This document shows, in pieces, positions 1-64,000 of a stretch of DNA of 64,000 nucleotides. How positions within the stretch are numbered: position 1 is the first letter of the stretch; every line of letters starts with the position of its first letter. The notes beneath the pieces were generated by a model, which did not search any database, was not told the origin of the DNA, and saw nothing but the letters and a program-made list of their open reading frames with translations. Origin of the DNA: Mailhella massiliensis (GTDB lineage: Bacteria > Desulfobacterota > Desulfovibrionia > Desulfovibrionales > Desulfovibrionaceae). The translations under genes were made by a program, and so were the position numbers. The DNA lies in NCBI RefSeq assembly GCF_900155525.1, contig NZ_LT706952.1, forward strand, positions 1,066,624 to 1,130,623. The letters run 5' to 3'.

Positions 1-2
1 CC

Positions 3-212
3 CGTAAAGGAATCACGCCGTGCATTCCCGGCAGACACAGCCGAAAAACTCCGGTGGTCTATGACAAGGAGGTTTATAAGCAGCGGCACAAGATAGAAAT
101 CATGTTTGGCCGACTCAAGGATTGGCGCAGAATAGCCATGCGTTATGACCGTTGTGCACACACGTTCTTTTCGGCCATTTGTCTCGCTGCCATTGTCATC
201 TTTTATATTTAA
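3..212 (+). mobile_element. IS5-family transposase, C-terminal fragment (cut by window start)
   Basis: The open frame runs in from the left edge and ends at a TAA at 210-212; about 69 residues are visible. They read YKQRHKIEIMFGRLKDWRRI and then RYDRCAHTFFSAICLAA, the signature around the third acidic residue of the DDE catalytic triad in IS5-family (IS427/IS1031-like) transposases. The catalytic Glu is in KIEIMFGRLKD. The rest of the transposase lies outside the window, so it cannot be judged whether the element is intact. It sits about 160 bp upstream of fhs, which keeps its own promoter, so polar effects on fhs are unlikely. Confidence 0.85.
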
Positions 213-232
213 TGAGTCCTGAACCTAAAAAA
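213..232. repeat. Probable right end (terminal inverted repeat) of the IS5-type element
   Basis: Directly after the transposase stop the sequence is tgagtcctgaacct, which resembles the GAGTCCTGA-type ends of IS427-group elements. The matching left end is outside the window, so the exact border and target duplication cannot be confirmed. Confidence 0.4.
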
Positions 233-314
233 ATAACAAGAAAGAATACGGCGCTGTCTGATACTGGTGTCAATTTTTTCTTGATACCCTTCTCTCCCTG
301 CGGGGAAAAAGCCC

Positions 315-343
315 TTGAGATAAAAGAGCGCAGGCCGTATAAC
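315..343 (+). promoter_or_regulatory. Sigma-70 promoter of fhs
   Basis: TTGAGA (315-320), a 17-nt spacer, then TATAAC (338-343). This predicts a start near 350 and a leader of about 26 nt carrying the AAGGAG ribosome site at 364-369. It lies outside the insertion element, so fhs expression need not depend on it. Confidence 0.65.
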
Positions 344-375
344 CACAGGCGAACCCCAAACATAAGGAGACGGAC

Positions 376-2142
376 ATGGCACTGGATCCCAAACAGCACG
401 CGGACTGGGAGATCGCACAGGATGCGGAAACCCGTATGAAGGACATTTACCGTATCGGCCGGGAGCTCGGCCTTGAAGAGAAGGAACTGCTCCCCTACGG
501 TCACGTCATGGGCAAGGTGGACTACATGTCCGTGCTTTCCCGTCTGGAAGGCCGCCCCAACGGCAAATATGTGGACGTGACGGCCATCACCCCCACTCCG
601 CTCGGCGAAGGCAAGTCCACCACCACCATCGGCCTCGTGCAGGGCCTCGCGCAGCGCGGCAAACGCGTTTCCGCGGCCATTCGTCAGCCTTCCGGCGGCC
701 CCACCATGGGCACCAAGGGTTCCGCGGCCGGCGGCGGCCTTTCCCAGTGCATTCCCCTCACGCAGTATTCCCTGGGCTTCACCGGCGACATCAACGCCGT
801 GACCAACGCCCACAACCTGGCCATGGTGGCGCTCACCTCCCGTATGCAGCACGAACGCAACTACGACGACGAAAAGCTGTTGCGCCTCTCCGGTCAGGAA
901 CGCCTGAACATCGATCCCACCAACGTCCGCATGAACTGGGTCATCGACTTCTGCTGCCAGGCCCTGCGCAACGTGGTCATCGGCATGGGCGGCAAGTCCG
1001 ACGGCTTCATGATGACCTCGCACTTCGATATTTCCGTCTCCTCCGAAGTCATGGCCATTCTTTCCGTGGCGCGCGACCTTAAAGACATGCGCGAAAGACT
1101 CGGCCGCATCATCGTGGCCTACGACCGCGCGGGCAAGCCCGTGACCACGGAAGACCTGCAGGTCGCCGGCGCCATGGCCGCCTGGATGGTGGACGCCATC
1201 AAGCCCAACCTCATCCAGACCATCGAAGGCCAGCCCGTGTTCGTGCACGCCGGGCCGTTTGCCAACATCGCCCTCGGCCAGAGCTCCGTCATCGCCGACC
1301 GCCTCGGTCTCAAGCTTTCCGAATACCATGTCACCGAATCCGGCTTCGGCGCGGATATCGGCTATGAAAAATTCTGGAACCTCAAGTGCCACTACAGCGG
1401 ACTCGCCCCCGACGCCGCGGTGCTCGTGGCCACGGTGCGCGCCCTGAAGAGCCACGGCGGAGCTCCCCTGCCCCGTCCCGGCCGCGCCCTGCCCGAAGAA
1501 TACCGTCAGGAAAACGTGGGCTATGTGGAAAAGGGCTGCTGCAACCTGCTGCACCATATCCGCACCATCAAGAAGTCCGGCACCTCGCCCGTGGTGTGCA
1601 TCAACGCCTTCGTCACCGATACTCCGGCCGAAATCGCCCGCATCCGTGAAATCTGCGAAGCGGAAGGCGCCAGAGTGGCCGTTTCCACCCACTGGGAACA
1701 CGGCGGCGCGGGCGCGCTGGAACTTGCCGACGCCGTCATGGACGCCTGCAACGACAGGACCGACTTCCGTCCGCTCTACGACTGGAACGCGCCCTTCAAG
1801 GAACGCATCGAAAAGATCGCCCGCGAAGTGTACGGCGCCGACGGCGTGAACTACAGCGCCGAAGCGGAAAGCCGCCTTGCCGAAATGCAGGCCCGCCCCG
1901 ATGCGGCGGAACTCGGCGTGTGCATGGTGAAGACGCAGTACTCCCTTTCCGACAACCCCGATCTCAAGGGCGAACCTTCCGGCTGGAAGCTGAACATCCG
2001 CGACGTGCTGCTCTACGGCGGCGCGGGTCTGGTGGTTCCCGTTTCCGGCAAGATATCGCTCATGCCCGGCACCGGTTCCAACCCGGCATTCCGCCGTGTG
2101 GATGTGGATACCGAAACCGGTCAGGTGCACGGCATTTTCTGA
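376..2142 (+). CDS. fhs: Formate--tetrahydrofolate ligase
   Basis: The 588-residue product is a close match to the FTHFS family, which makes 10-formyl-THF from formate, ATP and THF in the cytoplasm for one-carbon metabolism. Visible marks are the P-loop PLGEGKSTT near residue 77, the downstream RQPSGGPTMGTKGSAAGGG segment that is almost invariant in the family, and a C-terminal VPVSGKISLMPGTG. The length is slightly above the usual 555-560 residues, within the normal range. The ATG is preceded by AAGGAGA at 6-nt spacing. The gene is monocistronic: its own promoter is upstream and a strong hairpin terminator follows the stop. In sulfate and sulfite reducers it is usually linked to serine/glycine C1 flow or formate assimilation. 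Confidence 0.97.
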   Translation: MALDPKQHADWEIAQDAETRMKDIYRIGRELGLEEKELLPYGHVMGKVDYMSVLSRLEGRPNGKYVDVTAITPTPLGEGKSTTTIGLVQGLAQRGKRVSAAIRQPSGGPTMGTKGSAAGGGLSQCIPLTQYSLGFTGDINAVTNAHNLAMVALTSRMQHERNYDDEKLLRLSGQERLNIDPTNVRMNWVIDFCCQALRNVVIGMGGKSDGFMMTSHFDISVSSEVMAILSVARDLKDMRERLGRIIVAYDRAGKPVTTEDLQVAGAMAAWMVDAIKPNLIQTIEGQPVFVHAGPFANIALGQSSVIADRLGLKLSEYHVTESGFGADIGYEKFWNLKCHYSGLAPDAAVLVATVRALKSHGGAPLPRPGRALPEEYRQENVGYVEKGCCNLLHHIRTIKKSGTSPVVCINAFVTDTPAEIARIREICEAEGARVAVSTHWEHGGAGALELADAVMDACNDRTDFRPLYDWNAPFKERIEKIAREVYGADGVNYSAEAESRLAEMQARPDAAELGVCMVKTQYSLSDNPDLKGEPSGWKLNIRDVLLYGGAGLVVPVSGKISLMPGTGSNPAFRRVDVDTETGQVHGIF

Positions 2143-2186
2143 TGCTTTCATCGCTCATGCGCCCGGCTCGGGCCGGGCGCAACGCG

Positions 2187-2225
2187 AAGGGCGGGCGCGG
2201 CGTATGCCGCACCCGCCCTTTTTTT
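2187..2225 (+). terminator. Rho-independent terminator of fhs
   Basis: A GC-rich stem (AAGGGCGGG paired with CCCGCCCTT, plus an inner CGCGG/CCGC part) is followed directly by seven T residues. It starts 45 nt after the fhs stop. It has no T tract on the minus strand, so it does not serve the convergent EamA gene well. Confidence 0.85.
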
Positions 2226-2237
2226 CGCGGCGAGCCG

Positions 2238-3164
2238 TCATCTCTCCCGTACGGAACGCCGCTTCCCGGAAGAACCTGCGTAAAGCCCGCCCATCACCGA
2301 ACCGACGATGAGCACGCACGAGGCAAGCACTCCCGGGGAAAGAGCCTCCGACCCGAACAGCGCGCCCAGAATCACCGCGATGACCGGATCGATATAGGCA
2401 AAAGACACCGCAACCATGACGCGCGTATGCGCCAGCAGCCAGTAATAGCAGAGGTAACCGAGCACGCTGGTGAAAAACGTGAGAAACATCATGCCGCCCA
2501 GAGAAGCGGCCGTGAAACCGGAAACATCGAAGCTCTCCCCCATGAGCCATGCGGCGGGCAGGGAAAGCAGTCCCCCGAACAGCATGGTCAGCGCCATGCC
2601 TCCGTAGAGCGACATGCCCGCGTCGGCCAGAAAACGCTTTGCGTACAGGGAACCCGCCACAAAGCACACGACGCCGAGCAGGATGACGAGCATCCCGGAA
2701 AGCGGACAGGCAACGCCCGCCCCGCCCGAGAAGGTAAGCACAGCCATGCCCAGCATGGCCCCGCCTATGGCGAAGGTCTGCCCTCTGCCCGGCCGCGGCC
2801 CCCTGAGCACGAGCCAGTCGCCCAGCACCATGAACAGAGGAACGGCGCCGTAGAGCAGCGCCGTCATGCCGGAAGGCACGCTCTGCTGCCCTACGGCCTG
2901 ACATACGTTGTTCATGAACATGACGAAAAACGCCAGCACGAAGTAATGGACAATTTCCATGAAACCCGTGGGGCGGCCGTGCTTCGTGAGGGGAAGCAGC
3001 GCGAGCATGAGAAGGCCTGCGCCGCACAGGCGTATGCCGTTCTGCGCGACGGGAGGAAAGCCGGTAAGGGCGAACTTCATGCCCAGAAAGCTTCCTCCCC
3101 AGGAAAGATACAGCAAGGCGAGGCAAAGGCAGGCCTTGAGGCGGGAAACCTGTTTTCCCTGCAT
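2238..3164 (-). CDS. EamA/DMT-superfamily exporter (RhaT/YdcZ-like)
   Basis: The 308-residue product is hydrophobic throughout with about ten predicted membrane segments in two homologous halves, the hallmark of EamA (drug/metabolite transporter) permeases of the inner membrane. The N-terminal half has LSWGGSFLGMKFALTG and the second half SLYGGMALTMLFGGLL and LGYLCYYWLLAHTRV, typical repeat features. Substrate cannot be told from sequence; amino-acid or metabolite export is usual. An AAGGAGG ribosome site stands 6 nt before the ATG. It is convergent with fhs and lies downstream of the aldolase cluster terminator, so it is probably an independent unit. Confidence 0.9.
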   Translation of the reverse strand: MQGKQVSRLKACLCLALLYLSWGGSFLGMKFALTGFPPVAQNGIRLCGAGLLMLALLPLTKHGRPTGFMEIVHYFVLAFFVMFMNNVCQAVGQQSVPSGMTALLYGAVPLFMVLGDWLVLRGPRPGRGQTFAIGGAMLGMAVLTFSGGAGVACPLSGMLVILLGVVCFVAGSLYAKRFLADAGMSLYGGMALTMLFGGLLSLPAAWLMGESFDVSGFTAASLGGMMFLTFFTSVLGYLCYYWLLAHTRVMVAVSFAYIDPVIAVILGALFGSEALSPGVLASCVLIVGSVMGGLYAGSSGKRRSVRER

Positions 3165-3203
3165 GGCGTCCTCCTTGAACGAAGGTGCGGGCTTTCAGAA
3201 GGG

Positions 3204-3246
3204 AAAAAAGCCCCGGATTCCGCGATACGGCGGAATGTCCGGGGCC
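3204..3246 (-). terminator. Terminator of the enoate-reductase/aldolase operon
   Basis: Read on the minus strand, GGCCCCGGACATTCCGCC pairs with GCGGAATCCGGGGC and is followed by six T residues. It lies 82 nt beyond the aldolase stop and closes the long minus-strand operon before the EamA gene starts. Confidence 0.85.
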
Positions 3247-3327
3247 CGTAGGTACGGCCCGCCCGACGCCGGAGCAGTATGGCGTGGGGCGGACCGACCG
3301 CGCCTGGTTCTTTCGCCGGGCCGCAGA

Positions 3328-4086
3328 TCAGGACTGCAGCATGTCCCGCACCGCCTTGACCAGGAACGCGGTATCCGTGCCTACGGCCGCGCCCTGATAC
3401 CCGCGGGCGAAGCAGTCCCTGGCTTCGGCCATGGTGTTGGCGTAAATGAAGGCCAGCTTGCCGTGTTCGCGGCAGGCCGCAAGTATTCTCTCAAGAGCTG
3501 CGCGGAACTCGGTGGTGGAGAACTTTGCCGGAGCGCCGAGCGCCACGGAAAGATCGTACGGCCCCACGAAAATGCCGTCCACGCCCTCCAGAGCCGCGAT
3601 TTCTTCGATATGTTCCAGCGCTCCCGCCGTTTCGCACTGAGGCATAAGCAGGGCGCGGCGGTTCACGGTCTCAAAATAGCCGCCGAGGTTCTTGAGCTCC
3701 GGCGAAAAACCGTACTTCGCGCTGCGGGAAAAGGCGAAGCCGCGTTCGCCCATGGGGAAGTACTTGGCGTAGCGCACGAGATCGCGCACTTCCTCCACCG
3801 AGCGCACATCGGGAATGATGATGCCCCGCGCACCCAGATCCAGGGCATGGAGCACCGCCGCGCGGGAGCTGTCGCGCACGCGCACGAAGGGTTCCGCGCC
3901 GTGCAGCTGCAGAGCGCGGATCATCTCTCCGGCGCTTTCCTCGGAAAAGGGACCGTGCTCCGTATCGATGATGACGTAATCAAGCCCGGAAAGGCCGAGA
4001 CACTCGGCCACGATGGCCCCGCCCAGATGGCAGAAGGTGCCGACCACTCCCTGCCCGGCGTTCAGTTTTTCATCGAAAGCGCTCAT
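3328..4086 (-). CDS. HpcH/HpaI-family aldolase (2-keto-acid aldolase type)
   Basis: The 252-residue protein matches class II (metal-dependent) pyruvate aldolases of the HpcH/HpaI/RhmA family, which cleave 4-hydroxy-2-oxo acids to pyruvate plus an aldehyde. Family marks are DYVIIDTEHGPF near the N-terminus, the GARGIIIPDVRS strand, the metal-binding Glu in MPQCETAGALE and the Asp in FVGPYDLS. Its ATG overlaps the aminotransferase stop (ATGA), so the two are translationally coupled; it is the last gene of the operon. The natural substrate is unknown. Its position after a transaminase suggests that an amino acid is converted to the 2-oxo acid and then cleaved, which is inference. Confidence 0.88.
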   Translation of the reverse strand: MSAFDEKLNAGQGVVGTFCHLGGAIVAECLGLSGLDYVIIDTEHGPFSEESAGEMIRALQLHGAEPFVRVRDSSRAAVLHALDLGARGIIIPDVRSVEEVRDLVRYAKYFPMGERGFAFSRSAKYGFSPELKNLGGYFETVNRRALLMPQCETAGALEHIEEIAALEGVDGIFVGPYDLSVALGAPAKFSTTEFRAALERILAACREHGKLAFIYANTMAEARDCFARGYQGAAVGTDTAFLVKAVRDMLQS

Positions 4087-5267
4087 GCCTTCACCCTCTT
4101 TTCCAGCACCTCGCGCATGAGCGAGACGGCGAGCTTGAGGTTGTCCATGGAATTGGCGTAGGACACGCGCACGAAATCCCTGCCCATGGGGCCGAACACA
4201 TGACCGGGAGTCATGGAAACGCCGGCCTCGTCGATCATGACGCGGCAGAATTCATCGCCGCTCATGCCCGTTCCCGTGATGTTCACGAAGATATAGAACG
4301 CGCCGTCGGGCCGCAGGCAGGAACAGCCGGGCAGGGTGTTGAGCGCATCCACCATGTAGTTTCTGCGTTTCTCGTACTCTTCCACCATGGCGCGGGAAGG
4401 CGCGTCGTCTTCCAGAAGCGCGGTGAGCGCCGCATACTGGATGAACGTGCAGGGGCAGGAAAGGTTGTAGAAGTTCAGACGCATCATGGGATCCATGAGG
4501 GAACGGTCGCAGAGCATGTAGCCTATGCGCCAGCCGGTCATGGCGAAATACTTGGAGAAGCCGTGCAGCACGATGAGGCGTTCCTTCAGCTCGGGCAGGG
4601 AGGCGGCGCTGCAGTATTTCTTGCCGCCGTACACCATGTCGGCGTACACCTCGTCGGAAATCACCAGCAGGTTGTGACGGCGGGCGATGTCGGCCACGAC
4701 CCTGAGGGATTTCTCATTCAGCACGGAACCGCAGGGATTGGAGGGAGAATTGAGCAGTATGGCCTTGGTGTTCGGCGTAACCAGGGCCTCCATGGCCTCG
4801 GCCTCGATCTGAAAATCGCCCGATTCCCTGAGTTCGTAGGAAACGGCCTTCGCGCCCGTGATGTTGGGAAGCGTGAAGTAGCAGAGATACCCGGGATCAG
4901 GCACGAGTATCTCGTCGCCCGGGTTGAGGTAGGCGTTCATGGCAAGGAAAACGCCCTGCTCCACACCCACCGTGATCATGACTTCGTCGGCCTCGTAGGC
5001 AGAGCCGTACAGCCGGTTGTAGCGGCGGGCCACGGCCGCGCGCAGATCGGCAATGCCCGTCACCGGGCCGTAATGCACCTTGCCCTCGTCCAGAGCCTTC
5101 TTGCAGGCTTCCACGATGTGGGGCGGAGTGTCGACGTCAGGCTCTCCTATTTCCAGATGAATGATGCGTTTGCCCGCGGCTTCGAGGCTGCCCGCATAGG
5201 CGATGATCTCGCGGATCTTGGAAAGAGGAGCGTGCTCCATTCTATGTGCCTGGGGAATAAGAGACAT
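4083..5267 (-). CDS. PLP-dependent aminotransferase, class I/II
   Basis: The 394-residue protein is a fold-type I aminotransferase of the aspartate-aminotransferase superfamily. Visible landmarks are NSPSNPCGSV, SDEVYADMVYGG, the PLP-binding Lys in GFSKYFAMTGWRIGY, and the C-terminal RVSYANSMDNL carrying the carboxylate-binding Arg. The ATG at 5267 is chosen over a GTG at 5273 because AAGGAA stands 6 nt upstream of it. It is followed with a 4-nt overlap by the HpcH-type aldolase and preceded, after a 73-nt gap holding a hairpin, by the broken enoate reductase. The amino-acid specificity is not readable from sequence. Confidence 0.92.
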   Translation of the reverse strand: MSLIPQAHRMEHAPLSKIREIIAYAGSLEAAGKRIIHLEIGEPDVDTPPHIVEACKKALDEGKVHYGPVTGIADLRAAVARRYNRLYGSAYEADEVMITVGVEQGVFLAMNAYLNPGDEILVPDPGYLCYFTLPNITGAKAVSYELRESGDFQIEAEAMEALVTPNTKAILLNSPSNPCGSVLNEKSLRVVADIARRHNLLVISDEVYADMVYGGKKYCSAASLPELKERLIVLHGFSKYFAMTGWRIGYMLCDRSLMDPMMRLNFYNLSCPCTFIQYAALTALLEDDAPSRAMVEEYEKRRNYMVDALNTLPGCSCLRPDGAFYIFVNITGTGMSGDEFCRVMIDEAGVSMTPGHVFGPMGRDFVRVSYANSMDNLKLAVSLMREVLEKRVKA

Positions 5268-5288
5268 ATGCACTTCCTTATGATTCGG

Positions 5289-5316
5289 GCGGGACGGAAC
5301 CCTCGCTCCGTCCCGC
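5289..5316 (-). other. Intergenic hairpin between enoate reductase and aminotransferase genes
   Basis: A perfect 10-bp stem (GCGGGACGGA/TCCGTCCCGC) with an 8-nt loop lies in the 67-nt gap. There is no T tract, so it is more likely an mRNA-stability or processing element than a terminator. Confidence 0.45.
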
Positions 5317-5340
5317 CGTTGCAGAATTCATCCGTCGGGA

Positions 5341-7289
5341 TCAGAGGCTCAGCGCGGCGTCGTACGCGTCGTGCACGGCATCGAAGATCTTGCCCGTCTT
5401 CGTGCAGTCGCCCGCGGCAAGGAAGGTCATCCCCTCCCGGGCAAGCTGCGCGCACAGCTCCTTGTCGGGGTTGTAGCCCACGGCGAGCACCACGGAATCG
5501 AAGGCGGGCAGTTCGAACACATTGCCGTAGCCGTCCTTCACGCTGACGACGCCGTCGGCGGACACTCCGGCAAGGGCATGGTCCGTCAGGGCCTTCACGC
5601 CGCATTTCTTCAGTTCTTCCAGCAGGAAGAAGCGGCCGTGCTTTTCCATATCGGGGGCAAGGGCGTCCCGAAGTTCGACAATGCTCACCTCGCAGCCCTT
5701 TTCCGCCAGAAACGCGGCGCATTCGCAGCCTACGAGACCGCCGCCGAGAACCAGCACGCGATGCCCGGCATCGGCGCCCTCAAGCACGGCCTCGGCATGT
5801 ATCAGACGGCCCTTTCCCTCCCGGGGGGCATCCTTCAGGAAGCCGGGGAAAATGGGGCTGCCGCCCGTGGCCACGAACACCACATCGTACCCTTCGGCCT
5901 TCAGCATGTCCGCCGTGGCGCGCACGCCGGTCTTCACGGTCACGCCGCAGGCGGCAAGGCTCCCTTCAAACCACTTCGCGGCATCGGCGATCAGGGACTT
6001 GCCCGGAGGCAGAGAGGCCGGAGTCAGCTTGCCGGAAAGCGTGCCGTGCTGTTCGTAAAGGGTGACGGCATGGCCGAGGGAAGATGCCGTGCGGGCAAAT
6101 TCCATGCCGGCAGGCCCGCTTCCCACCACGGCGACCTTCTTTTTCGACGCGGCGACGGGCTTCGGAAAGCCTTCCCTGCCCACTTCGGGATTGAGCGCGC
6201 AGCTCATGAGGGGCTGCTTGCAGCAGCCTTCGCAGCAGTAGATGCAGGGGCGCACGGTTTCATCCCTGCCTTCCATCAGCTTGCGGGGAAGTCCGGGGTC
6301 GGCAATGAGGGCGCGGCCCATGCACACCATGTCCACGCCGCCGGGGGCGAGCAGAGCCTCCGCCACATCGCGCCGTCCTATGCGGGCGGCCACGGCCAGA
6401 CGCATGTCCGGCCCCACCACGCTGCGCGACGCATGTCCGGCCCCACCACGCTGCGCACGGCGCGGGCACGGTCCCCGTTGAATCCCGCGGGGAGCGCGGC
6501 AGGAGACTCGATGTACCAGGTATTGGTGCAGGTACCGCTGCTCACGTTGAAAAGATCCACGCCCGCCGCGCATATTTCCTTCGCTATGCGGCAGCCGAGA
6601 TCCAGAGTGACGCCGCCGGGAAGAAATTCCTCCACGCTGCAGCGGAAGGAGACGGGGAAATCCGGTCCCACGGCCTTGCGGACGGAACGGATGACTTCCA
6701 GAGGGAAGCGCATACGGCGTTCGAAATCCCCGCCGTAGGCGTCTTCACGCCGGTTGGTCAGCGGAGAAAGGAACTGCCCGATGAGATAGCCGTGCGCGCC
6801 GTGTATTTCCACGATGTCGAACCCGGCCTCCACGGCTCTTCTTGCGGCTTCGCCCCAGGCGACCACAAGCTCATGAATCTCTTCCTCGTCGAGCACGCGG
6901 GAATCGGATGCCGGCGTCATGCCGGGAACAAAGGAAACAAGCGGCACCGGCCCGCCCGAAACGGCGGGAACGGTGTGCAGGCCGCCGTGGTTGAGCTGTA
7001 CGCCCGCCTTGCCTCCGGCCGCATGTATGGCGGATGCGAACCTCGCAAGTCCCCGGATGTAACGGTCGTCGTACAGGCTGAGCCCGGCTTCGAAGCAGAT
7101 GCCCGAAGGATGAACGCAGGTCGCTTCAAGCATGTTCAGCCCCACGCCGCCGCGGGCGCGGGCGACATGGTAGTTCATGAGCTGATCGCTCATTTCTCCA
7201 CCGCTGGCGGCAAAACGCGTCAGCATGGACGGAAAGATGATGCGGTTTTTGAATTCCGTCTTGTTGATGGTGACAGGCGAAAACAGCAT
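5341..7289 (-). pseudogene. NADH:flavin oxidoreductase/2-enoate reductase family, frameshifted by a 29-bp tandem duplication
   Basis: Two reading frames together make one full-length (about 640 aa) Old-yellow-enzyme-type Fe-S flavoenzyme. The upstream frame (7289 to 6378) gives the FMN barrel, with EIHGAHGYLIGQFLSPLTNRR. The downstream frame (in register from about 6456 to 5341) gives LIADPGLPRKL, the Fe-S site CIYCCEGCCKQPLMSCALN, and the FAD and NAD domains VVGSGPAGMEFA and VLGGGLVGCECA. The frames part exactly at two identical, directly adjacent 29-bp units (6399-6427 and 6428-6456). Removing one unit restores GPDMRLAVAARIGRRD. As it stands the protein stops soon after the repeat at about 303 residues, without the Fe-S and FAD modules. 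A paralog encoded at 8300-10246 is intact. GAGGT precedes the ATG. Confidence 0.9.
6399..6456. repeat. Perfect 29-bp tandem duplication (2 copies)
   Basis: Two identical 29-bp units lie head to tail inside the enoate reductase gene. Because 29 is not a multiple of three, the duplication shifts the frame. One copy gives a continuous enzyme and two copies a truncated one. It may be a recent replication slip, a reversible on/off switch or an assembly error. Confidence 0.95.
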
Positions 7290-7344
7290 GGATACCTCGG
7301 TCTGGAAAAGGCGCGCCTCTCAGGCGAATGCGCGCGGTGAAGGG

Positions 7345-7373
7345 AAAAGGGGGCCGCCCTTCGGACGGCCCCG
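7345..7373 (-). terminator. Possible terminator/attenuator after the amidohydrolase gene
   Basis: On the minus strand GGGGCCGTCC..GGGCGGCCCC is followed by CTTTTCCC, just after the amidohydrolase stop and 60 nt before the next start. The short T run suggests partial termination within the operon. Confidence 0.5.
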
Positions 7374-7378
7374 TCGGA

Positions 7379-8227
7379 TCAGTCCATGTCGAGCCCGAGG
7401 ACCCCGGCCATGTTCCGGTACAGGACGTTGGGCAGCACGTCTTCACGGAACGGCATCTCCAGGAAGAGATCCACCGCCTGCTTGAGCGGAATGTAGGGAT
7501 AGCCGCTGCCGAACAGGAATCTGTTCTTCAGAAAACCGTTGGCGGCCACGACGTAATCCTGCACGCCGGGCATGTTGTACATGTACATGTCGGGGGCAAG
7601 GTACATGTTGGGATGGCACATGCAGCTGAACAGCACCTGAGGAATCCAGGGATAGGAACCGTGCATGTTCACGATGGTGAGGTGCGGAAAATCGCGGCAC
7701 ACTCTGTCGATATGCTCGGGGTTGCTGAAGGAGAGGTCCGGGCCGTTGCCGCCCCCGCCCATGAGGAACATGGGAATGCCGTGTTCCATGCAGTACTGAT
7801 AGATGGGATAGAGGCGCGCATCGTCCACATACATGGGGATGTCGCCGCATCCGGGTTCCATGCCCGCGCCGCGGAGATTGCCGTTGACCACGGTGCGCTC
7901 TATTTCCGCCAGGGCGGCGGCGGGATTGCTGCCGTCCACACCGGCCACGCCGACGAAGCGGCCGGGCTGTTCCTTCACGATGGCCATGAGGTCGTCGTTG
8001 GAAACGTGACCCATGTCGGGGCTCTGGCGGCCGGTCATCACGCCCAGCGTCACGCCCGCTTCGTCCATTTCCTTATACAGCAGCCCGGCATCGCGCTGTT
8101 CGGCGGCGGGCGAAAGCTTCATGAGGAAGTTGTCGCTCCAGGCCTGGGTTTTCTTCGGGTCGCGGTAAAGGTTGCAGCGAAGATAGTCCTTAAGCGGAGG
8201 ACGAAGGCGCGCGTCGATGATTTTCAT
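7379..8227 (-). CDS. Amidohydrolase-fold protein (amidohydrolase-2 family) lacking canonical metal ligands
   Basis: The 282-residue product has the TIM-barrel layout of the amidohydrolase-2 (ACMSD-like) family, with typical strands around GRFVGVAGVDG, LTIVNMHGSYPWI and a C-terminal FLFGSGYPYIPLKQ. Catalytic members start with DxHxH and carry LFGSDxP. Here the N-terminus reads IDARLRPP and the late motif FGSGYP, so the first His pair and the catalytic Asp are both replaced. Either it is a different metal-site subgroup or it is not a hydrolase. The start at 8227 is taken because AGGAGTC stands 5-8 nt upstream; a longer frame upstream has no such site. It lies between the two enoate-reductase genes and was probably recruited to the same pathway. 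Confidence 0.8.
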   Translation of the reverse strand: MKIIDARLRPPLKDYLRCNLYRDPKKTQAWSDNFLMKLSPAAEQRDAGLLYKEMDEAGVTLGVMTGRQSPDMGHVSNDDLMAIVKEQPGRFVGVAGVDGSNPAAALAEIERTVVNGNLRGAGMEPGCGDIPMYVDDARLYPIYQYCMEHGIPMFLMGGGGNGPDLSFSNPEHIDRVCRDFPHLTIVNMHGSYPWIPQVLFSCMCHPNMYLAPDMYMYNMPGVQDYVVAANGFLKNRFLFGSGYPYIPLKQAVDLFLEMPFREDVLPNVLYRNMAGVLGLDMD

Positions 8228-8299
8228 AAAGACTCCTGAATCATGGGCGGCCGCAGAGGCCGCGTTTGCGTTGCAAGAAAAATTCCGCACGGTGCCGGA

Positions 8300-10246
8300 T
8301 CAGAGCGTACGACCGGCTTCCGCCCCCTGGCGTATGGCCTTCACATAGTCGCTGGGAGCGTCGGCGTCGCCCACGATGAGCACCGGCACGCCGAGCTCTT
8401 CCAGCGCGGCGGCAAGGCTCCGGTTCGGGCGTGCGCCCACGGCCATGACCACGGTGTCGATGTTTTCCAGCACCTCTTCCGCGCCGTTGCGGACGAAGCG
8501 GACGCAGTGATCGCCGACGGAGGTCACCCGGCTGCCGGCAAGGCAGTGCATATCCAGGGAATCGCCGAAAATATGCAGCAGGCAGATACGGGAATCCTGC
8601 GGCAGATCGAGTCCGATGCCGTCGCGCATTTCCAGAATGTAGACTTCGCGCTGCTGCTGTTCCAGAAGAAGATGCGCGGTTTCCGCGCCCACGGAACCGC
8701 CGCCGATGACGGCGACTCTGCGCCCCACGCAGGCCTTTCCTTCCAGCACTTCATCCACAGGCACCACGAAATCCTGATTCACCCCCTCCACAGGAGGCAC
8801 GAAGGGGACGCTGCCCGTGGCGAGCACCACGGCGTCGGGCTTCCAGGCCTTCACGTCCTCCACGGTTACCGTATGGGCGAGACGTACTTCCACGGGAAGC
8901 TTGCGTACTTCCCTTTCCAGATAGTCGCAGGCTTCCCCGTAGCGGTCCTTGTGCGGGGGAACGGCCGCCAGACGAAGACGCCCGCCGAGCCTGTCGCGCT
9001 CATCCCACAGGGAAACCGTATGACCGCGGCGTGCGGCGTCGGCCGCCGCCTGCATACCCGCAGGGCCGCCGCCGATGACCATGACGCGGCGCGGCGTTTC
9101 CGCCGCCTTCAGGGCAAAATGTTCGTCCTGCTCGCGCCCGGTCATGACGTTGAGCGCGCACTTCACGCTGCGGTCGCCGGAGGAACGGTCGTGGCAGCCC
9201 TTGTTGCAGGCGATGCACCAGATGATGTCGTCCACCCGGTTCTCGCGCAGCTTGTTGGGATAATCGGGGTCGGCGATGAGGGTCCGGCCTATGCACACCA
9301 CATCGGCCTTGCCCTTTTCCAGCACGGAAAGCTGGATTTCCGGACGGTCCAGCTGGCCTGCGGCGAAAACGGGAATATGTACCGCGTCGCGGATGTTTTC
9401 CGCAAGGTAAAGATTGACGCCGTGCCGGTGATACATGTTGGAAACCGTGCGCACGAAGGGGAACATGCCCGCCGAAACGCTCAGAGCCGCCACGCCGAGT
9501 TTTTCCAGATAGCGGGCGATTTCCACGGCAAGGGCCATGTCTATGCCGCCTTCGCGCAGCTCGTCGCCCACGATGCGGCAGGTAATGGGGTACTTGTCTC
9601 CCACGAGTTCGCGGCTGCGGCGGATGATTTCCGTCACGAAGCGCATACGCCCGAGGAAGGAGCCGCCGTATTCGTCCGTGCGCCTGTTGGTCAGGGGCGA
9701 CATGAAGGAGCTGATGAGATACCCGTGGGCGCAGTGCAGTTCGCACATGTCGAAACCGGCTTCCTTCGCGCGGCGTACGCCCTGGGCGTAGCATTCCACC
9801 ATTTCCCGCACTTCTTCGGTGCTCATGACGTGAGGCACGTCGTATTCGGCCTGGAACCCGGCCACGGCCTCGGGCTCGAACGGCGAGGGGGCTACGGGCT
9901 GATAGCCGGACGTGCGCCTGTTGGTTTCGCGCCCGGAGTGATGAATCTGCGCGGCCGCAAGGCAGCCGTGCCTGTGCATGGCCTCGGTGAGACGGCGAAG
10001 ACCCGCGATGCGGTCGTCGTTTTCAATGAAGAGCTGACCGCCGAAATTCCCGTCGGGGCGAACGCATACGGAACCGACGATGATCATCGCCACGCCGCCG
10101 GCCGCACGCCTTTCGATGAAGGCGACCTCCTTGTCCGTCACGCCGCCGTCTTCCGTCATATGAACGGACATAGGGGCCATGACGAAACGGTTCTTCAGTG
10201 TAAGCGGCCCTATGTCAACGGGCTGAAACAAAGGCGAGACATTCAT
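8300..10246 (-). CDS. NADH:flavin oxidoreductase/2-enoate reductase family Fe-S flavoprotein
   Basis: This 648-residue protein has the order FMN-binding TIM barrel (residues 1 to about 350), a 4Fe-4S site (CIACNKGC followed by a later Cys in VKCALN), then FAD (VIGGGPAGMQAA) and NAD(P)H (VIGGGSVGAETA) domains. That is the architecture of clostridial 2-enoate reductase, dienoyl-CoA reductase and related enzymes that reduce activated C=C bonds in the cytoplasm. ELHCAHGYLISSFMSPLTNRR carries the substrate-end His/Tyr region. MNVSPLFQPV is preferred as start because the barrel begins there; the frame extends 19 codons upstream. It is an intact paralog of the broken gene at 5341-7289 and belongs to the TAXI transporter operon. 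The substrate is unknown. Confidence 0.9.
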   Translation of the reverse strand: MNVSPLFQPVDIGPLTLKNRFVMAPMSVHMTEDGGVTDKEVAFIERRAAGGVAMIIVGSVCVRPDGNFGGQLFIENDDRIAGLRRLTEAMHRHGCLAAAQIHHSGRETNRRTSGYQPVAPSPFEPEAVAGFQAEYDVPHVMSTEEVREMVECYAQGVRRAKEAGFDMCELHCAHGYLISSFMSPLTNRRTDEYGGSFLGRMRFVTEIIRRSRELVGDKYPITCRIVGDELREGGIDMALAVEIARYLEKLGVAALSVSAGMFPFVRTVSNMYHRHGVNLYLAENIRDAVHIPVFAAGQLDRPEIQLSVLEKGKADVVCIGRTLIADPDYPNKLRENRVDDIIWCIACNKGCHDRSSGDRSVKCALNVMTGREQDEHFALKAAETPRRVMVIGGGPAGMQAAADAARRGHTVSLWDERDRLGGRLRLAAVPPHKDRYGEACDYLEREVRKLPVEVRLAHTVTVEDVKAWKPDAVVLATGSVPFVPPVEGVNQDFVVPVDEVLEGKACVGRRVAVIGGGSVGAETAHLLLEQQQREVYILEMRDGIGLDLPQDSRICLLHIFGDSLDMHCLAGSRVTSVGDHCVRFVRNGAEEVLENIDTVVMAVGARPNRSLAAALEELGVPVLIVGDADAPSDYVKAIRQGAEAGRTL

Positions 10247-10286
10247 GGAACTACCCTCAATAATAGGAAAAAAGGAAAAAAGAAGA

Positions 10287-10367
10287 CCGGAATACCCGTA
10301 CATTCCGGCCCTTCCTCCTGTCGGGAATTTCCCGTCAGGAGGGAAGGCCGGGGGCCTGAGCCCCCGG
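10287..10367 (-). promoter_or_regulatory. Three tandem hairpins after the TAXI binding-protein gene
   Basis: Just beyond the binding-protein stop on the minus strand are an 8-bp GC hairpin (10348-10367), a long near-perfect stem (about 10307-10349, arms of about 20 nt) and a 7-bp hairpin (10287-10308). They are followed by a pyrimidine-rich run of Ts. The set can act as a leaky terminator or 3' stabiliser that makes binding protein more abundant than the downstream enzymes. Confidence 0.6.
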
Positions 10368-10392
10368 GTAAAAACACGCGCAACCTTCCGGT

Positions 10393-11370
10393 CTACTTCA
10401 AAAAGCCCTTTTCGCGATAGTACTTTTCAGCACCGGGATGCAGGGGGAAGACGTTGTCCTTCCAAGCGATGGCGGGATCGATGGACACCCAGGAGGGGTT
10501 GGCGCGGGCAATGTCTTCCTTGCCTTCTACGATGGCCTTGGTCAGATTGTAAGCCGTGTCTTCACTCATATTGTCACGGACGAAGATAACATTGGTGTCC
10601 CAAAAAGTGGTTATGTTCTCACCGACCGCCCCTTTATAAAAGTTGGCCGGAAGTGTACCGACATGAATACCCATATTGGCCGCAACCCTATTGGCTATTT
10701 CAGGTTCGACTGACAGGAACTTAAGAGGTGTGCTACCGGAAATATCCACAATGAACCAGGCTTCACCGGGTCCGATCCACGCAAACACGTCCACCTGCCC
10801 GTCCTTGACCATGTTGGCGATGTCGTCGAAGCTGTTGGTCACAATCATACCGCCGTTGGATCGGATGTCGTCATAGGTGATGCCATATTCCTTCAGAATC
10901 TGACGGAAAATCTTATCGGTAGAACCGCCGGTAGACCCCACGCCGATGGTCAGGTTCTTCATTGTCTTAAGATCTCTGAGACTCTTTACGGGAGAATCAA
11001 CAGGCGTCACGATCTGGTAGTTGATGCGGTCCTGAAGATTGATGATGGTGGCAAGTCCCTTACCCGGGGCGCGATAGGGATCGGTACCGTTCCTGAATGC
11101 CGTCAGGATGCTGTTTTCCGCAACGCCGAGGTCGGCGGCGCGGGAGGCCACGCGCGGAGGATTGGTCGCGCCGCCGCCGGGCAGCATGGTCACGTCCGTT
11201 CCGGGATTCATGGTGGTGTACACCTTGCCTATGGCTCCCATCCCGATGTACCAGGTACCGCTGGGGTTGGCGGCGGAAACGATGCGGAGCGATTCCGAAG
11301 CCTGGGCAGACAACGATGCTGCAACAATCAGCGTTACTGTCAGCAGAACTTTTTTAAGAATCCAGTTCAT
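10393..11370 (-). CDS. TAXI-family TRAP transporter solute-binding protein
   Basis: The 325-residue precursor starts with a signal peptide (NWILKKVLLTVTLIVAASLSAQA) and continues with ESLRIVSAANPSGTWYIGMGAIG and PGGGATNPPRVASRAADLGVAENS, the pattern of TAXI (TRAP-associated extracytoplasmic immunogenic) binding proteins. It should work in the periplasm and hand its ligand to the fused permease encoded 11 nt upstream. The second of two closely spaced ATGs (11370) is used because AAGGAG is 7 nt from it. Known TAXI ligands include glutamate and C4/C5 dicarboxylates; the ligand here is unknown but is presumably the substrate of the downstream reductases. Its base composition is visibly lower in GC than the flanking genes. 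Confidence 0.92.
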   Translation of the reverse strand: MNWILKKVLLTVTLIVAASLSAQASESLRIVSAANPSGTWYIGMGAIGKVYTTMNPGTDVTMLPGGGATNPPRVASRAADLGVAENSILTAFRNGTDPYRAPGKGLATIINLQDRINYQIVTPVDSPVKSLRDLKTMKNLTIGVGSTGGSTDKIFRQILKEYGITYDDIRSNGGMIVTNSFDDIANMVKDGQVDVFAWIGPGEAWFIVDISGSTPLKFLSVEPEIANRVAANMGIHVGTLPANFYKGAVGENITTFWDTNVIFVRDNMSEDTAYNLTKAIVEGKEDIARANPSWVSIDPAIAWKDNVFPLHPGAEKYYREKGFLK

Positions 11371-11381
11371 ACACATACTCC

Positions 11382-13277
11382 TTAAGATAAGGGGGGATAC
11401 GCTGCAGCATTATCGGCCTTGCGACGGAAATACTGCAAAACATAAACTACGAGGATGAAAATCAGACCACACAGGTCGGTCTTAATCCCAGGATACAAAA
11501 GCAAGATACCGCCTGATATAAGAAGAAAACGTTCCAGAGGCTTACAGAGCGTCAAGAGATAGCCCTGCATGCCGCCTGCCAGAGAAATGACACCTATGAC
11601 GGCCGTGATGACAGCTTGGACGACTTCAGGAATGGAACCGTTAAGAAGCAGAGCCGGTTCAAACACGAACATGAACGGAATGATGTACGCCACAATCCCG
11701 AGCCGAAAGGCTCGGAGACCTGTGACCATAGCGTTTGCTTTTGCTATGGAAGCTCCTGCATAGGCCGATAGACACACAGGAGGTGTGATCTCGGAAAGAA
11801 TGGCGTAGTAGAGCACGAAGAGGTGGGCGGCCAGGGTAGGGATGCCGAGCTTCATGAGGGCGGGAGCGCCGAGAGTGGCCACGATGATGTAGGCCGGGGT
11901 GGCAGGAACCCCCATGCCGAGCACAAAGCAGGTAACCATAAGCAGTACAAGCAGAAACAGGATGTTAATGCTGCCGAGGTCAGTGATAAGGCTGATGAAT
12001 TTGTAGCCGATGCCCGTGATGGAGACCATGGCGACGATGATACCGGCACAGGCGCTGCATGTGGAAATCATAAGCGCACTCTTGGAAGAGGCTTCAAGCG
12101 TTTCGAGGAGCTTGCGCAACGTAAACTGGGTGGACTTGCTGAAGCATGCGAGGATCAGCACCGACAGGGTGGCGAGATAGGCCGAGGAAATAACACTGCG
12201 CCCAGAAATAAGCAGGAAAATGAGAACAAAGATGGGCAGAATGTGATACAAGCGCTTGTACACGCTCTTCACATCGGGTACTTCATCTTCTGGCATGACA
12301 CCGAGATTATATCTGATGGCCTCGAAATGAATCATCATGTACAAAGAGAAATAGTACAGAAGGGAAGGCAGCAGCGCAGCCACAGCCACGGCGTTGTAAC
12401 CGGCGCCCGTCACGTCGGCCATGACGAAGGCCGTTGCGCCCATGACCGGAGGCATGAGCTGGCCGCCCGTGGAGGCTACAGCTTCCACCGCGCCTGCAAA
12501 GGAGGGGCTGTAGCCCACACGCTTCATGAGCGGAATGGTGAAGGTGCCGGTGCTGTACACGTTGGCCACGGCGGAACCGGAAATGGAACCGAAAAGCGCG
12601 GAAGCGAAGATGGACACCTTGGCCGGGCCGCCCTTGGAACGGCGGGTGGCCACACAGGCGAGATCGAGGAATACCTGCCCCAGTCCGGCGTTCTGAAGAA
12701 AGCAGCCGAACATGACGAAGGCGAAGATCATGGTGGAGGACACGGCAAGCGGAATGCCGTACAGGCCTTCCGTCACCAGGTAGAGCTGCTCGCAGAGCAT
12801 CTTGTAGGAAACGCCGTCGTGCCGCAGTATGCCGGGCAGGTACTGGCCCCACATGCCGTAGGCCAGAAAGCAGCCGGACACCACCACAAGGGGCACGCCC
12901 GCCACGCGGCGGGTGGCTTCCAGCACCAGAACCACGGCCACCGTGGAGGCCACGGCCTCCACATCGGTCACGGGATCGATGTAGCGGATGCGCTCAAGGT
13001 AGTAGTCGATGTCGGAAACCAGAAAATACGCCGACCAGAACGCCCCGCAGATGAGCACAAGGTCCAGCAGCAGCCACAGGGGGTTCTCCTTCTGCCCCTC
13101 CGCCACCTTCTTCGGAGGGAAGTACATGAATACCAGCGTCAGCACCGTGCCAAGGTGAATGACACGAAGCATCTGGGAATCCATCACTCCGAAACCGGCG
13201 GTAAAATAAATCTGAAAAATGGCCAGCCCTATGGCCAGAACCGTGGCGACGGGTTTCAATGTTTCTCGTGAGATCAT
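11382..13277 (-). CDS. TAXI-type TRAP transporter permease (fused 4TM/12TM)
   Basis: This 631-residue integral membrane protein combines the small and large TRAP permease subunits, as usual for TAXI systems. Signature stretches are GSISGSAVANVYSTGTFTIPLMKRVGY and STGGQLMPPVMGATAFVMADVTG, which belong to the DctM-like domain. It imports its substrate with sodium, using the binding protein encoded just downstream. GAGGAA precedes the ATG. It is the first gene behind the sigma-54 promoter at 13433-13446. The 5' part (12.35-13.28 kb) is GC-rich like the rest of the window, but the 3' part is clearly AT-richer, a break inside a single gene. Confidence 0.93.
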   Translation of the reverse strand: MISRETLKPVATVLAIGLAIFQIYFTAGFGVMDSQMLRVIHLGTVLTLVFMYFPPKKVAEGQKENPLWLLLDLVLICGAFWSAYFLVSDIDYYLERIRYIDPVTDVEAVASTVAVVLVLEATRRVAGVPLVVVSGCFLAYGMWGQYLPGILRHDGVSYKMLCEQLYLVTEGLYGIPLAVSSTMIFAFVMFGCFLQNAGLGQVFLDLACVATRRSKGGPAKVSIFASALFGSISGSAVANVYSTGTFTIPLMKRVGYSPSFAGAVEAVASTGGQLMPPVMGATAFVMADVTGAGYNAVAVAALLPSLLYYFSLYMMIHFEAIRYNLGVMPEDEVPDVKSVYKRLYHILPIFVLIFLLISGRSVISSAYLATLSVLILACFSKSTQFTLRKLLETLEASSKSALMISTCSACAGIIVAMVSITGIGYKFISLITDLGSINILFLLVLLMVTCFVLGMGVPATPAYIIVATLGAPALMKLGIPTLAAHLFVLYYAILSEITPPVCLSAYAGASIAKANAMVTGLRAFRLGIVAYIIPFMFVFEPALLLNGSIPEVVQAVITAVIGVISLAGGMQGYLLTLCKPLERFLLISGGILLLYPGIKTDLCGLIFILVVYVLQYFRRKADNAAAYPPLS

Positions 13278-13432
13278 ACGTTCCTCATCAAGCCCGGCCT
13301 TTCCGCATGGACCCCGGGCGGTACGATTTTACTCACCACACTGCGGGGCAGGGGGAGCAGCTCAACCGGGCCGCACGCCTTTTTCTCATGACCTCATCGA
13401 AAACGACGTACTGAAAACCCGTTTACGTTTTT

Positions 13433-13446
13433 GCAAAAATCATGCC
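13433..13446 (-). promoter_or_regulatory. Sigma-54 (RpoN) promoter of the TAXI/enoate-reductase operon
   Basis: On the minus strand the sequence reads TTGGCATGATTTTTGCAA: the -24 GG (13446-13445) and -12 GC (13434-13433) are separated by exactly 10 nt, as sigma-54 promoters require. Transcription would start near 13421, leaving a leader of about 145 nt before the permease ATG. An enhancer-binding activator is encoded divergently next door, which strongly supports the call. Confidence 0.8.
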
Positions 13447-13486
13447 AAAATGTACTTTTAAGCACATTGTCTCTAACAGGCTGATA

Positions 13487-13501
13487 TTCCGGTATCCTGC
13501 C
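13487..13501. repeat. Direct repeat copy 1 in the divergent control region
   Basis: TTCCGGTATCCTGCC matches 14 of 15 positions of the copy at 13771-13785, which overlaps the activator promoter. The pair could be secondary binding sites or chance. Confidence 0.35.
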
Positions 13502-13540
13502 TCCTTTTCCGCTTCTCCTGCGGCTCCTGATATGCACGCT

Positions 13541-13572
13541 AATCAAACATGTCCGATACAACATGTTTGATT
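13541..13572. promoter_or_regulatory. Upstream activating sequence: perfect 12-bp inverted repeat
   Basis: AATCAAACATGT and ACATGTTTGATT are exact reverse complements with an 8-nt spacer. The palindrome is centred about 110 bp upstream of the -24 element, the usual distance for an enhancer bound by a sigma-54 activator dimer. The Fis-type helix-turn-helix of the neighbouring activator is the obvious candidate ligand. Confidence 0.75.
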
Positions 13573-13753
13573 TTCATACACTAAAAAATTTTCCCATTTT
13601 TTACAAAAATACCGATAAGTTCAACTCCATTTTCTCCGCCGTTTCCGCAAATTGCCGGACATCGGAAAAAATTTCTTCTCGAAAAGATGTGCAAACCTGC
13701 TCCCATTTCGCCCCAAAACAAAACATTTCAGGAAAAATCCCGGCAAATATGTA

Positions 13754-13782
13754 TTGATATCATACATCTCTTCCGGTATTCT
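13754..13782 (+). promoter_or_regulatory. Sigma-70 promoter of the enhancer-binding activator gene
   Basis: TTGATA (13754-13759), 17 nt, TATTCT (13777-13782). The -10 overlaps the second direct-repeat copy (13771-13785), so autoregulation is possible. Confidence 0.55.
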
Positions 13783-13900
13783 GCCAGAATATCAGGGAAA
13801 TTCCCCGCCTTCCCCCAGCGTTTTCCCCTCCCTCATCCGCCGGGATTTTTCCGGCGATCATTCCCGGGTGCCTGCCGTGAACAAAACCTTTCCTCCCTCC

Positions 13901-15802
13901 ATGGTTGACAAAAACAGCATAAAAAAGCAGTGGGAAGCCTTTCAGCAGGGAAAGGACGTCGACTTTTCCGTCATCAGCAGGGGCGTGTACGATTCCTGGG
14001 TGCGTTCAAGGCAGTACCATGTGGACCCCTATCATAAGAAAAGGGAGTTCGTCCCGCCCCAGCAGCTCCAGGAACTTCTTGAAAACAATAGTGAATTCAT
14101 CAACAGCGCCTCCACCATCATGAGCCGGCTGTTCAAGTCCATCGACATGCTGAACGGCACCATCACGCTGGCGGACAAGAACGGCGTGGTCCTGTATTCC
14201 TGCTATCAGAACCGCCACGACATCGCTCCTTCCCATGTGGTGGGCGACATTCTTTCCGAACAGGTCTGCGGTACCAACGGCATCGGCACCTGCCTTGCCG
14301 AAGGCTCCTCCGTGGAGCTTGTGGGAGCGGAACACTACAGTCTGGAGGAACACGCCTGGTACTGTTCCGCCGCGCCGGTGTACGACGACAGGGCCAACGT
14401 CATCGGGGTGTTCAACATCTCCATTCCCTGTGAGAGCCACCACTACTATCAGACGAGCGGACTGGTGGAGGCCGTGGCCCACGCCATTACGGAACAGATA
14501 TTCCTGAGCGATCTTCTCAGCGAGCAGGTGGCCATCATGGACGCGCTGGATGAAGGCGTGGTGGTGCTGAACGCCGACGGCGTCATCAAATCCATCAACA
14601 GGAAGGCCTGTTCCCTGCTCAAGCTCACCAGCGCCCCGGAGGGACAGAACTTCCGCCGCATTTTCCATACGCAGGACAATCTGTTCTCGGAACTTGCCCA
14701 GAACACGCCCTTCCATCACAGGGAAGTCACCTTTCTCAACGGCATACGAAGCATTTCCTGTCTGCTTTCCTTTTCGCCCATTCCCGGCAGGGGAAGCGTG
14801 CTCACCCTTCAGGAGAACCGACAGATACGGGAACTGGCCTCCCGCGCCATAGGCGCGAAGGCCGTGTATACCTTCGACCGTATTCTGGGGGAATCCAGGG
14901 CCATACAGCAGGCCATACGCATGGGGAAAAACGCCGCGCAGAGCGACATCACCACGCTCATTCTGGGAGATTCCGGCACGGGCAAGGAACTGTTCGCCCA
15001 GTCCATACACAACGCGAGCGCCCGCAGGCGCGGGCCCTTCATCGTGGTCAACTGCGGGGCCATTCCGCGCAACCTCGTGCAGTCGGAACTGTTCGGCTAC
15101 AACGAAGGCGCCTTTACCGGCGCCGTGAAACAGGGAAAGCCGGGCAAGTTCGAACTGGCGGACGGCGGTACCATCTTTCTGGATGAAATCGGGGAAATGC
15201 CGCTGGAGGCGCAGGTCAGCCTGCTGCGCCTGCTGCAGAACGGCGAAGTCACCCGTGTGGGCGGCAAGAAGTCCACCTATGTGAACGTGCGGGTCATCGC
15301 CGCCACCAACCGGAACCTTCAGGATGCCGTGGCGCAGAATATTTTCCGCAAGGACCTGTATTACCGGCTCAACGCCTTCGTCATCCACATTCCCAACCTT
15401 ACGGAACGCGAGGGCGACATTCGCCTTCTGGCGGAAGCCTTTCTGGAAAAATTCTCCGCGGGACTCAACAAGCGCCTCACCGGCTTCGACGACGATGTTC
15501 TCGCCGCCCTGAACCTGTACAGCTGGCCCGGCAACGTGCGGGAACTGGAAAACTGCACCGAACGGGCGGTGGCCGTGGCGGAACACGGGCGCATCACGCT
15601 GGCGGATCTGCCCTCGCACATCGCCGCCCTCGCCATGGACGGCTTTCCGGTACGCGGCAAGCTGCGCGACAGCGAAAGGGAAACCATACGGGCCACCCTG
15701 CAGGAAAACCAGTGGAACATCCGCCGCACGGCGGCCGTGCTGGGCGTGGCGAGAAGCACGCTGTACCTGAAAATAAAAAAGTTCAACATCGTCCGGGACT
15801 GA
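13901..15802 (+). CDS. Sigma-54-dependent transcriptional activator, AcoR-like (GAF-PAS-AAA+-Fis)
   Basis: The roughly 633-residue protein has an AcoR-like sensory GAF region (about residues 50-200, with [16 protein letters not shown]), a PAS-like segment ([26 protein letters not shown]), an AAA+ motor and a C-terminal Fis-type HTH ([23 protein letters not shown]). The motor keeps Walker A GDSGTGKE near 356, the sigma-54 contact loop GAFTGA near 403, and [12 protein letters not shown]. The start is uncertain: ATG 13901 is used, with an in-frame GTG at 13877 and longer options upstream, none with a good ribosome site. It is divergent from the TAXI operon, whose sigma-54 promoter and palindromic enhancer lie between. 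It is very likely the inducer-sensing regulator of that operon. Confidence 0.93.
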
Positions 15803-15879
15803 CGGGGCAAAGCCTGCGCGAAACTCTGCCGGAGACGGGCCGTCCCTTTTCTGCCGGACAAAAAATGCCCTCTCCGGTG

Positions 15880-15917
15880 AAAAAAGCCGGAGCTTCTTGT
15901 CGGAAGCCCCGGCTTTT
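15880..15917. terminator. Bidirectional terminator between activator and TauE genes
   Basis: AAAAGCCGG-AGCTTC pairs with GGAAGC-CCCGGCTTTT around a TTGTC loop. The stem has A/T runs at both edges, so it can stop transcription from both convergent genes. Confidence 0.75.
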
Positions 15918-15937
15918 CCCCCGTCACAGAGAACAGC

Positions 15938-16678
15938 CTAGAATCCCGCCCCCCGTGCGAAAAGCATGAGCATGGAAAACACCAGCATTCCCAGAAGAAG
16001 CAGGCGGAACACGTGAGGATTGAGCCGCCGTATCAGAGGAACGCTCACAAGTACGCCGATCACGCAGCAGGGCACGGCCCACACCGCCGTGCGCAGCATG
16101 TCCGGTGTGTACAGGCCGTCCTTCCACTGCAGAATGATGAGAAAAATCATGGAAAGCGCGGCAAGGGTGTTGAGCATGGACAGCGTGACTTCCTTGCTCC
16201 AGCCGCGCAGCACGGCATACATGGCGAGCATGGGCCCGCCCATGCCCGTGGCCCCCATGAGAAGCCCCGCCAGCACGCCTGCGGGAATGATGCTCCACAC
16301 GGGAACGCGGAAGGCGCAGTGCAGGCGGCCCGCCACGACCTGCCAGATGAGAAAAAGCAGAAGAATCATTCCCGAACCGATGAGTATGGACTGCGGCGAA
16401 GCCAGCTTCAGCGCGGCCAGCCCGAAGGGCACGCCCGCCGCGCTGGCCAGAAGCGCCAGCAAAAATTCCTTTTTCGGCAGATCGTGATGGTAGAGCACGG
16501 AAATGCTCACGGTGATGCTCGTCCCCACCAGGCAACTGAAAATGATCGCCTCCTTGGTTTCCATGACCAGCGTCATGAGGGGAACGGCGAAAAGATTACC
16601 GCCGAAGGACGTCACCCCGTTCAGAAAACCGGCCAGCAACCAGACGACATTGATATAAAGGAACGTGAACGCCTCCAC
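15938..16678 (-). CDS. TauE/SafE-family (DUF81) permease, putative sulfite/sulfonate-related exporter
   Basis: The 246-residue (from the GTG) hydrophobic protein shows the duplicated TauE/SafE pattern: LLAGFLNGVTSFGGNLFAVPLMTL near the N-terminus and VLAGLLMGATGMGGPMLAMYAVL in the second half. Such permeases of the inner membrane move small anions such as sulfite or sulfoacetate, or other organic anions. A GTG start at 16678 is preferred because GGAGG is 6 nt upstream; the longer frame from ATG 16750 adds a very basic 24-residue tail without a ribosome site. Substrate is not determined; sulfite export would fit a sulfonate- or sulfite-metabolising organism, but that is inference. Confidence 0.85.
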   Translation of the reverse strand: MEAFTFLYINVVWLLAGFLNGVTSFGGNLFAVPLMTLVMETKEAIIFSCLVGTSITVSISVLYHHDLPKKEFLLALLASAAGVPFGLAALKLASPQSILIGSGMILLLFLIWQVVAGRLHCAFRVPVWSIIPAGVLAGLLMGATGMGGPMLAMYAVLRGWSKEVTLSMLNTLAALSMIFLIILQWKDGLYTPDMLRTAVWAVPCCVIGVLVSVPLIRRLNPHVFRLLLLGMLVFSMLMLFARGAGF

Positions 16679-17125
16679 AGCCAACCTCCGCTTCTCTCCA
16701 TTTCCCCATTTTCTACGACGGGGACGCCCCGCATGTAAAGTCTGCGACATGTCTTTGCCGTTTCCTCCCCCCGGAAAACACGGCGAGACTCCGCCGTGCG
16801 CCGGGCCGCCCCTGCCCCTGCCTTTCCGCTTCCGCCTTCTTCCGAAAACATCATATCAACAAAATTGTTTATCTCATGCGCCGCACGACCCTGCCCGGAA
16901 CAAAGTAAAAAACTCTGCGGAAAAACAGCGTCCCCGATAAAAAATTACTCTTTTTTCCGCGCCAGTATATTTTTCTTGCCATGTATTATTTTTCGATGCT
17001 ATCAACAGAAATGTTTAATAAGAGCCCGGTCCCTTCCGCAGGGCGAGCGCCGTACACGTCCGGCCTTTCCGGCGGCGGATCTGCTTGAAAAGGAACGTTC
17101 CCGAACGGGGCGAGGAGATTGCGAC
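16679..17125. promoter_or_regulatory. Divergent intergenic region upstream of TauE and symporter genes
   Basis: 447 nt without a convincing gene, AT-rich in the middle. A plausible plus-strand promoter is TTGCCA (16976-16981), 18 nt, TATCAA (17000-17005), followed by a roughly 115-nt leader to the symporter ATG. No known riboswitch class could be recognised. Confidence 0.4.
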
Positions 17126-18469
17126 ATGGAAGAATTCTCCCGTTTTATCAAAGTGCTGGACGGATATGTCTGGGGACCCGTCATGATGGCCCTCATTCTC
17201 GGCACGGGTCTCTACCTCACCTTCGGCCTGAAATTCCTTCCTTGGACGCGTCTCGGCGCAGGCTTCCGCCTCATGTGGAAGGGCCGCACCAAGAATGAAG
17301 GCGTTCACGGAGAACTTTCCCCCTTCCAGGCGCTGATGACGGCCCTTGCCGCCACCGTGGGCGTGGGGAACATCGCAGGCGTGGCCACGGCCATTTTCAC
17401 CGGCGGTCCGGGAGCGCTGTTCTGGATGTGGTGCACCGCCATGGTGGGCATGGCCACCAAGTACGCGGAAACCGTGCTCGCCCAGAAATACCGCGAAGTC
17501 ACCCCCGGCGGCCATGTGGTGGGCGGCCCCATGTACTACATTAAAAACGGTCTGGGCAGAAAATGGGCATGGCTCGGTACGCTCTTCGCCCTTTTCGGCG
17601 GCATCTGCGGCTTCGGCATCGGCAACATGACGCAGTCCCATTCCATCGCGGACGCGCTGCACGCCTCCTTCGGCGTTCCGCCCGCCGTTTCGGCGGTACT
17701 TCTGTTCATCCTCATCGCCGTGGTCATTCTCGGCGGCGTTTCGCGCATAGGATCGGTATCCGGCAGGCTCGTACCCTTCATGTCCCTCATCTACATCGCC
17801 TGCTCGCTCATCGTCATCATCATCCACATCGACAAGGTGCCCGGCGTGTTCGCCACCATTTTCCACGACGCCTTCACCGGCAGCGCCGCAGCGGGCGGCT
17901 TTGCGGGGTCCACCGTCATGCTCGCCCTTCAGATGGGCGTGGCCCGCGGCATCTTCTCCAACGAGGCGGGCCTCGGCTCCGCAGCCATGGCCCACGCCAC
18001 CGCCACCACCGACGACCATGTGGCCATGGGCTATGTGGGGATGCTCGGCCCCTTCATCGACACCATCATCATCTGCACCATGACGGGACTCGCCATTCTC
18101 TGTTCCGGCCTCTGGTCGGCGGAAAGCGCTCTTTCCGGCGCCCCCCTCACCGCGGCGGCCTTCGAATCCGCCCTGCCCGGCGCAGGCTCGGCCCTGGTCT
18201 CTCTCTGCCTCGCCATGTTCGCCTTCACCACCATCCTCGGCTGGTGCGTGTATTCCGAACGCTGCTGGATCTACCTTTTCGGCGACAGGGCGCTCAAGCC
18301 CTTCCGCATCATCTTCGTATGCGTGGTCCCCGTGGGCGCGCTCATGACGCTCGATCTCGTATGGGACATTGCCGACGTGCTCAATGCGCTCATGGCCGTG
18401 CCCAACCTCATCGGCCTTCTGCTGCTCAGTCCCGTCATCTTCAAACTTTCTCACGAATACGACAGGTAG
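17126..18469 (+). CDS. Alanine/glycine:cation symporter (AGCS family)
   Basis: The 447-residue membrane protein matches sodium:alanine symporters (AgcS/DagA type). Visible family marks are FQALMTALAATVGVGNIAGVATAI, GGPGALFWMWCTAMVGMATKYAET, and GVARGIFSNEAGLGSAAMAHA. It imports alanine or glycine with sodium across the inner membrane. ATG 17126 is chosen because GAGGAG stands 8 nt upstream and the next residues (EEFSRFIKVLDGYVWGP) begin like family N-termini; the open frame extends 110 codons further upstream but that part is not family-like. It may feed amino acids to fermentation or nitrogen metabolism. Confidence 0.93.
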   Translation: MEEFSRFIKVLDGYVWGPVMMALILGTGLYLTFGLKFLPWTRLGAGFRLMWKGRTKNEGVHGELSPFQALMTALAATVGVGNIAGVATAIFTGGPGALFWMWCTAMVGMATKYAETVLAQKYREVTPGGHVVGGPMYYIKNGLGRKWAWLGTLFALFGGICGFGIGNMTQSHSIADALHASFGVPPAVSAVLLFILIAVVILGGVSRIGSVSGRLVPFMSLIYIACSLIVIIIHIDKVPGVFATIFHDAFTGSAAAGGFAGSTVMLALQMGVARGIFSNEAGLGSAAMAHATATTDDHVAMGYVGMLGPFIDTIIICTMTGLAILCSGLWSAESALSGAPLTAAAFESALPGAGSALVSLCLAMFAFTTILGWCVYSERCWIYLFGDRALKPFRIIFVCVVPVGALMTLDLVWDIADVLNALMAVPNLIGLLLLSPVIFKLSHEYDR

Positions 18470-18504
18470 CGCGGCTCTCGCGGACTCCCGAAACCCTGTT
18501 CTGC

Positions 18505-18528
18505 GGAGGCGGCCCGAAGGCCGCCTCC
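18505..18528 (+). other. Hairpin after the symporter gene
   Basis: A perfect 10-bp GC stem (GGAGGCGGCC/GGCCGCCTCC) with a CGAA tetraloop lies 36 nt beyond the symporter stop. It has no T tract, so it may be a Rho-aided terminator or an mRNA 3' protector. Confidence 0.5.
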
Positions 18529-18647
18529 TGCATGTGCCGGGGCCTCCCCGGACTTGCCCTTCCCTCCCGGGAAGGATACTTCGGAACAAACGCAAACCCT
18601 TCCGGCCCGGAAGACGGCAACCGGAATGTCCGCCCCGAGAGTAGCCC

Positions 18648-19337
18648 ATGCCCCGTATTCTGCTTCATGTCTGCTGCGGCCCGTGCTCGCTCATGCCCAT
18701 CGTGCACCTGCGCGACGAGGGCTTCGAGCCTGCGGCCTTTTTCTTCAATCCCAACATCCACCCTGCGGAGGAATGGAAAAAACGACGCGACGCCATGCGC
18801 GAAGTATCGGAAAAGCTCAACGTCCCGCTGCTGGAGGAGGGGGAGGCCGCAAACCCGGGACTCTGGGTGCGCGGCCTTCACGGCGTCACGGAGGAAGGAA
18901 AACGCTGCGCGCTCTGCTACCGGCCGCGCATGGAGCGCACCGCCGCCCTTGCCGCGGAAAAAGGCTTCGACGCTTTTACCACCAGCCTGCTCTATTCCCG
19001 CTATCAGCACCATGAAAGCATCGTTGCCGAGGCCGAAAGGGCGGCCGCTCTTGCCGGAGCAGCCTTTCTGTACCGCGATTTCCGCCCCTGGTGGTGGGAC
19101 GGCATCAATCTTTCCAGGGAACTCGGCATCTACCGGCAGAAATGGTGCGGCTGCATTCTGAGCATGAAGGAAGCCCTCCGGCAGAAAAAGGAAGCCGAAG
19201 CCCGCAGGGCCGCGCAAAAGGCGGAAAACGCCGCGCGCCTCGCCAGAGAAGCGGAGGAACGCAGAAAAAGAAAGGAAGCCTTCGCGGAAAAGAAGGCGAA
19301 AAAACGCGCCCGGCGCGCACAGGACGTTCAGGCATGA
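18648..19337 (+). CDS. queH: Epoxyqueuosine reductase QueH
   Basis: The 229-residue protein matches QueH (formerly DUF208), the non-QueG enzyme that reduces epoxyqueuosine to queuosine in tRNA. Its metal-binding Cys sets are visible: HVCCGPCS at the N-terminus, RCALCYRPRM around residue 88, and the late KWCGC. The core ends near residue 170. The last 55-60 residues form a highly charged Ala/Glu/Lys/Arg helix (QKKEAEARRAAQKAEN and onward) that is not part of the catalytic core and might aid tRNA binding. Start at ATG 18648, with only a weak GAGAG site. A strong terminator begins at its stop. Confidence 0.9.
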   Translation: MPRILLHVCCGPCSLMPIVHLRDEGFEPAAFFFNPNIHPAEEWKKRRDAMREVSEKLNVPLLEEGEAANPGLWVRGLHGVTEEGKRCALCYRPRMERTAALAAEKGFDAFTTSLLYSRYQHHESIVAEAERAAALAGAAFLYRDFRPWWWDGINLSRELGIYRQKWCGCILSMKEALRQKKEAEARRAAQKAENAARLAREAEERRKRKEAFAEKKAKKRARRAQDVQA

Positions 19338-19371
19338 AAAAGGCCCCGGTTCAGAACCGGGGCCTTTTCTT
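19337..19371. terminator. Bidirectional terminator between queH and the ACT-domain gene
   Basis: AAAAAGGCCCCGGTT/AACCGGGGCCTTTT hairpin with short loop; T runs on both strands serve both convergent genes. Confidence 0.85.
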
Positions 19372-19381
19372 CAGAAAAAAA

Positions 19382-19810
19382 CTACCCGCCTATATCTTCC
19401 GGGCCGAGTACGCGGATACCGTGCTCAAGAAGCGTCTTTACCGCCTCATCCGTACGGTCGAAACGGAAAATGATGGTGGCCCTTGTGGATTCCTGCTGCG
19501 TGTAGGCATAGAGATATTCCACATTGATGCCCTGCCCGGAAAGGACCCCGAGCACCCGTCCCAGCCCGCCGGGCCTGTCGGCCACGTCCACGGCCACCAC
19601 GGGAGTGGAGCCCACGGTGAAACCGGCCTTGACGAGGGCCTCGCGCGCCTTGCGCGTATCGTCGGCCATAAGGCGCAATACCCCGAAGTCCGTGGTGTCC
19701 GAAAGGGACAGCGCACGGATGTTGACGTCGGCTTCCTCAAGGACGCGGGTCACGTCGCCGAGCTGCCCCGACCTGTTCTCCACGAACACGGAAATCTGTT
19801 CAACGGTCAT
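19382..19810 (-). CDS. Tandem ACT-domain protein
   Basis: The 142-residue product consists of two ACT domains and nothing else: the first starts at QISVFVENRSGQLGDVTRVLEEADVNIRAL, the second at VVAVDVADRPGGLGRVLGVLSGQGINVEYLYAY. ACT domains bind amino acids; free-standing pairs of this type often act as sensors or partners of amino-acid enzymes such as phenylacetate-CoA ligase or acetolactate synthase, and are common in Desulfovibrionaceae. The conserved Gly in RSGQLGD and RPGGLGR marks the ligand loops. It lies 19 nt after tatA and is probably co-transcribed with it. The ligand is unknown. Confidence 0.88.
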   Translation of the reverse strand: MTVEQISVFVENRSGQLGDVTRVLEEADVNIRALSLSDTTDFGVLRLMADDTRKAREALVKAGFTVGSTPVVAVDVADRPGGLGRVLGVLSGQGINVEYLYAYTQQESTRATIIFRFDRTDEAVKTLLEHGIRVLGPEDIGG

Positions 19811-19829
19811 GGGAAATCCCGGCGCAGGC

Positions 19830-20027
19830 TTACGCCTTCTTGTCTTCGTCGCTCTTGATCTTGTCCTTGGGGGTGATGTCTATTTCATCAGGCTCGGACG
19901 ATGCCTGACGGAAATTGCGGATGGCGCGGCCGAGACCGGAGCCGATTTCCGGCAGACGTTTCGCGCCGAATATCACCAGCACGAGCACGAGGATGACGAG
20001 AAGTTCCTGCATTCCTATACCAAACAT
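19830..20027 (-). CDS. tatA: Sec-independent protein translocase TatA/E subunit
   Basis: The 65-residue protein has the whole TatA plan: a short N-terminal membrane helix ([17 protein letters not shown]), the [19 protein letters not shown] amphipathic helix with the conserved FGAKRLPE hinge, and an acidic/basic tail. It forms the pore component of twin-arginine export for folded, cofactor-containing periplasmic enzymes. ATG 20027 is the right start because GGAGG is 6 nt upstream; an upstream in-frame extension of 21 codons is basic and not family-like. tatB and tatC are not in this window, so the pathway genes are split. Confidence 0.93.
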
Positions 20028-20067
20028 GGCAAACCTCCGGGGTCTTTCTCTCCAAGTTCGTTCATAC

Positions 20068-20097
20068 CCTATACGGGAGGGACAGGGCAAAGGTCAA
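20068..20097 (-). promoter_or_regulatory. Sigma-70 promoter of tatA-ACT
   Basis: On the minus strand TTGACC (20097-20092), an 18-nt spacer, TATAGG (20073-20068). The predicted leader is about 35 nt. Confidence 0.6.
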
Positions 20098-20141
20098 GCG
20101 CTTCACCCCGTACGGAAAGCCCGCCGGGCCCGTTTTCAGGA

Positions 20142-20170
20142 TTGCCTGAAATCGCGTCCGGCCTTATAGT
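20142..20170 (+). promoter_or_regulatory. Sigma-70 promoter of the 20192-21633 gene pair
   Basis: TTGCCT (20142-20147), 17 nt, TATAGT (20165-20170), placing the start about 15 nt before the ATG at 20192. Confidence 0.6.
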
Positions 20171-20191
20171 GGAAAAAGGAGCGACAACCAT

Positions 20192-20953
20192 ATGGAAACA
20201 CTACTTCTTGCCCTGCCCTATCTTCATGCCGAGCTTATGCCGGATTCTGCGCGCTGCCGCACGCTCTGGCCCGGTCTGCCCCGCAGGCCGGAAAACGCCT
20301 GGGAACCGGCTCTGCCGTTTTCCGGCTCCATGGCCGCCGCCTGCCTTGCCGATTATGAACGCGCCTGCCGGGACGGCGCGAGCGGTTCCCCCGTGCTGAC
20401 TCTGGGTGCGGAAGGCGCCCCGGCCGACCTTTCTCCGGCGGAACGCCGCGCACTGAACGAAATGGCGGGGCTTCCCGCGGAAAAAGAGGAAGCACCTCTG
20501 CGCCATACCGCGCAGCAGATTCTGCTGCTGCTCTGGCTTCAGGAAAAACAGGCGCTGGACATGGCCGCGCTGGAAAACAGCATAGGCGCGGCGCGCATGA
20601 ATCTGGCCGGGCTCATCTCCGGCCGCACCAGAACGGCGGAACCGTCCGCCATGCCTTCGGAAAGAGACCTGCCGGACTGGAGAAAGGCGCTTTTCGCGGC
20701 GCTTGCCTTCGTGCAGGACATGCCCGAGTCCACGGCCTTCACGGTGGCAAGCGCCGCCATGGCCGCAGCCCTTGCCGATACGGAAGCCCCCCGGGAGAAT
20801 ACGCCCTCCGGCGGCAAGGCCCTGAGCTTCAGGGTTTCCGAGCTTGCCGCACTCTGCGGCCGCAACGAATGCGCCCGCCTGAAACGCGAACTCGACCCCG
20901 GGCAATGGAACCGCACCCTTACCTTTTTTCTGCCTGAAGACACCGTAAGATAG
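20192..20953 (+). CDS. Hypothetical protein (253 aa, Ala/Leu/Glu-rich, soluble)
   Basis: I do not recognise a family. The 253-residue product has no signal peptide or membrane helix. It begins METLLLALPYLHAELMPDSAR, has a Leu-rich helix near residue 110 (QQILLLLWLQEKQALDMAALE), and ends with FRVSELAALCGRNECARLKRELDP. Composition suggests an all-helical cytoplasmic protein. Codon use and GC match the neighbours, and a good promoter and ribosome site (AAAGGAG) precede it, so it is a real gene. It is 2 nt from the HAD hydrolase gene and surely co-transcribed, which hints at a shared role. Lineage-restricted conservation is likely but untested. Confidence 0.75.
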   Translation: METLLLALPYLHAELMPDSARCRTLWPGLPRRPENAWEPALPFSGSMAAACLADYERACRDGASGSPVLTLGAEGAPADLSPAERRALNEMAGLPAEKEEAPLRHTAQQILLLLWLQEKQALDMAALENSIGAARMNLAGLISGRTRTAEPSAMPSERDLPDWRKALFAALAFVQDMPESTAFTVASAAMAAALADTEAPRENTPSGGKALSFRVSELAALCGRNECARLKRELDPGQWNRTLTFFLPEDTVR

Positions 20954-20955
20954 CC

Positions 20956-21633
20956 ATGTCCCATCTCTGCGCCACCGACCTTGCGGGCCGGATCTCCGAA
21001 CAATGCGGCGGTCTGCCCCTCGGCATCATTTTCGACTGCGACGGCGTCGTCATCGACTCGCGCGAAGCCAACATCGCCTACTACAACTACCTGCGCGACT
21101 ACCTCGGCCTGCCCAGACTCACGAAAGAGCAGGAGGACTTCGTTCAGGCCGCCACCGTGCATCAGGCCATGGACGCCATGTTTCCGAGGCCGCTCCAGCC
21201 GCTTCTGCGCGACGCGGCAAGGCGCATTTCCTATGTACGCGACATCATGCCCCGCATCACCTGCTATCCGGGGCTGCACGACGTGCTCGACTTCTGCCGG
21301 GAAAGGGGCGTCCGGCTCGCCATGAACACCAACCGCACCGACGGCATGGACATGCTTCTGGACAACTGCCGCCTGCACGGCTACTTCGACCCCATCGTTC
21401 TGGCAAGTCACGTCGCCCGCCCCAAACCCGCTCCCGACGGGGCGCTGCTCATCATGAAGACATGGAACATTCCGGCCGCCCGACTGCTCTTCATCGGCGA
21501 CAGCACCTCCGACAAGGGCGCTGCGGAAGGGGCCGGCATTCCCTTCCTCTCCTTCCAGACCGAGGGGCTTTCCCCCGTCTCGACGAAGGATTTCCCCACG
21601 CTTCTCCAGGCGCTGAAAAGCCTTCCCCTGTAA
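20956..21633 (+). CDS. HAD-family hydrolase (phosphoglycolate-phosphatase-like)
   Basis: The 225-residue protein has the four HAD motifs: IIFDCDGVVID (nucleophile Asp and acid/base Asp), AMNTNRTDG (motif II Thr), ARPKPAPDGALL (Lys of motif III) and LLFIGDSTSDKGAAEGAG (acidic motif IV). The alpha-helical cap after the first motif resembles Gph/PpaX phosphatases. It likely removes phosphate from a small metabolite in the cytoplasm; the substrate is not evident. It follows the hypothetical gene by 2 nt and is last in that unit before dksA. Confidence 0.9.
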   Translation: MSHLCATDLAGRISEQCGGLPLGIIFDCDGVVIDSREANIAYYNYLRDYLGLPRLTKEQEDFVQAATVHQAMDAMFPRPLQPLLRDAARRISYVRDIMPRITCYPGLHDVLDFCRERGVRLAMNTNRTDGMDMLLDNCRLHGYFDPIVLASHVARPKPAPDGALLIMKTWNIPAARLLFIGDSTSDKGAAEGAGIPFLSFQTEGLSPVSTKDFPTLLQALKSLPL

Positions 21634-21718
21634 CACTTCGCCGCTTTACAACGATACCTTTATGGTTTAAACAACGGAAATTCAAACGGCAGGGCGCAAC
21701 TGCCTGCCAGGAGGAACC

Positions 21719-22081
21719 TTGACCCCTGAAGATCTGGAATATTTCCGCAACCTTCTCAACCAGATGCTCGTTGAGGCCCAGCGCAACGGCGATTCCACTC
21801 TGGAAGAAATGACGGACAGCCATTCATCGTATGCGGACCCTTCCGACCGTGCCACCGCCGAGTCGGACCGTTCCTTCACGCTGCGCATACGCGACCGCGA
21901 ACGCAAGCTCATCACCAAGATACAGGATGCGCTCAAGCGCATGGACGACGGTGAATACGGCATCTGCGAAGAGTGCGGCGAGGATATCAGCCTCGCACGA
22001 CTCAAGGCGCGTCCCGTCACCACGCTCTGTGTTTCCTGCAAGGCCCGTCAGGAAGAAGGCGAAAAGATACAGGGCAGTTGA
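21719..22081 (+). CDS. dksA: DksA/TraR-family zinc-finger transcription factor
   Basis: The 120-residue protein has the DksA layout: coiled-coil with the tip motif DPSDRA (equivalent to the DxxDxA residues needed for RNA polymerase action), then a C4 zinc finger CEECGEDI...CVSCKA and the DGEYGICEECGE consensus. It acts in the RNA polymerase secondary channel, usually with ppGpp, to adjust rRNA and amino-acid promoters. The start is a TTG at 21719 with CAGGAGG 4 nt before it; no ATG fits. The rare start may keep its level low. A short gap leads to rqcH. Confidence 0.92.
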   Translation: MTPEDLEYFRNLLNQMLVEAQRNGDSTLEEMTDSHSSYADPSDRATAESDRSFTLRIRDRERKLITKIQDALKRMDDGEYGICEECGEDISLARLKARPVTTLCVSCKARQEEGEKIQGS

Positions 22082-22102
22082 GTCCCTGTCTTCCATGCCG
22101 CC

Positions 22103-23659
22103 ATGGATGCCCACCTTTTCCGCCGTTTCTGCGAGGCGCTCATTCCCCGCATCATGGGTGCGCGCATGGAAAAAATCCATGCGCCCGGTCCCCATGTCAC
22201 GGTATTCACCCTGTACGGAGGCGACGGACGCGAAGGGAAACGTCACCTTGTTCTGAAGGCCGACCGCAAAGCCCCCCTTCTGTTCGTCGCCGCACACCGC
22301 GTTCCCGTCAACGCCGAGCCTCCGGCCTTCGTCATGCGCCTGCGCAAGTATCTTTCCGGCAGGCGCATCATTCACGCCGTCTGCGCATGGCCCGAACGCA
22401 GGCTCTTTCTCGGCCTTGCCGGAGAACCCGAAGTCTGGCTTCTGCTCGACCTGCGCGAAGGTCCCTCCCTGCTTTTCGAAGCCCCCTCCCTCCCCGAAGA
22501 CATCTCCTGGCCCGACGCGGACGTTCTCGCCCTTCCTCCCGAACGGTGGAAGGAATACCCCGTGCTTACTCCCGCCCTGCGCCGCAGCCTCGCCGGGCTC
22601 GACCCGCTGGACGCGGGCGCTCTGCTCATGGATCTTGAAGCGGGCGGAGGCGACGTTTTTCTCTATGAAGGCGAGGGCGGGCGCTGCGAAGCCTCGGCCT
22701 GGCCGCTTTCTCAAAAGCAGCTTGCCTCCATGGGCGGAACATGGAAGGAACATGTGCTGGAAGACCCGCTGGAGGCGCTGGCCCGCGCGGGAGAAACGCT
22801 GGTCTATGAACAGCTTGCCCGGCAGGCCAGAGAAAACGCGGCGCGGCCCTTCGCCGCCGAAGTGACACGCCTCAAAAAGCTTCTCGACAAGCTGGACGGG
22901 GAGGAAAAGCGCCTTCTCGCCATGCGTGAAAAGCAGCAGGACGCCCTTCTGCTGCAAAGCCAGCTCTACCGCTTTTCCCCGGAAGAAAAGGCCGAATCCG
23001 TCATTCTGGACGGCCCGGAAGGCCCCGTATCGCTCCGGCTCGACAAAAGGCTCACCGTGCGTGAGAACATGGCCGAGCTCTTTCATCAGGCCGGGCGCGG
23101 ACGCCGCGGGCTGGAACATCTGGAAAGGCGACGGGCCGAAGTACGGGAACAGAAGGAACGGGCCGAATCCGCCATGCTCCGCACCCTCGCTTCCGTCACC
23201 GGCGCAGGAGCCGCGCCCTCCCGCGCCAAAACGGGTACGGAGAAAAAGCCCTCCGCCCTGCCCGGAGATCTGCCCAGGCAGGTGCAGGCCTTCCGCAGCA
23301 GCGACGGTTTTCTCATTCTCCGGGGAAGAGACACCAGGGGCAACGCCCTTGCGCTCAAGCTCGCCGCTCCCCACGACTACTGGCTGCATACGGCCGACGG
23401 CCCGAGCGCCCACGTCATCATCCGCCGCGACCATGCGGGACAGGAGGTGCCGGAAAGAACGCTCCATGAAGCGGGCGTGCTCGCGGCGCTCAAAAGCTGG
23501 CAGAAAGACCAGGAAAACGCCGACATCCAGTATTCCCTGGCCAAATATATCCATCCCATGAAAAAGGCCGCTCCCGGCATGGTGCGCATCGACCGCAGCG
23601 AGGGTGCGTTCCGCGTCCGGCTGGACGCCGGACTCGAGGCGCGGCTGGAAAAGAACTGA
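22103..23659 (+). CDS. rqcH: NFACT/RqcH-family ribosome rescue factor
   Basis: The 518-residue protein has an N-terminal NFACT-N domain (MDAHLFRRFCEALIPRIMGARMEKI ... FVMRLRKYLSGRRI), a coiled-coil centre (about residues 250-350) and the C-terminal NFACT-R domain (FLILRGRDTRGNALALKLAAPHDYWLHTADGPSAHVII), with IQYSLAKYIHPMKKAAPGMV near the end. The family binds obstructed 50S subunits and adds Ala tails to stalled chains. In the N-domain the Asp-Arg pair known to matter in Bacillus RqcH appears here as Glu-Arg (CAWPERRLFLGL); by eye alignment, so tentative. The older annotation as fibronectin-binding protein is not supported by a signal peptide. Confidence 0.87.
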   Translation: MDAHLFRRFCEALIPRIMGARMEKIHAPGPHVTVFTLYGGDGREGKRHLVLKADRKAPLLFVAAHRVPVNAEPPAFVMRLRKYLSGRRIIHAVCAWPERRLFLGLAGEPEVWLLLDLREGPSLLFEAPSLPEDISWPDADVLALPPERWKEYPVLTPALRRSLAGLDPLDAGALLMDLEAGGGDVFLYEGEGGRCEASAWPLSQKQLASMGGTWKEHVLEDPLEALARAGETLVYEQLARQARENAARPFAAEVTRLKKLLDKLDGEEKRLLAMREKQQDALLLQSQLYRFSPEEKAESVILDGPEGPVSLRLDKRLTVRENMAELFHQAGRGRRGLEHLERRRAEVREQKERAESAMLRTLASVTGAGAAPSRAKTGTEKKPSALPGDLPRQVQAFRSSDGFLILRGRDTRGNALALKLAAPHDYWLHTADGPSAHVIIRRDHAGQEVPERTLHEAGVLAALKSWQKDQENADIQYSLAKYIHPMKKAAPGMVRIDRSEGAFRVRLDAGLEARLEKN

Positions 23660-23688
23660 CGCGGCCGCATACGGCCGGAGGATACGCC

Positions 23689-24828
23689 ATGCACGACAAC
23701 ATGCAGAGCTTTGAAGCCCGCGCCTTTCTTCTTCTCCTTGCGGCATCCTCCGTGCTTTTCGGATGGCTTCTTCTGCCGTTCTTCGACGTGCTGTTCTGGT
23801 CCGTGGTCATCGCGGTGCTCTTTTCGCCGGTTCATGTACGCCTGCGCGACAGATACGGCATGAAGCCGAACCTCGCATCGCTGCTCACCGTGCTGCTGTG
23901 CCTTTTCATCATCATTCTGCCGCTCGCCTGGCTGCTCTATTCCTGCGTGGCGGAAGGCGTCGCCCTGTACGACAGGCTCTCCTCGGGAACGGCCTCTCTG
24001 GTGGACGCGGTGGACCGCCTGAAGGAACATTTCCCCGAGGCTCAGGCATGGCTTGCACAGTACGGCTATACGCCGGAGCAGATCAAGGCCGCGTTGAGCA
24101 GGACGGCCCTTTCCATGGGCAGCCTCATCGCCAGAAACACCATGGCCCTCGGCGGCAGCGCGGCGCAGCTTCTCACCAACCTCGCGCTGGTGCTGTACAT
24201 CTCCTTCTTCCTTGTGCGGGACGGCGGACGCATACGCGAGCTGCTCATACGCGCCCTGCCCTTCGGCGATCACCGGGAAGAGCGGCTGTTCTCCAAGTTC
24301 GCCGGCGTCATGCGCGCCACGGTGAAGGGGAGCCTGCTCGTGGCCATGGCTCAGGGCGCGCTCGGCGGGCTCATGTTCTGGATTCTCGACATACGCGCCG
24401 CCGTGCTGTGGGGCGTGGTGATGACCATACTTTCCCTCATCCCGGTGGTGGGGTCCGCGCTCATCTGGCTGCCCACGGCCCTGTATCTCATCGCCGTAGG
24501 CCACTACTGGGAAGGCGGACTGCTCATCGCCTACGGCGCATGTGTCATCGGACTCGCGGACAATCTTCTCCGGCCTCTTCTTGTAGGGCGCGACACCAAA
24601 CTGCCCGACTTTCTCGTGCTGCTTTCCACCCTGGGCGGCTTCATGCTCTTCGGCATGGACGGCTTCGTCACCGGCCCCACCCTTGCCGTGCTCTTCGTCA
24701 CCGTGTGGCAGATATTCATGGAAGAGTGCGAAAGCGGCATGTACGGAACATGCCTCGACTCCGTGCGCCGGCCCTCCCTGGAAACGACAGAGACCGGAAA
24801 AAACACGGCGCCGAAGAAGGGCGACTGA
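23689..24828 (+). CDS. AI-2E-family (PerM/TqsA-like) membrane permease
   Basis: The 379-residue inner-membrane protein shows the AI-2E family pattern: an N-terminal helical pair (LLLAASSVLFGWLLLPFFDVLFWSVVIAVLF), a soluble helical stretch, then ALGGLMFWILDIRAAVLWGVVMTILSLIPVVGSALIWLP with the conserved PxxG motif, and LADNLLRPLLVG. Members transport diverse small solutes or sodium ions; quorum-signal transport is proven for only a few, so the family name should not be read as function. CGGAGGAT precedes the ATG. It is convergent with pncC with only 3 nt between stops. Confidence 0.9.
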   Translation: MHDNMQSFEARAFLLLLAASSVLFGWLLLPFFDVLFWSVVIAVLFSPVHVRLRDRYGMKPNLASLLTVLLCLFIIILPLAWLLYSCVAEGVALYDRLSSGTASLVDAVDRLKEHFPEAQAWLAQYGYTPEQIKAALSRTALSMGSLIARNTMALGGSAAQLLTNLALVLYISFFLVRDGGRIRELLIRALPFGDHREERLFSKFAGVMRATVKGSLLVAMAQGALGGLMFWILDIRAAVLWGVVMTILSLIPVVGSALIWLPTALYLIAVGHYWEGGLLIAYGACVIGLADNLLRPLLVGRDTKLPDFLVLLSTLGGFMLFGMDGFVTGPTLAVLFVTVWQIFMEECESGMYGTCLDSVRRPSLETTETGKNTAPKKGD

Positions 24829-24831
24829 TTC

Positions 24832-25320
24832 TCAGGCTTCCTCCAGCCATGCCGCAAGGCCGCTCACGGCCGCCCTTGCAGCCTGCACGCGCACCTCGTC
24901 GCGGCTGCCGGAAAAATGGAAAAGCCGTGCGCGGCTTTCACCCTTGAGGGCCCAGCCTATCCATACCGTACCTACGGGCTTTTCCGCGCTGCCGCCCCCC
25001 GGCCCGGCCACGCCGCTGATGCTCATGGCCGCATCCGCGCCCACGGCCGCACATACGCCGAGAGCCATGGAACGCACCACGGCTTCACTTACCGCGCCCA
25101 CCGAAGCGAGATCCTCTTCCCTTACCTGCAGAAGGCCCTGCTTCACGCTGTTGGCGTAGGAGATGACGCCGCCCAGATACCAGTCGGACGAACCGGGCAC
25201 GGCCGTGAGCATGGCTCCCACCAGACCACCGGTACAGGATTCCGCGCTCGCGCAGACAAGGCCGCGCCTTTTCAGCGCCTGCGCCAGCGACAGAACCAGA
25301 ACGTCGTTTTCCTCAAACAT
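24832..25320 (-). CDS. pncC: Nicotinamide-nucleotide amidohydrolase (CinA C-terminal domain type)
   Basis: The 162-residue protein is a stand-alone CinA-C domain. Typical features are LVCASAESCTGGLVGAMLTAVPGSSDWYLGGVISY, with the catalytic Ser/Lys region, and AMSISGVAGPGGGSAEKPVGTVWIGW. It deamidates NMN to nicotinate mononucleotide in NAD recycling. ATG 25320 has AGGAGC 7 nt upstream; a 51-codon upstream extension in the same frame is not family-like. It is encoded between glk and the AI-2E permease gene. Confidence 0.92.
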   Translation of the reverse strand: MFEENDVLVLSLAQALKRRGLVCASAESCTGGLVGAMLTAVPGSSDWYLGGVISYANSVKQGLLQVREEDLASVGAVSEAVVRSMALGVCAAVGADAAMSISGVAGPGGGSAEKPVGTVWIGWALKGESRARLFHFSGSRDEVRVQAARAAVSGLAAWLEEA

Positions 25321-25447
25321 GAACCTGCTCCTTTTCCGCCCTTTCACGGCGGAAGCTTGAAAAAGGCCGGAAGAGCCTTCCGCGGAACCTTTGCCCGACG
25401 GACGGCATTCCGACCGGATACCTGCGAAACGCCCGTACCGGGAGCTG

Positions 25448-26509
25448 CTAGGCGTGCCCGGCAAAAGCCGCACCGGCGCGGGCAGCGCCCCACAGCCCGG
25501 CCTGCGGATGACGGTTCACCCATACGGGAATCTCGGCAAGCAACTGCCTGCGAGCCTCCCTTTCCCGGAAGAACTCCTCTGCAAATTCTCCGTGCCGCAC
25601 GAGGGCCGGGCTTTTTTCCGCCACGCCCCCCGTCAGTACCAGCGCCTGAGGCAGCAGCGCAAGCGCGGCCATACGGCAGAACCGGCCGTAAAAACGCGCA
25701 TACCATGCGCAGCATTCGGAACCGGCAAATCCCGGCTCCGCCGTAAACAGCGCCGGTTCCGCAGCCGTTCCGCTCAGATACTCGTAAAGACGCGCCAGTC
25801 CGGGACCGGAAAGCACATGTTCCGCCGTTACCGGCCCGCCGCCCAGTCTTCCGGCAAGCCAGTCGGCAAAGTCTCTCTCCCTCCCGCCTTCAAAGGGAAA
25901 AGGCATGTGCCCGCCTTCCGATGCAAGAACGCGCGAGCCCCGGGACGCCCCGTCTCCGGGCAGAAGCCAGGCCGCGCCGAGCCCCGTGCCCGCGCCGAGC
26001 ACCGCCACGGGAGCACGGCTTTCCGCAAGCCCCGTGCCCGCGCCGAGCACCGCCACGGGAGCACGGCTTTCCGCAAGGCCGGAAAGAGCCGCAAAGTCAA
26101 AACGCTCCGCGCAGGCAGAGACGCCGCGCCCCGGCAGGAGCAGTTCCGCCTCGCGCATGGCGGGAGAAAGGCAGGCCCAGGCCTGCGCCTCGAAATCGTT
26201 CATCACCAGGCACCGCGCTCCGGGGAAACGGGCCAGGGCAGGCCCCGCCTCCACACGAAAGGAAGCGTTGGTCATGGACACGCCCCCGTCCTTCACGGGA
26301 CCGGCTGCGGCAAAAATCAGCAAAGATACTTTTTTCCATTTCTCTGCATCTTCCGGCCGACAAGCAAAAATTTTCTCAAGCAGCGCATCGAAGCTATCGC
26401 ATACCGAAGGAACAACCACCCCTTCTTTTATTGATATCTCTCCGCCATTACAGGAAAACCTGAAAAAACGGCTTCGGGTTCCGCCAATATCGGCCGCAAG
26501 CATATCCAT
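25448..26509 (-). CDS. glk: Glucokinase (Glk/PF02685 type) with an internal 16-residue duplication
   Basis: The 353-residue protein has the glucokinase landmarks: MLAADIGGTRSRF (phosphate 1), AAAGPVKDGGVSMTN, MNDFEAQAWA (sugar-binding Asn-Asp), GAGTGLG (phosphate 2), ASEGGHMPF, and VLTGGVAEKSP (adenosine loop). It would phosphorylate glucose released from glycogen by the neighbouring glucan enzymes. Residues 145-160 are repeated exactly as 161-176, both ending LGAGTG, so the phosphate-2 loop is present twice and only the second copy continues into the normal LG. The insert may distort the active site. ATG 26509 is chosen because GGAGG stands 6 nt upstream. It is divergent from the debranching-enzyme gene. 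Confidence 0.9.
   Translation of the reverse strand: MDMLAADIGGTRSRFFRFSCNGGEISIKEGVVVPSVCDSFDALLEKIFACRPEDAEKWKKVSLLIFAAAGPVKDGGVSMTNASFRVEAGPALARFPGARCLVMNDFEAQAWACLSPAMREAELLLPGRGVSACAERFDFAALSGLAESRAPVAVLGAGTGLAESRAPVAVLGAGTGLGAAWLLPGDGASRGSRVLASEGGHMPFPFEGGRERDFADWLAGRLGGGPVTAEHVLSGPGLARLYEYLSGTAAEPALFTAEPGFAGSECCAWYARFYGRFCRMAALALLPQALVLTGGVAEKSPALVRHGEFAEEFFREREARRQLLAEIPVWVNRHPQAGLWGAARAGAAFAGHA
25981..26076. repeat. Perfect 48-bp in-frame tandem duplication inside glk
   Basis: Two identical 48-bp units (25981-26028, 26029-26076) lie directly adjacent. Each encodes 16 residues including the GAGTG phosphate loop. There are no mismatches, implying a recent event or ongoing slippage. 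Confidence 0.95.
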
Positions 26510-26744
26510 GTCGAACCTCCCTGCATGGCCATGCAGATAGCACAGACACGGCAACATTGCCATGCCCGGGCAAACAAGATATCATTCTCATGGGAAAGGG
26601 GCTTTTCCGCGCCCTGAAAAGGGACTATGCTCTTTTCTTCACCTGTGACCCCTCAAAGCTTGCCATTTCGGCGCAGCGTGCCAGAATCCCGGGCTCGCCC
26701 TCCTTTTTCCTGACGGGCAGGATTTTCCCAAATCAGAGTTTTTC

Positions 26745-28841
26745 ATGGAATATCATATTCGTCCAGATACGTCACACCCCACCAGCAACATGAACCGGGA
26801 ATGGCTCCTCACCAACACTCTGGGGGACTATTCCTCCGGCACCGCACAGGGATGCAATACCCGCCGCTATCACGGACTGCTGGCCGTACAGACCCCTTCG
26901 GGGCGATATATGCTCCTTTCCTCTCTTGAAGATTCCGTTGCGGTGAACGGCAGGGTCATTCCCCTTTCCAGCCGCGTTCACCCCGGCGTCATCTATCCCG
27001 AAGGCTGGCGTTTTCTCAAGGAAGTCGTCTGCGATCACGACGGCGTGACCTTCGCCTTCCGCCTTTCCGGCGAAGGAGAGGAGGAAATCACGCTGCTCCG
27101 CTCCCTTATTCTCGACAGAAATTCCTCGCGCCTCATCATCCGCTATGCTCTTGCCGATACTCCCGCCGCCCGGGAACTCGGCCCCGTGCGCATCGTGCTC
27201 CGCCCCCTGCTCTCCGGCCGGAACATCAACCACCTTTCCTCTTCCGAAGATTCCGCCTTCTCCCTCCACACGCTGGGCAAGGAATATGCCGAGTACCCCG
27301 GCTTCTCCTTCCAGGCGGGAAAAGACGTGCCGCCCCTGTACATGCAGATTTCCCACCCCGGGCTGCACCGTTCCGCCTTCGCCTCCTCCCCCGACTGGTA
27401 TTTCAAGGTGCTCTACCCCGTGGAGAAGGAACGCGGTTACGATTTTTCGGAAGATCTGCTCATGCCGGGCGAGTTTTCCGCCACGCTCGAGGCCGGATTC
27501 CCGCTCTGGATTTCCGCCGGTACCGGGCCGCTTTCCCTGGCGCCGGAAACCGTGTGGGAACGCCATGCGGCCACCGCTCCCAGGCCCGTGTTCAAGGAAG
27601 CGGTTCTGGAACATCTGCGCCGCGAGAACGACCGCTTTCTCATCACCGCAGGCGGCGAAGCCGTCGTGCCTGCGGGCTATCACTGGTTCGGCCCCTGGGG
27701 GCGCGACACGCTCATCGCCCTGCCCGGGCTCACCTTCCTTTCCGGCAGACTGAAGGAAGGCAAGGCCATACTGCGCCAGATAGGCGGCACGGTGAAAAAC
27801 GGCCTCGTGCCCAATCTCATCGGCGCGGGCAACGGAGAACCGGCCTTCAACTCCGCCGACGCCTCGCTGTGGTACATGCTGGCCGTGCATCGTCTGGCCA
27901 TTGCCTGCCCGAAGGAAATGCCCTTCATCAAAAGAACCTGCTGGCCCGTCATCAAGGACATTCTGCACAGCTTCGCCGCAGGCACCATGCCCGATGAAAA
28001 CGGCGACATGCTCGTATATGCCGACGAGGAAGGCCTGCTGCATACCGGAAACGCGACGACGCAGCTCACCTGGATGGACGCCTCCATAGACGGCATACCC
28101 GTCACGCCCCGTCACGGCTGCGCGGTGGAGCTGAACGCCCTGTGGTTCGACGCCCTTTCCTTTGCCAAGGAACTGGCCGGAACCTTTGAAGAAATGCCGC
28201 CCGCGGAAACGGCGCTGCTGCCCCGCCTGAAAAAGGCGTTCAACCGTGTCTTCCGACCTTCGGAAGAAGACGCCGCTCTCATGGGCGGGGGCCTGTACGA
28301 CACCTGGCACCCCGAAGAAGGTCCGGGCAGACATATACGCCCCAACCAGATCTTCGCCGTGGCCGTGCCCTGTTCCCCCCTGCCGCAGAAGATACAGGCC
28401 TCCGTGGTGAAATGCGTGCGCGAACATCTGCTCACGCCCTTCGGACTGCGCACGCTTTCCCCCTCCGATCCCGAATATCGGCCCGTATGCCGGGGCGCGC
28501 AGAAGGAACGCGACAAGGCCTATCATCAGGGCACGGTATGGCCGTGGCCCGCGGGCGCGTACATGGACGCCGTGGTAAAAACGGCCCGTACGCCCAAGGC
28601 CGTGCGCGACGCGATCACCGCGCTCACGCCGCTCTTCACCGTGCACCTTCAGGAGGCCGGTCTGGGCAGCATGTCGGAAATTTTCGACGGAGAGGCGCCC
28701 CATACGCCGGGGGGCTGCATCGCGCAGGCCTGGAGTTCTGCGGAAGCTCTCCGTCTGCTGCTCACCATCAAACACTATAACACGGGAGAATGGAAACGCT
28801 GGCTGGATTCCCTTGAGGAAGCCGGCCGGGACATCCGTTAA
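26745..28841 (+). CDS. Glycogen debranching enzyme (amylo-alpha-1,6-glucosidase family)
   Basis: The 698-residue protein has the archaeal/bacterial-type GDE layout: an N-terminal beta domain (REWLLTNTLGDYSSGTAQGCNTRRYHGLLAV) and a C-terminal (alpha/alpha)6 GH133-like barrel with YHWFGPWGRDTLIALPGLTF, WMDASIDGIPVTPRHGCAVELNALWF and YHQGTVWPWPAGAYMDA. The acidic catalytic residues expected in GRDT and near the C-terminus are present. It removes alpha-1,6 branches of glycogen in the cytoplasm. It is the first of four co-directional glucan genes, spaced 41, 3 and 92 nt. The ribosome site is weak (AGAG, 6 nt). Confidence 0.92.
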   Translation: MEYHIRPDTSHPTSNMNREWLLTNTLGDYSSGTAQGCNTRRYHGLLAVQTPSGRYMLLSSLEDSVAVNGRVIPLSSRVHPGVIYPEGWRFLKEVVCDHDGVTFAFRLSGEGEEEITLLRSLILDRNSSRLIIRYALADTPAARELGPVRIVLRPLLSGRNINHLSSSEDSAFSLHTLGKEYAEYPGFSFQAGKDVPPLYMQISHPGLHRSAFASSPDWYFKVLYPVEKERGYDFSEDLLMPGEFSATLEAGFPLWISAGTGPLSLAPETVWERHAATAPRPVFKEAVLEHLRRENDRFLITAGGEAVVPAGYHWFGPWGRDTLIALPGLTFLSGRLKEGKAILRQIGGTVKNGLVPNLIGAGNGEPAFNSADASLWYMLAVHRLAIACPKEMPFIKRTCWPVIKDILHSFAAGTMPDENGDMLVYADEEGLLHTGNATTQLTWMDASIDGIPVTPRHGCAVELNALWFDALSFAKELAGTFEEMPPAETALLPRLKKAFNRVFRPSEEDAALMGGGLYDTWHPEEGPGRHIRPNQIFAVAVPCSPLPQKIQASVVKCVREHLLTPFGLRTLSPSDPEYRPVCRGAQKERDKAYHQGTVWPWPAGAYMDAVVKTARTPKAVRDAITALTPLFTVHLQEAGLGSMSEIFDGEAPHTPGGCIAQAWSSAEALRLLLTIKHYNTGEWKRWLDSLEEAGRDIR

Positions 28842-28882
28842 CAGAGTTTTTCATTTTATCCGATATAACGGGGGATAACATA

Positions 28883-30211
28883 ATGCGCGTTCTGATGCTT
28901 GGATGGGAATTTCCGCCGCATATCAGCGGCGGGCTGGGGACGGCCTGCTACGGCATAACGCAGGGGCTTATGGAAAAAGGAACGGACATCGCCTTCATCC
29001 TGCCCAGCATGAAGGCCGATTCGTCGCCGAGCGGAACCTTTCTTCGTTCCGCCTCCGGCATTCCCATTTCGCGGGCCCTGAAAAAGGCCGTGGAAAAGGT
29101 GCACCAGCAGCAGGAGGCCGATGAGTTCGCCCACCTGTTCATGCGCCCCGTAAGCGCAAGACTCAATCCTTACGGCAGCTACGAATTCGGCCGGCGCGAC
29201 ATCGACCCCGACGTTTTCCGGGAAAACGACCAGTATGTCGAGGAGATCAGCCACTTCCGGGGCGGATACCACGACGACCTCATGGACGAGGTGTACCGCT
29301 TCAGCACCGCCGCCACCGCCGTGGTGCTGGAAGAACACATGAAGAAGAAGGCCGACGTCATCCATGCCCACGACTGGATGACCTACCCGGCCGCCATCGC
29401 GGCCAGCCGCCTGAGCGGACTGCCCTTCGTCGCGCATCTGCACGCCACGGAGTTTGACCGCTGCGGCGATCACGGCTATGATAAGATATACAACATCGAA
29501 CGCGACGGTCTGCAGGCTGCGGATCACGTCATCGCGGTCAGCCAGCGCACCAAGCAGGTGGCCGTGGAACGCTACGGCGTTCCGCCGGAAAAGGTTTCCG
29601 TGGTGTACAACGGCGCCTTCCTGCATGAGGAAATTCCCACCTTCGAGATTCCCGAACTTGTCCGGGAGGAGAAGCGCGTCCTGTTCATGGGCCGCGTCAC
29701 CTTCCAGAAGGGGCCGGAATACTTCGTGGAAGCCGCGCGCCTCGTGCTCAACGAAATGCCCGACGTGCGCTTCATCATGGCCGGCAACGGCGACCTTCTG
29801 CCGCGGATGATCCGCCGCGTCGCGCAGCTGCGCATGGGCAGCCGTTTCCACTTCCCCGGCTTCATGCGCGGCAGGGAAGTGCAGCGCATGTATTCCATGG
29901 CCGACCTTTACGTCATGCCCAGCGTGTCCGAACCGTTCGGCATCGCTCCGCTGGAAGCTCTGCAGTGCGGCGCGCCCATTCTGCTTTCCAAGCAGTCGGG
30001 CTGCGCCGAAGTGCTGCCCGGAGCCCTGACCGTGGACTACTGGGACGTGCGTCAGATGGCCGACAGAATCCTTGACGTGCTGAACCATCCCGACATGGCC
30101 GCCGAAAGCCTCAGGCTCTGCCAGGAAGCGCTGCAGACCCTCACCTGGGAACGCGCCGCCGACGGCATTCTCGATGCCTACGCCCATGTCTGCCCCAATG
30201 CCCGGAGTTGA
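28883..30211 (+). CDS. GT4-family glycosyltransferase (glycogen synthase-like)
   Basis: The 442-residue enzyme has a GT-B fold: an N-terminal domain starting MRVLMLGWEFPPHISGGLGTACYGIT (the KxGGLG-like acceptor motif of starch/glycogen synthases appears as ISGGLG) and a GT4 C-terminal domain with RVLFMGRVTFQKGPEYFVEAAR and MPSVSEPFGIAPLEALQCGAP (the Ex7E nucleotide-sugar motif). It presumably extends alpha-glucan or a related polysaccharide with a nucleotide-glucose. It lies 41 nt after the debranching enzyme gene and 3 nt before the GH57 gene. Its exact role beside the GT3 domain downstream is unclear; a maltosyl or primer-forming step is possible. Confidence 0.88.
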   Translation: MRVLMLGWEFPPHISGGLGTACYGITQGLMEKGTDIAFILPSMKADSSPSGTFLRSASGIPISRALKKAVEKVHQQQEADEFAHLFMRPVSARLNPYGSYEFGRRDIDPDVFRENDQYVEEISHFRGGYHDDLMDEVYRFSTAATAVVLEEHMKKKADVIHAHDWMTYPAAIAASRLSGLPFVAHLHATEFDRCGDHGYDKIYNIERDGLQAADHVIAVSQRTKQVAVERYGVPPEKVSVVYNGAFLHEEIPTFEIPELVREEKRVLFMGRVTFQKGPEYFVEAARLVLNEMPDVRFIMAGNGDLLPRMIRRVAQLRMGSRFHFPGFMRGREVQRMYSMADLYVMPSVSEPFGIAPLEALQCGAPILLSKQSGCAEVLPGALTVDYWDVRQMADRILDVLNHPDMAAESLRLCQEALQTLTWERAADGILDAYAHVCPNARS

Positions 30212-30214
30212 GCC

Positions 30215-31399
30215 ATGCCTTCCGTATGCTTTACCTTTGAAGTTCATCAGCCCTGCCGTTTACGCCCCTACGGATTCTTCGACATGGGGGCGAAGAACGA
30301 CTATGAAGATGTGGAACTGAACCGCAGCATCATCCGCAAGGTGGCCCAAACCTGCTACCTGCCCATGAACGCGCTGCTTCTTGAGCTTATCGAACGTCAT
30401 CAGGGACGCTTCCGCGTATCGTTTTCCCTTTCCGGCACCGTCATCGAGCAGCTCGAGACCTATGCGCCGGAGGCTCTGGAAAGCTTCAAGGCCCTTGCCC
30501 GTACAGGCTGTGTGGAATTTCTGGATGAAACCGACAACCACGGTCTCTCCTGCCTCTTCTCCGAAGAGGAATTCCGCGCGACGGTACGCCGCCACCGCGA
30601 ACGTATGCACGAGCTGTTCGGCCAGCATCCCCGCGCCTTCCGCAACACCGAGCTCATCTACAGCAACGACGTGGCCCGCATGGCGGAGGACATGGGCTAT
30701 GCCGTCATCCTCGCCGAAGGCGCGGCCGACGTGCTCGACTGGCGCAGCCCGCACTTCGTCTACCGTCCTGAAGGCTGCCCGGGCATGAAGCTCATGCTGA
30801 CGAGTCCCTCTCTTTCCGCCGACATCGCCTCCCGCTTCTCCGACCGTTCGTGGGCGGCCTATCCGCTCATGGCCGAAACCTACGCCCACTGGCTGCGCAG
30901 CGTGAAAGGCAACGGAGAAGTCATCAACCTTTCCATGAACTACGAAAGCTTCGGTGAACATCAGGGCGCCGAAACGGGCATTTTCGAGTTCATGCACGCT
31001 CTGCCGGATCAGATTCTGAGCGACCCGGAATTCGACTTCCTCACCGTATCCGAGGCGGCCGACCGCTACGGCGCCTACGCCGCGCTGGATGTTCCCTACC
31101 CCATGTCCCGGGCGGGCGACCTTGCTCCCTGGCTCGGCAACGACATGCAGAAGGACGCCTTCCGCGCCCTCTGCGAATGTCAGGGGCTGGTGGACTACCT
31201 CAACGATGAAGAACTCACCGGAATATGGAGGAAACTGCAGACATCCGATCACCTCTACTACATGGGTACCATCCGCACCTCGGACGGCAACGCGTACCCG
31301 GCTCTGTCGCCTTACGGGACGCCCCTTGAGGCCTATACCAACTTCATGAACATTCTGGCGGACTTGCGCATACGGCTCGTTGCCAAATCCAACCAGTAG
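30215..31399 (+). CDS. Glycoside hydrolase family 57 (alpha-amylase/4-alpha-glucanotransferase-like)
   Basis: The 394-residue protein begins with the GH57 hallmark VCFTFEVHQPCRLRPYGFFDM (catalytic-domain His in VHQP). It continues with HPRAFRNTELIYSNDVARMAEDMGYAVILAEGA, where the nucleophile Glu is in the RNTELIY strand, and LSMNYESFGEHQGAETGIFEFMHALP. It has no signal peptide, so it acts on cytoplasmic alpha-glucan. GH57 members include amylases, glucanotransferases and branching enzymes; no separate glgB is seen in the cluster, so a branching role should be considered, although GH57 branching enzymes are usually longer. Length here fits the amylase-like group. Confidence 0.88.
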   Translation: MPSVCFTFEVHQPCRLRPYGFFDMGAKNDYEDVELNRSIIRKVAQTCYLPMNALLLELIERHQGRFRVSFSLSGTVIEQLETYAPEALESFKALARTGCVEFLDETDNHGLSCLFSEEEFRATVRRHRERMHELFGQHPRAFRNTELIYSNDVARMAEDMGYAVILAEGAADVLDWRSPHFVYRPEGCPGMKLMLTSPSLSADIASRFSDRSWAAYPLMAETYAHWLRSVKGNGEVINLSMNYESFGEHQGAETGIFEFMHALPDQILSDPEFDFLTVSEAADRYGAYAALDVPYPMSRAGDLAPWLGNDMQKDAFRALCECQGLVDYLNDEELTGIWRKLQTSDHLYYMGTIRTSDGNAYPALSPYGTPLEAYTNFMNILADLRIRLVAKSNQ

Positions 31400-31412
31400 C
31401 CATACCAAAGAA

Positions 31413-31468
31413 CCAACGCCGCGGCCCCGCTCTCCCCGTTCCGGGGAAAGCGAGGCCCTTCGCGTTGG
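31413..31468 (+). promoter_or_regulatory. Long intergenic stem-loop between GH57 and GT3-GT35 genes
   Basis: The whole gap folds back on itself: CCAACGC/GCGTTGG at the base, then GGCC/GGCC, CGCT/AGCG and TCCCC/GGGGA around a tiny loop. No T tract follows, and the ACGGAG ribosome site of the next gene lies free at 31481. It probably stabilises the 3' end of the upstream message or marks an RNase site that sets different levels of the two parts of the operon. Confidence 0.6.
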
Positions 31469-31491
31469 AATCCACCCTTTACGGAGTTTCC

Positions 31492-34400
31492 ATGAACCAA
31501 CCTTCACGCACCCACCTTTTCGAGGTCAGCTGGGAAGTGTGCAACAAAGTCGGCGGCATTTATGAAGTCGTCGCAAGCAAGGCGCAGCAGGCCATGAACG
31601 CCTACAACGGCGAGTATTTCCTCATCGGCCCGGACACCAAGAAAAACACGGAGTTCACCGAGACGGACGAACCCTGCTGGGACGCTCTGCGTTACCCCCT
31701 GAAGGACAAGGATCTGCGCTGCCGCTTCGGCCGCTGGGAAATCCCCGGCCGTCCGCGCGTCATCCTCGTGGACTTCAACGGCCGCCACGACTCGAATCAG
31801 ATACTGCGCCAGCTCTGGGAACGCTACGGCGTCGACTCTCTTTCCGGCGGCTGGGACTATATCGAACCCGTGCTGTTCAGCTACACCTGCGGCGAAGTCA
31901 TCGCCACCATCCATCAGGTTCTCGCCACGCGCAACAAGAGCCACGGCGTGGCCCACTTCCATGAATGGATGTGCGGCGCGGGCATTCTCGCCCTCAAGCA
32001 GCTCGCGCCCACCATGGGTACGGTGTTCACCACCCACGCCACCGTGCTCGGCCGCGCCATGGCCGGCAACGGCGTGGACATCTACGCCCGCATGTCGGAA
32101 ATCTCTCCCTCGCAGGAAGCCTACCGCTACAACGTCACGGCCAAGTGCTCCATGGAAACCGTGAGCGCCCGCGAGGCCGACGTGTTCACCACGGTGAGCG
32201 GCATCACCGCCGAAGAGGCCCGCGTCTTCCTCGGCCGCACGCCCGACATCATCACCGACAACGGGCTCGATCTTTCCGTCATCCACGACTACAGCGCCGA
32301 CCGCGAAAGCGCCCTGAAGAACCGTGAAAAGCTCCTTGCGCCCGTAAGCCGCCTGCTCCGCCGGGAAATCACCCCCGATACCCGCATTCTCGTCATTTCC
32401 GGCCGCTACGAGTATCACAACAAGGGCGTGGACCTCTTCCTCGACGCGCTCGCCAAGGCCAAGAAGTCCATGAAGAACACCTCCAACAAGGTGCTCGCGC
32501 TCATGCTCATGATGGGCGGCCATACCGGCGTGAACGAAAAGGCCATAAGCGGCGATCCTTCCGTGACGGCCGATCCTTCCATGCCCGAAGCCGGCTTCAT
32601 CACCAGCCATCAGGTCTACGACGCTCCCAACGATCCCATTCTCACCACCTGCCGCCGCCTCGGTCTGAACAACGAGAAGGACGACAACGTGCAGGTCGTG
32701 TTCGTTCCCGCTCTGCTCGACGGGCACGACGGCTTCTTCAACATGCCCTATTTCGACGTGCTCTCCGGCTGCGATCTCGGCGTGTTCCCCTCCTGGTACG
32801 AGCCCTGGGGCTATACTCCCCATGAAAGCGCCGCCTACAGCGTGCCCACCGTCACCACCGATCTTTCCGGCTTCGGCCTCTGGATCCGCCAGATGGAAAA
32901 CGAAATCGGCATCCAGCCCGGCATAGGCGTCATCGCCCGCCGCAACGCCGATTACGCCCGCACCGTGGATTCTCTGGCCGACGTCATCGTTCACTGCGCT
33001 TCCTGCTCCGCCGAGGAACTCGACCAGCGCCGCCGCACCGTGCGCGCCGCCGCAGCCCACGCCTCGTGGGATCAGTTCTTCCAGCTCTACAGACAGGCCT
33101 ACGACATGGCCAACGAAAAGGCCCACTCCCGTCGTTTCGCCTCCAGCCACAAAGCATCCTCCATCTCCAAGGAACTCGCCATGCGTCCTTCTTCCATCCC
33201 CTTCCTGCGCACGCTTAACGCCGTGTCGGAACTGCCCGCCGAACTGAGCCGCCTGCGCGACCTTGCCAACAACGTCTGGTGGTGCTGGCAGCCCGAAGCC
33301 ATGGCTCTCTTCAAGGGAATGGACCCCGATCTGTGGGAGGAATCCGGCCACAATCCCATCGCCATGGTGGAACGTACCTCGCCGAGCCGTCTGCACGACC
33401 TTGCCGCCGACGTCACCTTCGTGACGCGTCTGAACAAGCTCGCCGAAGAATTCGACGCCTACATGGCGCAGCCGCTCGTCACCGACACGCTGGAAGACGG
33501 CACCACGGTGATTTCCCCCGAACGTCCCATCGCCTACTTCTCCACGGAATACGGTCTGCATGAAAGCCTGCAGCTCTATTCCGGCGGCCTCGGCGTGCTT
33601 TCCGGCGATCACCTGAAGTCCTCCAGCGACGAACGCCTTCCCCTCATCGGCGTGGGCCTGTTCTACCTGAACGGCTACTTCCAGCAGACCGTGGACAAGC
33701 GCGGCCATCAGAACCCGCAGTACCCCGAAAATCAGCCCGCGTGCCTACCCCTCGAAGCCATGCTCGACGACAAGGGCGACCCGCTCATGATTTCCCTGCC
33801 CCTCGGTTCCCGCACCCTGTACGCCCGCATCTGGAAGCTGCAGGTGGGCCGCGTGCCGCTGTATCTCATGGATACCAACGTATCCAAGAACAACGACGAC
33901 GACCGCCGCATCACCGCGCGTCTCTATGAGGCCGACCGCGACGTGCGTATGCGTCAGGAAATCCTGCTGGGCATCGGCGGCGTGCGTATGCTGGCCGCAC
34001 TCGGCATCACGCCTTCCGTCTGGCACATGAACGAAGGTCATTCCGCCTTCCTCGTGCTGGAACGCCTGCGCCAGCACATGAAGGGCGACGACCTCACCCT
34101 GGAAGAAGCCAAGACCCTCGTGCGCAGCTCCTGCGTGTTCACCACGCACACCCCCGTGGACGCCGGCAACGAACGCTTCTCCGTGGATCTCATGCACCGC
34201 TACTTCCCGCCCTTCGCCGAAATGCTCGGTCTGGAATGGGCGGACTTCCTCGCTCTCGGCCGTCAGGACGGAGGCGATCCCAACAACTTCGACATGACGG
34301 TGCTCGCCCTGCGCATGTCCTCCCAGGCCAACGGCGTGAGCGCCATGCACGGCATGGTTTCCCGCCGCATGTGGCGCAACATCTGGAAGGGCTTCGCCGA

Positions 34401-35769
34401 AGCGGAACTGCCCATCGGCCATGTGACCAACGGCGTGCACACCGCCTCCTATGTGGGCCCCGCCTTCCGCATTCTGCTCTGGCACTACCTCGGCGCCAAC
34501 TGGCTCGACCTGCGCCCCGAGGATCCGGCCTGGAACAAGGTGCAGTCCATTCCCGACGATGAATTCTGGGCCGCCCGCCGCGCACAGAAGCAGACGCTCA
34601 TCGACGCTCTGCGCGAACGCCTGCCCCAGTGCTCCGCCTATTCCGACATCTCCGGCGATCAGCGCGTACAGTGGCTCTCGAACCTCACGCAGAACACGCT
34701 CATCATCGGCTTCGCCCGCCGCTTCGCTCCCTACAAGCGCGCCACCATGCTCTTTGCCGATCCCGACCGCCTCGCCCGTCTGCTCAACGACCCGAACCGT
34801 CCCACCGTGCTCGTCATGGCCGGCAAGGCCCATCCTGCGGACAGCAAGGGTATTGAACTTATCGAAGACGTGGTGCGCTGGTCGCGCGATCCCCGCTTCT
34901 TCGGCAAGATCTTCTTCGTGGAAAACTACAACCTCGAAGTGTCCCGCCTGCTCTCCCGCGGCTGCGACGTGTGGCTCAACACGCCCCGCCGTCCTCATGA
35001 AGCCAGCGGCACCAGCGGCGAAAAGGTGCCGGTCAACGGCGGCATCAACCTCAGCATCTCCGACGGCTGGTGGGTGGAAGGCGACAACGGCAAGAACGGC
35101 TGGACCATCGGTCCCAAGGCCACCTATGCCACCCTCTCCGCCGAACAGAACGACTATGCCGACGCCGAAAGCCTGTACCAGATTCTGGAAAACGACGTGG
35201 TGCCGCTGTTCTTCCAGCGTGATTCCGACGCCCTGCCCCACGGCTGGATAGCCGTGGCCAAGAACTCCCTGCAGACGCTCACCGCCATGTACGGCTGCCG
35301 CCGCATGGTGCGCGACTACATGGAAAAGATCTACATCCCGGCCGCCCGCCGCGGCGTGGCCATGGATGCCGACCGTCAGGCCAAGGCCCGCAGACTCACC
35401 GAATGGCAGAAGAACATCCCCGGACGCTTCAACACCGCCAGCATCCAGTCCATCGAGGTTTCCGGTCTGGAAGGCGATACCGTGTACTGCGGCAAGCCCT
35501 TCACCGTGAAGCTCACCCTGAACCCCGGAGAAATGAAGAGCGACGAACTGCTCGCCCAGTTCGTGCTCGGCGTGAGCGACGGCGCGAACTTCACCGACGA
35601 ACCGCAGATCATCAACCTCACCCTCACCGGTGAGGAAAACGGCATCCTCACCTATGAGGCCGCCTGCACGGCCAGGGAAAACGGCCTCCATGCCTACGGC
35701 CTGCGCGTGGTGCCCTTTGCCGATCCCATGGACAACGTGCTCCGCTCCGGTCTGGTGCAGTGGGCCTAG
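31492..35769 (+). CDS. Fused GT3 glycogen synthase / GT35 alpha-glucan phosphorylase
   Basis: A single 1425-residue polypeptide joins two opposing enzymes. Residues 1 to about 560 are a GT3 synthase of the eukaryotic type: [51 protein letters not shown], and [15 protein letters not shown] near 437. From about 580 comes a phosphorylase of the short bacterial type: [17 protein letters not shown] (DUF3417), [40 protein letters not shown], and ASGTSGEK, whose Lys (about 1178) is the PLP anchor. About 95 C-terminal residues form a beta-rich extension. ATG 31492 has ACGGAG upstream. A physical link between glycogen making and breaking suggests coordinated control on the granule. Confidence 0.92.
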   Translation: [1425 protein letters not shown]

Positions 35770-35790
35770 TCTGATCTCCCTTTAACCCGA

Positions 35791-35824
35791 ATGCGCGCGA
35801 AGCTCCGGCTTCGCGCGCATTTTT
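35791..35824 (+). terminator. Terminator of the glucan operon
   Basis: ATGCGCGCGAAGC/GCTTCGCGCGCAT hairpin followed by TTTTT, 22 nt after the fusion-gene stop. Confidence 0.9.
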
Positions 35825-35966
35825 CGTCCAGAGGGGGGAAACAGCTATTCCGTCCCTCTCCCGCGTTTCCGCTCCCCGGCAGGAAGAGCCGGGAGCTTCC
35901 GCCATATCCCCCCAGTGCAGGAATTTCTTCGGAAACACAGACCGGAAAAACGGTCTCCCGCCTTGA

Positions 35967-35996
35967 TTGACGGGCGGCGGAGCGGAATGCTACTGT
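35967..35996 (+). promoter_or_regulatory. Sigma-70 promoter of the khpA-rimM-trmD-rplS operon
   Basis: TTGACG (35967-35972), 18 nt, TACTGT (35991-35996), with an extended -10 TG just upstream. It shows that the operon starts at khpA here and not at rpsP. Confidence 0.6.
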
Positions 35997-36046
35997 GCAG
36001 AAAATTTCGCGCATGCCCCATGAGGCAGACGCGCGTGGAGATCTTC

Positions 36047-36283
36047 ATGCAACAGAAAGAACTTGTGGAATTCATCGCCAGATCGCTGGTGGACAACCCC
36101 GATCAGGTGGCCGTGAGCGAATCGGAAAACGATCAGGGCTCCGTGCTGGAACTTTCCGTCTCCCGCGACGACCTCGGCAAGATCATCGGCAAGCAGGGGC
36201 GCACGGCGCGCGCCATCCGCACCATTCTCGGCGCGGTGTCCGCCAAGACGAAAAAACGCGTCGTTCTGGAAATTCTCGAATAA
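36047..36283 (+). CDS. khpA: KH-domain RNA-binding protein KhpA
   Basis: The 78-residue protein is a single KH domain: [33 protein letters not shown], with the GxxG loop as GKQG. KhpA binds RNA, with KhpB in Gram-positives, and affects division and mRNA stability; in many bacteria it sits between rpsP and rimM. Here rimM follows immediately (stop and start share an A in TAATG) but rpsP is absent upstream, where a terminator and promoter stand instead. ATG 36047 has GTGGAG 6 nt upstream. Confidence 0.93.
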
Positions 36284-36882
36284 TGCCCGCGTCCTCTCTC
36301 GTTGTTCTGGGGCGCCTCACCAAGCCCCACGGCGTCAAGGGCGAGATCCGTGTGGATTATTACGCCGATTCCGCCGATCTTCTGGAAAAGCCGCTCATGC
36401 TGCGTGCCGGACGCTTCGCGCCGCGCCCCGTGCGCATCCGCGAATGGCATCTGTGGAAAGATCAGCTCATCCTGAGCATCGAAGGCTGCAACGACCGTTC
36501 CAAAGCCGAACAGCTGCGCGGTCAGGAACTGCTCATCGACGCCTCCTTCCTGCCCGAGGCGGAGGAGGACGAACCGTATCTGCGCGACCTCATCGGTCTT
36601 TCCGTGCGCCTTGAAGACGGTACGGTGGTGGGAGAACTGGAGAACGTGGATTTCCCCGCCGGACAGGAGATGTGGGTCATCCGCGCGCCCGAGAAGGAAG
36701 GCGGCTACGAAATACTGTTCCCCGCCGTGCCCGAGTTCGTGCGGGATATCGACCTTACGGCGGAAACGGCCACCATCGCCCCCCCGGAAGGCCTGCTCGA
36801 CCTGTACCGGGAAGGCGCCGCCGCAGACCTGCCCGACGACGGGCAGGAAGAGGAAGACGCGGCCTCTTCCTCCAAAGCGTAA
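36283..36882 (+). CDS. rimM: Ribosome maturation factor RimM
   Basis: The 199-residue protein begins VVLGRLTKPHGVKGEIRVDYY, the RimM N-terminal motif, and continues with LRGQELLID and a PRC-barrel end (DLIGLSVRLEDGTVVGELENVDFPAGQEMWVI, LFPAVPEFVRDIDL). It binds S19 and matures the 30S head. The last 20 residues are acidic and serine-rich (PDDGQEEEDAASSS), a lineage-type tail. It overlaps khpA by one base and trmD follows after 4 nt. Confidence 0.95.
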   Translation: MPASSLVVLGRLTKPHGVKGEIRVDYYADSADLLEKPLMLRAGRFAPRPVRIREWHLWKDQLILSIEGCNDRSKAEQLRGQELLIDASFLPEAEEDEPYLRDLIGLSVRLEDGTVVGELENVDFPAGQEMWVIRAPEKEGGYEILFPAVPEFVRDIDLTAETATIAPPEGLLDLYREGAAADLPDDGQEEEDAASSSKA

Positions 36883-36886
36883 GCCC

Positions 36887-38203
36887 ATGCGTTACCATCT
36901 GGTCACCCTGTTTCCCGAGTGGTTCGACTCGCCCCTTTCCAGCGGTCTCATGGAAAAGGCGCGGGAAGCGGGCATTGTGGAGTTTACCTTCTCCAACCCG
37001 CGCGACAAGAGCACGGACCGCCATCATTCCGTAGACGACCGTCCCTACGGCGGCGGCCCGGGCATGGTGCTCATGCTTGATCCTCTGGTGCGCACCCTGC
37101 GCGAACTTCCGCCCTGCAACGGCAGAAAGGGGCGGCTCATCGCGCTCACGCCTGCGGGGCGGCCCTTCACGCAGGCTCTCGCCCGGGAACTTGCGAAGGA
37201 AGAGGAACTCACCCTGGTATGCGGCCGCTACGAGGGCTTCGACGCGCGCCTTTTCGACCTTCTGCCCGTGGAACCCGTATGCGTGGGCGAAGCGGTTCTC
37301 AACGGCGGCGAAGCGGCGGCCCTTGCCGTCATCGAGGCCACGGCCCGTCTGCAGCCCGGCTTCATGGGCAAGGATGAATCAGGCGACGAGGAAAGTTTCA
37401 GCAACGGACTTCTGGAATACCCGCAGTACACCCGGCCGGAAAACTTCGAGGGACTCGAGGTTCCCGCCGTGCTGCAGGGGGGCAATCACGCCCACATCGC
37501 CGCATGGCGGAGGGAACAGTCGGTGCTGGCTACGGCAAAACACAGGCCCGATCTGCTCGACCACGCCGTGCTTACCCATCACGACAGGGAAATTCTTCGC
37601 GCCGCTCCCCGCTTCCGCCCTGCCAAAAACCTTTCCGTGGCCCTGCTGCATCATCCCGTGCGATTAAAAGATCGGAAAACGGGCACAACCTCTTTGACAA
37701 ACCTCGATATTCACGATATAGCACGAATTTCCCGCACCTATGGGATCAGTGGATTCTTCGTGGTCACGCCGCTGAAGGATCAGCTCAGACTCTTGGCAAC
37801 ACTGCTCTCTCATTGGACGGAAGGACCCGGCCTGTCGTTCAACGCCGACAGAGCCGAAGCCCTTCGACTGGTCAGGCCTGAGGAATCTCTGGAAAGCGCG
37901 ATTGCGACGTTGACAACCGATCGCGGCCTGCCGCCCTTCGTGGTCGGCACCAGTGCCCAGCCTCTCCTAGATAAAAAACACCGGGAACGCCGGCCCGCCT
38001 CCACCTTCGACGAGGTGCGAGACAGGCTCGCGGACAGGCCCGTGCTCCTTCTGCTGGGAACCGGGCATGGCATTGCGCCTGAGGTGTTGGAGCAATGCGA
38101 CGCCGTCCTGCCGCCACTGCGCTGGATGGACGAATACAATCATCTTCCCGTTCGCGCCGCCGCCGCCATTCTTCTGGACAGGCTGCTCGGCGACCGGGGA
38201 TAA
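36887..38203 (+). CDS. trmD: TrmD tRNA (guanine-37-N1)-methyltransferase fused to a second SPOUT-like RNA methyltransferase domain
   Basis: Of 438 residues, about 1-245 are TrmD: MRYHLVTLFPEWFDSPLSSGLMEKA, DDRPYGGGPGMVLM, GRYEGFDARLFDLLP with the trefoil-knot SAM site, and SGDEESFSNGLLEYPQYTRPENFEG. The remaining 190 residues (from LLHHPVRLKDRKTG) look like the SAM-dependent RNA methyltransferase family seen alone in some thermophiles and fused to TrmD in Desulfovibrio relatives: LTNLDIHDIARISRTYGISGFFVVTP and LLLGTGHGIAPEVLEQCDAVLPP. The GxGHG strand resembles a SPOUT knot. GC drops sharply at the junction (about 37655). It is 27 nt before rplS. Confidence 0.93.
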   Translation: MRYHLVTLFPEWFDSPLSSGLMEKAREAGIVEFTFSNPRDKSTDRHHSVDDRPYGGGPGMVLMLDPLVRTLRELPPCNGRKGRLIALTPAGRPFTQALARELAKEEELTLVCGRYEGFDARLFDLLPVEPVCVGEAVLNGGEAAALAVIEATARLQPGFMGKDESGDEESFSNGLLEYPQYTRPENFEGLEVPAVLQGGNHAHIAAWRREQSVLATAKHRPDLLDHAVLTHHDREILRAAPRFRPAKNLSVALLHHPVRLKDRKTGTTSLTNLDIHDIARISRTYGISGFFVVTPLKDQLRLLATLLSHWTEGPGLSFNADRAEALRLVRPEESLESAIATLTTDRGLPPFVVGTSAQPLLDKKHRERRPASTFDEVRDRLADRPVLLLLGTGHGIAPEVLEQCDAVLPPLRWMDEYNHLPVRAAAAILLDRLLGDRG

Positions 38204-38230
38204 ACACCATTTCCTCAAGGAGAGTCCCCC

Positions 38231-38578
38231 ATGGATATCATCAAGAAGATTGAACGCGAACACATGCGTATGGACATCCCGTCCTTCAAGCCCGGCGACA
38301 CCATCAAGGTGTATCTGCGTATCGTCGAAGGCGAAAAGGAACGTATCCAGATGTTCCAGGGCAACGTGATCCGCATTCAGCGCGGCACCACCGGCTCCAC
38401 CTTCACCGTCCGCAAGATTTCCGACGGCGTGGGCGTGGAACGCATCCTGCCCATGCACTCCCCCTTCATCGACCGCATCGAAGTGGTGACCGAAGGCCGC
38501 GTGCGTCGTTCCCGCCTGTACTACCTGCGCGATCTGCGCGGTAAGGCTGCCCGCATCAAGCCCCGCAACCGCTACTAG
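38231..38578 (+). CDS. rplS: 50S ribosomal protein L19
   Basis: The 115-residue protein is a full-length L19: [44 protein letters not shown], then [28 protein letters not shown] and the basic end [12 protein letters not shown]. It sits at the 30S-50S interface. The order rimM-trmD-rplS is conserved across bacteria. AAGGAGAG precedes the ATG. Confidence 0.98.
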
Positions 38579-38697
38579 GATTCCGGCCCGGCCTGCCCGG
38601 GCCCTGGTTTCGAGCAGAGACAATCCCCTTCCGGGTCCTTCCGGCGGGGGATTTTGTCTATGATGTCCCTCTTTCTTTTCACGCGAGCAGGTTGTCC

Positions 38698-39399
38698 ATG
38701 GCCCGAATCCGCAAAAAAGCCGTCATCGAACAGGGGATGCTGTTCAGCGCCCCGGATATGCAGGAACCGCTTACCGCCGGAACCGACGAAGCCGGCAGAG
38801 GCTGCCTTGCCGGCCCCGTCGTGGCCGGAGCCGTCATTTTTGCCGACGGGTTCGACCTCATGGGGCTGGACGATTCCAAGGCGCTCAAGGCGCAGGAAAG
38901 GGAAAGGCTGGCCGTGGAAATACGGAGCCTTGCCGTGGGCTGGGGCATAGGGCTCGCGTGGATGAACGAAATTTCGCGCATCAACATTCTTCAGGCCTCG
39001 CTCATGGCCATGACGCGCGCCGTAGCCGCCATGCGCGTGCGCATGAAGGTGAAGGAAAAAGCCGTGCCCGCGCGTCTTCTCATCGACGGCACGCAGATCA
39101 TTCCTCCGCTCTATTTCCGTTCCTTCGGCATCCCGCTGCCCGAACAGGAAGCCGTGGTGGACGGCGACGCCCTCATTCCTTCCATTTCCGCGGCGTCCAT
39201 TCTGGCCAAAACCTTCCGCGACGATCTCATGACCAGGCTCGACGCACGCTGGCCCGAATACGGCTTTGCCCGGCACAAGGGCTACGGCACCAAGGAACAC
39301 CGGGAAGCCCTGAAAAAATACGGCCCCTGTCCGCTGCACAGGCTGGATTTCCGCAGCGTGCTGCCGAAAAAGGAACAGGAGCAGGGCTGGCTTTGCTGA
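38698..39399 (+). CDS. rnhB: Ribonuclease HII
   Basis: The 233-residue enzyme has RNase HII motifs: GTDEAGRGCLAGPVVAGAVI (first catalytic Asp-Glu), DDSKALKAQERERL, LIDGTQIIP, VVDGDALIPSISAASILAKTFRDDLM and HKGYGTKEHREALKKYGPCPLHR. It cuts RNA in RNA:DNA hybrids, including single ribonucleotides. ATG 38698 is used; an in-frame TTG two codons earlier is possible. It follows rplS as in many proteobacteria. Confidence 0.96.
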   Translation: MARIRKKAVIEQGMLFSAPDMQEPLTAGTDEAGRGCLAGPVVAGAVIFADGFDLMGLDDSKALKAQERERLAVEIRSLAVGWGIGLAWMNEISRINILQASLMAMTRAVAAMRVRMKVKEKAVPARLLIDGTQIIPPLYFRSFGIPLPEQEAVVDGDALIPSISAASILAKTFRDDLMTRLDARWPEYGFARHKGYGTKEHREALKKYGPCPLHRLDFRSVLPKKEQEQGWLC

Positions 39400-39842
39400 G
39401 CGCGCCCTTTTCCCGGCAGAAGGCAGGCAAAGAGGCGGCACGCACGGGCACGGAAGGAGAAGAGGCCGCCTGCGCCATGCTCTGCCGCATGGGCTGGCGC
39501 ATCCTTGCCCGCAACTGGAAGAGCGGCCACCTGGAACTTGACATCGTGGCGCAGGAGCGTGACACCCTTGTGTTCGTGGAAGTGAAGACGCGCTCGCAGG
39601 GCGGCATGCAAAGGCCCTTCGAGGCGCTAACCGCGGCCAAGAAAAACACGCTGCGCCGCGCCTCTCGGGCATGGCTTGCCGAACACGGGGCCTGGGGCCG
39701 CCCCTGCCGCATCGACCTTGTCTGCGTGACGGCCGCGCAGGGAACCTACCAAACGGAGCTCATACGAAATGTCATCGAATACGCAGATCAGGGAGCCCGG
39801 CACGCTCTGGGTGGTGGGGACTCCTCTTGGCAACCCTGGTGA
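39393..39842 (+). CDS. YraN family (UPF0102) endonuclease-like protein
   Basis: The roughly 149-residue protein has the UPF0102 core: RTGTEGEEAACAMLCRMGWRILARNWKSGHLELDIVAQERDTLVFVEVKTRS, with the D-x13-ExK pattern of restriction-fold nucleases, and CRIDLVCVT at the end of the core. Its biochemical role is not established. The start is unusual: TTG 39393 (or CTG 39396), overlapping the rnhB stop, with CAGGAG about 10 nt upstream. Its 3' end runs 74 nt into rsmI in another frame. The last 25 residues (from NVIEYADQGARHALGGG) lie in that overlap and are not part of the usual core. Confidence 0.85.
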   Translation: MLSAPFSRQKAGKEAARTGTEGEEAACAMLCRMGWRILARNWKSGHLELDIVAQERDTLVFVEVKTRSQGGMQRPFEALTAAKKNTLRRASRAWLAEHGAWGRPCRIDLVCVTAAQGTYQTELIRNVIEYADQGARHALGGGDSSWQPW

Positions 39843-40617
39843 TCTTTCCCCCCGCGCCCGCGCCTGCCTGGAAGAGGCGGACATCGTGCTGGCCGAAGAC
39901 ACCAAGCGCGAAGGCCTCGCCTGCGCCCGCTGGGGCGTGACGGTGCGCCGATTCGTCAGCTATCACGACCACAACGAAAAGGAAAAGGCCGCCTCCGTGC
40001 TGGAACTGCTGCGCGAAGGCAAAAACATCGCCCTTATTTCCGATGCGGGCATGCCCGTCATGGCCGACCCCGGCTATGTGGTCATCCGAGCCTGCAGGGA
40101 AGCCGGACTGCCCGTTTCCGTCATTCCCGGCCCGTGCGCGCCCGTTACGGCGCTCGCCGGTTCCGGCATTCCGCCCCAGCCCTTCGTCTTCTTCGGTTTT
40201 CTGCCGCGCAAGCGCTCCGATCAGGAGGCGGCTCTCGCCCCTTACGCGACGCTTCCCGTCACGCTGGTTTTTTTTGAACGCAAGGACAGACTGCCGGAAA
40301 CGCTGGAAAACGCACTCGCCCTGCTCGGCCCGCGTGAAGTATGCGTCGCACGGGAACTGACCAAGACGCATGAGGAATATCTGCGCTTCCGCCTTGATGC
40401 CGTGCCCGACCTTTCCGGCATACTCGGCGAAGTGACGGTGGTGCTCGGCCCGCCCGAAGGACATGCCAGAAGCAGCAGGGAAGAAGTGCTCGCCCTCATT
40501 GAGGAAGAACGCCCCTTGGGCGGCGCTCCCCGTGCCGTGGCACGGCGCGTGCAGTCCCGCGCACGCGGCTGGACCACGGGCGAGATCTACGCGCTCATTT
40601 CGGGCATGAAGGGCTGA
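39769..40617 (+). CDS. rsmI: 16S rRNA (cytidine-1402-2'-O)-methyltransferase RsmI
   Basis: The 282-residue protein is a tetrapyrrole-methylase-fold enzyme with the RsmI motifs TLWVVGTPLGNPGDLSPRA, DIVLAEDTKREGLA, ALISDAGMPVMADPGYVVIRAC and VIPGPCAPVTALAGSGIPPQPFVFFGFLPRK. With RsmH it methylates C1402 in the 30S P site. The ATG at 39769 has ACGGAG about 10 nt upstream, inside yraN. It ends the run of genes started at khpA or rnhB. Confidence 0.95.
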   Translation: MSSNTQIREPGTLWVVGTPLGNPGDLSPRARACLEEADIVLAEDTKREGLACARWGVTVRRFVSYHDHNEKEKAASVLELLREGKNIALISDAGMPVMADPGYVVIRACREAGLPVSVIPGPCAPVTALAGSGIPPQPFVFFGFLPRKRSDQEAALAPYATLPVTLVFFERKDRLPETLENALALLGPREVCVARELTKTHEEYLRFRLDAVPDLSGILGEVTVVLGPPEGHARSSREEVLALIEEERPLGGAPRAVARRVQSRARGWTTGEIYALISGMKG

Positions 40618-40765
40618 AACCGAAATCCGGGGGACCGGTCTCCGAAGCGCCGGCCCTTGCGGGCAGAAGCCTTGTATGCTACCAGAAAGTTATGGGAATT
40701 ATTCCTGTTTAGTGTATTTCAACGGAGCTTTCGGGCTCCTCTTTATATGATCTTGGGAGCCGGAT

Positions 40766-41215
40766 ATGGCCGACACACCCCGCATAGACAACCGCAAGGC
40801 CCGCCAGTATTACGAATTTCTTGAATTTTTCGAAGCGGGCATCGTCCTTACCGGGCCGGAAGTGAAAAGCCTCCGGGCCGGACAGGTCAGTTTCGGAGAC
40901 AGCTTCGTGGAATGCCGCGAAGGCGAGGCCTTCGTGGTCGGTATGCGCATAGCGCCGTACGACCGCGGCGGCTATGTGCTGCAGGAACCCGACCGTGACA
41001 AGAAGCTCCTGCTCCATCACCGCGAGATACACATGCTTGCCACGCGCATCGAGCAGAAGGGTCTTACCGTGGTACCTGTGAAAATTTACTTCAAGCACGG
41101 CAAGGTCAAGCTGGAAATAGCCCTCGCCCGGGGCCGCAAGCTGCACGATCAGCGTGAAGAGCTCAAGCGACGCGCCGAATCCCGCGACATGGAGCGGGAA
41201 CTCGCGCGCAGATAA
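40766..41215 (+). CDS. smpB: SsrA-binding protein SmpB
   Basis: The 149-residue protein has the SmpB landmarks [41 protein letters not shown] and the basic tail [22 protein letters not shown], which folds in the decoding centre. It escorts tmRNA, encoded at 58483-58861 in the same window, to stalled ribosomes. The ribosome site GGGAGCC is 6 nt upstream. A terminator follows at 41218. Confidence 0.97.
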
Positions 41216-41217
41216 TA

Positions 41218-41271
41218 CAAAAAGCCCCCTCGAAGCCCGGCATACGCCGTACGCCCGAGGGGGTTCTTTTA
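41218..41271. terminator. Bidirectional terminator between smpB and the DctQM permease gene
   Basis: AAAGCCCCCTCG pairs with CGAGGGGGTTCTTTT around a small nested hairpin (GGCATACGCC). T-rich ends occur on both strands, so it serves both convergent genes. Confidence 0.8.
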
Positions 41272-41311
41272 TGCCTTTTCCGACCCGCCGCGCCGCGGGC
41301 TCATCCTGCCG

Positions 41312-43243
41312 CTATCCCTTCATCAGTGCGGGCAGCAGCGTGGACAGGGGCGGGAAGAGAATGATGATGAACAGGCACACGAGCAGCGCCGCCACAAAGG
41401 GCACGGCCGCGCGGTACATCGTTCCCAGCGAAACGGATGCCACTTCCTTCATGACGAAGAGACTGATGCCGAAAGGCGGCGTGATGGACGCCATGTTGTC
41501 GAGAATGACGATGATGACGCCGAACCAGATGAGATCCCATCCGAACACCTTGGCGATGGGCACGAAAATGGGCACGCAGATGAGCAGCAGCGGCATGGAA
41601 GGAAGAAAACAGCCCAGAATGAGGAATACCAGCACGATGGCCGCCATGACCAGCATGGCGGGCAGATCCATGCCTGCGATGGTGTTGGCGAGCACCATGG
41701 GAATACGCGTCATGGCCATGAAGTAGCTGAGCACGATGGCGCCGCACAGCACGGTGAAGCACATGGAAATGTACTTTGCCGAATCCTGAAGCGTATGGAT
41801 GAAGTCCTTCAGGCTGAGGCGGCGCATGAGCAGCGCAAGGATGAGCGTACCGCAGGCGCCGATGCCTCCGCCTTCGGTGGCGGTGAACACGCCGCCGTAA
41901 ATGCCGCCGATGACGAGAAGGAAGATGAGCATGATCGGCAGGCCGGATTTGAGCGAAACGATGCGCTCCGTCATGGAGGCGCGGGGCAGGCGGGGCGCGA
42001 GCGACGGCTTTCTGCATACCATGAGCCATACCGCCAGCATGAAGCAGAACATGCACACAATGCCCGGAATGATGCCTGCAATGAACAGATCGCCTATGGA
42101 CTGCTGCGCCAGCACGCCGTAGATGATGAACGTGGTGCTCGGCGGGATGAGGCAGCCTATGGTGCCGGAACAGGCCAGCGTGCCCACGGCAAGCTCATCG
42201 TCGTATCCGTTCTTGCGCATTTCGGGCAGGGCTATGGCCGCCATGGCGATACTGCCGGAAAGCACGTCGCCCACCACGGCGCCGAACAGGGAACAGGCCA
42301 CCACGCTGCCCATGGCCAGCCCGCCGCGCATGTGGCCCATCCACTTGCGCGCACAGTTGTAGATGTCCTCCCCGAAGCGGGCATAGAAGCACAGGTAGCC
42401 CATAAGCATGAAGAACATCAGAGGAGCCCAGGAATAGCTCCCCGCCGTGGCGTAGAGCGCCTTGCCCGTAGTGCCGAAGGATGCCGGAATACCCTTGAGC
42501 TGCGCTATGAATATGAGTCCCGTGGCCACAAGGGCGAAGGCTACGGGCACTCCGAGGAAAAAGAGAACGAAAAGCAGCGTCAGCCCGGCCACCCCCACCT
42601 TGATGGAGGACATGCCCGGAACCCTGTGCGTGGCGACGTACCACATGACGGCCACGCAGAGAATGCCCGCAGCCAGGGCAAGCAGCGTTCTGGCCGTGCC
42701 GTTCTGCCGTATGGCCGAAGCCATGACTTCAAGAAGCTGCGTCAGCAGGGCGACGGCCAGCATGCAGAAGCCGAATCCGGCAAAGCAGATGAACGGCTCC
42801 AGCGGAATACGGAGCACCAGCGTCACGGAAGAGGTCTTCATGCCGTAACGGAACGTGGTCCAGGCGCAGAACAGCACGATGACCACGGACCAGAATCCCG
42901 TCACCACTTCAAGAAGCGCGCGGGAGGGTTCCTTCAGCCTCGACGTGAGAATATCCATGGTGACGTGACTTTTCTGCCACTGCGTGACGGCAACGGAGGA
43001 AAAGACGACGATCACCATGAGAAGTTCCGTCAGCTCCGTCGTACCCGGTATGGAGCTGCCGAACAAATAGCGCAGAAACACATCGGCGAAGGTGAGCATG
43101 ACCATAAGCATGAATATGCCCATGCCCGCCGCGCTGAGGATGAAGGCCGGCTTTTCCGTCGTTCGCAGTACGGCGGCGGCTCTGTCCAGAATACGGGGGA
43201 GTCCGGCGTCCTGAACGGAACCGGCGATGCGGGAATTCTCCAT
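41312..43243 (-). CDS. TRAP transporter permease, fused DctQ-DctM
   Basis: The 643-residue membrane protein fuses the small DctQ domain (about residues 30-190; TTELTELLMVIVVFSSVAVTQWQKSHVTMDI) to the large DctM domain (LFFLGVPVAFALVATGLIF, GGLAMGSVVACSLFGAVVGDVLSGSIAMAAIALPEM, TIGCLIPPSTTFIIYGVLA). It imports an organic acid using a sodium gradient, with the DctP encoded upstream. ATG 43243 is chosen; AAAGG is 8 nt upstream and the longer frame back to 43321 is not family-like. It is last in the AprA-like operon. Confidence 0.93.
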   Translation of the reverse strand: MENSRIAGSVQDAGLPRILDRAAAVLRTTEKPAFILSAAGMGIFMLMVMLTFADVFLRYLFGSSIPGTTELTELLMVIVVFSSVAVTQWQKSHVTMDILTSRLKEPSRALLEVVTGFWSVVIVLFCAWTTFRYGMKTSSVTLVLRIPLEPFICFAGFGFCMLAVALLTQLLEVMASAIRQNGTARTLLALAAGILCVAVMWYVATHRVPGMSSIKVGVAGLTLLFVLFFLGVPVAFALVATGLIFIAQLKGIPASFGTTGKALYATAGSYSWAPLMFFMLMGYLCFYARFGEDIYNCARKWMGHMRGGLAMGSVVACSLFGAVVGDVLSGSIAMAAIALPEMRKNGYDDELAVGTLACSGTIGCLIPPSTTFIIYGVLAQQSIGDLFIAGIIPGIVCMFCFMLAVWLMVCRKPSLAPRLPRASMTERIVSLKSGLPIMLIFLLVIGGIYGGVFTATEGGGIGACGTLILALLMRRLSLKDFIHTLQDSAKYISMCFTVLCGAIVLSYFMAMTRIPMVLANTIAGMDLPAMLVMAAIVLVFLILGCFLPSMPLLLICVPIFVPIAKVFGWDLIWFGVIIVILDNMASITPPFGISLFVMKEVASVSLGTMYRAAVPFVAALLVCLFIIILFPPLSTLLPALMKG

Positions 43244-43363
43244 ATCTTTTTCCTTTGGCCGGAGACCGGGGGAGCCTCGCGGCACGGCAAAAAATTTACA
43301 GGACGCATCCGCATCGCCCATAGGAGCGGATGCGGATGCGACAGGTACGCTGTGAACGGCGGA

Positions 43364-44458
43364 TTACTTTTTCACGCCTTCCTGGAAGATCTTCATGGAA
43401 CGGCTGTCCTTCCACGGCCTGGCATAGGTTGCCTGCAGTTCGTGGATGCGTTCGGCCATGGCGGCTCCGGGGTATCCGGCCTTGTTGAGGATTTCCACCC
43501 ATTCGTCCTTCACGGAAGCGACGCGCCCGTCGATCTGCGCGTATTCCGCATCGGTCAGCACATGGAGGCTCCCGCCCATGGTTTCCAGCCAGGTATGAAG
43601 GCTCTGGTACGGCAGCGTGTTCCAGAAGTCGGTGAAGACCTTGCGCCCGTATTCGCCGGACACCTCGTCTATCACCGCGCGCAGATCATCGGGCATGTTG
43701 TCGTACACGTCCTGATTCATCATCACGCAGAACACGAAGCAGGTGGTCTGCACGGCGGTGACGTGCTTGACCACGTCGCCGAGCCTGCGGGAAACAAGCA
43801 GGTCGTAATCCACCGTCGCCGCGTCGATGACACCCTGCTGAATGCTGGTGAACACGTCGGCAAGAGGTACGCTGACCACGGAAGCGCCGAGAGCGCCCAC
43901 CTTCTGCGCCACCTGATAGTCGCCGAGCACGTTGATCTTCTTTCCCTTGAAGTCGTCCAGAGTTCTGATGGGATCCTTGCTGCCGATCAGCATGCCCACG
44001 GTCTGGGCATGGGTGAACAGCACCTTCACGCCCTCGAATTCCTTCTTCACTTCGGGGAAGGATTCCTGAACGGCCAGAACGAAGGCCGTGGGATCTTCCA
44101 TGGAGACGCCGGGGCTTACCGTGGTGAAGACACGTTCATGGAACGGAAACTGTCCCACCGCCACGTCGAAGCTGAATTCCGCCATATCGGCCACGCCCGT
44201 CTTCACGGATTCGAAGGCGTCGGCTTCCTTGCTCAGGGCCTCGGCGAAATACGGCTCCACCTTGATGCGACCGCCGCTGCGTTTTTCCAGTTCCTCCACC
44301 CAGGGCTTGAGCGCATGGTTCCAGCGGTTGTGGACGGGGGGAATGGGCAGATTGAGGCTCAGCACATATTCGGCTTCGGCCGCAACCGATCTTTGGGGAA
44401 GGGCCATGCCGGACAGACACAGAGCCATGCTCAGCAGAACAAGGGACAGCTTCTTCAT
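43364..44458 (-). CDS. TRAP transporter solute-binding protein (DctP family)
   Basis: The 364-residue precursor has a signal peptide (KKLSLVLLSMALCLSGMALPQRSVAA) and the DctP fold: YVLSLNLPIPPVHNRWNHALKPWVEELEKRSGGRIKVEPYFAEAL, then LDDFKGKKINVLGDYQVAQKVGALGASVVSVPLADVFTSIQQGVIDAA. The Arg that normally binds the ligand carboxylate sits in the motif after the LDDFKGKK strand, but here the classical KVR/GLKIR reads KINVLG, so the ligand may not be a simple carboxylate. GAGGAGAAA precedes the ATG. A GC hairpin (44481-44499) separates it from the upstream gene. Confidence 0.9.
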   Translation of the reverse strand: MKKLSLVLLSMALCLSGMALPQRSVAAEAEYVLSLNLPIPPVHNRWNHALKPWVEELEKRSGGRIKVEPYFAEALSKEADAFESVKTGVADMAEFSFDVAVGQFPFHERVFTTVSPGVSMEDPTAFVLAVQESFPEVKKEFEGVKVLFTHAQTVGMLIGSKDPIRTLDDFKGKKINVLGDYQVAQKVGALGASVVSVPLADVFTSIQQGVIDAATVDYDLLVSRRLGDVVKHVTAVQTTCFVFCVMMNQDVYDNMPDDLRAVIDEVSGEYGRKVFTDFWNTLPYQSLHTWLETMGGSLHVLTDAEYAQIDGRVASVKDEWVEILNKAGYPGAAMAERIHELQATYARPWKDSRSMKIFQEGVKK

Positions 44459-44480
44459 AGAGTTTCTCCTCGCGCGTTTT

Positions 44481-44499
44481 CCCGCCCCGGCGGGGCGGG
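44481..44499 (-). other. GC hairpin between GltD-like and DctP genes
   Basis: CCCGCCCC/GGGGCGGG stem with a tiny loop, no T tract; likely a message-stability element in the operon. Confidence 0.45.
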
Positions 44500-44506
44500 T
44501 ATGACA

Positions 44507-46207
44507 TCATAAAAAGGTATGGAGGGGGAATTTGAAGGATATGCACGCTCCCGGGCAGGCCAGCCGGCAGCAGCCGCAGTGCCAGCACTCATCGGGGTAG
44601 GCAACCGCAGGAGACCCGTCTCCGGGCTTGAGAATCAGCCCCGGGCAGCTCGCCACGCATTCTCCGCATTCCTGGCAGTGGCCGCAGTGCAGGCAGCGGG
44701 CCGCCTCTTCCCGGGCATCCTCTTCGGAAAAGCCCTTGTCCAGTTCCTCAAAGGCAAGCCATGTATCCTTCGCCGTATGCAGACAGGTGCTTCTGCGTAC
44801 GGCTTTTTCATGATGCGTGATGTTGACGATTTCCTCAAAGGCAACCTCGTGCTGCGTTCCCTTGTGTTCAAGGTACTGCAGGCAGAGGCGGTCCTCCTCG
44901 TCAAGCCATGCGTCGACGGCGCATCCCGCTTCCTTTCCCGTAAGATAGGCATGCATCTCAAAAGCCGCCTGGCGGCCTTCGGCAATGGCCGCGGATACCA
45001 GCGAGGGGCCGCTGGAACATTCCCCCGCGGCAAAGATGCCCGGAACAGAAGAAGCTGCGAAGCGGGTTTTCACTCCGCCGCGCGGGGTTCTTTCCATCTG
45101 CGCACATTCGCCGCCATCCAGCAGGGAAAGATCCGCCATCAGGCCGCTGGCGCAGATCACGACATCGGCCTCCACACGCAGCTTGCCTTCGGGGAGAAAT
45201 TCGGCATGCAGTCTGCCCGCCTCGTCAAAGCGGAAAGACGAAACGGCGTCCGCCGTCACCGCACGGACACGGCCGTTCTCACTTTCAATGGAAGCGGCGA
45301 GATAACCGGTGTGAAGAGCCACATCCTCATCATCCGCCTGAGCGACTTCGGCTGCGGGTACGCGCATGCACGCACGGTCTTCCAGGCATATCAGGCTGGT
45401 CTGCGCCGCGCCGAGCCTGCGTGCGGTGAAGGCGCTGTCGAAGGCCACGCCGCCCCCGCCCAGAATGACGACCTTCTTTCCTTCGAGGCTTTCGCGGTGC
45501 AGATTGGAATTCTTCAAAAACGATACCGCAGGCAGGGCATGTTCGATGCCGGGAATGGAAAGCATGCGCTCCTTCCGGTTGCCCACGGCCAGCAGGCAGG
45601 CATCATATCTTTCCCGCAGTTCGTCGAGGCTGATGTCGCGCCCGACTTCGGTATTGGTCAGAATCCTGACGCCGAGGTCGAGAATCACGCCCACTTCCCG
45701 GTCCACCACATCCTTGGGCAGGCGGAAATCGGGAATGGACTGACGAGGCACGCCCCCGGCCACGGGCGAAGCTTCAAACACGGTCACCTCATGTCCGAGC
45801 AGGGCGGAAATATACGCGCAGGCCAGGCCTGCGGGGCCTGCCCCCACCACGGCTATCTTCCTGCCGGTGGCGGGCAGAGGATTCAGCCTGCGGAGACGGG
45901 AAAAACCGGCATCCGAGGCATGACGTTCCAGCGCGCGGATGGAAAGAGCCTCGTCGTAGCACTTGCGGTTGCACGCTTCCTCGCAGGGATGAGGACAGAC
46001 GCGGCCCGTCACCCCCGGGAAAGGATTGACGGCGCGCAGGATACACAGAGCGCGGGCGGCATCGCCTTCGGCAATGGCCTTTTCCATTTTCTGAATCGGA
46101 TTACCCAGGGGGCAGGCGTTCTCACAGGGAGAAGTGCGGCCCTGCCCGAGGCGTCCGTCGTTACGGACATAAACCTTCTTGGTTTCTTTACTGAAAAAAG
46201 GAGGCAT
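44507..46207 (-). CDS. GltD-like FAD/NAD(P) Fe-S oxidoreductase with C-terminal ferredoxin domain
   Basis: The 566-residue protein has three parts. The N-terminus is a Cys-rich GltD-type Fe-S region (CENACPLGNPIQ; VCPHPCEEACNRKC). The middle is a two-dinucleotide-fold core (VVGAGPAGLACAYISALLGHEV near 119; VVILGGGGVAFDSAFTARRLGA). A C-terminal 2[4Fe-4S] segment follows (CLHCGHCQECGECVASCPG and CWHCGCCRLACPG). This is the architecture of NAD(P)H-oxidising electron-transfer subunits that feed or bifurcate to a partner. ATG 46207 is preceded by AAGGAGCTGGAG. It is directly downstream of the AprA-like flavoprotein gene, making it the likely electron donor. Cytoplasmic; no signal peptide. Confidence 0.9.
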   Translation of the reverse strand: MPPFFSKETKKVYVRNDGRLGQGRTSPCENACPLGNPIQKMEKAIAEGDAARALCILRAVNPFPGVTGRVCPHPCEEACNRKCYDEALSIRALERHASDAGFSRLRRLNPLPATGRKIAVVGAGPAGLACAYISALLGHEVTVFEASPVAGGVPRQSIPDFRLPKDVVDREVGVILDLGVRILTNTEVGRDISLDELRERYDACLLAVGNRKERMLSIPGIEHALPAVSFLKNSNLHRESLEGKKVVILGGGGVAFDSAFTARRLGAAQTSLICLEDRACMRVPAAEVAQADDEDVALHTGYLAASIESENGRVRAVTADAVSSFRFDEAGRLHAEFLPEGKLRVEADVVICASGLMADLSLLDGGECAQMERTPRGGVKTRFAASSVPGIFAAGECSSGPSLVSAAIAEGRQAAFEMHAYLTGKEAGCAVDAWLDEEDRLCLQYLEHKGTQHEVAFEEIVNITHHEKAVRRSTCLHTAKDTWLAFEELDKGFSEEDAREEAARCLHCGHCQECGECVASCPGLILKPGDGSPAVAYPDECWHCGCCRLACPGACISFKFPLHTFL

Positions 46208-46355
46208 CTCCAGCTCCTTGAAAAATGAGAGGACAAATCCGCCCATCATCCGGCTGCGCTACGGCGCAGCTTCCGGCATGCCGCCGTAACTTCGGTACGG
46301 CAAAAAGGGCGTGGGCACGGAGCAGACGTGTATTTTCAGAAAAAGTCCGCCCCGT

Positions 46356-48023
46356 TCATTCCTGCGGGACAAGGGGCGTACGCCATTCGCAGTACGGCGC
46401 GCCCTCTTTGCAGAAGACCACGAGCAGCTTGTCGTCATAGGAATGATCGATGTCGGGATAATCGGAACGGCGGTAGACGAAACGGGTCTCCCTGCGTTCC
46501 AGGGAAGCCATGGTCGTGAGCATGCAGGTACGCAGCAGATGGAAGGATTCGTGCGCGCGCATGAGTTCGTGCAGATTGGCGGCCATGACCTCGTTCTTTT
46601 GGGACTCGATGAAGGCCAGCTTCTCAAGGGCGACATGCATGCCCTTGCCGCTGCGCACATAGCCCATGTAATAGTTCATGACCTGACGTATGGCGGCCTC
46701 GAACTTTTCCTGACGGATACCGTCTTCCGTATGCAGAGGGAGAAACACTCTCTCCTTTTCCTGCTGGATCTTCTCATCGTCCATATCGGCAAGAGCATAG
46801 CGGGAACAGGCCTCCACTGCGTGCGTTCCGGCAATATAGCCGCTGCAGATGGAGCCGGAGAAGTCGTGGAACATGCTGCCGCCGAACAGTCCGTTCACGG
46901 AGCGCGATTCAAAGTTGTCCTTCAGATACATGATGCCGTTGACGTAGAGCTCGGAAAGCTCCACTTCCATGGGCTTTGTGCTGAAGTCTATGCCCGCCTG
47001 AGCGCAGTAGTCGTTCCAGGTTTCCTTGTCGCCGGGCATGCTGTCGTACTGCAGATGGTGCAGAATATCCTTGTCGATATGGGTGAGATCGAGCACGAAG
47101 GGCGGGCCGTTGCCCTCGGACTGTTCCTGCGACGTTCCCCTCACCAGCAAACAGCGCGGACCCACTTCCATCATGGGGTGATATTTGGCCATATACCGTT
47201 CGCCCAGGGCGTTGATGCCTCTTGCGCCGCTGGAGGTGATGCCGTTCATGCCCGGGCATCCCCATCCCTTGGGGATGAGCGTGGCTTCCTGTTCGGTATC
47301 CAGCGTGATGATTTCCGCCCCGGCCTCGTAGCCCAGCGCTATCTGACTGCCGGTGATGAAGGGAGAAAAAGCCGAGTTGAAGGGATTGAGCGAGGAGTTC
47401 ACCGATACACGTCCGGCAAGCCGCCCCAGTGCGAGCACTACCGCGCGGGCCCGGATCACATGAAAGGATCCGTCCAGAACATGGAAGCCCGCCGCACCTA
47501 CGACACGCCCCTCGCTGACGAGCAGCCTGGTACACTGGAAGTATTCCAGAATATCCACGCCACGGCTGCGGACGAGTCCGCCCAGCCTGCGCTTGATGTA
47601 CTTGCCGTTGTTGATATGGCTCCACCAGCTTCCGGGCTGTCCGAAACCGGTAGTCCTGTAAAAGCTGCCGTCGGGATTATGCAGAAATTCTATGCCCAGA
47701 GACTTGAGCATGGATATCATGCGGGGCATGGTATCCAGCCACTGCCTCACATGCGCGGGGGTGTACCCCGTCATGGGCGTGCAGTAGAAATCTATGGCGG
47801 TTTGCGCGTCGTCGCCCGGGGCGCCGCTGTTCAGAACGGCCATGAAATGATCATTGCCGCCGCCCAGCGAACCGCAGCTTTCCAGCTTGCCCTTGTCCGC
47901 CAGAAGCACGCGTACGCCCTTTCCTCCTGCGGCGAGCGCCGCTCCACAGCCGGATGCGCCTGCGCCGAGGACAAGCACGTCGGTCTCATGGGTGATGACC
48001 GCCATCTCTCCAGAATCGTGCAT
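46356..48023 (-). CDS. AprA-like FAD-dependent flavoprotein (fumarate reductase superfamily)
   Basis: The 555-residue protein has an FAD-binding N-terminus (TDVLVLGAGASGCGAALAAGGKGVRVLLADKG), a SGSICSGYIAGTHAVEACSRYAL FAD-contact stretch, and a C-terminus typical of the adenylylsulfate-reductase alpha (AprA) branch: NLHELMRAHESFHLLRTC, RRETRFVYRRSDYPDIDHSYDDKLLVVFC. It is about 100 residues shorter than true AprA, and no AprB is next to it. It therefore likely reduces or oxidises another small molecule using electrons from the GltD-like protein. The start at 48023 is set by AAAGGAGGT 6 nt upstream. No Tat or Sec signal, so cytoplasmic. It is the first gene of the operon, which ends with the TRAP transporter. 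Confidence 0.85.
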   Translation of the reverse strand: MHDSGEMAVITHETDVLVLGAGASGCGAALAAGGKGVRVLLADKGKLESCGSLGGGNDHFMAVLNSGAPGDDAQTAIDFYCTPMTGYTPAHVRQWLDTMPRMISMLKSLGIEFLHNPDGSFYRTTGFGQPGSWWSHINNGKYIKRRLGGLVRSRGVDILEYFQCTRLLVSEGRVVGAAGFHVLDGSFHVIRARAVVLALGRLAGRVSVNSSLNPFNSAFSPFITGSQIALGYEAGAEIITLDTEQEATLIPKGWGCPGMNGITSSGARGINALGERYMAKYHPMMEVGPRCLLVRGTSQEQSEGNGPPFVLDLTHIDKDILHHLQYDSMPGDKETWNDYCAQAGIDFSTKPMEVELSELYVNGIMYLKDNFESRSVNGLFGGSMFHDFSGSICSGYIAGTHAVEACSRYALADMDDEKIQQEKERVFLPLHTEDGIRQEKFEAAIRQVMNYYMGYVRSGKGMHVALEKLAFIESQKNEVMAANLHELMRAHESFHLLRTCMLTTMASLERRETRFVYRRSDYPDIDHSYDDKLLVVFCKEGAPYCEWRTPLVPQE

Positions 48024-48044
48024 GAAAGACCTCCTTTCCACTTT

Positions 48045-48057
48045 CCGTATGATACGG
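48045..48057. promoter_or_regulatory. Short palindrome upstream of the AprA-like operon
   Basis: CCGTAT-G-ATACGG, a perfect 6-bp inverted repeat 22 nt before the start codon. It could be an operator; the adjacent Crp/Fnr-type regulator is a candidate, but the site does not match the classical CRP or FNR boxes. Confidence 0.35.
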
Positions 48058-48178
48058 TTATGGAACTTCTGGAGGCCGCGCAGTAGTGCATTTGCGTCAT
48101 TTTTGCCCCTTTTTTCACTTTTTCGTCATCCATGAAAAAAGCAGGCCGGCATGCCTCTTCCGCAGCATGTGCAGAAAC

Positions 48179-48212
48179 AAAAAAAGGGCCGCCCCTGAGG
48201 AACGGCCCCGTA
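48179..48212 (-). terminator. Terminator of the Crp/Fnr regulator gene
   Basis: On the minus strand GGGCCG...CGGCCC is followed by seven or more Ts. It separates the regulator from the AprA-like operon downstream. Confidence 0.8.
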
Positions 48213-48229
48213 ACTATATGTATGGTTCT

Positions 48230-48946
48230 TCAGGAAGATTCCGCCATTTCGACAAGGCGGGCACGATCCAGAATTTCCATGTCATGCCGGGTGAATCTGC
48301 CGAGCACACCGCCTTCCCTGAGGCGGCACAGAATACGGGTCAGCGTCGTTCGGTGCATCCCCAGAAGCAGCGCCAGTTCCTGCTGCGTCATTTCCGGAGA
48401 AAATCTGGCTCTGCCGCCGTGGCGGTCGGAAAGTTCAAGAATGATCCTGCACACCTGCGCCACGGAATTGGAAAGGGAGGCTTCCGCCAGGCGCTGGGAA
48501 TGAATGACCATGTGCACGCTCAGCGAGTGCACCAGATTGATCATCAGATCAGGATGCTGCGAGGCGAAGTCCTCATCCGAAAGCAGCGCCGAATCAAACA
48601 GGGCCACTTCGGCATCTTCCGTGCAGGTGACCAGCGTATTATCCTCGTCCCCCACAAGAACGGAAGGCACATTCATGAGCGTATCCGGCCCGGCGTACAG
48701 AATGGTACGCTCCTCGCCGTTCCTGCTGACATAGGAAAGCCGTATCTTGCCGGAAACGACGTAGTAAAAGTACGGTCTGCCGTCCGGCCCCGAAAGGCTC
48801 GTACGGATGTCGATGCTCTGCCCCTTGCGGATGCTTTTCCTCTGGGCAAGGTGAAGCACCCTTCTCCAGGGCGCATTGAGGCGGCCCACGGCCGAGCCCT
48901 TCATGAGCACATGATACGGTATGCCCGAATAGCGGGAATCTTCCAT
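48230..48946 (-). CDS. Crp/Fnr-family transcriptional regulator
   Basis: The 238-residue protein has a cyclic-nucleotide-binding-like beta-roll (about residues 30-140; KGQSIDIRTSLSGPDGRPYFYYVVSGKIRLSYVSRNGEERTILYAGPDTLMNVP), a dimer helix and a winged HTH (MTQQELALLLGMHRTTLTRILCRLREGGVL). No FNR-type N-terminal Cys cluster is present; the Cys residues are scattered (VTCTEDA, VCRIILEL), so it probably senses a ligand other than oxygen through an Fe-S cluster. ATG 48946 has GAGAGG 7 nt upstream. It lies between the iron-type alcohol dehydrogenase gene and the AprA-like operon, all on the minus strand, and is a good candidate regulator for both. Confidence 0.9.
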   Translation of the reverse strand: MEDSRYSGIPYHVLMKGSAVGRLNAPWRRVLHLAQRKSIRKGQSIDIRTSLSGPDGRPYFYYVVSGKIRLSYVSRNGEERTILYAGPDTLMNVPSVLVGDEDNTLVTCTEDAEVALFDSALLSDEDFASQHPDLMINLVHSLSVHMVIHSQRLAEASLSNSVAQVCRIILELSDRHGGRARFSPEMTQQELALLLGMHRTTLTRILCRLREGGVLGRFTRHDMEILDRARLVEMAESS

Positions 48947-49006
48947 CAATGCCTCTCTTTTATGCGAGGCGACGTCTGCGGCGCACGTTTCCGACCCGGT
49001 CCCCAC

Positions 49007-49024
49007 AGGCCGGATTCCCGGCCT
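49007..49024 (-). other. Hairpin after the alcohol dehydrogenase gene
   Basis: Perfect 7-bp stem AGGCCGG/CCGGCCT with an ATTC loop, between the dehydrogenase stop and the Crp/Fnr start. No T tract. Confidence 0.4.
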
Positions 49025-49067
49025 GAAGAGCGCTCTCCCCTTCGCCTGCCGCAAGAATCGTCTGCTT

Positions 49068-50246
49068 CTATCTCGCCATACGGTAGATTTTCTCAATATC
49101 CTCCTCAAGAAGAGGACGCACCCCCCCCACGGGGCCTCCCACACCGCGGACGCACTTGGCCGCCATATCGCGGATTTCCTCCTCCGTGGGAGAAACGCCG
49201 AGCTCCGTCAGGCTCGTGGGCATATGTATGGCACGGAAGAAATTCTCCATGGCCTCAATGCCCTTTTCGGCCATTTCCTCGTGAGTACCGGCGCCGGAAA
49301 CACCCATGACCTTCTGGGCGAAACGCGCAAAACGCGCGGCATCCTCCCTGTACACGTAGCGGGCCCAGCTTCCCCATACGGCCGCAAGCCCCGCGCCGTG
49401 GGCCACATCGAAAAGCCCGCTCAGCTCATGTTCTATCTTGTGGGAAGCCCAGTCCCCGCCGTCGGTACCGCAGCCCGTAAGACCGTTGTGCGAAAGGCTT
49501 CCCGCCCACATGATTTCGGCGCGGGCATCGTAGGAGGAGGGATCGTCCCGGAGAATGAGGGCATTCTTCATCACCGTGCGCAGCAGCGCTTCCGCAATGC
49601 CGTCGGTAATCTCCATGCCGCCCGTACGGTGGAAATAGCGTTCCATGGTATGGATGAGGATATCCACACAGCCGCAGGCCGTCTGATAGGCGGGCAACGT
49701 CATGGTGAGTTCGGGATTCATCACGGCAAAGCGGGGGCGGGAATACTCGCTGGTATAACCGCGTTTGATCCAGCCTTCCTCGTTGGTGATCACGCAGGAA
49801 GGACTCATTTCACTGCCTGCGGCCGCAATGGTCAGCACCACCCCCAGGGGGGCGCAGCCCTTTGCCTTGCGCTTTCGTTCGTAGAAGTCCCACACATCGC
49901 CCTCATCGGCCAGGCCGTATCCTATGGCCTTGGCGGAATCAATGACGCTGCCGCCTCCTACGGCGAGCACGAAATCGACCCCTTCCCTGCGGCCCAGAGC
50001 CACCCCTTCGCGCACAAGGGAAAGGCGGGGGTTGGGTACCACTCCCCCGAGCTCCACCCGGTAAAGGCCTTCCTTGTCCAGCGAGGCCCGTATTCTCCCC
50101 AGCAGGCCGGAGCGTTCCACACTGCCGCCGCCGTAGTGCAGCAGCACCCGGCTGCCGCCGGACTCGCGCACCAGGCGACCGCATTCTTCTTCCACTCCCC
50201 TGCCGAAAACCACTCTGGTGGGAGTATTGTAGACAAAGTTATTCAT
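49068..50246 (-). CDS. Iron-containing alcohol dehydrogenase (YqhD/butanol-dehydrogenase type)
   Basis: The 392-residue protein is a group III alcohol dehydrogenase: MNNFVYNTPTRVVFGRG start, FVLAVGGGSVIDSAKAIGYG (NAD(P) site), VLTIAAAGSEMSPSCVITNEE, and a metal site formed by Asp/His in CGCVDILIHTMERYF and HKIEHELSGLFDVAHGAGLAAVW. It interconverts aldehydes and alcohols with NAD(P)H. In Bilophila a group III dehydrogenase reduces sulfoacetaldehyde, but nothing here proves that substrate. AAGGAGAAG precedes the ATG. Confidence 0.93.
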   Translation of the reverse strand: MNNFVYNTPTRVVFGRGVEEECGRLVRESGGSRVLLHYGGGSVERSGLLGRIRASLDKEGLYRVELGGVVPNPRLSLVREGVALGRREGVDFVLAVGGGSVIDSAKAIGYGLADEGDVWDFYERKRKAKGCAPLGVVLTIAAAGSEMSPSCVITNEEGWIKRGYTSEYSRPRFAVMNPELTMTLPAYQTACGCVDILIHTMERYFHRTGGMEITDGIAEALLRTVMKNALILRDDPSSYDARAEIMWAGSLSHNGLTGCGTDGGDWASHKIEHELSGLFDVAHGAGLAAVWGSWARYVYREDAARFARFAQKVMGVSGAGTHEEMAEKGIEAMENFFRAIHMPTSLTELGVSPTEEEIRDMAAKCVRGVGGPVGGVRPLLEEDIEKIYRMAR

Positions 50247-50663
50247 GAGCTTCTCCTTTCCGCTGAAAACGCATCTGCCGACACAGGAAAAACCCGCCCC
50301 GGTGGGGAAACATCTCCGGGACGTCCCCCTTCGGCAGGAAGCAGAATAATATACAGCCGCCTGAAGCAGTCTGCCTCAGGCTCACGGCATCCGGCCTTGC
50401 CGTGAACATAGCGGCAAAAACGCCCGATATCCGCAGCTTTTGCGCCCCCCCTTCCGCCCGAAGAACCGGCAGACGGAGCAAGAATTTTCCGCTCAGGCCG
50501 CACCTTTCCGCCGGGAAAAGACAGAGAAGGCCCCTTAAGCTCGAAGCCGCCGGCCGTCCGACAGGTTCGGAAAAAACGGCAAAAAAAGGGTCGTCTGAAA
50601 CAAACGACCCTTTTTCCTTGTCATCCTCATGCTTTCCCTGCGGCCGACGGGCGGCCCGGGGCA
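50247..50663. promoter_or_regulatory. Intergenic region upstream of the alcohol dehydrogenase gene
   Basis: 417 nt without a convincing gene. It holds the lpxA terminator (50581-50615), a near-perfect inverted repeat CCTGAAGCAG-T-CTGCCTCAGG (50360-50380, one mismatch), and a possible minus-strand -10 TATATT (50353-50348). The repeat covers the expected -35 region, as an operator or activator site would. Confidence 0.45.
50581..50615 (-). terminator. Terminator of the ompH-lpxD-fabZ-lpxA operon
   Basis: AAAGGGTCGT/ACGACCCTTT hairpin with seven Ts on the minus strand, 49 nt after the lpxA stop. Confidence 0.85.
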
Positions 50664-51479
50664 TCAGGCAAGATCCATGATCTTCTTGCGTTCGTCACCG
50701 GGCAGAATGCCGCGCTTGCTTTCCCGCACGAAGTTGATGAATTCCACGATTTCGGGCAGATGGCCGTATTCCGCCTCAAGCTGCATGAGCGCATCGGGGC
50801 GGGGAATGCCGGAGTACCACGTCATCCGGTAGGCCTGCTTGAAGCCGGAAAGCAGCTCCATGGAAGCCTTGGCGCGGCGCAGGCCCACAATGTTGGGCGA
50901 CTGCACCGTGGCTCTGTTGCCCACGGCGAGCATCCACGGCGGCAGATCCTGCGCAAGCCCGGACATGCCGCCCACAAAGGCATGCTTGCCCACGCGCACG
51001 AACTGATGCACGGCGGAAAGTCCGCCGATGATGGCGTTGTCGTCCACAAAGCAGTGACCGGCAAGCGTGGCGTTGTTGGACATGACGATGTTATTCATGA
51101 CCGTGCAGTCATGCGCCACATGAACATAGGCCATGAGCAGGTTGTTGTCGCCCACACGGGTAACGCCGCCGCCCGCTTCCGTACCGCGGTGCAGCGTGGT
51201 GAATTCCCGGATATTGTTCCTGTTGCCGATGACGAGGCTGCTCACCTCGCCATGGAATTTCAGATCCTGAGGTTCTCCGCCCACGGCGGCATAGGAATAG
51301 ATATGGTTGTCCTCCCCCATGGTGGTGTACCGCTTGACGGAGGCGAAGGCATCGATGCGCGTACGCGCGCCGATGACCACATCATCTTCAATGACGGCGC
51401 AGGGGCCGACGATCACGTCGTCGCCGAGCTGAGCCGTAGGTGCCACAAACGCACTCGGATGGATCTGAGGTGCTGCCAT
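50664..51479 (-). CDS. lpxA: Acyl-ACP--UDP-N-acetylglucosamine O-acyltransferase
   Basis: The 271-residue protein is a left-handed beta-helix acyltransferase with hexapeptide repeats (IHPSAFVAPTAQLGDDVIVGPCAVIEDDVVIG) and the catalytic His in HVAHDCTVMNN. The helical C-terminus (GLRRAKASMELLSGFKQAYR) is standard LpxA. It performs the first committed step of lipid A synthesis. ATG 51479 is one base beyond the fabZ stop; the longer upstream reading is inside fabZ and not family-like. Confidence 0.96.
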   Translation of the reverse strand: MAAPQIHPSAFVAPTAQLGDDVIVGPCAVIEDDVVIGARTRIDAFASVKRYTTMGEDNHIYSYAAVGGEPQDLKFHGEVSSLVIGNRNNIREFTTLHRGTEAGGGVTRVGDNNLLMAYVHVAHDCTVMNNIVMSNNATLAGHCFVDDNAIIGGLSAVHQFVRVGKHAFVGGMSGLAQDLPPWMLAVGNRATVQSPNIVGLRRAKASMELLSGFKQAYRMTWYSGIPRPDALMQLEAEYGHLPEIVEFINFVRESKRGILPGDERKKIMDLA

Positions 51480-51480
51480 A

Positions 51481-51945
51481 TCAGAAGGACTCCCTGGGAA
51501 GAACAGATGCGGTGAGCCGCGCTTCGGCAACGACGTTGCCGTCCACATAGGCCTTGGTATCCATCTTCCAGAGCTGCATTCTATGCGTCAGATTGGTGCA
51601 TTCCATGACCAGCTTGTCTCCGGGACGGACGGGCGAACGGAAGCGCGCCTTTTCGATGCCGGTGAACAGATAGATCTGGTCGGGGCGTTCCTTGAACTCG
51701 GGGAAGCTGTGCGCCACGAGGATGATCCCGGTCTGGGCCATGGCTTCGATGATCAGAACGCCGGGCATGACGGGCACGCCCGGAAAATGCCCCTGGAAGA
51801 AAGGTTCATTGAACGTAAGGTTCTTGTAGGCGCGGATATGGTCGCTGGGCACCAGCTCGTCCACGCGATCCACCAGAAGGAAAGGATAGCGATGGGGCAG
51901 GATGCTCAGGATTTCCTTGATGCCGAGGGAAATGGACTCGCTCAT
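51481..51945 (-). CDS. fabZ: 3-hydroxyacyl-ACP dehydratase FabZ
   Basis: The 154-residue hot-dog-fold enzyme has [18 protein letters not shown] and [22 protein letters not shown], with the catalytic His and Glu. It dehydrates 3-hydroxyacyl-ACP and competes with LpxA/LpxD for hydroxyacyl chains, which explains the conserved lpxD-fabZ-lpxA grouping. It follows lpxD after 112 nt that contain two GC hairpins. Confidence 0.97.
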
Positions 51946-51989
51946 GGTGTGTTGCCTTTTAACGGTTTATAGTGAGGCTCTGCCGCGCC

Positions 51990-52052
51990 GCGTTCCCCCG
52001 CCGTGAGATACGAACGGCGGGGCGGCGGCAGCCGGCGGCTTCGCCGCCGGAG
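51990..52052 (-). other. Two GC hairpins between lpxD and fabZ
   Basis: CCGCCG..CGGCGG and CCGGCGGC-TT-CGCCGCCGG stems in the 112-nt gap. No T tract, so probably message protection or mild attenuation. Confidence 0.4.
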
Positions 52053-52057
52053 CCGTA

Positions 52058-53164
52058 TCAACGATGATGCATCATGGACATCCAGCGGTTCCACATGGCC
52101 ACAAGGGAACGATCCGTCTTGTCGCTGGCCATGGGCTTGTGGCCCATTTCCTTCTCAAGCCTGGCCACCCGCTTGAAGAGCTCGGGCAGCTTGGGCATGA
52201 GCGTGGCGTTACGCAGATAGGTATTATAGTCCATGGTGGGAGAACCGCCGACCACCTGCCCTTCGGAAATATCCTTGGCAACGCCGGCCTGCGGTCCGAT
52301 GGTGGAATTGTTGCCGATGTGCAGGTGCCCGGAAATACCGGCCTGCCCGGCCATGGTTACGTTGTCGCCTACGTGCGTGGAACCGGAAATGCCCACCTGG
52401 GAAACGATGAGGCAGTCTTTTCCGATATGCACGTTGTGCCCCACCATGACCAGGTTGTCGATGCAGGTGCCGTCGCCCACGAGCGTGGCGCTCAGGGCCG
52501 CACGGTCGATGGTGGCGTTGGCGCCGATTTCCACATGGTCGCCGAGTTCCACATGCCCGATCTGCGGCACCTTTCTGATGCCTTCCGAAGTCCGCACGAA
52601 ACCGAAGCCCTCACCGCCCAGCACGGCCCCCGGCTGAAGCACGCAGGCCTTGCCGAGTTTCGTTCCGGCCATGAGCACGGCGCGGGGGTACAGGATGCAG
52701 CCATCTCCCAGCTCGCAATCCTCTCCGATATAGCAGCCGGGAAAAATGACGCAGCCCTTGCCGAGCACGGTACGCGGGCCGATGTAGCAGAACGGATAAA
52801 CGGTGCAATCCTCGCCAAGCACAGCCTCGGGATGGATGCAGGCCATGTGGCTTATCCCCGTGAAGCTGCCCTGAGGCTTGACGAACAGCGTCAGAGCCTG
52901 CGCGAACATGGGATAGGGGTTATCCGTGACAAGCGCGCGCTCAACGTCGTTCTCATGTTCGGGCCGCACGATGACGGCCCCCGCTTTGGTGGTGGACAGT
53001 TGTGAAACGTACTTGGGGTTGGCCAGAAAGCTCAGTTCCGTAGGACCGGCCTCTTCCAGCGTGTTGATCCCGGTGATGACGATGTCGTCCTCGGGATTCT
53101 TCAGCGCCAGGCGCACCCCGAGCTTTTCCGCGATTTCGGAAAGCTTGAACGAAGGATTGGGCAT
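52058..53164 (-). CDS. lpxD: UDP-3-O-(3-hydroxyacyl)glucosamine N-acyltransferase
   Basis: The 368-residue protein has an N-terminal uridine-binding domain ([47 protein letters not shown]), a hexapeptide-repeat beta-helix with the catalytic His in [12 protein letters not shown], and a C-terminal helix. About 20 residues at the end ([23 protein letters not shown]) go beyond the usual core. It adds the N-linked acyl chain in lipid A synthesis. It lies 14 nt after ompH. Confidence 0.96.
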
Positions 53165-53178
53165 TCAGGGCTCCTTTG

Positions 53179-53736
53179 TTATTTTGCGGAGCTGAGATTG
53201 AACTTGCCGCCTTTGGACTTCCAGACCTTGTTGACTTCCTCGATCAGGCCGCTCGTCACGTCATTGGCCTGAACATAGAACATGACGACGGAAGCGTCGA
53301 TGATCATGTCGTAGCCGTTCTTCTTGGCATAGTTTTCGCAGGCCGTGCGCAGCACATCGTTCATCTGAGAGTTGATGGCCTGCTGTACGCGGGAAAGACG
53401 CTGAGTGTAGGCGGTACCCTTGGTTTCCAGCTCCTGGGCCATCTTCTGGATCTTCTGAGCGCGTTCGTTGCGGGCCTTTTCCGAAAGGGCGGCAGCCTGC
53501 TTGCGCAGATCTTCAGCCTGCTTGTTCAGGTCGGCATTCTGCTTTTCCAGCTGTTCACGTTCCTTGCCGAACATGGAGGTCAGCTGCTTTTCGGCTTCCT
53601 TGCCGGGATCGCTCTGAGCGGAAAGGCGCAGGGGATTGGCGACGCCTATCTTACCCGCGGCCTGAGCCTGGGAAGGCAGGATGACGGCGGAGCAGAAAAA
53701 GGCCACAGCCAGCGCAATGACAGTGCGACGAAGCAT
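53179..53736 (-). CDS. skp: OmpH/Skp-family periplasmic chaperone
   Basis: The 185-residue precursor has a signal peptide (LRRTVIALAVAFFCSAVILPSQAQA), followed by KIGVANPLRL, then a long Gln/Lys/Glu coiled-coil (KEREQLEKQNADLNKQAEDLRKQAAAL) and the C-terminal beta-strand region VVMFYVQANDVTSGLIEEVNKVW. Skp trimers hold unfolded outer-membrane proteins. ATG 53736 has AAGGAG 8 nt upstream. First gene of the lpx operon; bamA is not adjacent here. Confidence 0.92.
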   Translation of the reverse strand: MLRRTVIALAVAFFCSAVILPSQAQAAGKIGVANPLRLSAQSDPGKEAEKQLTSMFGKEREQLEKQNADLNKQAEDLRKQAAALSEKARNERAQKIQKMAQELETKGTAYTQRLSRVQQAINSQMNDVLRTACENYAKKNGYDMIIDASVVMFYVQANDVTSGLIEEVNKVWKSKGGKFNLSSAK

Positions 53737-53805
53737 AATAAAACTCCTTAATAAGGAAAAAGTAGCAACATAGGCACGCCTCAACAAGGCGGCGGACATC
53801 GGCAA

Positions 53806-53835
53806 AGATTACCCTTGAGGGCATGAGGGCGTCAA
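53806..53835 (-). promoter_or_regulatory. Sigma-70 promoter of the skp-lpxD-fabZ-lpxA operon
   Basis: On the minus strand TTGACG (53835-53830), 18 nt, TAATCT (53811-53806), about 70 nt before the skp ATG. Confidence 0.65.
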
Positions 53836-53884
53836 GAATGATTTAAGCCCCCGCCCGTACCTTCACCCGCCCGGACGTGCATAA

Positions 53885-53937
53885 GAAAAAAGGAAGCCGA
53901 ACGGGAAAAACAGCGTCGTGCTGCCTGTTTCCCGTCA
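53885..53937 (-). terminator. Terminator of the shikimate-kinase-like gene
   Basis: On the minus strand GACGGGAAACAG pairs with CTGTTTTTCCCGT (one mismatch) and a CTTCCTTTTTTC run follows. Confidence 0.6.
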
Positions 53938-54492
53938 CAAAAAAGCAAGCTGCTCCAGTGCAAGGCGCGCGCTTTCCGCAGGCGCAAGACCGTAGGCAGG
54001 CACGCTCACCGTGGCGTAACGGCGGTAAAGCTCCTCCCTTTCACGGAAAAGCTCCTCCAGTGTCTGGCCGGGCGCTATGGCCAGCCCTCTGTCGGGGTTG
54101 CGGGCGATGCGTTCAAGAATGATCTTCATGGGTACGTCGAGGTAGACGACGGGGCCGAGAGAGGCAAGGTGCTTCATGGAGCTTTCCCGGTACACCACGC
54201 TGCCGCCCGTGGCTATGACGGTGCGGCAGAGACGCAGGCGGCCCACGATCTCCGCCTCCATATCAATGAAGGCTTCCTTGCTCATGGCATCGGCCACGCT
54301 CTGAAGGGGCGCGGCATAGGCCGCCTCGATGATATGGTCGCTGTCCACAAAGGCCCAGCCCAGCGAACGGGCCACCATGCGGCCCACCGTGGTCTTGCCC
54401 GCTCCGGCCATGCCTATAAACGTAATGCAGCCCGATTCGGGCACATGGAGCTGAGAAGGAGCATCCTTCCGCTCAGACAAAGCTGCTGTCAT
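53935..54492 (-). CDS. Shikimate-kinase-like P-loop kinase; possibly homoserine kinase
   Basis: The 185-residue protein has the shikimate-kinase fold: Walker A GMAGAGKTTVG, the Asp in FVDSDHII, the RTVIATGGSVVYR loop, and REELYRRYATVSVPA at the end. But the usual FR-x-x-E element that grips the shikimate carboxylate reads FIDME, so the key Arg is an Ile. I recall that a shikimate-kinase-like protein of Desulfovibrio was assigned as homoserine kinase from mutant data; this could be that ortholog, but I cannot check it here. ATG 54492 has GGAAGGA 5 nt upstream. Expressed alone between the lpx operon and an EamA gene. Confidence 0.75.
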   Translation of the reverse strand: MTAALSERKDAPSQLHVPESGCITFIGMAGAGKTTVGRMVARSLGWAFVDSDHIIEAAYAAPLQSVADAMSKEAFIDMEAEIVGRLRLCRTVIATGGSVVYRESSMKHLASLGPVVYLDVPMKIILERIARNPDRGLAIAPGQTLEELFREREELYRRYATVSVPAYGLAPAESARLALEQLAFL

Positions 54493-54596
54493 ATGGTTCC
54501 TTCCGGGCAGAGCCCGTCTCTCCAGCGCGGGGAGCGCTGTTTTCATGAGCTTAACCATACGCCGCGCGCGGAAGGAATGCAAACGGCTTTATGAAG

Positions 54597-54628
54597 AGAA
54601 AAAGGCGCGGGAACATGCTTCCCGCGCC
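54597..54628 (-). terminator. Terminator of the second EamA exporter gene
   Basis: GGCGCGGGAA/TTCCCGCGCC with a short loop and TTTTT on the minus strand, 33 nt beyond the stop. Confidence 0.85.
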
Positions 54629-54660
54629 CTGCAGGGGACAGCCGCACGGCGCGGCCTCCG

Positions 54661-55536
54661 TCAGTCCTTCTTTCCCATGGAGGAAATGGCCACGCCGAAA
54701 AGCGCGAGCCCTACGCAGGCCACCTGCGGCACATTGAGCCTTTCTCCCAGAAGGACATAGGCGAAAATCAGCGTGAAAACGGGAATGAGATTGCCGAACA
54801 GCGACACGATGCCCGCTTCCAGATACTTGAGGGAGAAGTTGAGCATAAGATACGCCAGAATGCCCACACCCACGCCCATATAAAGGAGTCCGGCCAGCGC
54901 AGGCATGGTGACGGACTCAGGCATGGGGGCGGAAAGAAGCGCAGGGAAAAAGGCGAGGCTCCCGCCTATGGCCTGAATGGCGGAAATACTCAGGAAGGAA
55001 TAGCGGCGGGAAATGAAGCGCACGCACACGGCATAACCACTGGAGGAAAGCACCGCGCCGAACATGAGCAGATTCCCCAGCAGAGGATTGGAGGCCTTGG
55101 CGTCGCCTTCCGCAAAATACGAGGAACCTGCCACGCCGATCACCGCAAGAATGATGGCCACAATGGTGCGCCCGGTGAGCTTTTCCTTCAGGAATATCCA
55201 CGCGGCCACGGCCGTGCAGAGGGGGAAGCACGCCGCGATGACGCCGCCCTGGGAAGCCGTGGTGAACTTCATGGAGAAGGTTTCGCACAAAAAGAAAAGA
55301 CACGGTTCGAACATGACGAGAAGCAGCAGATACTTCCAGTCGCCCTTCTGGTAGGGAAGATGTCGCCATTTGGGCAGAAGCGCCAGATAGAACAGCGCGG
55401 CAAAACCCACGCGGGCGAACACCACATGCAGAACGGCGAACGACTCGAACGCATATTTCATGGCAATCATGCCGCCGCCCCACAGGGCATAGCAGCACAC
55501 CAGCAGCAACATGATGATTCTCGGCGAAAAAGACAT
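54661..55536 (-). CDS. EamA/DMT-superfamily exporter
   Basis: The 291-residue protein has ten hydrophobic helices in two EamA repeats: CCYALWGGGMIAMKYAFESFAVLHVVFARVGFAALFYL in the first and SSSGYAVCVRFISRRYSFLSISAIQAIGGSLAFF in the second. It is only distantly similar to the EamA protein at 2238-3164. Substrate unknown. ATG 55536 has TGGAGG 7 nt upstream; the 6-codon longer frame lacks a site. It has its own terminator, so it is a single-gene unit. Confidence 0.9.
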   Translation of the reverse strand: MSFSPRIIMLLLVCCYALWGGGMIAMKYAFESFAVLHVVFARVGFAALFYLALLPKWRHLPYQKGDWKYLLLLVMFEPCLFFLCETFSMKFTTASQGGVIAACFPLCTAVAAWIFLKEKLTGRTIVAIILAVIGVAGSSYFAEGDAKASNPLLGNLLMFGAVLSSSGYAVCVRFISRRYSFLSISAIQAIGGSLAFFPALLSAPMPESVTMPALAGLLYMGVGVGILAYLMLNFSLKYLEAGIVSLFGNLIPVFTLIFAYVLLGERLNVPQVACVGLALFGVAISSMGKKD

Positions 55537-55760
55537 GGACAACCTCCAGAGCAATCTGGGGGCATCCTACACGCCTGCCGAAATATTTCTGGCGCATATG
55601 CAACAATTTTCCGATTCTTCCCTTTGAAGGATCCCTCCGCAGCACTCTCCACAAAAACGGTGCCTGGAAGCCCGTGTCCATGCCGGCAAAGGTTCCGGCC
55701 TCTCTTGCCGCGGGCCCCATACCGTAAGCGGCGCGCCTTCCGCTCCACCGGACGGATTAA

Positions 55761-55793
55761 AAGAAAGAAGCCCGCCGGAGGGCGGGCTTCTTT
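55761..55793 (-). terminator. Terminator of rplM-rpsI
   Basis: AAAGAAGCCCGCC/GGCGGGCTTCTTT hairpin with a GGAG/CTCC loop and further Ts on the minus strand, 20 nt after rpsI. Confidence 0.9.
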
Positions 55794-55812
55794 GGTCGCG
55801 AAAATCGGAGGA

Positions 55813-56205
55813 TTAACGCTTGGAGTACTGGTAACGGGCGCGGGCAGCGGCCAGACCGTACTTCTTACGTTCCTTCTTACGGGCATCGCGGGTCAGGAAG
55901 CCGGCATGCTTCAGAACGCCGCGCAGAGCGGGATCGGCCTGGAGCAGAGCACGGGAAATGCCGAGGCGGACAGCTTCGGCCTGACCGGAAATGCCGCCGC
56001 CGCACACGTTGACCTTGATGTCATACTGTTCGGCGAGCTTGGTGAGGGCAAGAGGCTGACGGACGATCATCTGCAGGGTCTTGCGGGGGAAATACTGATC
56101 CATGGGGCGGCCGTTGACTTCAATCTGACCGGAACCAGGATAAAGGCGGGTACGGGCGATGGCGGTCTTGCGGCGGCCGGTACCATAATCAAAAGAGGTA
56201 GACAT
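55813..56205 (-). CDS. rpsI: 30S ribosomal protein S9
   Basis: The 130-residue protein is S9: [59 protein letters not shown], and the universally conserved tail [18 protein letters not shown], whose last Arg touches P-site tRNA. It is 10 nt after rplM. Confidence 0.98.
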
Positions 56206-56215
56206 GGCGTGGCTC

Positions 56216-56650
56216 CTACTTCTCAAAGGTCAGCGGCTTGGGGGCCTGAGCAGCGTGGGGATGTTCGGCGCCCACATAAATCTTCAGTTTCTTCAGCATG
56301 GCGCGGCCAAGACGGTTCTTGGGCAGCATGCCGCGAACGGCCTTGCGGAGCACTTCTTCAGGCTTGGTGGCCAGCAGCTTTTCAAGGCTGACTTCCTTGA
56401 GGCCGCCAACCCAGCCGGAGTGGCTGTAGTAGAACTTGTCGTGCATCTTGGTGCCGGTCACGCGGATCTTTTCGCAGTTGACCACGACGATGAAGTCGCC
56501 GTTGTCCATGTGAGGGGCGAATTCAGGCTTGTGCTTGCCGCGCAGACGATGGGCGATCTGGGTGGCGAGGCGGCCAAGAATCTGATCTTCGGCGTCAACC
56601 AGATACCACTGGCGGTCGATGTCGGCCGGGGTCGGGCTGAAAGTTTTCAT
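56216..56650 (-). CDS. rplM: 50S ribosomal protein L13
   Basis: The 144-residue protein is L13: [58 protein letters not shown], then [22 protein letters not shown] and [32 protein letters not shown] precedes the ATG at 56650; the frame is open further upstream but without family sequence. Confidence 0.98.
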
Positions 56651-56924
56651 GAAAATATCTCCTGTCCCGCAGGAAGCGGAACCGCATGAGTGTGCCGTTG
56701 AAGAGGCGTAGTCACAAAAAGGCTTCCCGGCCCGGAAGGGCGAAGAAGCGCATTCCTCGTTACATTCGTTCTTTTTCGAAGGGAAACCGGAGACGTTTCG
56801 CCCGCAACGGGGAGCCGGCAAAGCGCACCTTGGGAGCGGCTACCAGACCGCCGTTCCCTTGCCAGAACATTCGAAAGAAGGTATTTGCCATAAAACGGAA
56901 GATTAAGCAAGTGAGGAATCGGCC

Positions 56925-58175
56925 ATGCGGAGCATAAGAAAAAGCCTTCTTCAGTTCATTTTCTCGGGCGCGAACATGCGGCGCTGGAACGACAAGCTCC
57001 GGCCCGTGGAACTTTTCGAACTGGACAAGCAGGGCCACAAGATGATCGCGGCCTTCCTGCTCTGGCAGCAGAATGCGGAACATCTTTCGGAAGAAGAACA
57101 CCGCCGCATGGGAATAGACATCATCGAGGGCGGTATTTTCGATTATTTCTACAGGCTTATCATTACCGACATCAAGCCCCCCGTCTTCTACCGCATCAAG
57201 GCCAACAAGGAACACTACGCCGAACTCACCGCCTGGGCTCTGAAGGAACTCGAGCCGCGCATACGTCCTCTGGACGAAGATTTCTGGCAGAGACTCGTGC
57301 GCTATCATCAGCGCCCCGCCGAAGAGACAAACCGCCTTTCCGACCGCATTCTGAGCGCCGCGCACATGTATGCCTCACGCTGGGAGTTTGCTCTCATCGA
57401 GCCCCTCAACGGCTTCGATGAGGAAATCAAGGAAATAGGCCCTTCCTTCAACAAGAGGCTCCTGGCCTTGAAGGATGTGGAAGGCGTGAACGAGCTGCTC
57501 GCCGGTTCCGGCACGGCCCTTGCGCGCATGGCCAACCTCTGCGGGCAGCTTCGCTTTCAGATACGCTGGGCGCAGACGCCGCGCGTGCCCGCCACCTCCG
57601 TTCTGGGGCACATGTTCATCGTGGCCGTGTATTCCTATCTGTTCAGCCTGTATCTGGACGGCTGCGAACAGCGCCGCATCAACGACTTCTACTGCGGTCT
57701 TTTCCACGACCTTGCGGAACTGCTCACGCGCGATATCATCACTCCGGTCAAGCGCTCCGTGGCCCAGCTGCCGGAGATCATCCATCAGTATGAGGATGAG
57801 GAACTTCACAGCAAAATACTCGATCCGCTGGAACAGGAAGGCTACGGCCATATCCGCGAAAGACTGGACTACTATCTGGGCCTCGCCACGAAGTCGGAAT
57901 TCAACGATACCTGCCGCGAAGGCGGAACCATTCTGAAGCAGGACGGCTTTCTTGCCCTGCAGGAAAACTTCAACCGCAATGAATGCGATCCCAAGGACGG
58001 AGAGCTCATCAAGGTCTGCGATACTCTGGCCGCCTTCATCGAAGCCTACAGCTCCATCCACAACGGGCTGGGTTCCCCCCACCTTTACGAGGCCATGGCC
58101 CGCATGAGGCGCGAATGCAGCAATAAAAGGCTCGGCTCCTTCAGCATGGCTCCGCTTCTGGCCGACTTCGACTGA
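56925..58175 (+). CDS. HD-domain protein (YfbR-like phosphohydrolase family)
   Basis: The 416-residue soluble protein contains an HD-type metal site: SVLGHMFIVAVYSYLF supplies a His and YCGLFHDLAELLTRDIITPVK the His-Asp pair, and a distal Asp lies in KVCDTLAAFIEAY. This HD_3/YfbR-like pattern is found in nucleotide phosphohydrolases. About 200 residues on the N-terminal side (RRWNDKLRPVELFELDKQGHKMIAAFLLW) are extra and unassigned. It may hydrolyse a nucleotide, but no substrate can be named. It is divergent from rplM and upstream of ssrA. Confidence 0.82.
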   Translation: MRSIRKSLLQFIFSGANMRRWNDKLRPVELFELDKQGHKMIAAFLLWQQNAEHLSEEEHRRMGIDIIEGGIFDYFYRLIITDIKPPVFYRIKANKEHYAELTAWALKELEPRIRPLDEDFWQRLVRYHQRPAEETNRLSDRILSAAHMYASRWEFALIEPLNGFDEEIKEIGPSFNKRLLALKDVEGVNELLAGSGTALARMANLCGQLRFQIRWAQTPRVPATSVLGHMFIVAVYSYLFSLYLDGCEQRRINDFYCGLFHDLAELLTRDIITPVKRSVAQLPEIIHQYEDEELHSKILDPLEQEGYGHIRERLDYYLGLATKSEFNDTCREGGTILKQDGFLALQENFNRNECDPKDGELIKVCDTLAAFIEAYSSIHNGLGSPHLYEAMARMRRECSNKRLGSFSMAPLLADFD

Positions 58176-58482
58176 TCATCTCCGGCATAAAGCACCGACG
58201 AAAACGCCCTGCCCTGAAAACGGCGCGGGAAGCTCTGCGGAAAAACTGCGGAGGACGAACGATTGCGGCAATGAAGCATCCGCACATGGGAAACAGTCCC
58301 CGGTCTGCCGATCCTGCCGCCCGGTGAAAACTCCGCAAGGCGCAGGCGCCCTTCTGCCCCAACCGCAACGAATGCCCTCTCCCCCCTCTTTACGAAGAGG
58401 CCTTTCCTGCGTATATTAACAGCGCTTCAAGTATGAAGCTCAAGCCGGTCTTTCTGACCCATGTCAGCAAAGGCCTCCGCAA
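58176..58482 (+). promoter_or_regulatory. Intergenic region with the ssrA promoter
   Basis: 307 nt without a gene. TTTACG (58389-58394), 17 nt, TATATT (58412-58417) is a good promoter for ssrA, giving a 5' extension of about 60 nt removed by RNase P. The first 200 nt show nothing recognisable. Confidence 0.55.
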
Positions 58483-58861
58483 GGGGGCGCATTGGTTTCG
58501 ACGGGGATGCTGGAAGCCATGGTTGCAGGTCGAGGCGCCGCTGGCCTCGTAAAAAGCGGCAACAAAGTAATTGCCAACAACGATTACGAATACGCCTACG
58601 CTGCGTAAGCGGCGGGGCACCCTGACGGCATAGACCGTCACGCCGAAGCGGCCGACGCCCGATACGTCGCCGAGGCGCCAATCCATCGGGCTGGCGCACG
58701 TCTGCTCCTTCCGGGGCGTGCGTGAGATCTTACGGCGGGATAACCGACGGATGCCCGTCTGCGGGCAAATCCTGAGGCGAAAAGCCATACGCAGACTATA
58801 CCTGTAGAGGCCTTGCGTGGACCTTTCTCGGACGGGAGTTCGACTCTCCCCGCCTCCACCA
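58483..58861 (+). ncRNA. ssrA: Transfer-messenger RNA (tmRNA)
   Basis: The 5' end GGGGGCGCATTGGTTTCGACGGGG is the conserved tmRNA start and the 3' end GAGTTCGACTCTCCCCGCC-TCCACCA forms the T arm and acceptor. GGGGGCG pairs with CGCCTCC (one G-U), as in the tRNA-like domain. The tag frame at 58573-58608 reads ANNDYEYAYAA followed by TAA, close to the tags of Desulfovibrio relatives. With SmpB (40766-41215) it frees stalled ribosomes and marks proteins for proteolysis. CCA is encoded. The 379-nt length is normal. It is one-piece, not permuted. Confidence 0.97.
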
Positions 58862-58898
58862 AAAAGTCGACATCCCCGCAGGACGGGGCATCTTCATC

Positions 58899-58945
58899 AT
58901 GCTCTCCATGGCGTAACCGTAACGTTCCCATGGAGAGCATTTTTT
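58899..58945 (+). terminator. Terminator of ssrA
   Basis: A perfect 13-bp stem ATGCTCTCCATGG/CCATGGAGAGCAT with a 16-nt loop is followed by TTTTTT. Confidence 0.9.
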
Positions 58946-59030
58946 ATTCCTTCACCAGAGCGGACTCCCCCCTCATAGAAAATCCATCCCTCTGCACAGG
59001 CCGGCAACGACGCAGGAGAAATCCTTTCCG

Positions 59031-59201
59031 TTATACGTCGTACATGGAAAATATTTTCCCGCAGTCGAGGCAGCGCAGCAGCTGTTTCTTCCTTTCCGGC
59101 TTCGGCGGCTTCCGCCTGAAAATCTTCACGGCCATCCACGTCCAGAAATAGTGCCTGTCCAGGGAAATCAGATTTTCCGAAGAACAACGCGGGCAGCGCA
59201 T
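59031..59201 (-). CDS. Small zinc-ribbon protein (56 aa)
   Basis: The product has two CxxC knuckles, MRCPRCSSENLI and LLRCLDCGKIFSMYDV, separated by a basic stretch (KIFRRKPPKPERKKQ), the pattern of a zinc ribbon. Function is unknown; similar tiny proteins bind nucleic acid. The ATG at 59201 is preferred because GAGGAGG is 8 nt upstream; ATGs at 59207 and 59225 are alternatives. It is convergent with ssrA. Confidence 0.7.
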   Translation of the reverse strand: MRCPRCSSENLISLDRHYFWTWMAVKIFRRKPPKPERKKQLLRCLDCGKIFSMYDV

Positions 59202-59775
59202 GGGCATATCCTCCTCTGGAAACATACGTTTCCTTTACCGGTCTCCCGGCAGAAAACTCCGGGCTTTTCCGGCAACGCAGGCAAAAAATAACGGTAACAA
59301 GGCAACGCGTCAAAAAGCCTGGGAACGGTGTCCCTGTCGAACTTCGCAGGCCGCGGAAACCTCATCTTCGCGGCCAGAGCATTCAAAAGATGCACGGAAA
59401 GAAACAGAACCGCCTTTTTTCTCGACCTTTTGCCGCATCTCTGGCATGATTATCCTTATGGTCCCCTGCCGGAGGCCACGCCGCATTGCTCCGGCGCAGG
59501 ATCCGGCAGGTACGGCGACAAGTTCGAACGCAGGAAGCAGCGAATCCGGCAAAGACAACGCTTCCCCAACCGGCCGCGGCCATGCACGGAAGGGTAATGC
59601 TCCCGGCATGGACAAGCCGAACTTCGCCAGGATCAGACGGAAGCTTTCCGGCAACAGCCGAGCATCGCTTTCACCGGAACTTTTCCGAGAAACAGCCCCT
59701 TCATCCGCATCGGGCAATTTCTTCGGACAACGGGCACAACAACATGCTCCGGCATCATCCCGGCAGGAGGATACC
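59202..59775. other. Intergenic stretch without a recognisable gene
   Basis: 574 nt between the zinc ribbon and the Rrf2 gene. Short open frames exist on both strands, but none has a family resemblance, ribosome site and start together. Some GC-rich inverted elements are present (for example GCCGGAGG..CTCCGGC near 59470-59500). It may contain the Rrf2 promoter or a decayed gene; nothing firmer can be said. Confidence 0.5.
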
Positions 59776-60225
59776 ATGAAATTCTTCACCAAAAGCCGCT
59801 ACGCCCTGCGCGTGATGATAGAACTTACCCGGCATCACGAGCAGGGAAATACGCCGCTCCGGGATATTGCAGCGTCCCAGAACATCAGCCTGAAATACCT
59901 TGAACGGGTCATGACGCCTCTGTGCCGCGCAGGCCTTGTGAAAGGCGAACGGGGAAGCCAGGGCGGCTATCGCCTGGCACTTCCGCCGGAACGATGCACG
60001 GCAGGCGATATTCTCCGCGCCGTGGAAGGAAACCTCGCCCCGGTGGACTGCCTCGCCCCGGACGGGATTCCGTGTGATTTTCAGAAACAGTGCGCCTCCG
60101 TACACTTCTGGAGCGGACTCGGCGCATGCATGGAGCGCTATGCCGACAGCGTGACGCTGCGCGACCTTGCAACGGAACGCCGTGTCTGCGTACGACCGGC
60201 GGAAGAACCGGCGTCAGTCGAATGA
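59776..60225 (+). CDS. Rrf2-family transcriptional regulator
   Basis: The 149-residue protein begins MKFFTKSRYALRVMIELTRHHEQGNTPLRDIAASQNISLKYLERVMTPLCRAGLVKGERGSQGGYRL, the Rrf2 winged HTH. Three Cys (VDCLAPDGIPCDFQKQC) stand where IscR and relatives hold an Fe-S cluster, with spacing C-x7-C-x5-C, so it probably senses Fe-S status, redox or NO. AGGAGG lies 5 nt before the ATG. Its 3' end overlaps the convergent regulator gene by 12 nt. Confidence 0.92.
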   Translation: MKFFTKSRYALRVMIELTRHHEQGNTPLRDIAASQNISLKYLERVMTPLCRAGLVKGERGSQGGYRLALPPERCTAGDILRAVEGNLAPVDCLAPDGIPCDFQKQCASVHFWSGLGACMERYADSVTLRDLATERRVCVRPAEEPASVE

Positions 60226-61602
60226 CACTCCCCGCTTCTCCAGTTCCTTGACCTTGCGGAAAATGGTGCTGCGATCCACGTTCAGTTCCCGGGCGACATT
60301 GGCGATATTGCCGTATTTCTGCATGGCAGCCCTGAGCACTACGCCTTCCACATCCTTCATGATGTCCTTGTAGCTTCGCCCGTCGAACACGATGGGGGAA
60401 GTCTCGTCGCCTTCCGCGCCGTACCCGGGCATGGATGCGGCAAACGGCAGATGCGAAGGCCCGATGACTTCGTCCGGGCAGAGAACCGCAAGGCCCTGCA
60501 CCATGTTCTTGAGCTCGCGCACGTTGCCCGGCCACGAATAATGGAGCATGAGCTTTTCCGCCTCGGGGGAAAAGGAAAGTCTTCTCCCGTACTTATGGGA
60601 ATAAAAATCAAGAAAGACCTGCGCCATGGGCAGTATGTCGTCCCGCCTCGCACGCAGCGGCGGCACTTCCAGCACCGCAATCTTCAGACGATAATAAAGG
60701 TCGCTGCGGAACTCCCCTTCGGCCACAGCCTTTTCCAGATTTCTGTTGGTGGCCGCAATAACGCGCACGTCCAGCTTCTTCGGCGTGGTGGAACCTACGC
60801 GAAGAACCTCGCCGTCCTGCAGAAAACGCAGAAGCCGCGTCTGCATGGCAAGGGGCAGTTCTCCTATTTCGTCGAGAAACACCGTACCCGTGGAAGCGGC
60901 TTCGATAAGGCCCACCTTGCCGTTCTTGTTCGCGCCGGAAAACGTGCCCCCCACATAGCCGAACAGCTCCGTTTCGATGAGCTGCGGCGATATGCTGCCG
61001 CAATCCACCTTGATGAAGGGCCGCTCCGCTCTTCCGCTTTCACTGTGAATACGGCGTGCCAGCACGTCCTTGCCTACGCCCGTCTCACCCATGATGAGTA
61101 CCGGCGCATCCGTTTGTGCAATGACCGATATCCTGCCGCGCAGGCGCGTCATGGCCGGACTGTAAACGATTTCCGGCATACGGCTTTCCTGCTTGGGAGA
61201 ATTGCTGAGCTTGGAGAAGACCTCCAGAAGTTCCTTCTGAAAGGCCACCTTGCCCCGCAGATCCTGAAGCCGGCTTTCATCCCGCATGAGGGTGACACAG
61301 AAGGCCACATGCCCGTTATGATCGAAAAGAGGATGCCCCTCCAGCACAAGGCGACGCCCGTTGGCAAGAGTCTGCACACGGGTCACCGTTTTTCCCGTAC
61401 GGAGCACTTCGGGGTTGAGCACCACGTCGAAAACGCCCTTCCCCAGAAATTCCAGCACGTTATGTCCCATCATACTGTCATGCGGAACACCGGTGAGTTC
61501 TTCGTGCATGGCGTTGACGAAAAGCACGATCCCCTGCGTATCCGTAACGCAGACACCGTCGCTGAAAACATCCAGAAGCTGATCGATGTGATTCTGCAGC
61601 AT
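60214..61602 (-). CDS. Sigma-54-type enhancer-binding regulator (PAS-AAA+-Fis)
   Basis: The 462-residue protein has a PAS domain (about 1-115; LLDVFSDGVCVTDTQGIVLFVNAMHEELTG), an AAA+ motor with Walker A GETGVGKD (172-179) and GTVFLDEIGELP, and a C-terminal Fis-type HTH (NIANVARELNVDRSTIFRKVKELE). The sigma-54 contact loop is GTFSGA (219-224) where most activators have GAFTGA, two changes that may weaken sigma-54 coupling. ATG 61602 (MLQNHIDQLLD) is chosen; the frame runs 20 codons further up. It lies downstream of, and on the same strand as, the PfkB and aldolase genes, which it may regulate. Confidence 0.9.
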   Translation of the reverse strand: MLQNHIDQLLDVFSDGVCVTDTQGIVLFVNAMHEELTGVPHDSMMGHNVLEFLGKGVFDVVLNPEVLRTGKTVTRVQTLANGRRLVLEGHPLFDHNGHVAFCVTLMRDESRLQDLRGKVAFQKELLEVFSKLSNSPKQESRMPEIVYSPAMTRLRGRISVIAQTDAPVLIMGETGVGKDVLARRIHSESGRAERPFIKVDCGSISPQLIETELFGYVGGTFSGANKNGKVGLIEAASTGTVFLDEIGELPLAMQTRLLRFLQDGEVLRVGSTTPKKLDVRVIAATNRNLEKAVAEGEFRSDLYYRLKIAVLEVPPLRARRDDILPMAQVFLDFYSHKYGRRLSFSPEAEKLMLHYSWPGNVRELKNMVQGLAVLCPDEVIGPSHLPFAASMPGYGAEGDETSPIVFDGRSYKDIMKDVEGVVLRAAMQKYGNIANVARELNVDRSTIFRKVKELEKRGVSFD

Positions 61603-62179
61603 GGTCCGCCCCCGTGCTGTTGAAATTCTTTTTCTTATAGTCAAATCCGGCAGGCTTGGCAATCAACGACGGCCATGGACGCACATCCCCTCCCCGGTTA
61701 CCGGAAACGACGGAAACAGCGCAGGCCGGGCGGTACCCCTTCTGCCGCGTTCCTGCGGTCCCGGTCAAGAGAAGACTTCCCCAAATTCCCGGAATCCGCC
61801 CTGCCCCTTCCATGAAGCCTCTCTCCTGAAAAATCCTGCGCACGCGGAACCGGCGGAACCCCTTGAAAATATTCCCGCGGTGGAAGGCGGCGGAAAAAGC
61901 TCCGGCAAGGCACCATGCGGCCGGACTTCCCCTTGGCGGACGGAGGCCTTAAACCGTGACGGGGTTCACCGCAATGCGGTGAACCCCGTCATCATCGAGA
62001 AATATGGCGCTGCCGTCATGGACAAGCCCCTCGGAACTCGGGGCAGACCCGGAACGTATGGCTGTAAAAAACGTTTTTACAGCAGGCTGCATACGCATCC
62101 TTTCGCCCGTACCCGGGCTTTGCTCTTGTGTTCCGGGCGGGCGCGGCGGTACAGGACGGCCGCTTTTTTCAAAAAACCG
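61603..62179. other. Intergenic region with two strong inverted repeats (no gene)
   Basis: 577 nt between the PfkB stop and the regulator start. It contains a perfect 16-bp hairpin (61958-61993: TGACGGGGTTCACCGC and its complement, 3-nt loop) and a nested palindrome at 62055-62095. No convincing coding frame was seen. Confidence 0.6.
62055..62095. promoter_or_regulatory. Nested palindrome downstream of the PfkB gene
   Basis: The inner part GCTGTAAAAA-ACG-TTTTTACAGC (62061-62083) is a perfect 10-bp inverted repeat, flanked by CGTATG and CATACG that pair again. It could be a terminator for the PfkB message on the minus strand (stem followed by few Ts) or a protein-binding operator upstream of the regulator gene. 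Confidence 0.45.
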
Positions 62180-63091
62180 TTATGCGCGCCCTTCCCTTTC
62201 CGCAAGGAAGGCATCCACGTCTGCGGCAGTGGGAATGCCGTCCCAGCCGTGACCGTTGCGGCAGAGCAGCGTGGAAGTGGCGGAAGCACGACGCGCGGCT
62301 TCCAGAACGCCGTAGCCCTGCGCGAGACTCGCGGCCATGGCGCCGTGGAACACGTCGCCCGCGCCCGTGCTGTCGGTGACCGGCACATCGGGGAAGGTGG
62401 GCACGCGGCTGATGACGCCGTCAATATTCCACAGCGAGCCTTCCACGCCCTGAGTGGCGGCCACAACGCCCTTGCAGATACGGCCAAGCTCGGTCAGCGC
62501 TTCCATGGTATCGTCGATGCCAAGCATCTTCTTCATGCCGAGATCGGCGCAGATGACGTAATCGGCCCTCTTTACGCAGGCAAGGTACCTCGGATCGTCG
62601 GAAACGACGTCCACGTCGAGCAGCACCTTGATGCCCCGCTTTTCTGCTTCGTCCATGACGTGGGGCATGACGGGCAGCCAGCGCATGTCGCTCAGAATGA
62701 GGGTATCGGAATCCAGCGTATCCACGGGCAGGGATTCGGCTCCGGCGTCCATGGCCGGATCGGTATAGGCGAGAATCTGGCGATCACCCGAGGGGTCCAC
62801 CATGATGCAGGCGGAGGAAGTGCGGGAATTGGGGCAGATGACCATGCCGGAAACATCCACACCCTTGCTCGCCAGCAGATCCTTAAGCCACAGGCCCTCG
62901 GCATCGTCGCCGACACGGCCCCAGAAGGCAGTCTTCACACCGAGGCGGGAAGCCGCGATGGCCGCGGTGGGCGCAGGGCCGCCGCCGCGCATGGTCAGGC
63001 TGGTCGTGCCCACCTTCTGGGGGCGGCTCATCAGTTCGGATACCTGATAGACTCGATCAAGGAACAGGTTGCCGATGCAGACAATATTCAT
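62180..63091 (-). CDS. PfkB-family sugar kinase (YihV/sulfofructose-kinase-like)
   Basis: The 303-residue kinase has PfkB motifs: GGGPAPTAAIAASRLGVKTAFWGRVGDDAEG at the N-terminus and the anion-hole/catalytic Asp in DSTGAGDVFHGAMAASLA. By recall its stretch order IMVDPSGDRQILAY, LSDMRW, GAGDVFHGA, GIP closely parallels E. coli YihV (sulfofructose kinase), including the Arg in the DMRW strand, but the Asn after the INY strand in YihV is Ala here. It may act on a sulfosugar or another ketose. It is 93 nt from the aldolase gene. GAGAGCC precedes the ATG. Confidence 0.85.
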   Translation of the reverse strand: MNIVCIGNLFLDRVYQVSELMSRPQKVGTTSLTMRGGGPAPTAAIAASRLGVKTAFWGRVGDDAEGLWLKDLLASKGVDVSGMVICPNSRTSSACIMVDPSGDRQILAYTDPAMDAGAESLPVDTLDSDTLILSDMRWLPVMPHVMDEAEKRGIKVLLDVDVVSDDPRYLACVKRADYVICADLGMKKMLGIDDTMEALTELGRICKGVVAATQGVEGSLWNIDGVISRVPTFPDVPVTDSTGAGDVFHGAMAASLAQGYGVLEAARRASATSTLLCRNGHGWDGIPTAADVDAFLAEREGRA

Positions 63092-63140
63092 ATTCAGGCT
63101 CTCATGGGCAACGAGCGGTGCTCCGCCCGTCTGTGGAGGA

Positions 63141-63173
63141 AAAAGGACTCCCGGCCGGAAGCCTCCGGCCGGG
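63141..63173 (-). other. Hairpin between aldolase and PfkB genes
   Basis: CCCGGCCGG/CCGGCCGGG 9-bp stem, AGGCTT loop; a TTTTT run follows only after 6 more nt on the minus strand, so it is at best an attenuator. Confidence 0.45.
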
Positions 63174-63184
63174 AAGGAAAAGCT

Positions 63185-64000
63185 TTATTCGCCCTGCAGC
63201 AGATGTTCGGGCAGGGAGTTGCCGCTGACGGTACAGTCGGCCACACGGCCGGCGGAACCGAACAGCTCCATGTAGTGGGCGGCGAGAGCGCGCACGCCTT
63301 CGCGGCCGTCTTCCAGAAGGGCCAGCAGATCGCAGTCGGGTTCCACGGCGAGGCGTTCGCGGATGTGCTTCACGGCGGCGCACTTCAGCGCGGTGTTGAT
63401 GTTGATCTTGCGCAGACCGTTGCGGGTGGCGGTGCGGATGGCGTCTTCGGTCACGCCGGAAGCGCCGTGCAGCACCAGCGGCACGCCGATGGCGCTCAGG
63501 CGGCGCAGCAGATCCTGATCGAGATCCATGGAGCTGGTCTTCATGCCGTGGATGGAGCCGAGGGAAACGGCCAGGAAGTCGACGCCGGTACGTTCGGCGA
63601 ATTCGGCGGCCTGATCGGGATCGGTGTACATGATGTCGGCACGGCTGCCGCCGGGCATGGGCACTTCACCCACTTCACCTTCGGCGCTCGCGCCGTAGTC
63701 GTGGGCCATCTGCACCATTTCCTTCGTCATGCGGATGTTCTCTTCAAAGGACAGGGAAGAGCCGTCGAACATCACGGAAGAAGCGCCGAGACGCAGAGCC
63801 TTGCGGATGAGGCCGAGATCGCGGGCATGGTCGATGTGCAGGGCGAAACGGCCGTTGCTCTGTTCCATGGCGGAGAAGCACAGAGCCATGATGTTCTCCA
63901 TGCCGATGTGCTTGTAGGCCTGGGCGCCCAGAGCGAGAATGGCGGGGGCCTTCATTTCTTCAGCGGCCTTCACCACGCCGCCGAGGGTGGTGTAGTTGTG
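63185..64000 (-). CDS. Class II (zinc) fructose/tagatose-bisphosphate-type aldolase, N-terminus cut by window end
   Basis: The visible 271 residues cover the core of a class II aldolase: RFALHIDHARDLGLIRKALRLGASSVMFDGSSLSFEENI (zinc His and substrate Asp), EGEVGEVPMPGG (metal Glu), SLGSIHGMK and LVLHGASGVTEDAIRTATRNGLRKININTALKCA. The first 20-30 residues lie beyond the right edge. The canonical HLDHG reads HIDHA. It would split a phosphorylated ketose to DHAP plus an aldehyde, a logical partner for the PfkB kinase encoded downstream. Confidence 0.92.
   Translation of the reverse strand, partial: HNYTTLGGVVKAAEEMKAPAILALGAQAYKHIGMENIMALCFSAMEQSNGRFALHIDHARDLGLIRKALRLGASSVMFDGSSLSFEENIRMTKEMVQMAHDYGASAEGEVGEVPMPGGSRADIMYTDPDQAAEFAERTGVDFLAVSLGSIHGMKTSSMDLDQDLLRRLSAIGVPLVLHGASGVTEDAIRTATRNGLRKININTALKCAAVKHIRERLAVEPDCDLLALLEDGREGVRALAAHYMELFGSAGRVADCTVSGNSLPEHLLQGE

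Follow-up and report, generated by a model that had tools for sequence, protein, structure and literature searches.

Mailhella and its kin have been linked to the conversion of gut sulfonates to sulfide. One report gives the sulfonate respiration genes of Bilophila and Ca. Mailhella as IslAB and HpsGH (PMC13219744), and another describes a bile salt hydrolase of Desulfovibrionaceae as a secreted metal-dependent enzyme (PMC13081902). VcGluP of Vibrio cholerae is a TAXI-TRAP glutamate transporter in which loss of Y45 or Q93 is reported to have severely cut the affinity (PMC11574862). BB4693 of Bordetella bronchiseptica (PDB 3IRS, 3K4W) is an uncharacterised TIM-barrel protein by the title of 3IRS, and literature searches by the names BB4693, 3IRS and 3K4W returned no paper visibly linked to the protein.

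We analysed a stretch of 64,000 nt (the window) from Mailhella massiliensis GCF_900155525.1, contig NZ_LT706952.1. Genes for a TAXI permease, a TAXI binding protein, an ene-reductase (OYE-A), an amidohydrolase-fold protein (AMH), a second but broken ene-reductase (OYE-B), an aminotransferase and an HpcH-type aldolase were found as a co-directional series on its minus strand. The first-pass annotation had assigned minus-strand genes here to these families, and the open reading frame (ORF) list together with Pfam and NCBIfam profile searches bore this out. Judged from gene order, an EamA gene is part of the locus as well.

11382..13277, minus strand, TAXI-type TRAP fused permease, 631 aa (TIGR02123, 652.4 bits, cut-off 320.65)
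10393..11376, minus strand, TAXI solute-binding protein, 327 aa (TIGR02122, 138.6 bits, cut-off 84.35)
8300..10246, minus strand, OYE-A, Fe-S/FMN/FAD ene-reductase, 648 aa, ATG at 10246 in an ORF open from 10303
7379..8227, minus strand, AMH, amidohydrolase-fold protein, 282 aa (PF04909, 6.4e-29), with IDARLRP replacing DxHxH
5341..7289, minus strand, OYE-B, second Fe-S ene-reductase, frameshifted, in two ORFs (7289-6378 and 6573-5341)
6399..6427 and 6428..6456, minus strand, perfect 29-bp tandem duplication, out of frame, breaking OYE-B
4083..5273, minus strand, class I/II aminotransferase, 396 aa (PF00155, 6.2e-72), overlapping the aldolase gene by 4 bp
3328..4086, minus strand, HpcH/HpaI-type aldolase, 252 aa (PF03328, 9e-34)
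2238..3164, minus strand, predicted EamA exporter (PF00892)

We propose, at a probability of about 45%, that the cluster encodes an inducible pathway by which an unsaturated organic acid is imported, reduced and cleaved. The gene families are most sensibly read as standing for uptake, C=C reduction and aldol cleavage. Sequence and comparison themselves show the gene set and its conservation, control elements of the sigma-54 type, and RxR-type AMH genes that recurrently neighbour Fe-S ene-reductase genes.

Both transporter components scored above the curated TAXI cut-offs. As in VcGluP, a TAXI binding protein is paired here with a TRAP membrane component. In a pairwise alignment, however, all four side-chain contacts compared were changed (Y45W, S75G, Q93E and E125R), so that W and E stand at the places of Y45 and Q93. 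The predicted pocket does not look glutamate-type.

The gene order was conserved elsewhere: L034 and L035 have the whole locus, L037, a short contig, has part of it, and L036 and L094 have variants. The permease is 87% identical in L034 and 84% in L035, and every gene compared with L034 is under purifying selection (dN/dS 0.035-0.19). Among the 288 genomes of the family, 6 (the present one counted) had an aldolase match at E <= 1e-50; two distant loci, L038 and L039 (23% identical), were left out of the comparison. L036, which belongs to another genus and whose contig stops about 0.2 kb past the aldolase gene, keeps OYE-A, AMH and aldolase together in an operon without TAXI and aminotransferase genes, which indicates that the latter two are not obligatory. 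L094 (genome G192) keeps the aminotransferase (81% identical), aldolase and EamA genes, and its transporter, reductases and AMH differ. The cluster that the first-pass annotation had described is real and conserved, but that annotation was partly wrong about the parts: it missed the frameshift in OYE-B, the EamA exporter, the fact that the odd AMH motif runs through the whole family, and ten other regions with AMH genes of this type in the genome, and its single transcription unit is doubtful.

The control region lies upstream of the permease gene and contains the following features.

13432..13447, minus strand, sigma-54 -24/-12 element TGGCATGATTTTTGCA, 0 mismatches to the consensus
13541..13572, no strand, palindrome AATCAAACATGT-N8-ACATGTTTGATT with 12-nt perfect arms, a predicted, probable activator site
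13901..15802, plus strand, divergent sigma-54 activator with a PAS domain, likely ATG at 13901 in an ORF open from 13652

The element, read from 13447 to 13432, is the only 0-mismatch sigma-54 match within the window, but a scan allowing <=1 mismatch gave 4 matches against 2.0 expected by chance, so the match is weak by itself. The one relative informative for a footprint is L035, since L034 is nearly identical over the whole region. In the L035 intergenic DNA, the element, as TGGCATGATTCTTGTA, and the imperfectly kept palindrome are recognisable and the remainder has diverged; comparison with the L036 intergenic region found no counterpart of either. The activator has Sigma54_activat (1.7e-69), HTH_8 (3.4e-11) and PAS (26.6 bits, cut-off 22.6) domains and a GAFTGA loop, as expected of a sigma-54-dependent activator, with a GAF match just below its cut-off (21.6 against 22.4 bits). 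Its best NCBIfam match is DhaR, at 393.8 bits and under the cut-off of 551. The arrangement annotated earlier, with a sigma-54 promoter and palindrome upstream and a divergent activator, thus holds, and both sites are recognisable in L035.

The extent of the transcript is less clear, as three hairpins were found along the series.

3195..3262, minus strand, terminator hairpin between aldolase and EamA (-32.6 kcal/mol, z -2.88), followed by a U run
7350..7372, minus strand, terminator-like hairpin between AMH and OYE-B (consensus scan; fold z -2.32)
10283..10312, minus strand, terminator-like hairpin between binding protein and OYE-A (consensus scan; fold z -1.92)

In the first-pass annotation, the cluster was a single unit with a strong terminator at its end. 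A hairpin does follow the aldolase gene, although the consensus terminator scan did not list it; the single unit is doubtful because of the two internal hairpins, and because a conserved, co-directional EamA gene lies beyond the last hairpin. The predicted hairpins may split the transcript. The corresponding gap in L034 folds well (z -2.47), with no U run in the folded stretch, and that in L035 folds weakly (z -1.31), which leaves conservation of the hairpin among relatives not shown.

OYE-A carries Oxidored_FMN and Pyr_redox_2 domains, the HCAHGY sequence and a 4-Cys cluster motif in one intact protein, and is thus a member of the Fe-S old-yellow-enzyme family. The HxxHxY motif, which we take from YqjM-type enzymes to be an ene-reductase motif, is present in both OYE-A and OYE-B. 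Of the two enoate reductases annotated earlier, OYE-A stands; the second gene is not intact in the present genome, where the 29-bp duplication shifts the frame, and is open in L034 (639 aa), L035 (650 aa) and L037 (634 aa), where the duplication is absent. This lesion raises the possibility, which we consider doubtful, that the locus was recently inactivated or is decaying in this genome, with OYE-B lost and the pathway no longer completing. The perfect, frameshifting duplication and its absence from the three relatives speak for such decay, but no other part of the locus is broken and the two OYE-B halves still show purifying selection against L034 (dN/dS 0.059 and 0.107), indicating that the lesion is either recent or an assembly error. 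Slippage can collapse identical tandem copies, and the duplication could be reversed in this way.

AMH is a member of the amidohydrolase superfamily by its PF04909 match and the barrel fold of its AlphaFold model (mean pLDDT 95.8). Its best structure match is 3IRS (E 1e-77 over residues 1-276, 41% identity; Z 44 for the model), and this full-length match and the I-D-x-R-x-R-P start place it in the BB4693-type (RxR) subfamily. D5, R7, R9, P10, R67 and H189 are among ten columns invariant in 32 sequences. With R7 and R9 invariant, and Gly at the place of the last-strand Asp in the window AMH, the protein does not resemble metal-dependent amidohydrolases, whose ligands we take to be HxH and that Asp. 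Replacement of the HxH metal motif by RxR is, from the sequences compared, a family-wide trait. The pattern was found in 69 of 74 distinct AMH ORFs of the compared loci, a biased survey in that the ORFs were picked by similarity to the window AMH. Among the other five, the motif lies behind an overlong ORF start in L062 and L052, L063 is cut by a contig end, L089 reads CDFRLRP, and L078 (27% identical) is without R-x-R. A role of AMH as a metal-dependent bile salt hydrolase was rejected, as AMH is without the metal ligands and the known enzyme is a secreted metalloenzyme (PMC13081902).

AMH genes recur through the genus. The present genome has 15 strong RxR-type copies in eleven regions, this cluster being one, with two weak matches, one without the motif, left out of the count; 15 to 26 family matches were found in each of four Mailhella genomes counted. 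In the present genome, 8/12 OYE genes lie within 8 kb of an AMH gene (P 2.8e-8), and in four others 6/13, 11/27, 8/11 and 1/3 do, the last being G061, where the association is unsupported by itself (P 0.08); in this comparison the AMH genes of G192, G177, G190 and G061 were counted without a check of each for the motif. These P values are rough, because the 8-kb distance was picked after seeing loci of the present genome and some of the others, the paralogs are non-independent and contig ends were ignored. Three further Mailhella genomes thus follow the trend of the present one. Aminotransferase genes, taken as a control, lie within 8 kb of AMH at 1/10, 1/10, 1/10, 1/9 and 0/7 in the five genomes. 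Conversely, an ene-reductase lies within 8 kb of only 7/15 AMH genes of the present genome, so AMH is not always paired with one.

Some AMH paralogs have another partner: 6/10 glycyl-radical enzyme genes of the present genome have an AMH gene within 8 kb, and six of the seven such enzymes scanned (six from the present genome and one from L082) passed the cut-off of the HpsG-type family NF048011. Such paralogs, and the shared bacterial group, connect the locus with the sulfonate respiration systems, and Ca. Mailhella likely respires isethionate according to that report (PMC13219744); the substrate could then be an organosulfonate rather than a plain carboxylate. We consider this improbable, since the present cluster, in contrast to those systems, contains no glycyl-radical enzyme gene, and since a single label change separates AMHs beside glycyl-radical enzymes from those beside ene-reductases in the AMH tree (7 rows against 37, after removal of a row that had both partners). 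The tree is a quick one with long branches and 82 rows, 70 of them different, some being one gene repeated via overlapping loci; 37 rows have neither partner in view, partly where loci are cut short. What the label test says is that partners are clustered, nothing further. Three rows share a larger branch with the glycyl-radical group.

A broader reading, speculative and less favoured than the pathway itself, is that the RxR AMHs form a metal-free family with an undescribed reaction and serve as an interchangeable 'adaptor' of many anaerobic degradation modules in gut Desulfovibrionaceae. Each module would combine an AMH and a transporter of its own with either an ene-reductase or a glycyl-radical enzyme, and more than one module could feed into a given aminotransferase-aldolase-exporter tail.

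That tail could also run the other way. EamA is 86% identical in L034 and 66% in L035, in both behind the aldolase gene, and 56% in L094, before the aminotransferase gene; it adjoins one or the other in all four Mailhella loci complete on that side (the window, L034, L035 and L094), and in L094 aldolase and aminotransferase go with EamA where the transporter module differs. Aldolase and aminotransferase might therefore work in the making direction, joining an aldehyde and pyruvate to a product that is transaminated and exported as an amino acid by EamA, for overflow or detoxification; the reductases would then have a substrate of their own. We consider this improbable, as L036 holds OYE-A, AMH and aldolase together without the aminotransferase, tying the aldolase to the reductase branch. 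Oxidation of amines by the Fe-S flavoenzymes, in the manner of trimethylamine dehydrogenase (TMADH) or a demethylase, in a cluster degrading an N-methyl or amino compound, is very improbable: TMADH and histamine dehydrogenase are among the solved homologues and the cluster has an aminotransferase, but Ser in OYE-A (NRFVMAPMS) and Leu in OYE-B (NRIIFPSML), placed by eye, stand where TMADH presumably has its flavin-linking Cys, HxxHxY is in both reductases, and NCR (318.6 bits) and 2,4-dienoyl-CoA reductase (304.6) score above TMADH (185).

In the import-reduce-cleave pathway that we prefer, the activator would sense the substrate or an intermediate and fire the -24/-12 promoter, and the TAXI system would import a small acid that probably carries two or more negative groups. 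OYE-A, with OYE-B if intact, would use NAD(P)H to reduce C=C bonds beside a carbonyl or carboxylate, a step that would also dispose of electrons. AMH, without the usual metal site, might convert the product by hydration, lactone opening or decarboxylation, using its invariant Arg and His residues. Aldolase and aminotransferase would turn the 2-oxo acid formed in this way into pyruvate, an aldehyde and an amino acid, and EamA would export an end product. In the present genome, if the duplication is not an assembly error, the OYE-B step would be lacking or OYE-A would cover part of it. Synteny, purifying selection, the control sites in L035, the proximity of AMH and OYE genes, HxxHxY, the non-glutamate TAXI pocket, the kept tail of L094, the invariant AMH residues and an AMH fold nearest to 3IRS all argue for this pathway; the broken OYE-B, the hairpins, L036 without TAXI and aminotransferase, the 1/3 of G061 and the 7/15 AMH genes weigh against it.

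As a conserved and probably inducible cluster, the locus offers a concrete route to new substrates of Mailhella and to the activity of the structural-genomics orphan BB4693/3IRS, and with the swapped-module locus in G192 it becomes practical to infer the substrate by comparing loci. Should the substrate be an unsaturated acid from plants, its reduction would be an electron sink competing with sulfite respiration, and hence with sulfide production; if the adaptor reading is true, many unsaturated acids of the diet would serve the genus as electron acceptors in addition to sulfonates.

Compared with known systems, no described pathway with such a gene set was found in literature searches aimed at the set, the host and the neighbours, which agrees with the first-pass annotation, but several word combinations were too strict for this absence to weigh much. 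Among the best 25 matches listed, the reductases, aldolase and aminotransferase all stayed below the NCBIfam family cut-offs, and none of the steps can therefore be assigned a substrate. OYE-A shares domain order, Cys-cluster motif and ene-reductase motif with the Fe-S old-yellow-enzymes (NCR, FadH, BaiCD and bilirubin reductase) and falls below the family cut-offs of the mycofactocin OYE (498.9/793 bits), BaiCD (463.5/825) and bilirubin reductase (444/750). The aldolase, at 117.1 bits against the Pfam gathering threshold of 25, is a full-length match to the HpcH/HpaI class II pyruvate aldolases (YfaU, HpaI and GarL), with D, H, R, Q, E and D aligned, which we take from HpcH/YfaU work to be the active-site residues. 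It lies more than 200 bits below the equivalog cut-offs of HpaI (153.4/368.8), GarL (135.1/406.75) and PRK10128 (125.8/441), the last a 2-keto-3-deoxy-L-rhamnonate aldolase. AMH has the barrel fold of the PF04909-type 2,3-/2,6-dihydroxybenzoate decarboxylase, ACMSD and LigJ hydratase, which follow 3IRS at Z about 20-22, but differs from the metal-dependent decarboxylases and LigJ in that their H-x-H is replaced by R-x-R and their last-strand Asp by Gly. With BB4693 it shares both the fold and the R-x-R start, which reads IDFRLRPP in that protein.

The host genome is 3.47 Mb in 28 contigs and 99.4% complete, and the window corresponds to 1066624-1130623 of contig C28. Profile matches identified a series of minus-strand genes, which are given here in transcription order:

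13277-11382, minus strand, fused TRAP permease (first)
11376-10393, minus strand, TAXI binding protein (second)
10246-8300, minus strand, Fe-S ene-reductase OYE-A (third)
8227-7379, minus strand, amidohydrolase-fold protein AMH (fourth)
7289-5341, minus strand, Fe-S ene-reductase OYE-B, broken (fifth)
5273-4083, minus strand, aminotransferase (sixth)
4086-3328, minus strand, HpcH-type aldolase (seventh)
3164-2238, minus strand, EamA exporter (last)

The sigma-54 activator gene is divergent from this series, and since homology to its L035 counterpart starts at residue 76, the true start is probably ATG 13901 rather than 13652. The closest AMH relatives in named genomes were at loci L034 (genome G190, 96%), L035 (G177, 83%) and L037 (G181, 84%), from Mailhella MAGs, and at L036 (85%). 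The order activator, permease, binding protein, OYE-A, AMH, OYE-B, aminotransferase, aldolase and EamA was the same in L034 and L035, and the 3.3-kb contig of L037 contained AMH, OYE-B and a partial aminotransferase. L036, from an uncultured Desulfovibrionaceae bacterium of another genus (G010), carried the activator, a different OYE, OYE-A (69%), AMH (85%) and the aldolase (77%); the transporter and aminotransferase were absent between activator and aldolase, and the contig stops ~0.2 kb past the aldolase. In the one-contig Mailhella genome G192 (L094), a divergent LysR regulator gene was followed by OYE, permease, binding protein, AMH, OYE and AMH (33-57% identity with their window counterparts), and then by EamA (56%), aminotransferase (81%) and aldolase (72%). 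Aldolase matches with E <= 1e-50 were found in 6/288 family genomes, namely the window's own, G177, G190, G192, G010 and G170, with G181 missing because its contig is cut before the aldolase position. The 6.4-kb contig of G170 carried the aldolase (52% identical) and a partial sigma-54 activator, beyond which nothing on it matched the cluster protein queries. These loci, together with the aldolase count, indicate that the cluster is conserved but rare.

Candidate control elements in and upstream of the series were the following:

13447-13432, minus strand, sigma-54 -24/-12 element, recognisable in L035
13541-13572, palindrome, recognisable in L035
10312-10283, minus strand, hairpin with T-rich tail (terminator scan and folding)
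7372-7350, minus strand, hairpin with T-rich tail (terminator scan and folding)
3262-3195, minus strand, stronger hairpin (folding; absent from the terminator-scan list)

The -24/-12 element lies ~100 bp from the palindrome. The intergenic DNA of L035 has largely diverged, yet the element is recognisable there as TGGCATGATTCTTGTA and the palindrome as AATAAAACATGT...CATGTCTGATT; L034 is near-identical across the whole control region and therefore uninformative on the footprint, and comparison of the L036 control region revealed no counterpart to either. At the activator end of the locus (13278-15802), the activator gene has a dS of 0.05 against L034 (structural genes, 0.28-0.64) and the intergenic DNA is near-identical, as if this end had recently been exchanged. 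The first-pass annotation had proposed one unit ending at a strong terminator, which is doubtful, as two of the hairpins lie inside that unit and the co-directional EamA gene follows the last one. Because the terminator scan returned 24 sites in the window against 17.0 (sd 4.3) in shuffles, individual sites carry little weight.

Within OYE-B, a 29-bp exact repeat occurs as two head-to-tail copies at 6399-6456, and as 29 is not divisible by three, the second copy shifts the frame, so that one ORF stops at 6378 and the remainder of the protein is in a different frame. L034, L035 and L037 each have a single copy at the matching place and an open OYE-B. Both halves showed purifying selection (dN/dS against L034 of 0.059 and 0.107; remaining eight genes, 0.035-0.19), so the lesion is either recent or an assembly error. 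The claim of two enoate reductases thus fails for this genome, although it is not contradicted for this type of cluster in general. The window has another perfect tandem duplication at 25980-26077, of 48 bp (a multiple of three).

The AMH sequences start with I/F-D-x-R-x-R-P in all 35 rows having the N-terminus in a first alignment (37 rows, some being repeats of one gene), and D5, R7, R9, P10, R67, P170, H189, N207, P244 and N272 were invariant in a second of 32 sequences. Metal-dependent members carry D-x-H-x-H at the position of this R-x-R motif. The model of the window AMH (mean pLDDT 95.8) was nearest, among solved proteins, to BB4693 (3IRS; Z 44), which has the same R-x-R motif and is described as uncharacterised, whereas metal-dependent decarboxylases and LigJ scored Z of about 20-22. 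The arginines in place of metal ligands suggest that AMH may act on an anionic substrate, with chemistry that would not use the usual metal.

The window genome contained 15 strong AMH matches (17 in total) in eleven regions and 12 OYE genes (the broken OYE-B counted once); 11 of its proteins scored above the cut-off for TAXI binding proteins. Distances of OYE and glycyl-radical enzyme genes to the nearest AMH gene were compared at a limit of 8 kb, for which 5.4% of this genome qualifies (see table); 5/11 of its TAXI binding proteins also lay in this range.

Genes within 8 kb of an AMH gene, by genome (G061 is of another genus)
Window genome: OYE 8/12; glycyl-radical enzymes 6/10; aminotransferase control 1/10
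G192: OYE 6/13; glycyl-radical enzymes 5/6; control 1/10
G177: OYE 11/27; glycyl-radical enzymes 3/6; control 1/10
G190: OYE 8/11; glycyl-radical enzymes 3/6; control 1/9
G061: OYE 1/3; glycyl-radical enzymes 3/4; control 0/7

Conversely, 7/15 AMH genes of the window genome had an OYE gene in this range, and 11/15 had an OYE or glycyl-radical enzyme. The two partner labels separate on the AMH tree with one change, which suggests that AMHs specialised along with their partner enzymes. Further neighbours included MmgE/PrpD, aldehyde ferredoxin oxidoreductase, SDR, FMN reductase, MFS and DctP-type TRAP genes. Of the five genomes counted, G177 (3.7 Mb) had the highest numbers, with 26 AMH and 27 OYE matches. 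L044 (C28:1052000-1067500), to the immediate left of the window, adjoins the locus with another AMH, a DctP/DctM-type transporter and an OYE gene. For the AMH paralog of the window genome at C18:244799-245704 (L040:16800-17705), the genome search reported stops inside the match, but ORF 16839-17705 is open, so these stops seem to be located at the match ends; stops were likewise reported for its G190 counterpart (C17:37701-38615).

We favour an unsaturated polycarboxylate as the substrate, a guess based on the arginines at the start of AMH, on the ene-reductase motif and on the PrpD gene that adjoins one AMH paralog. An ortho-phthalate TAXI transporter is mentioned in the VcGluP paper (PMC11574862, in part). 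A sulfonate is a minority alternative, drawn from HpsG-type neighbours at other AMH loci and from the description, in part of PMC13219744, of Ca. Mailhella as a likely isethionate respirer. Six of seven glycyl-radical enzymes scanned exceeded the NCBIfam HpsG-type cut-off, and such enzymes and their activases adjoin AMH paralogs at L043 and L046-L049 of the window genome, several of which also have sigma-54 activators and DctP-type TRAP transporters. That there are so many such enzymes hints that DHPS may not be the only substrate. Glutamate is unlikely, since the glutamate contacts of VcGluP, Y45, S75, Q93 and E125, of which loss of Y45 or Q93 lowers affinity most (PMC11574862, in part), align with W, G, E and R in the window TAXI binding protein, the R being retained in L034 and L035.

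The first-pass annotation was partly right: the cluster is real and conserved and is probably under sigma-54 control, but one reductase is broken in this genome, EamA had been overlooked and a single transcript is doubtful. Its interpretation as an acid pathway was partly supported. The cluster belongs to a known kind of locus, for inducible degradation of organic acids, and is unusual in being centred on an expanded AMH family that lacks the usual metal site.
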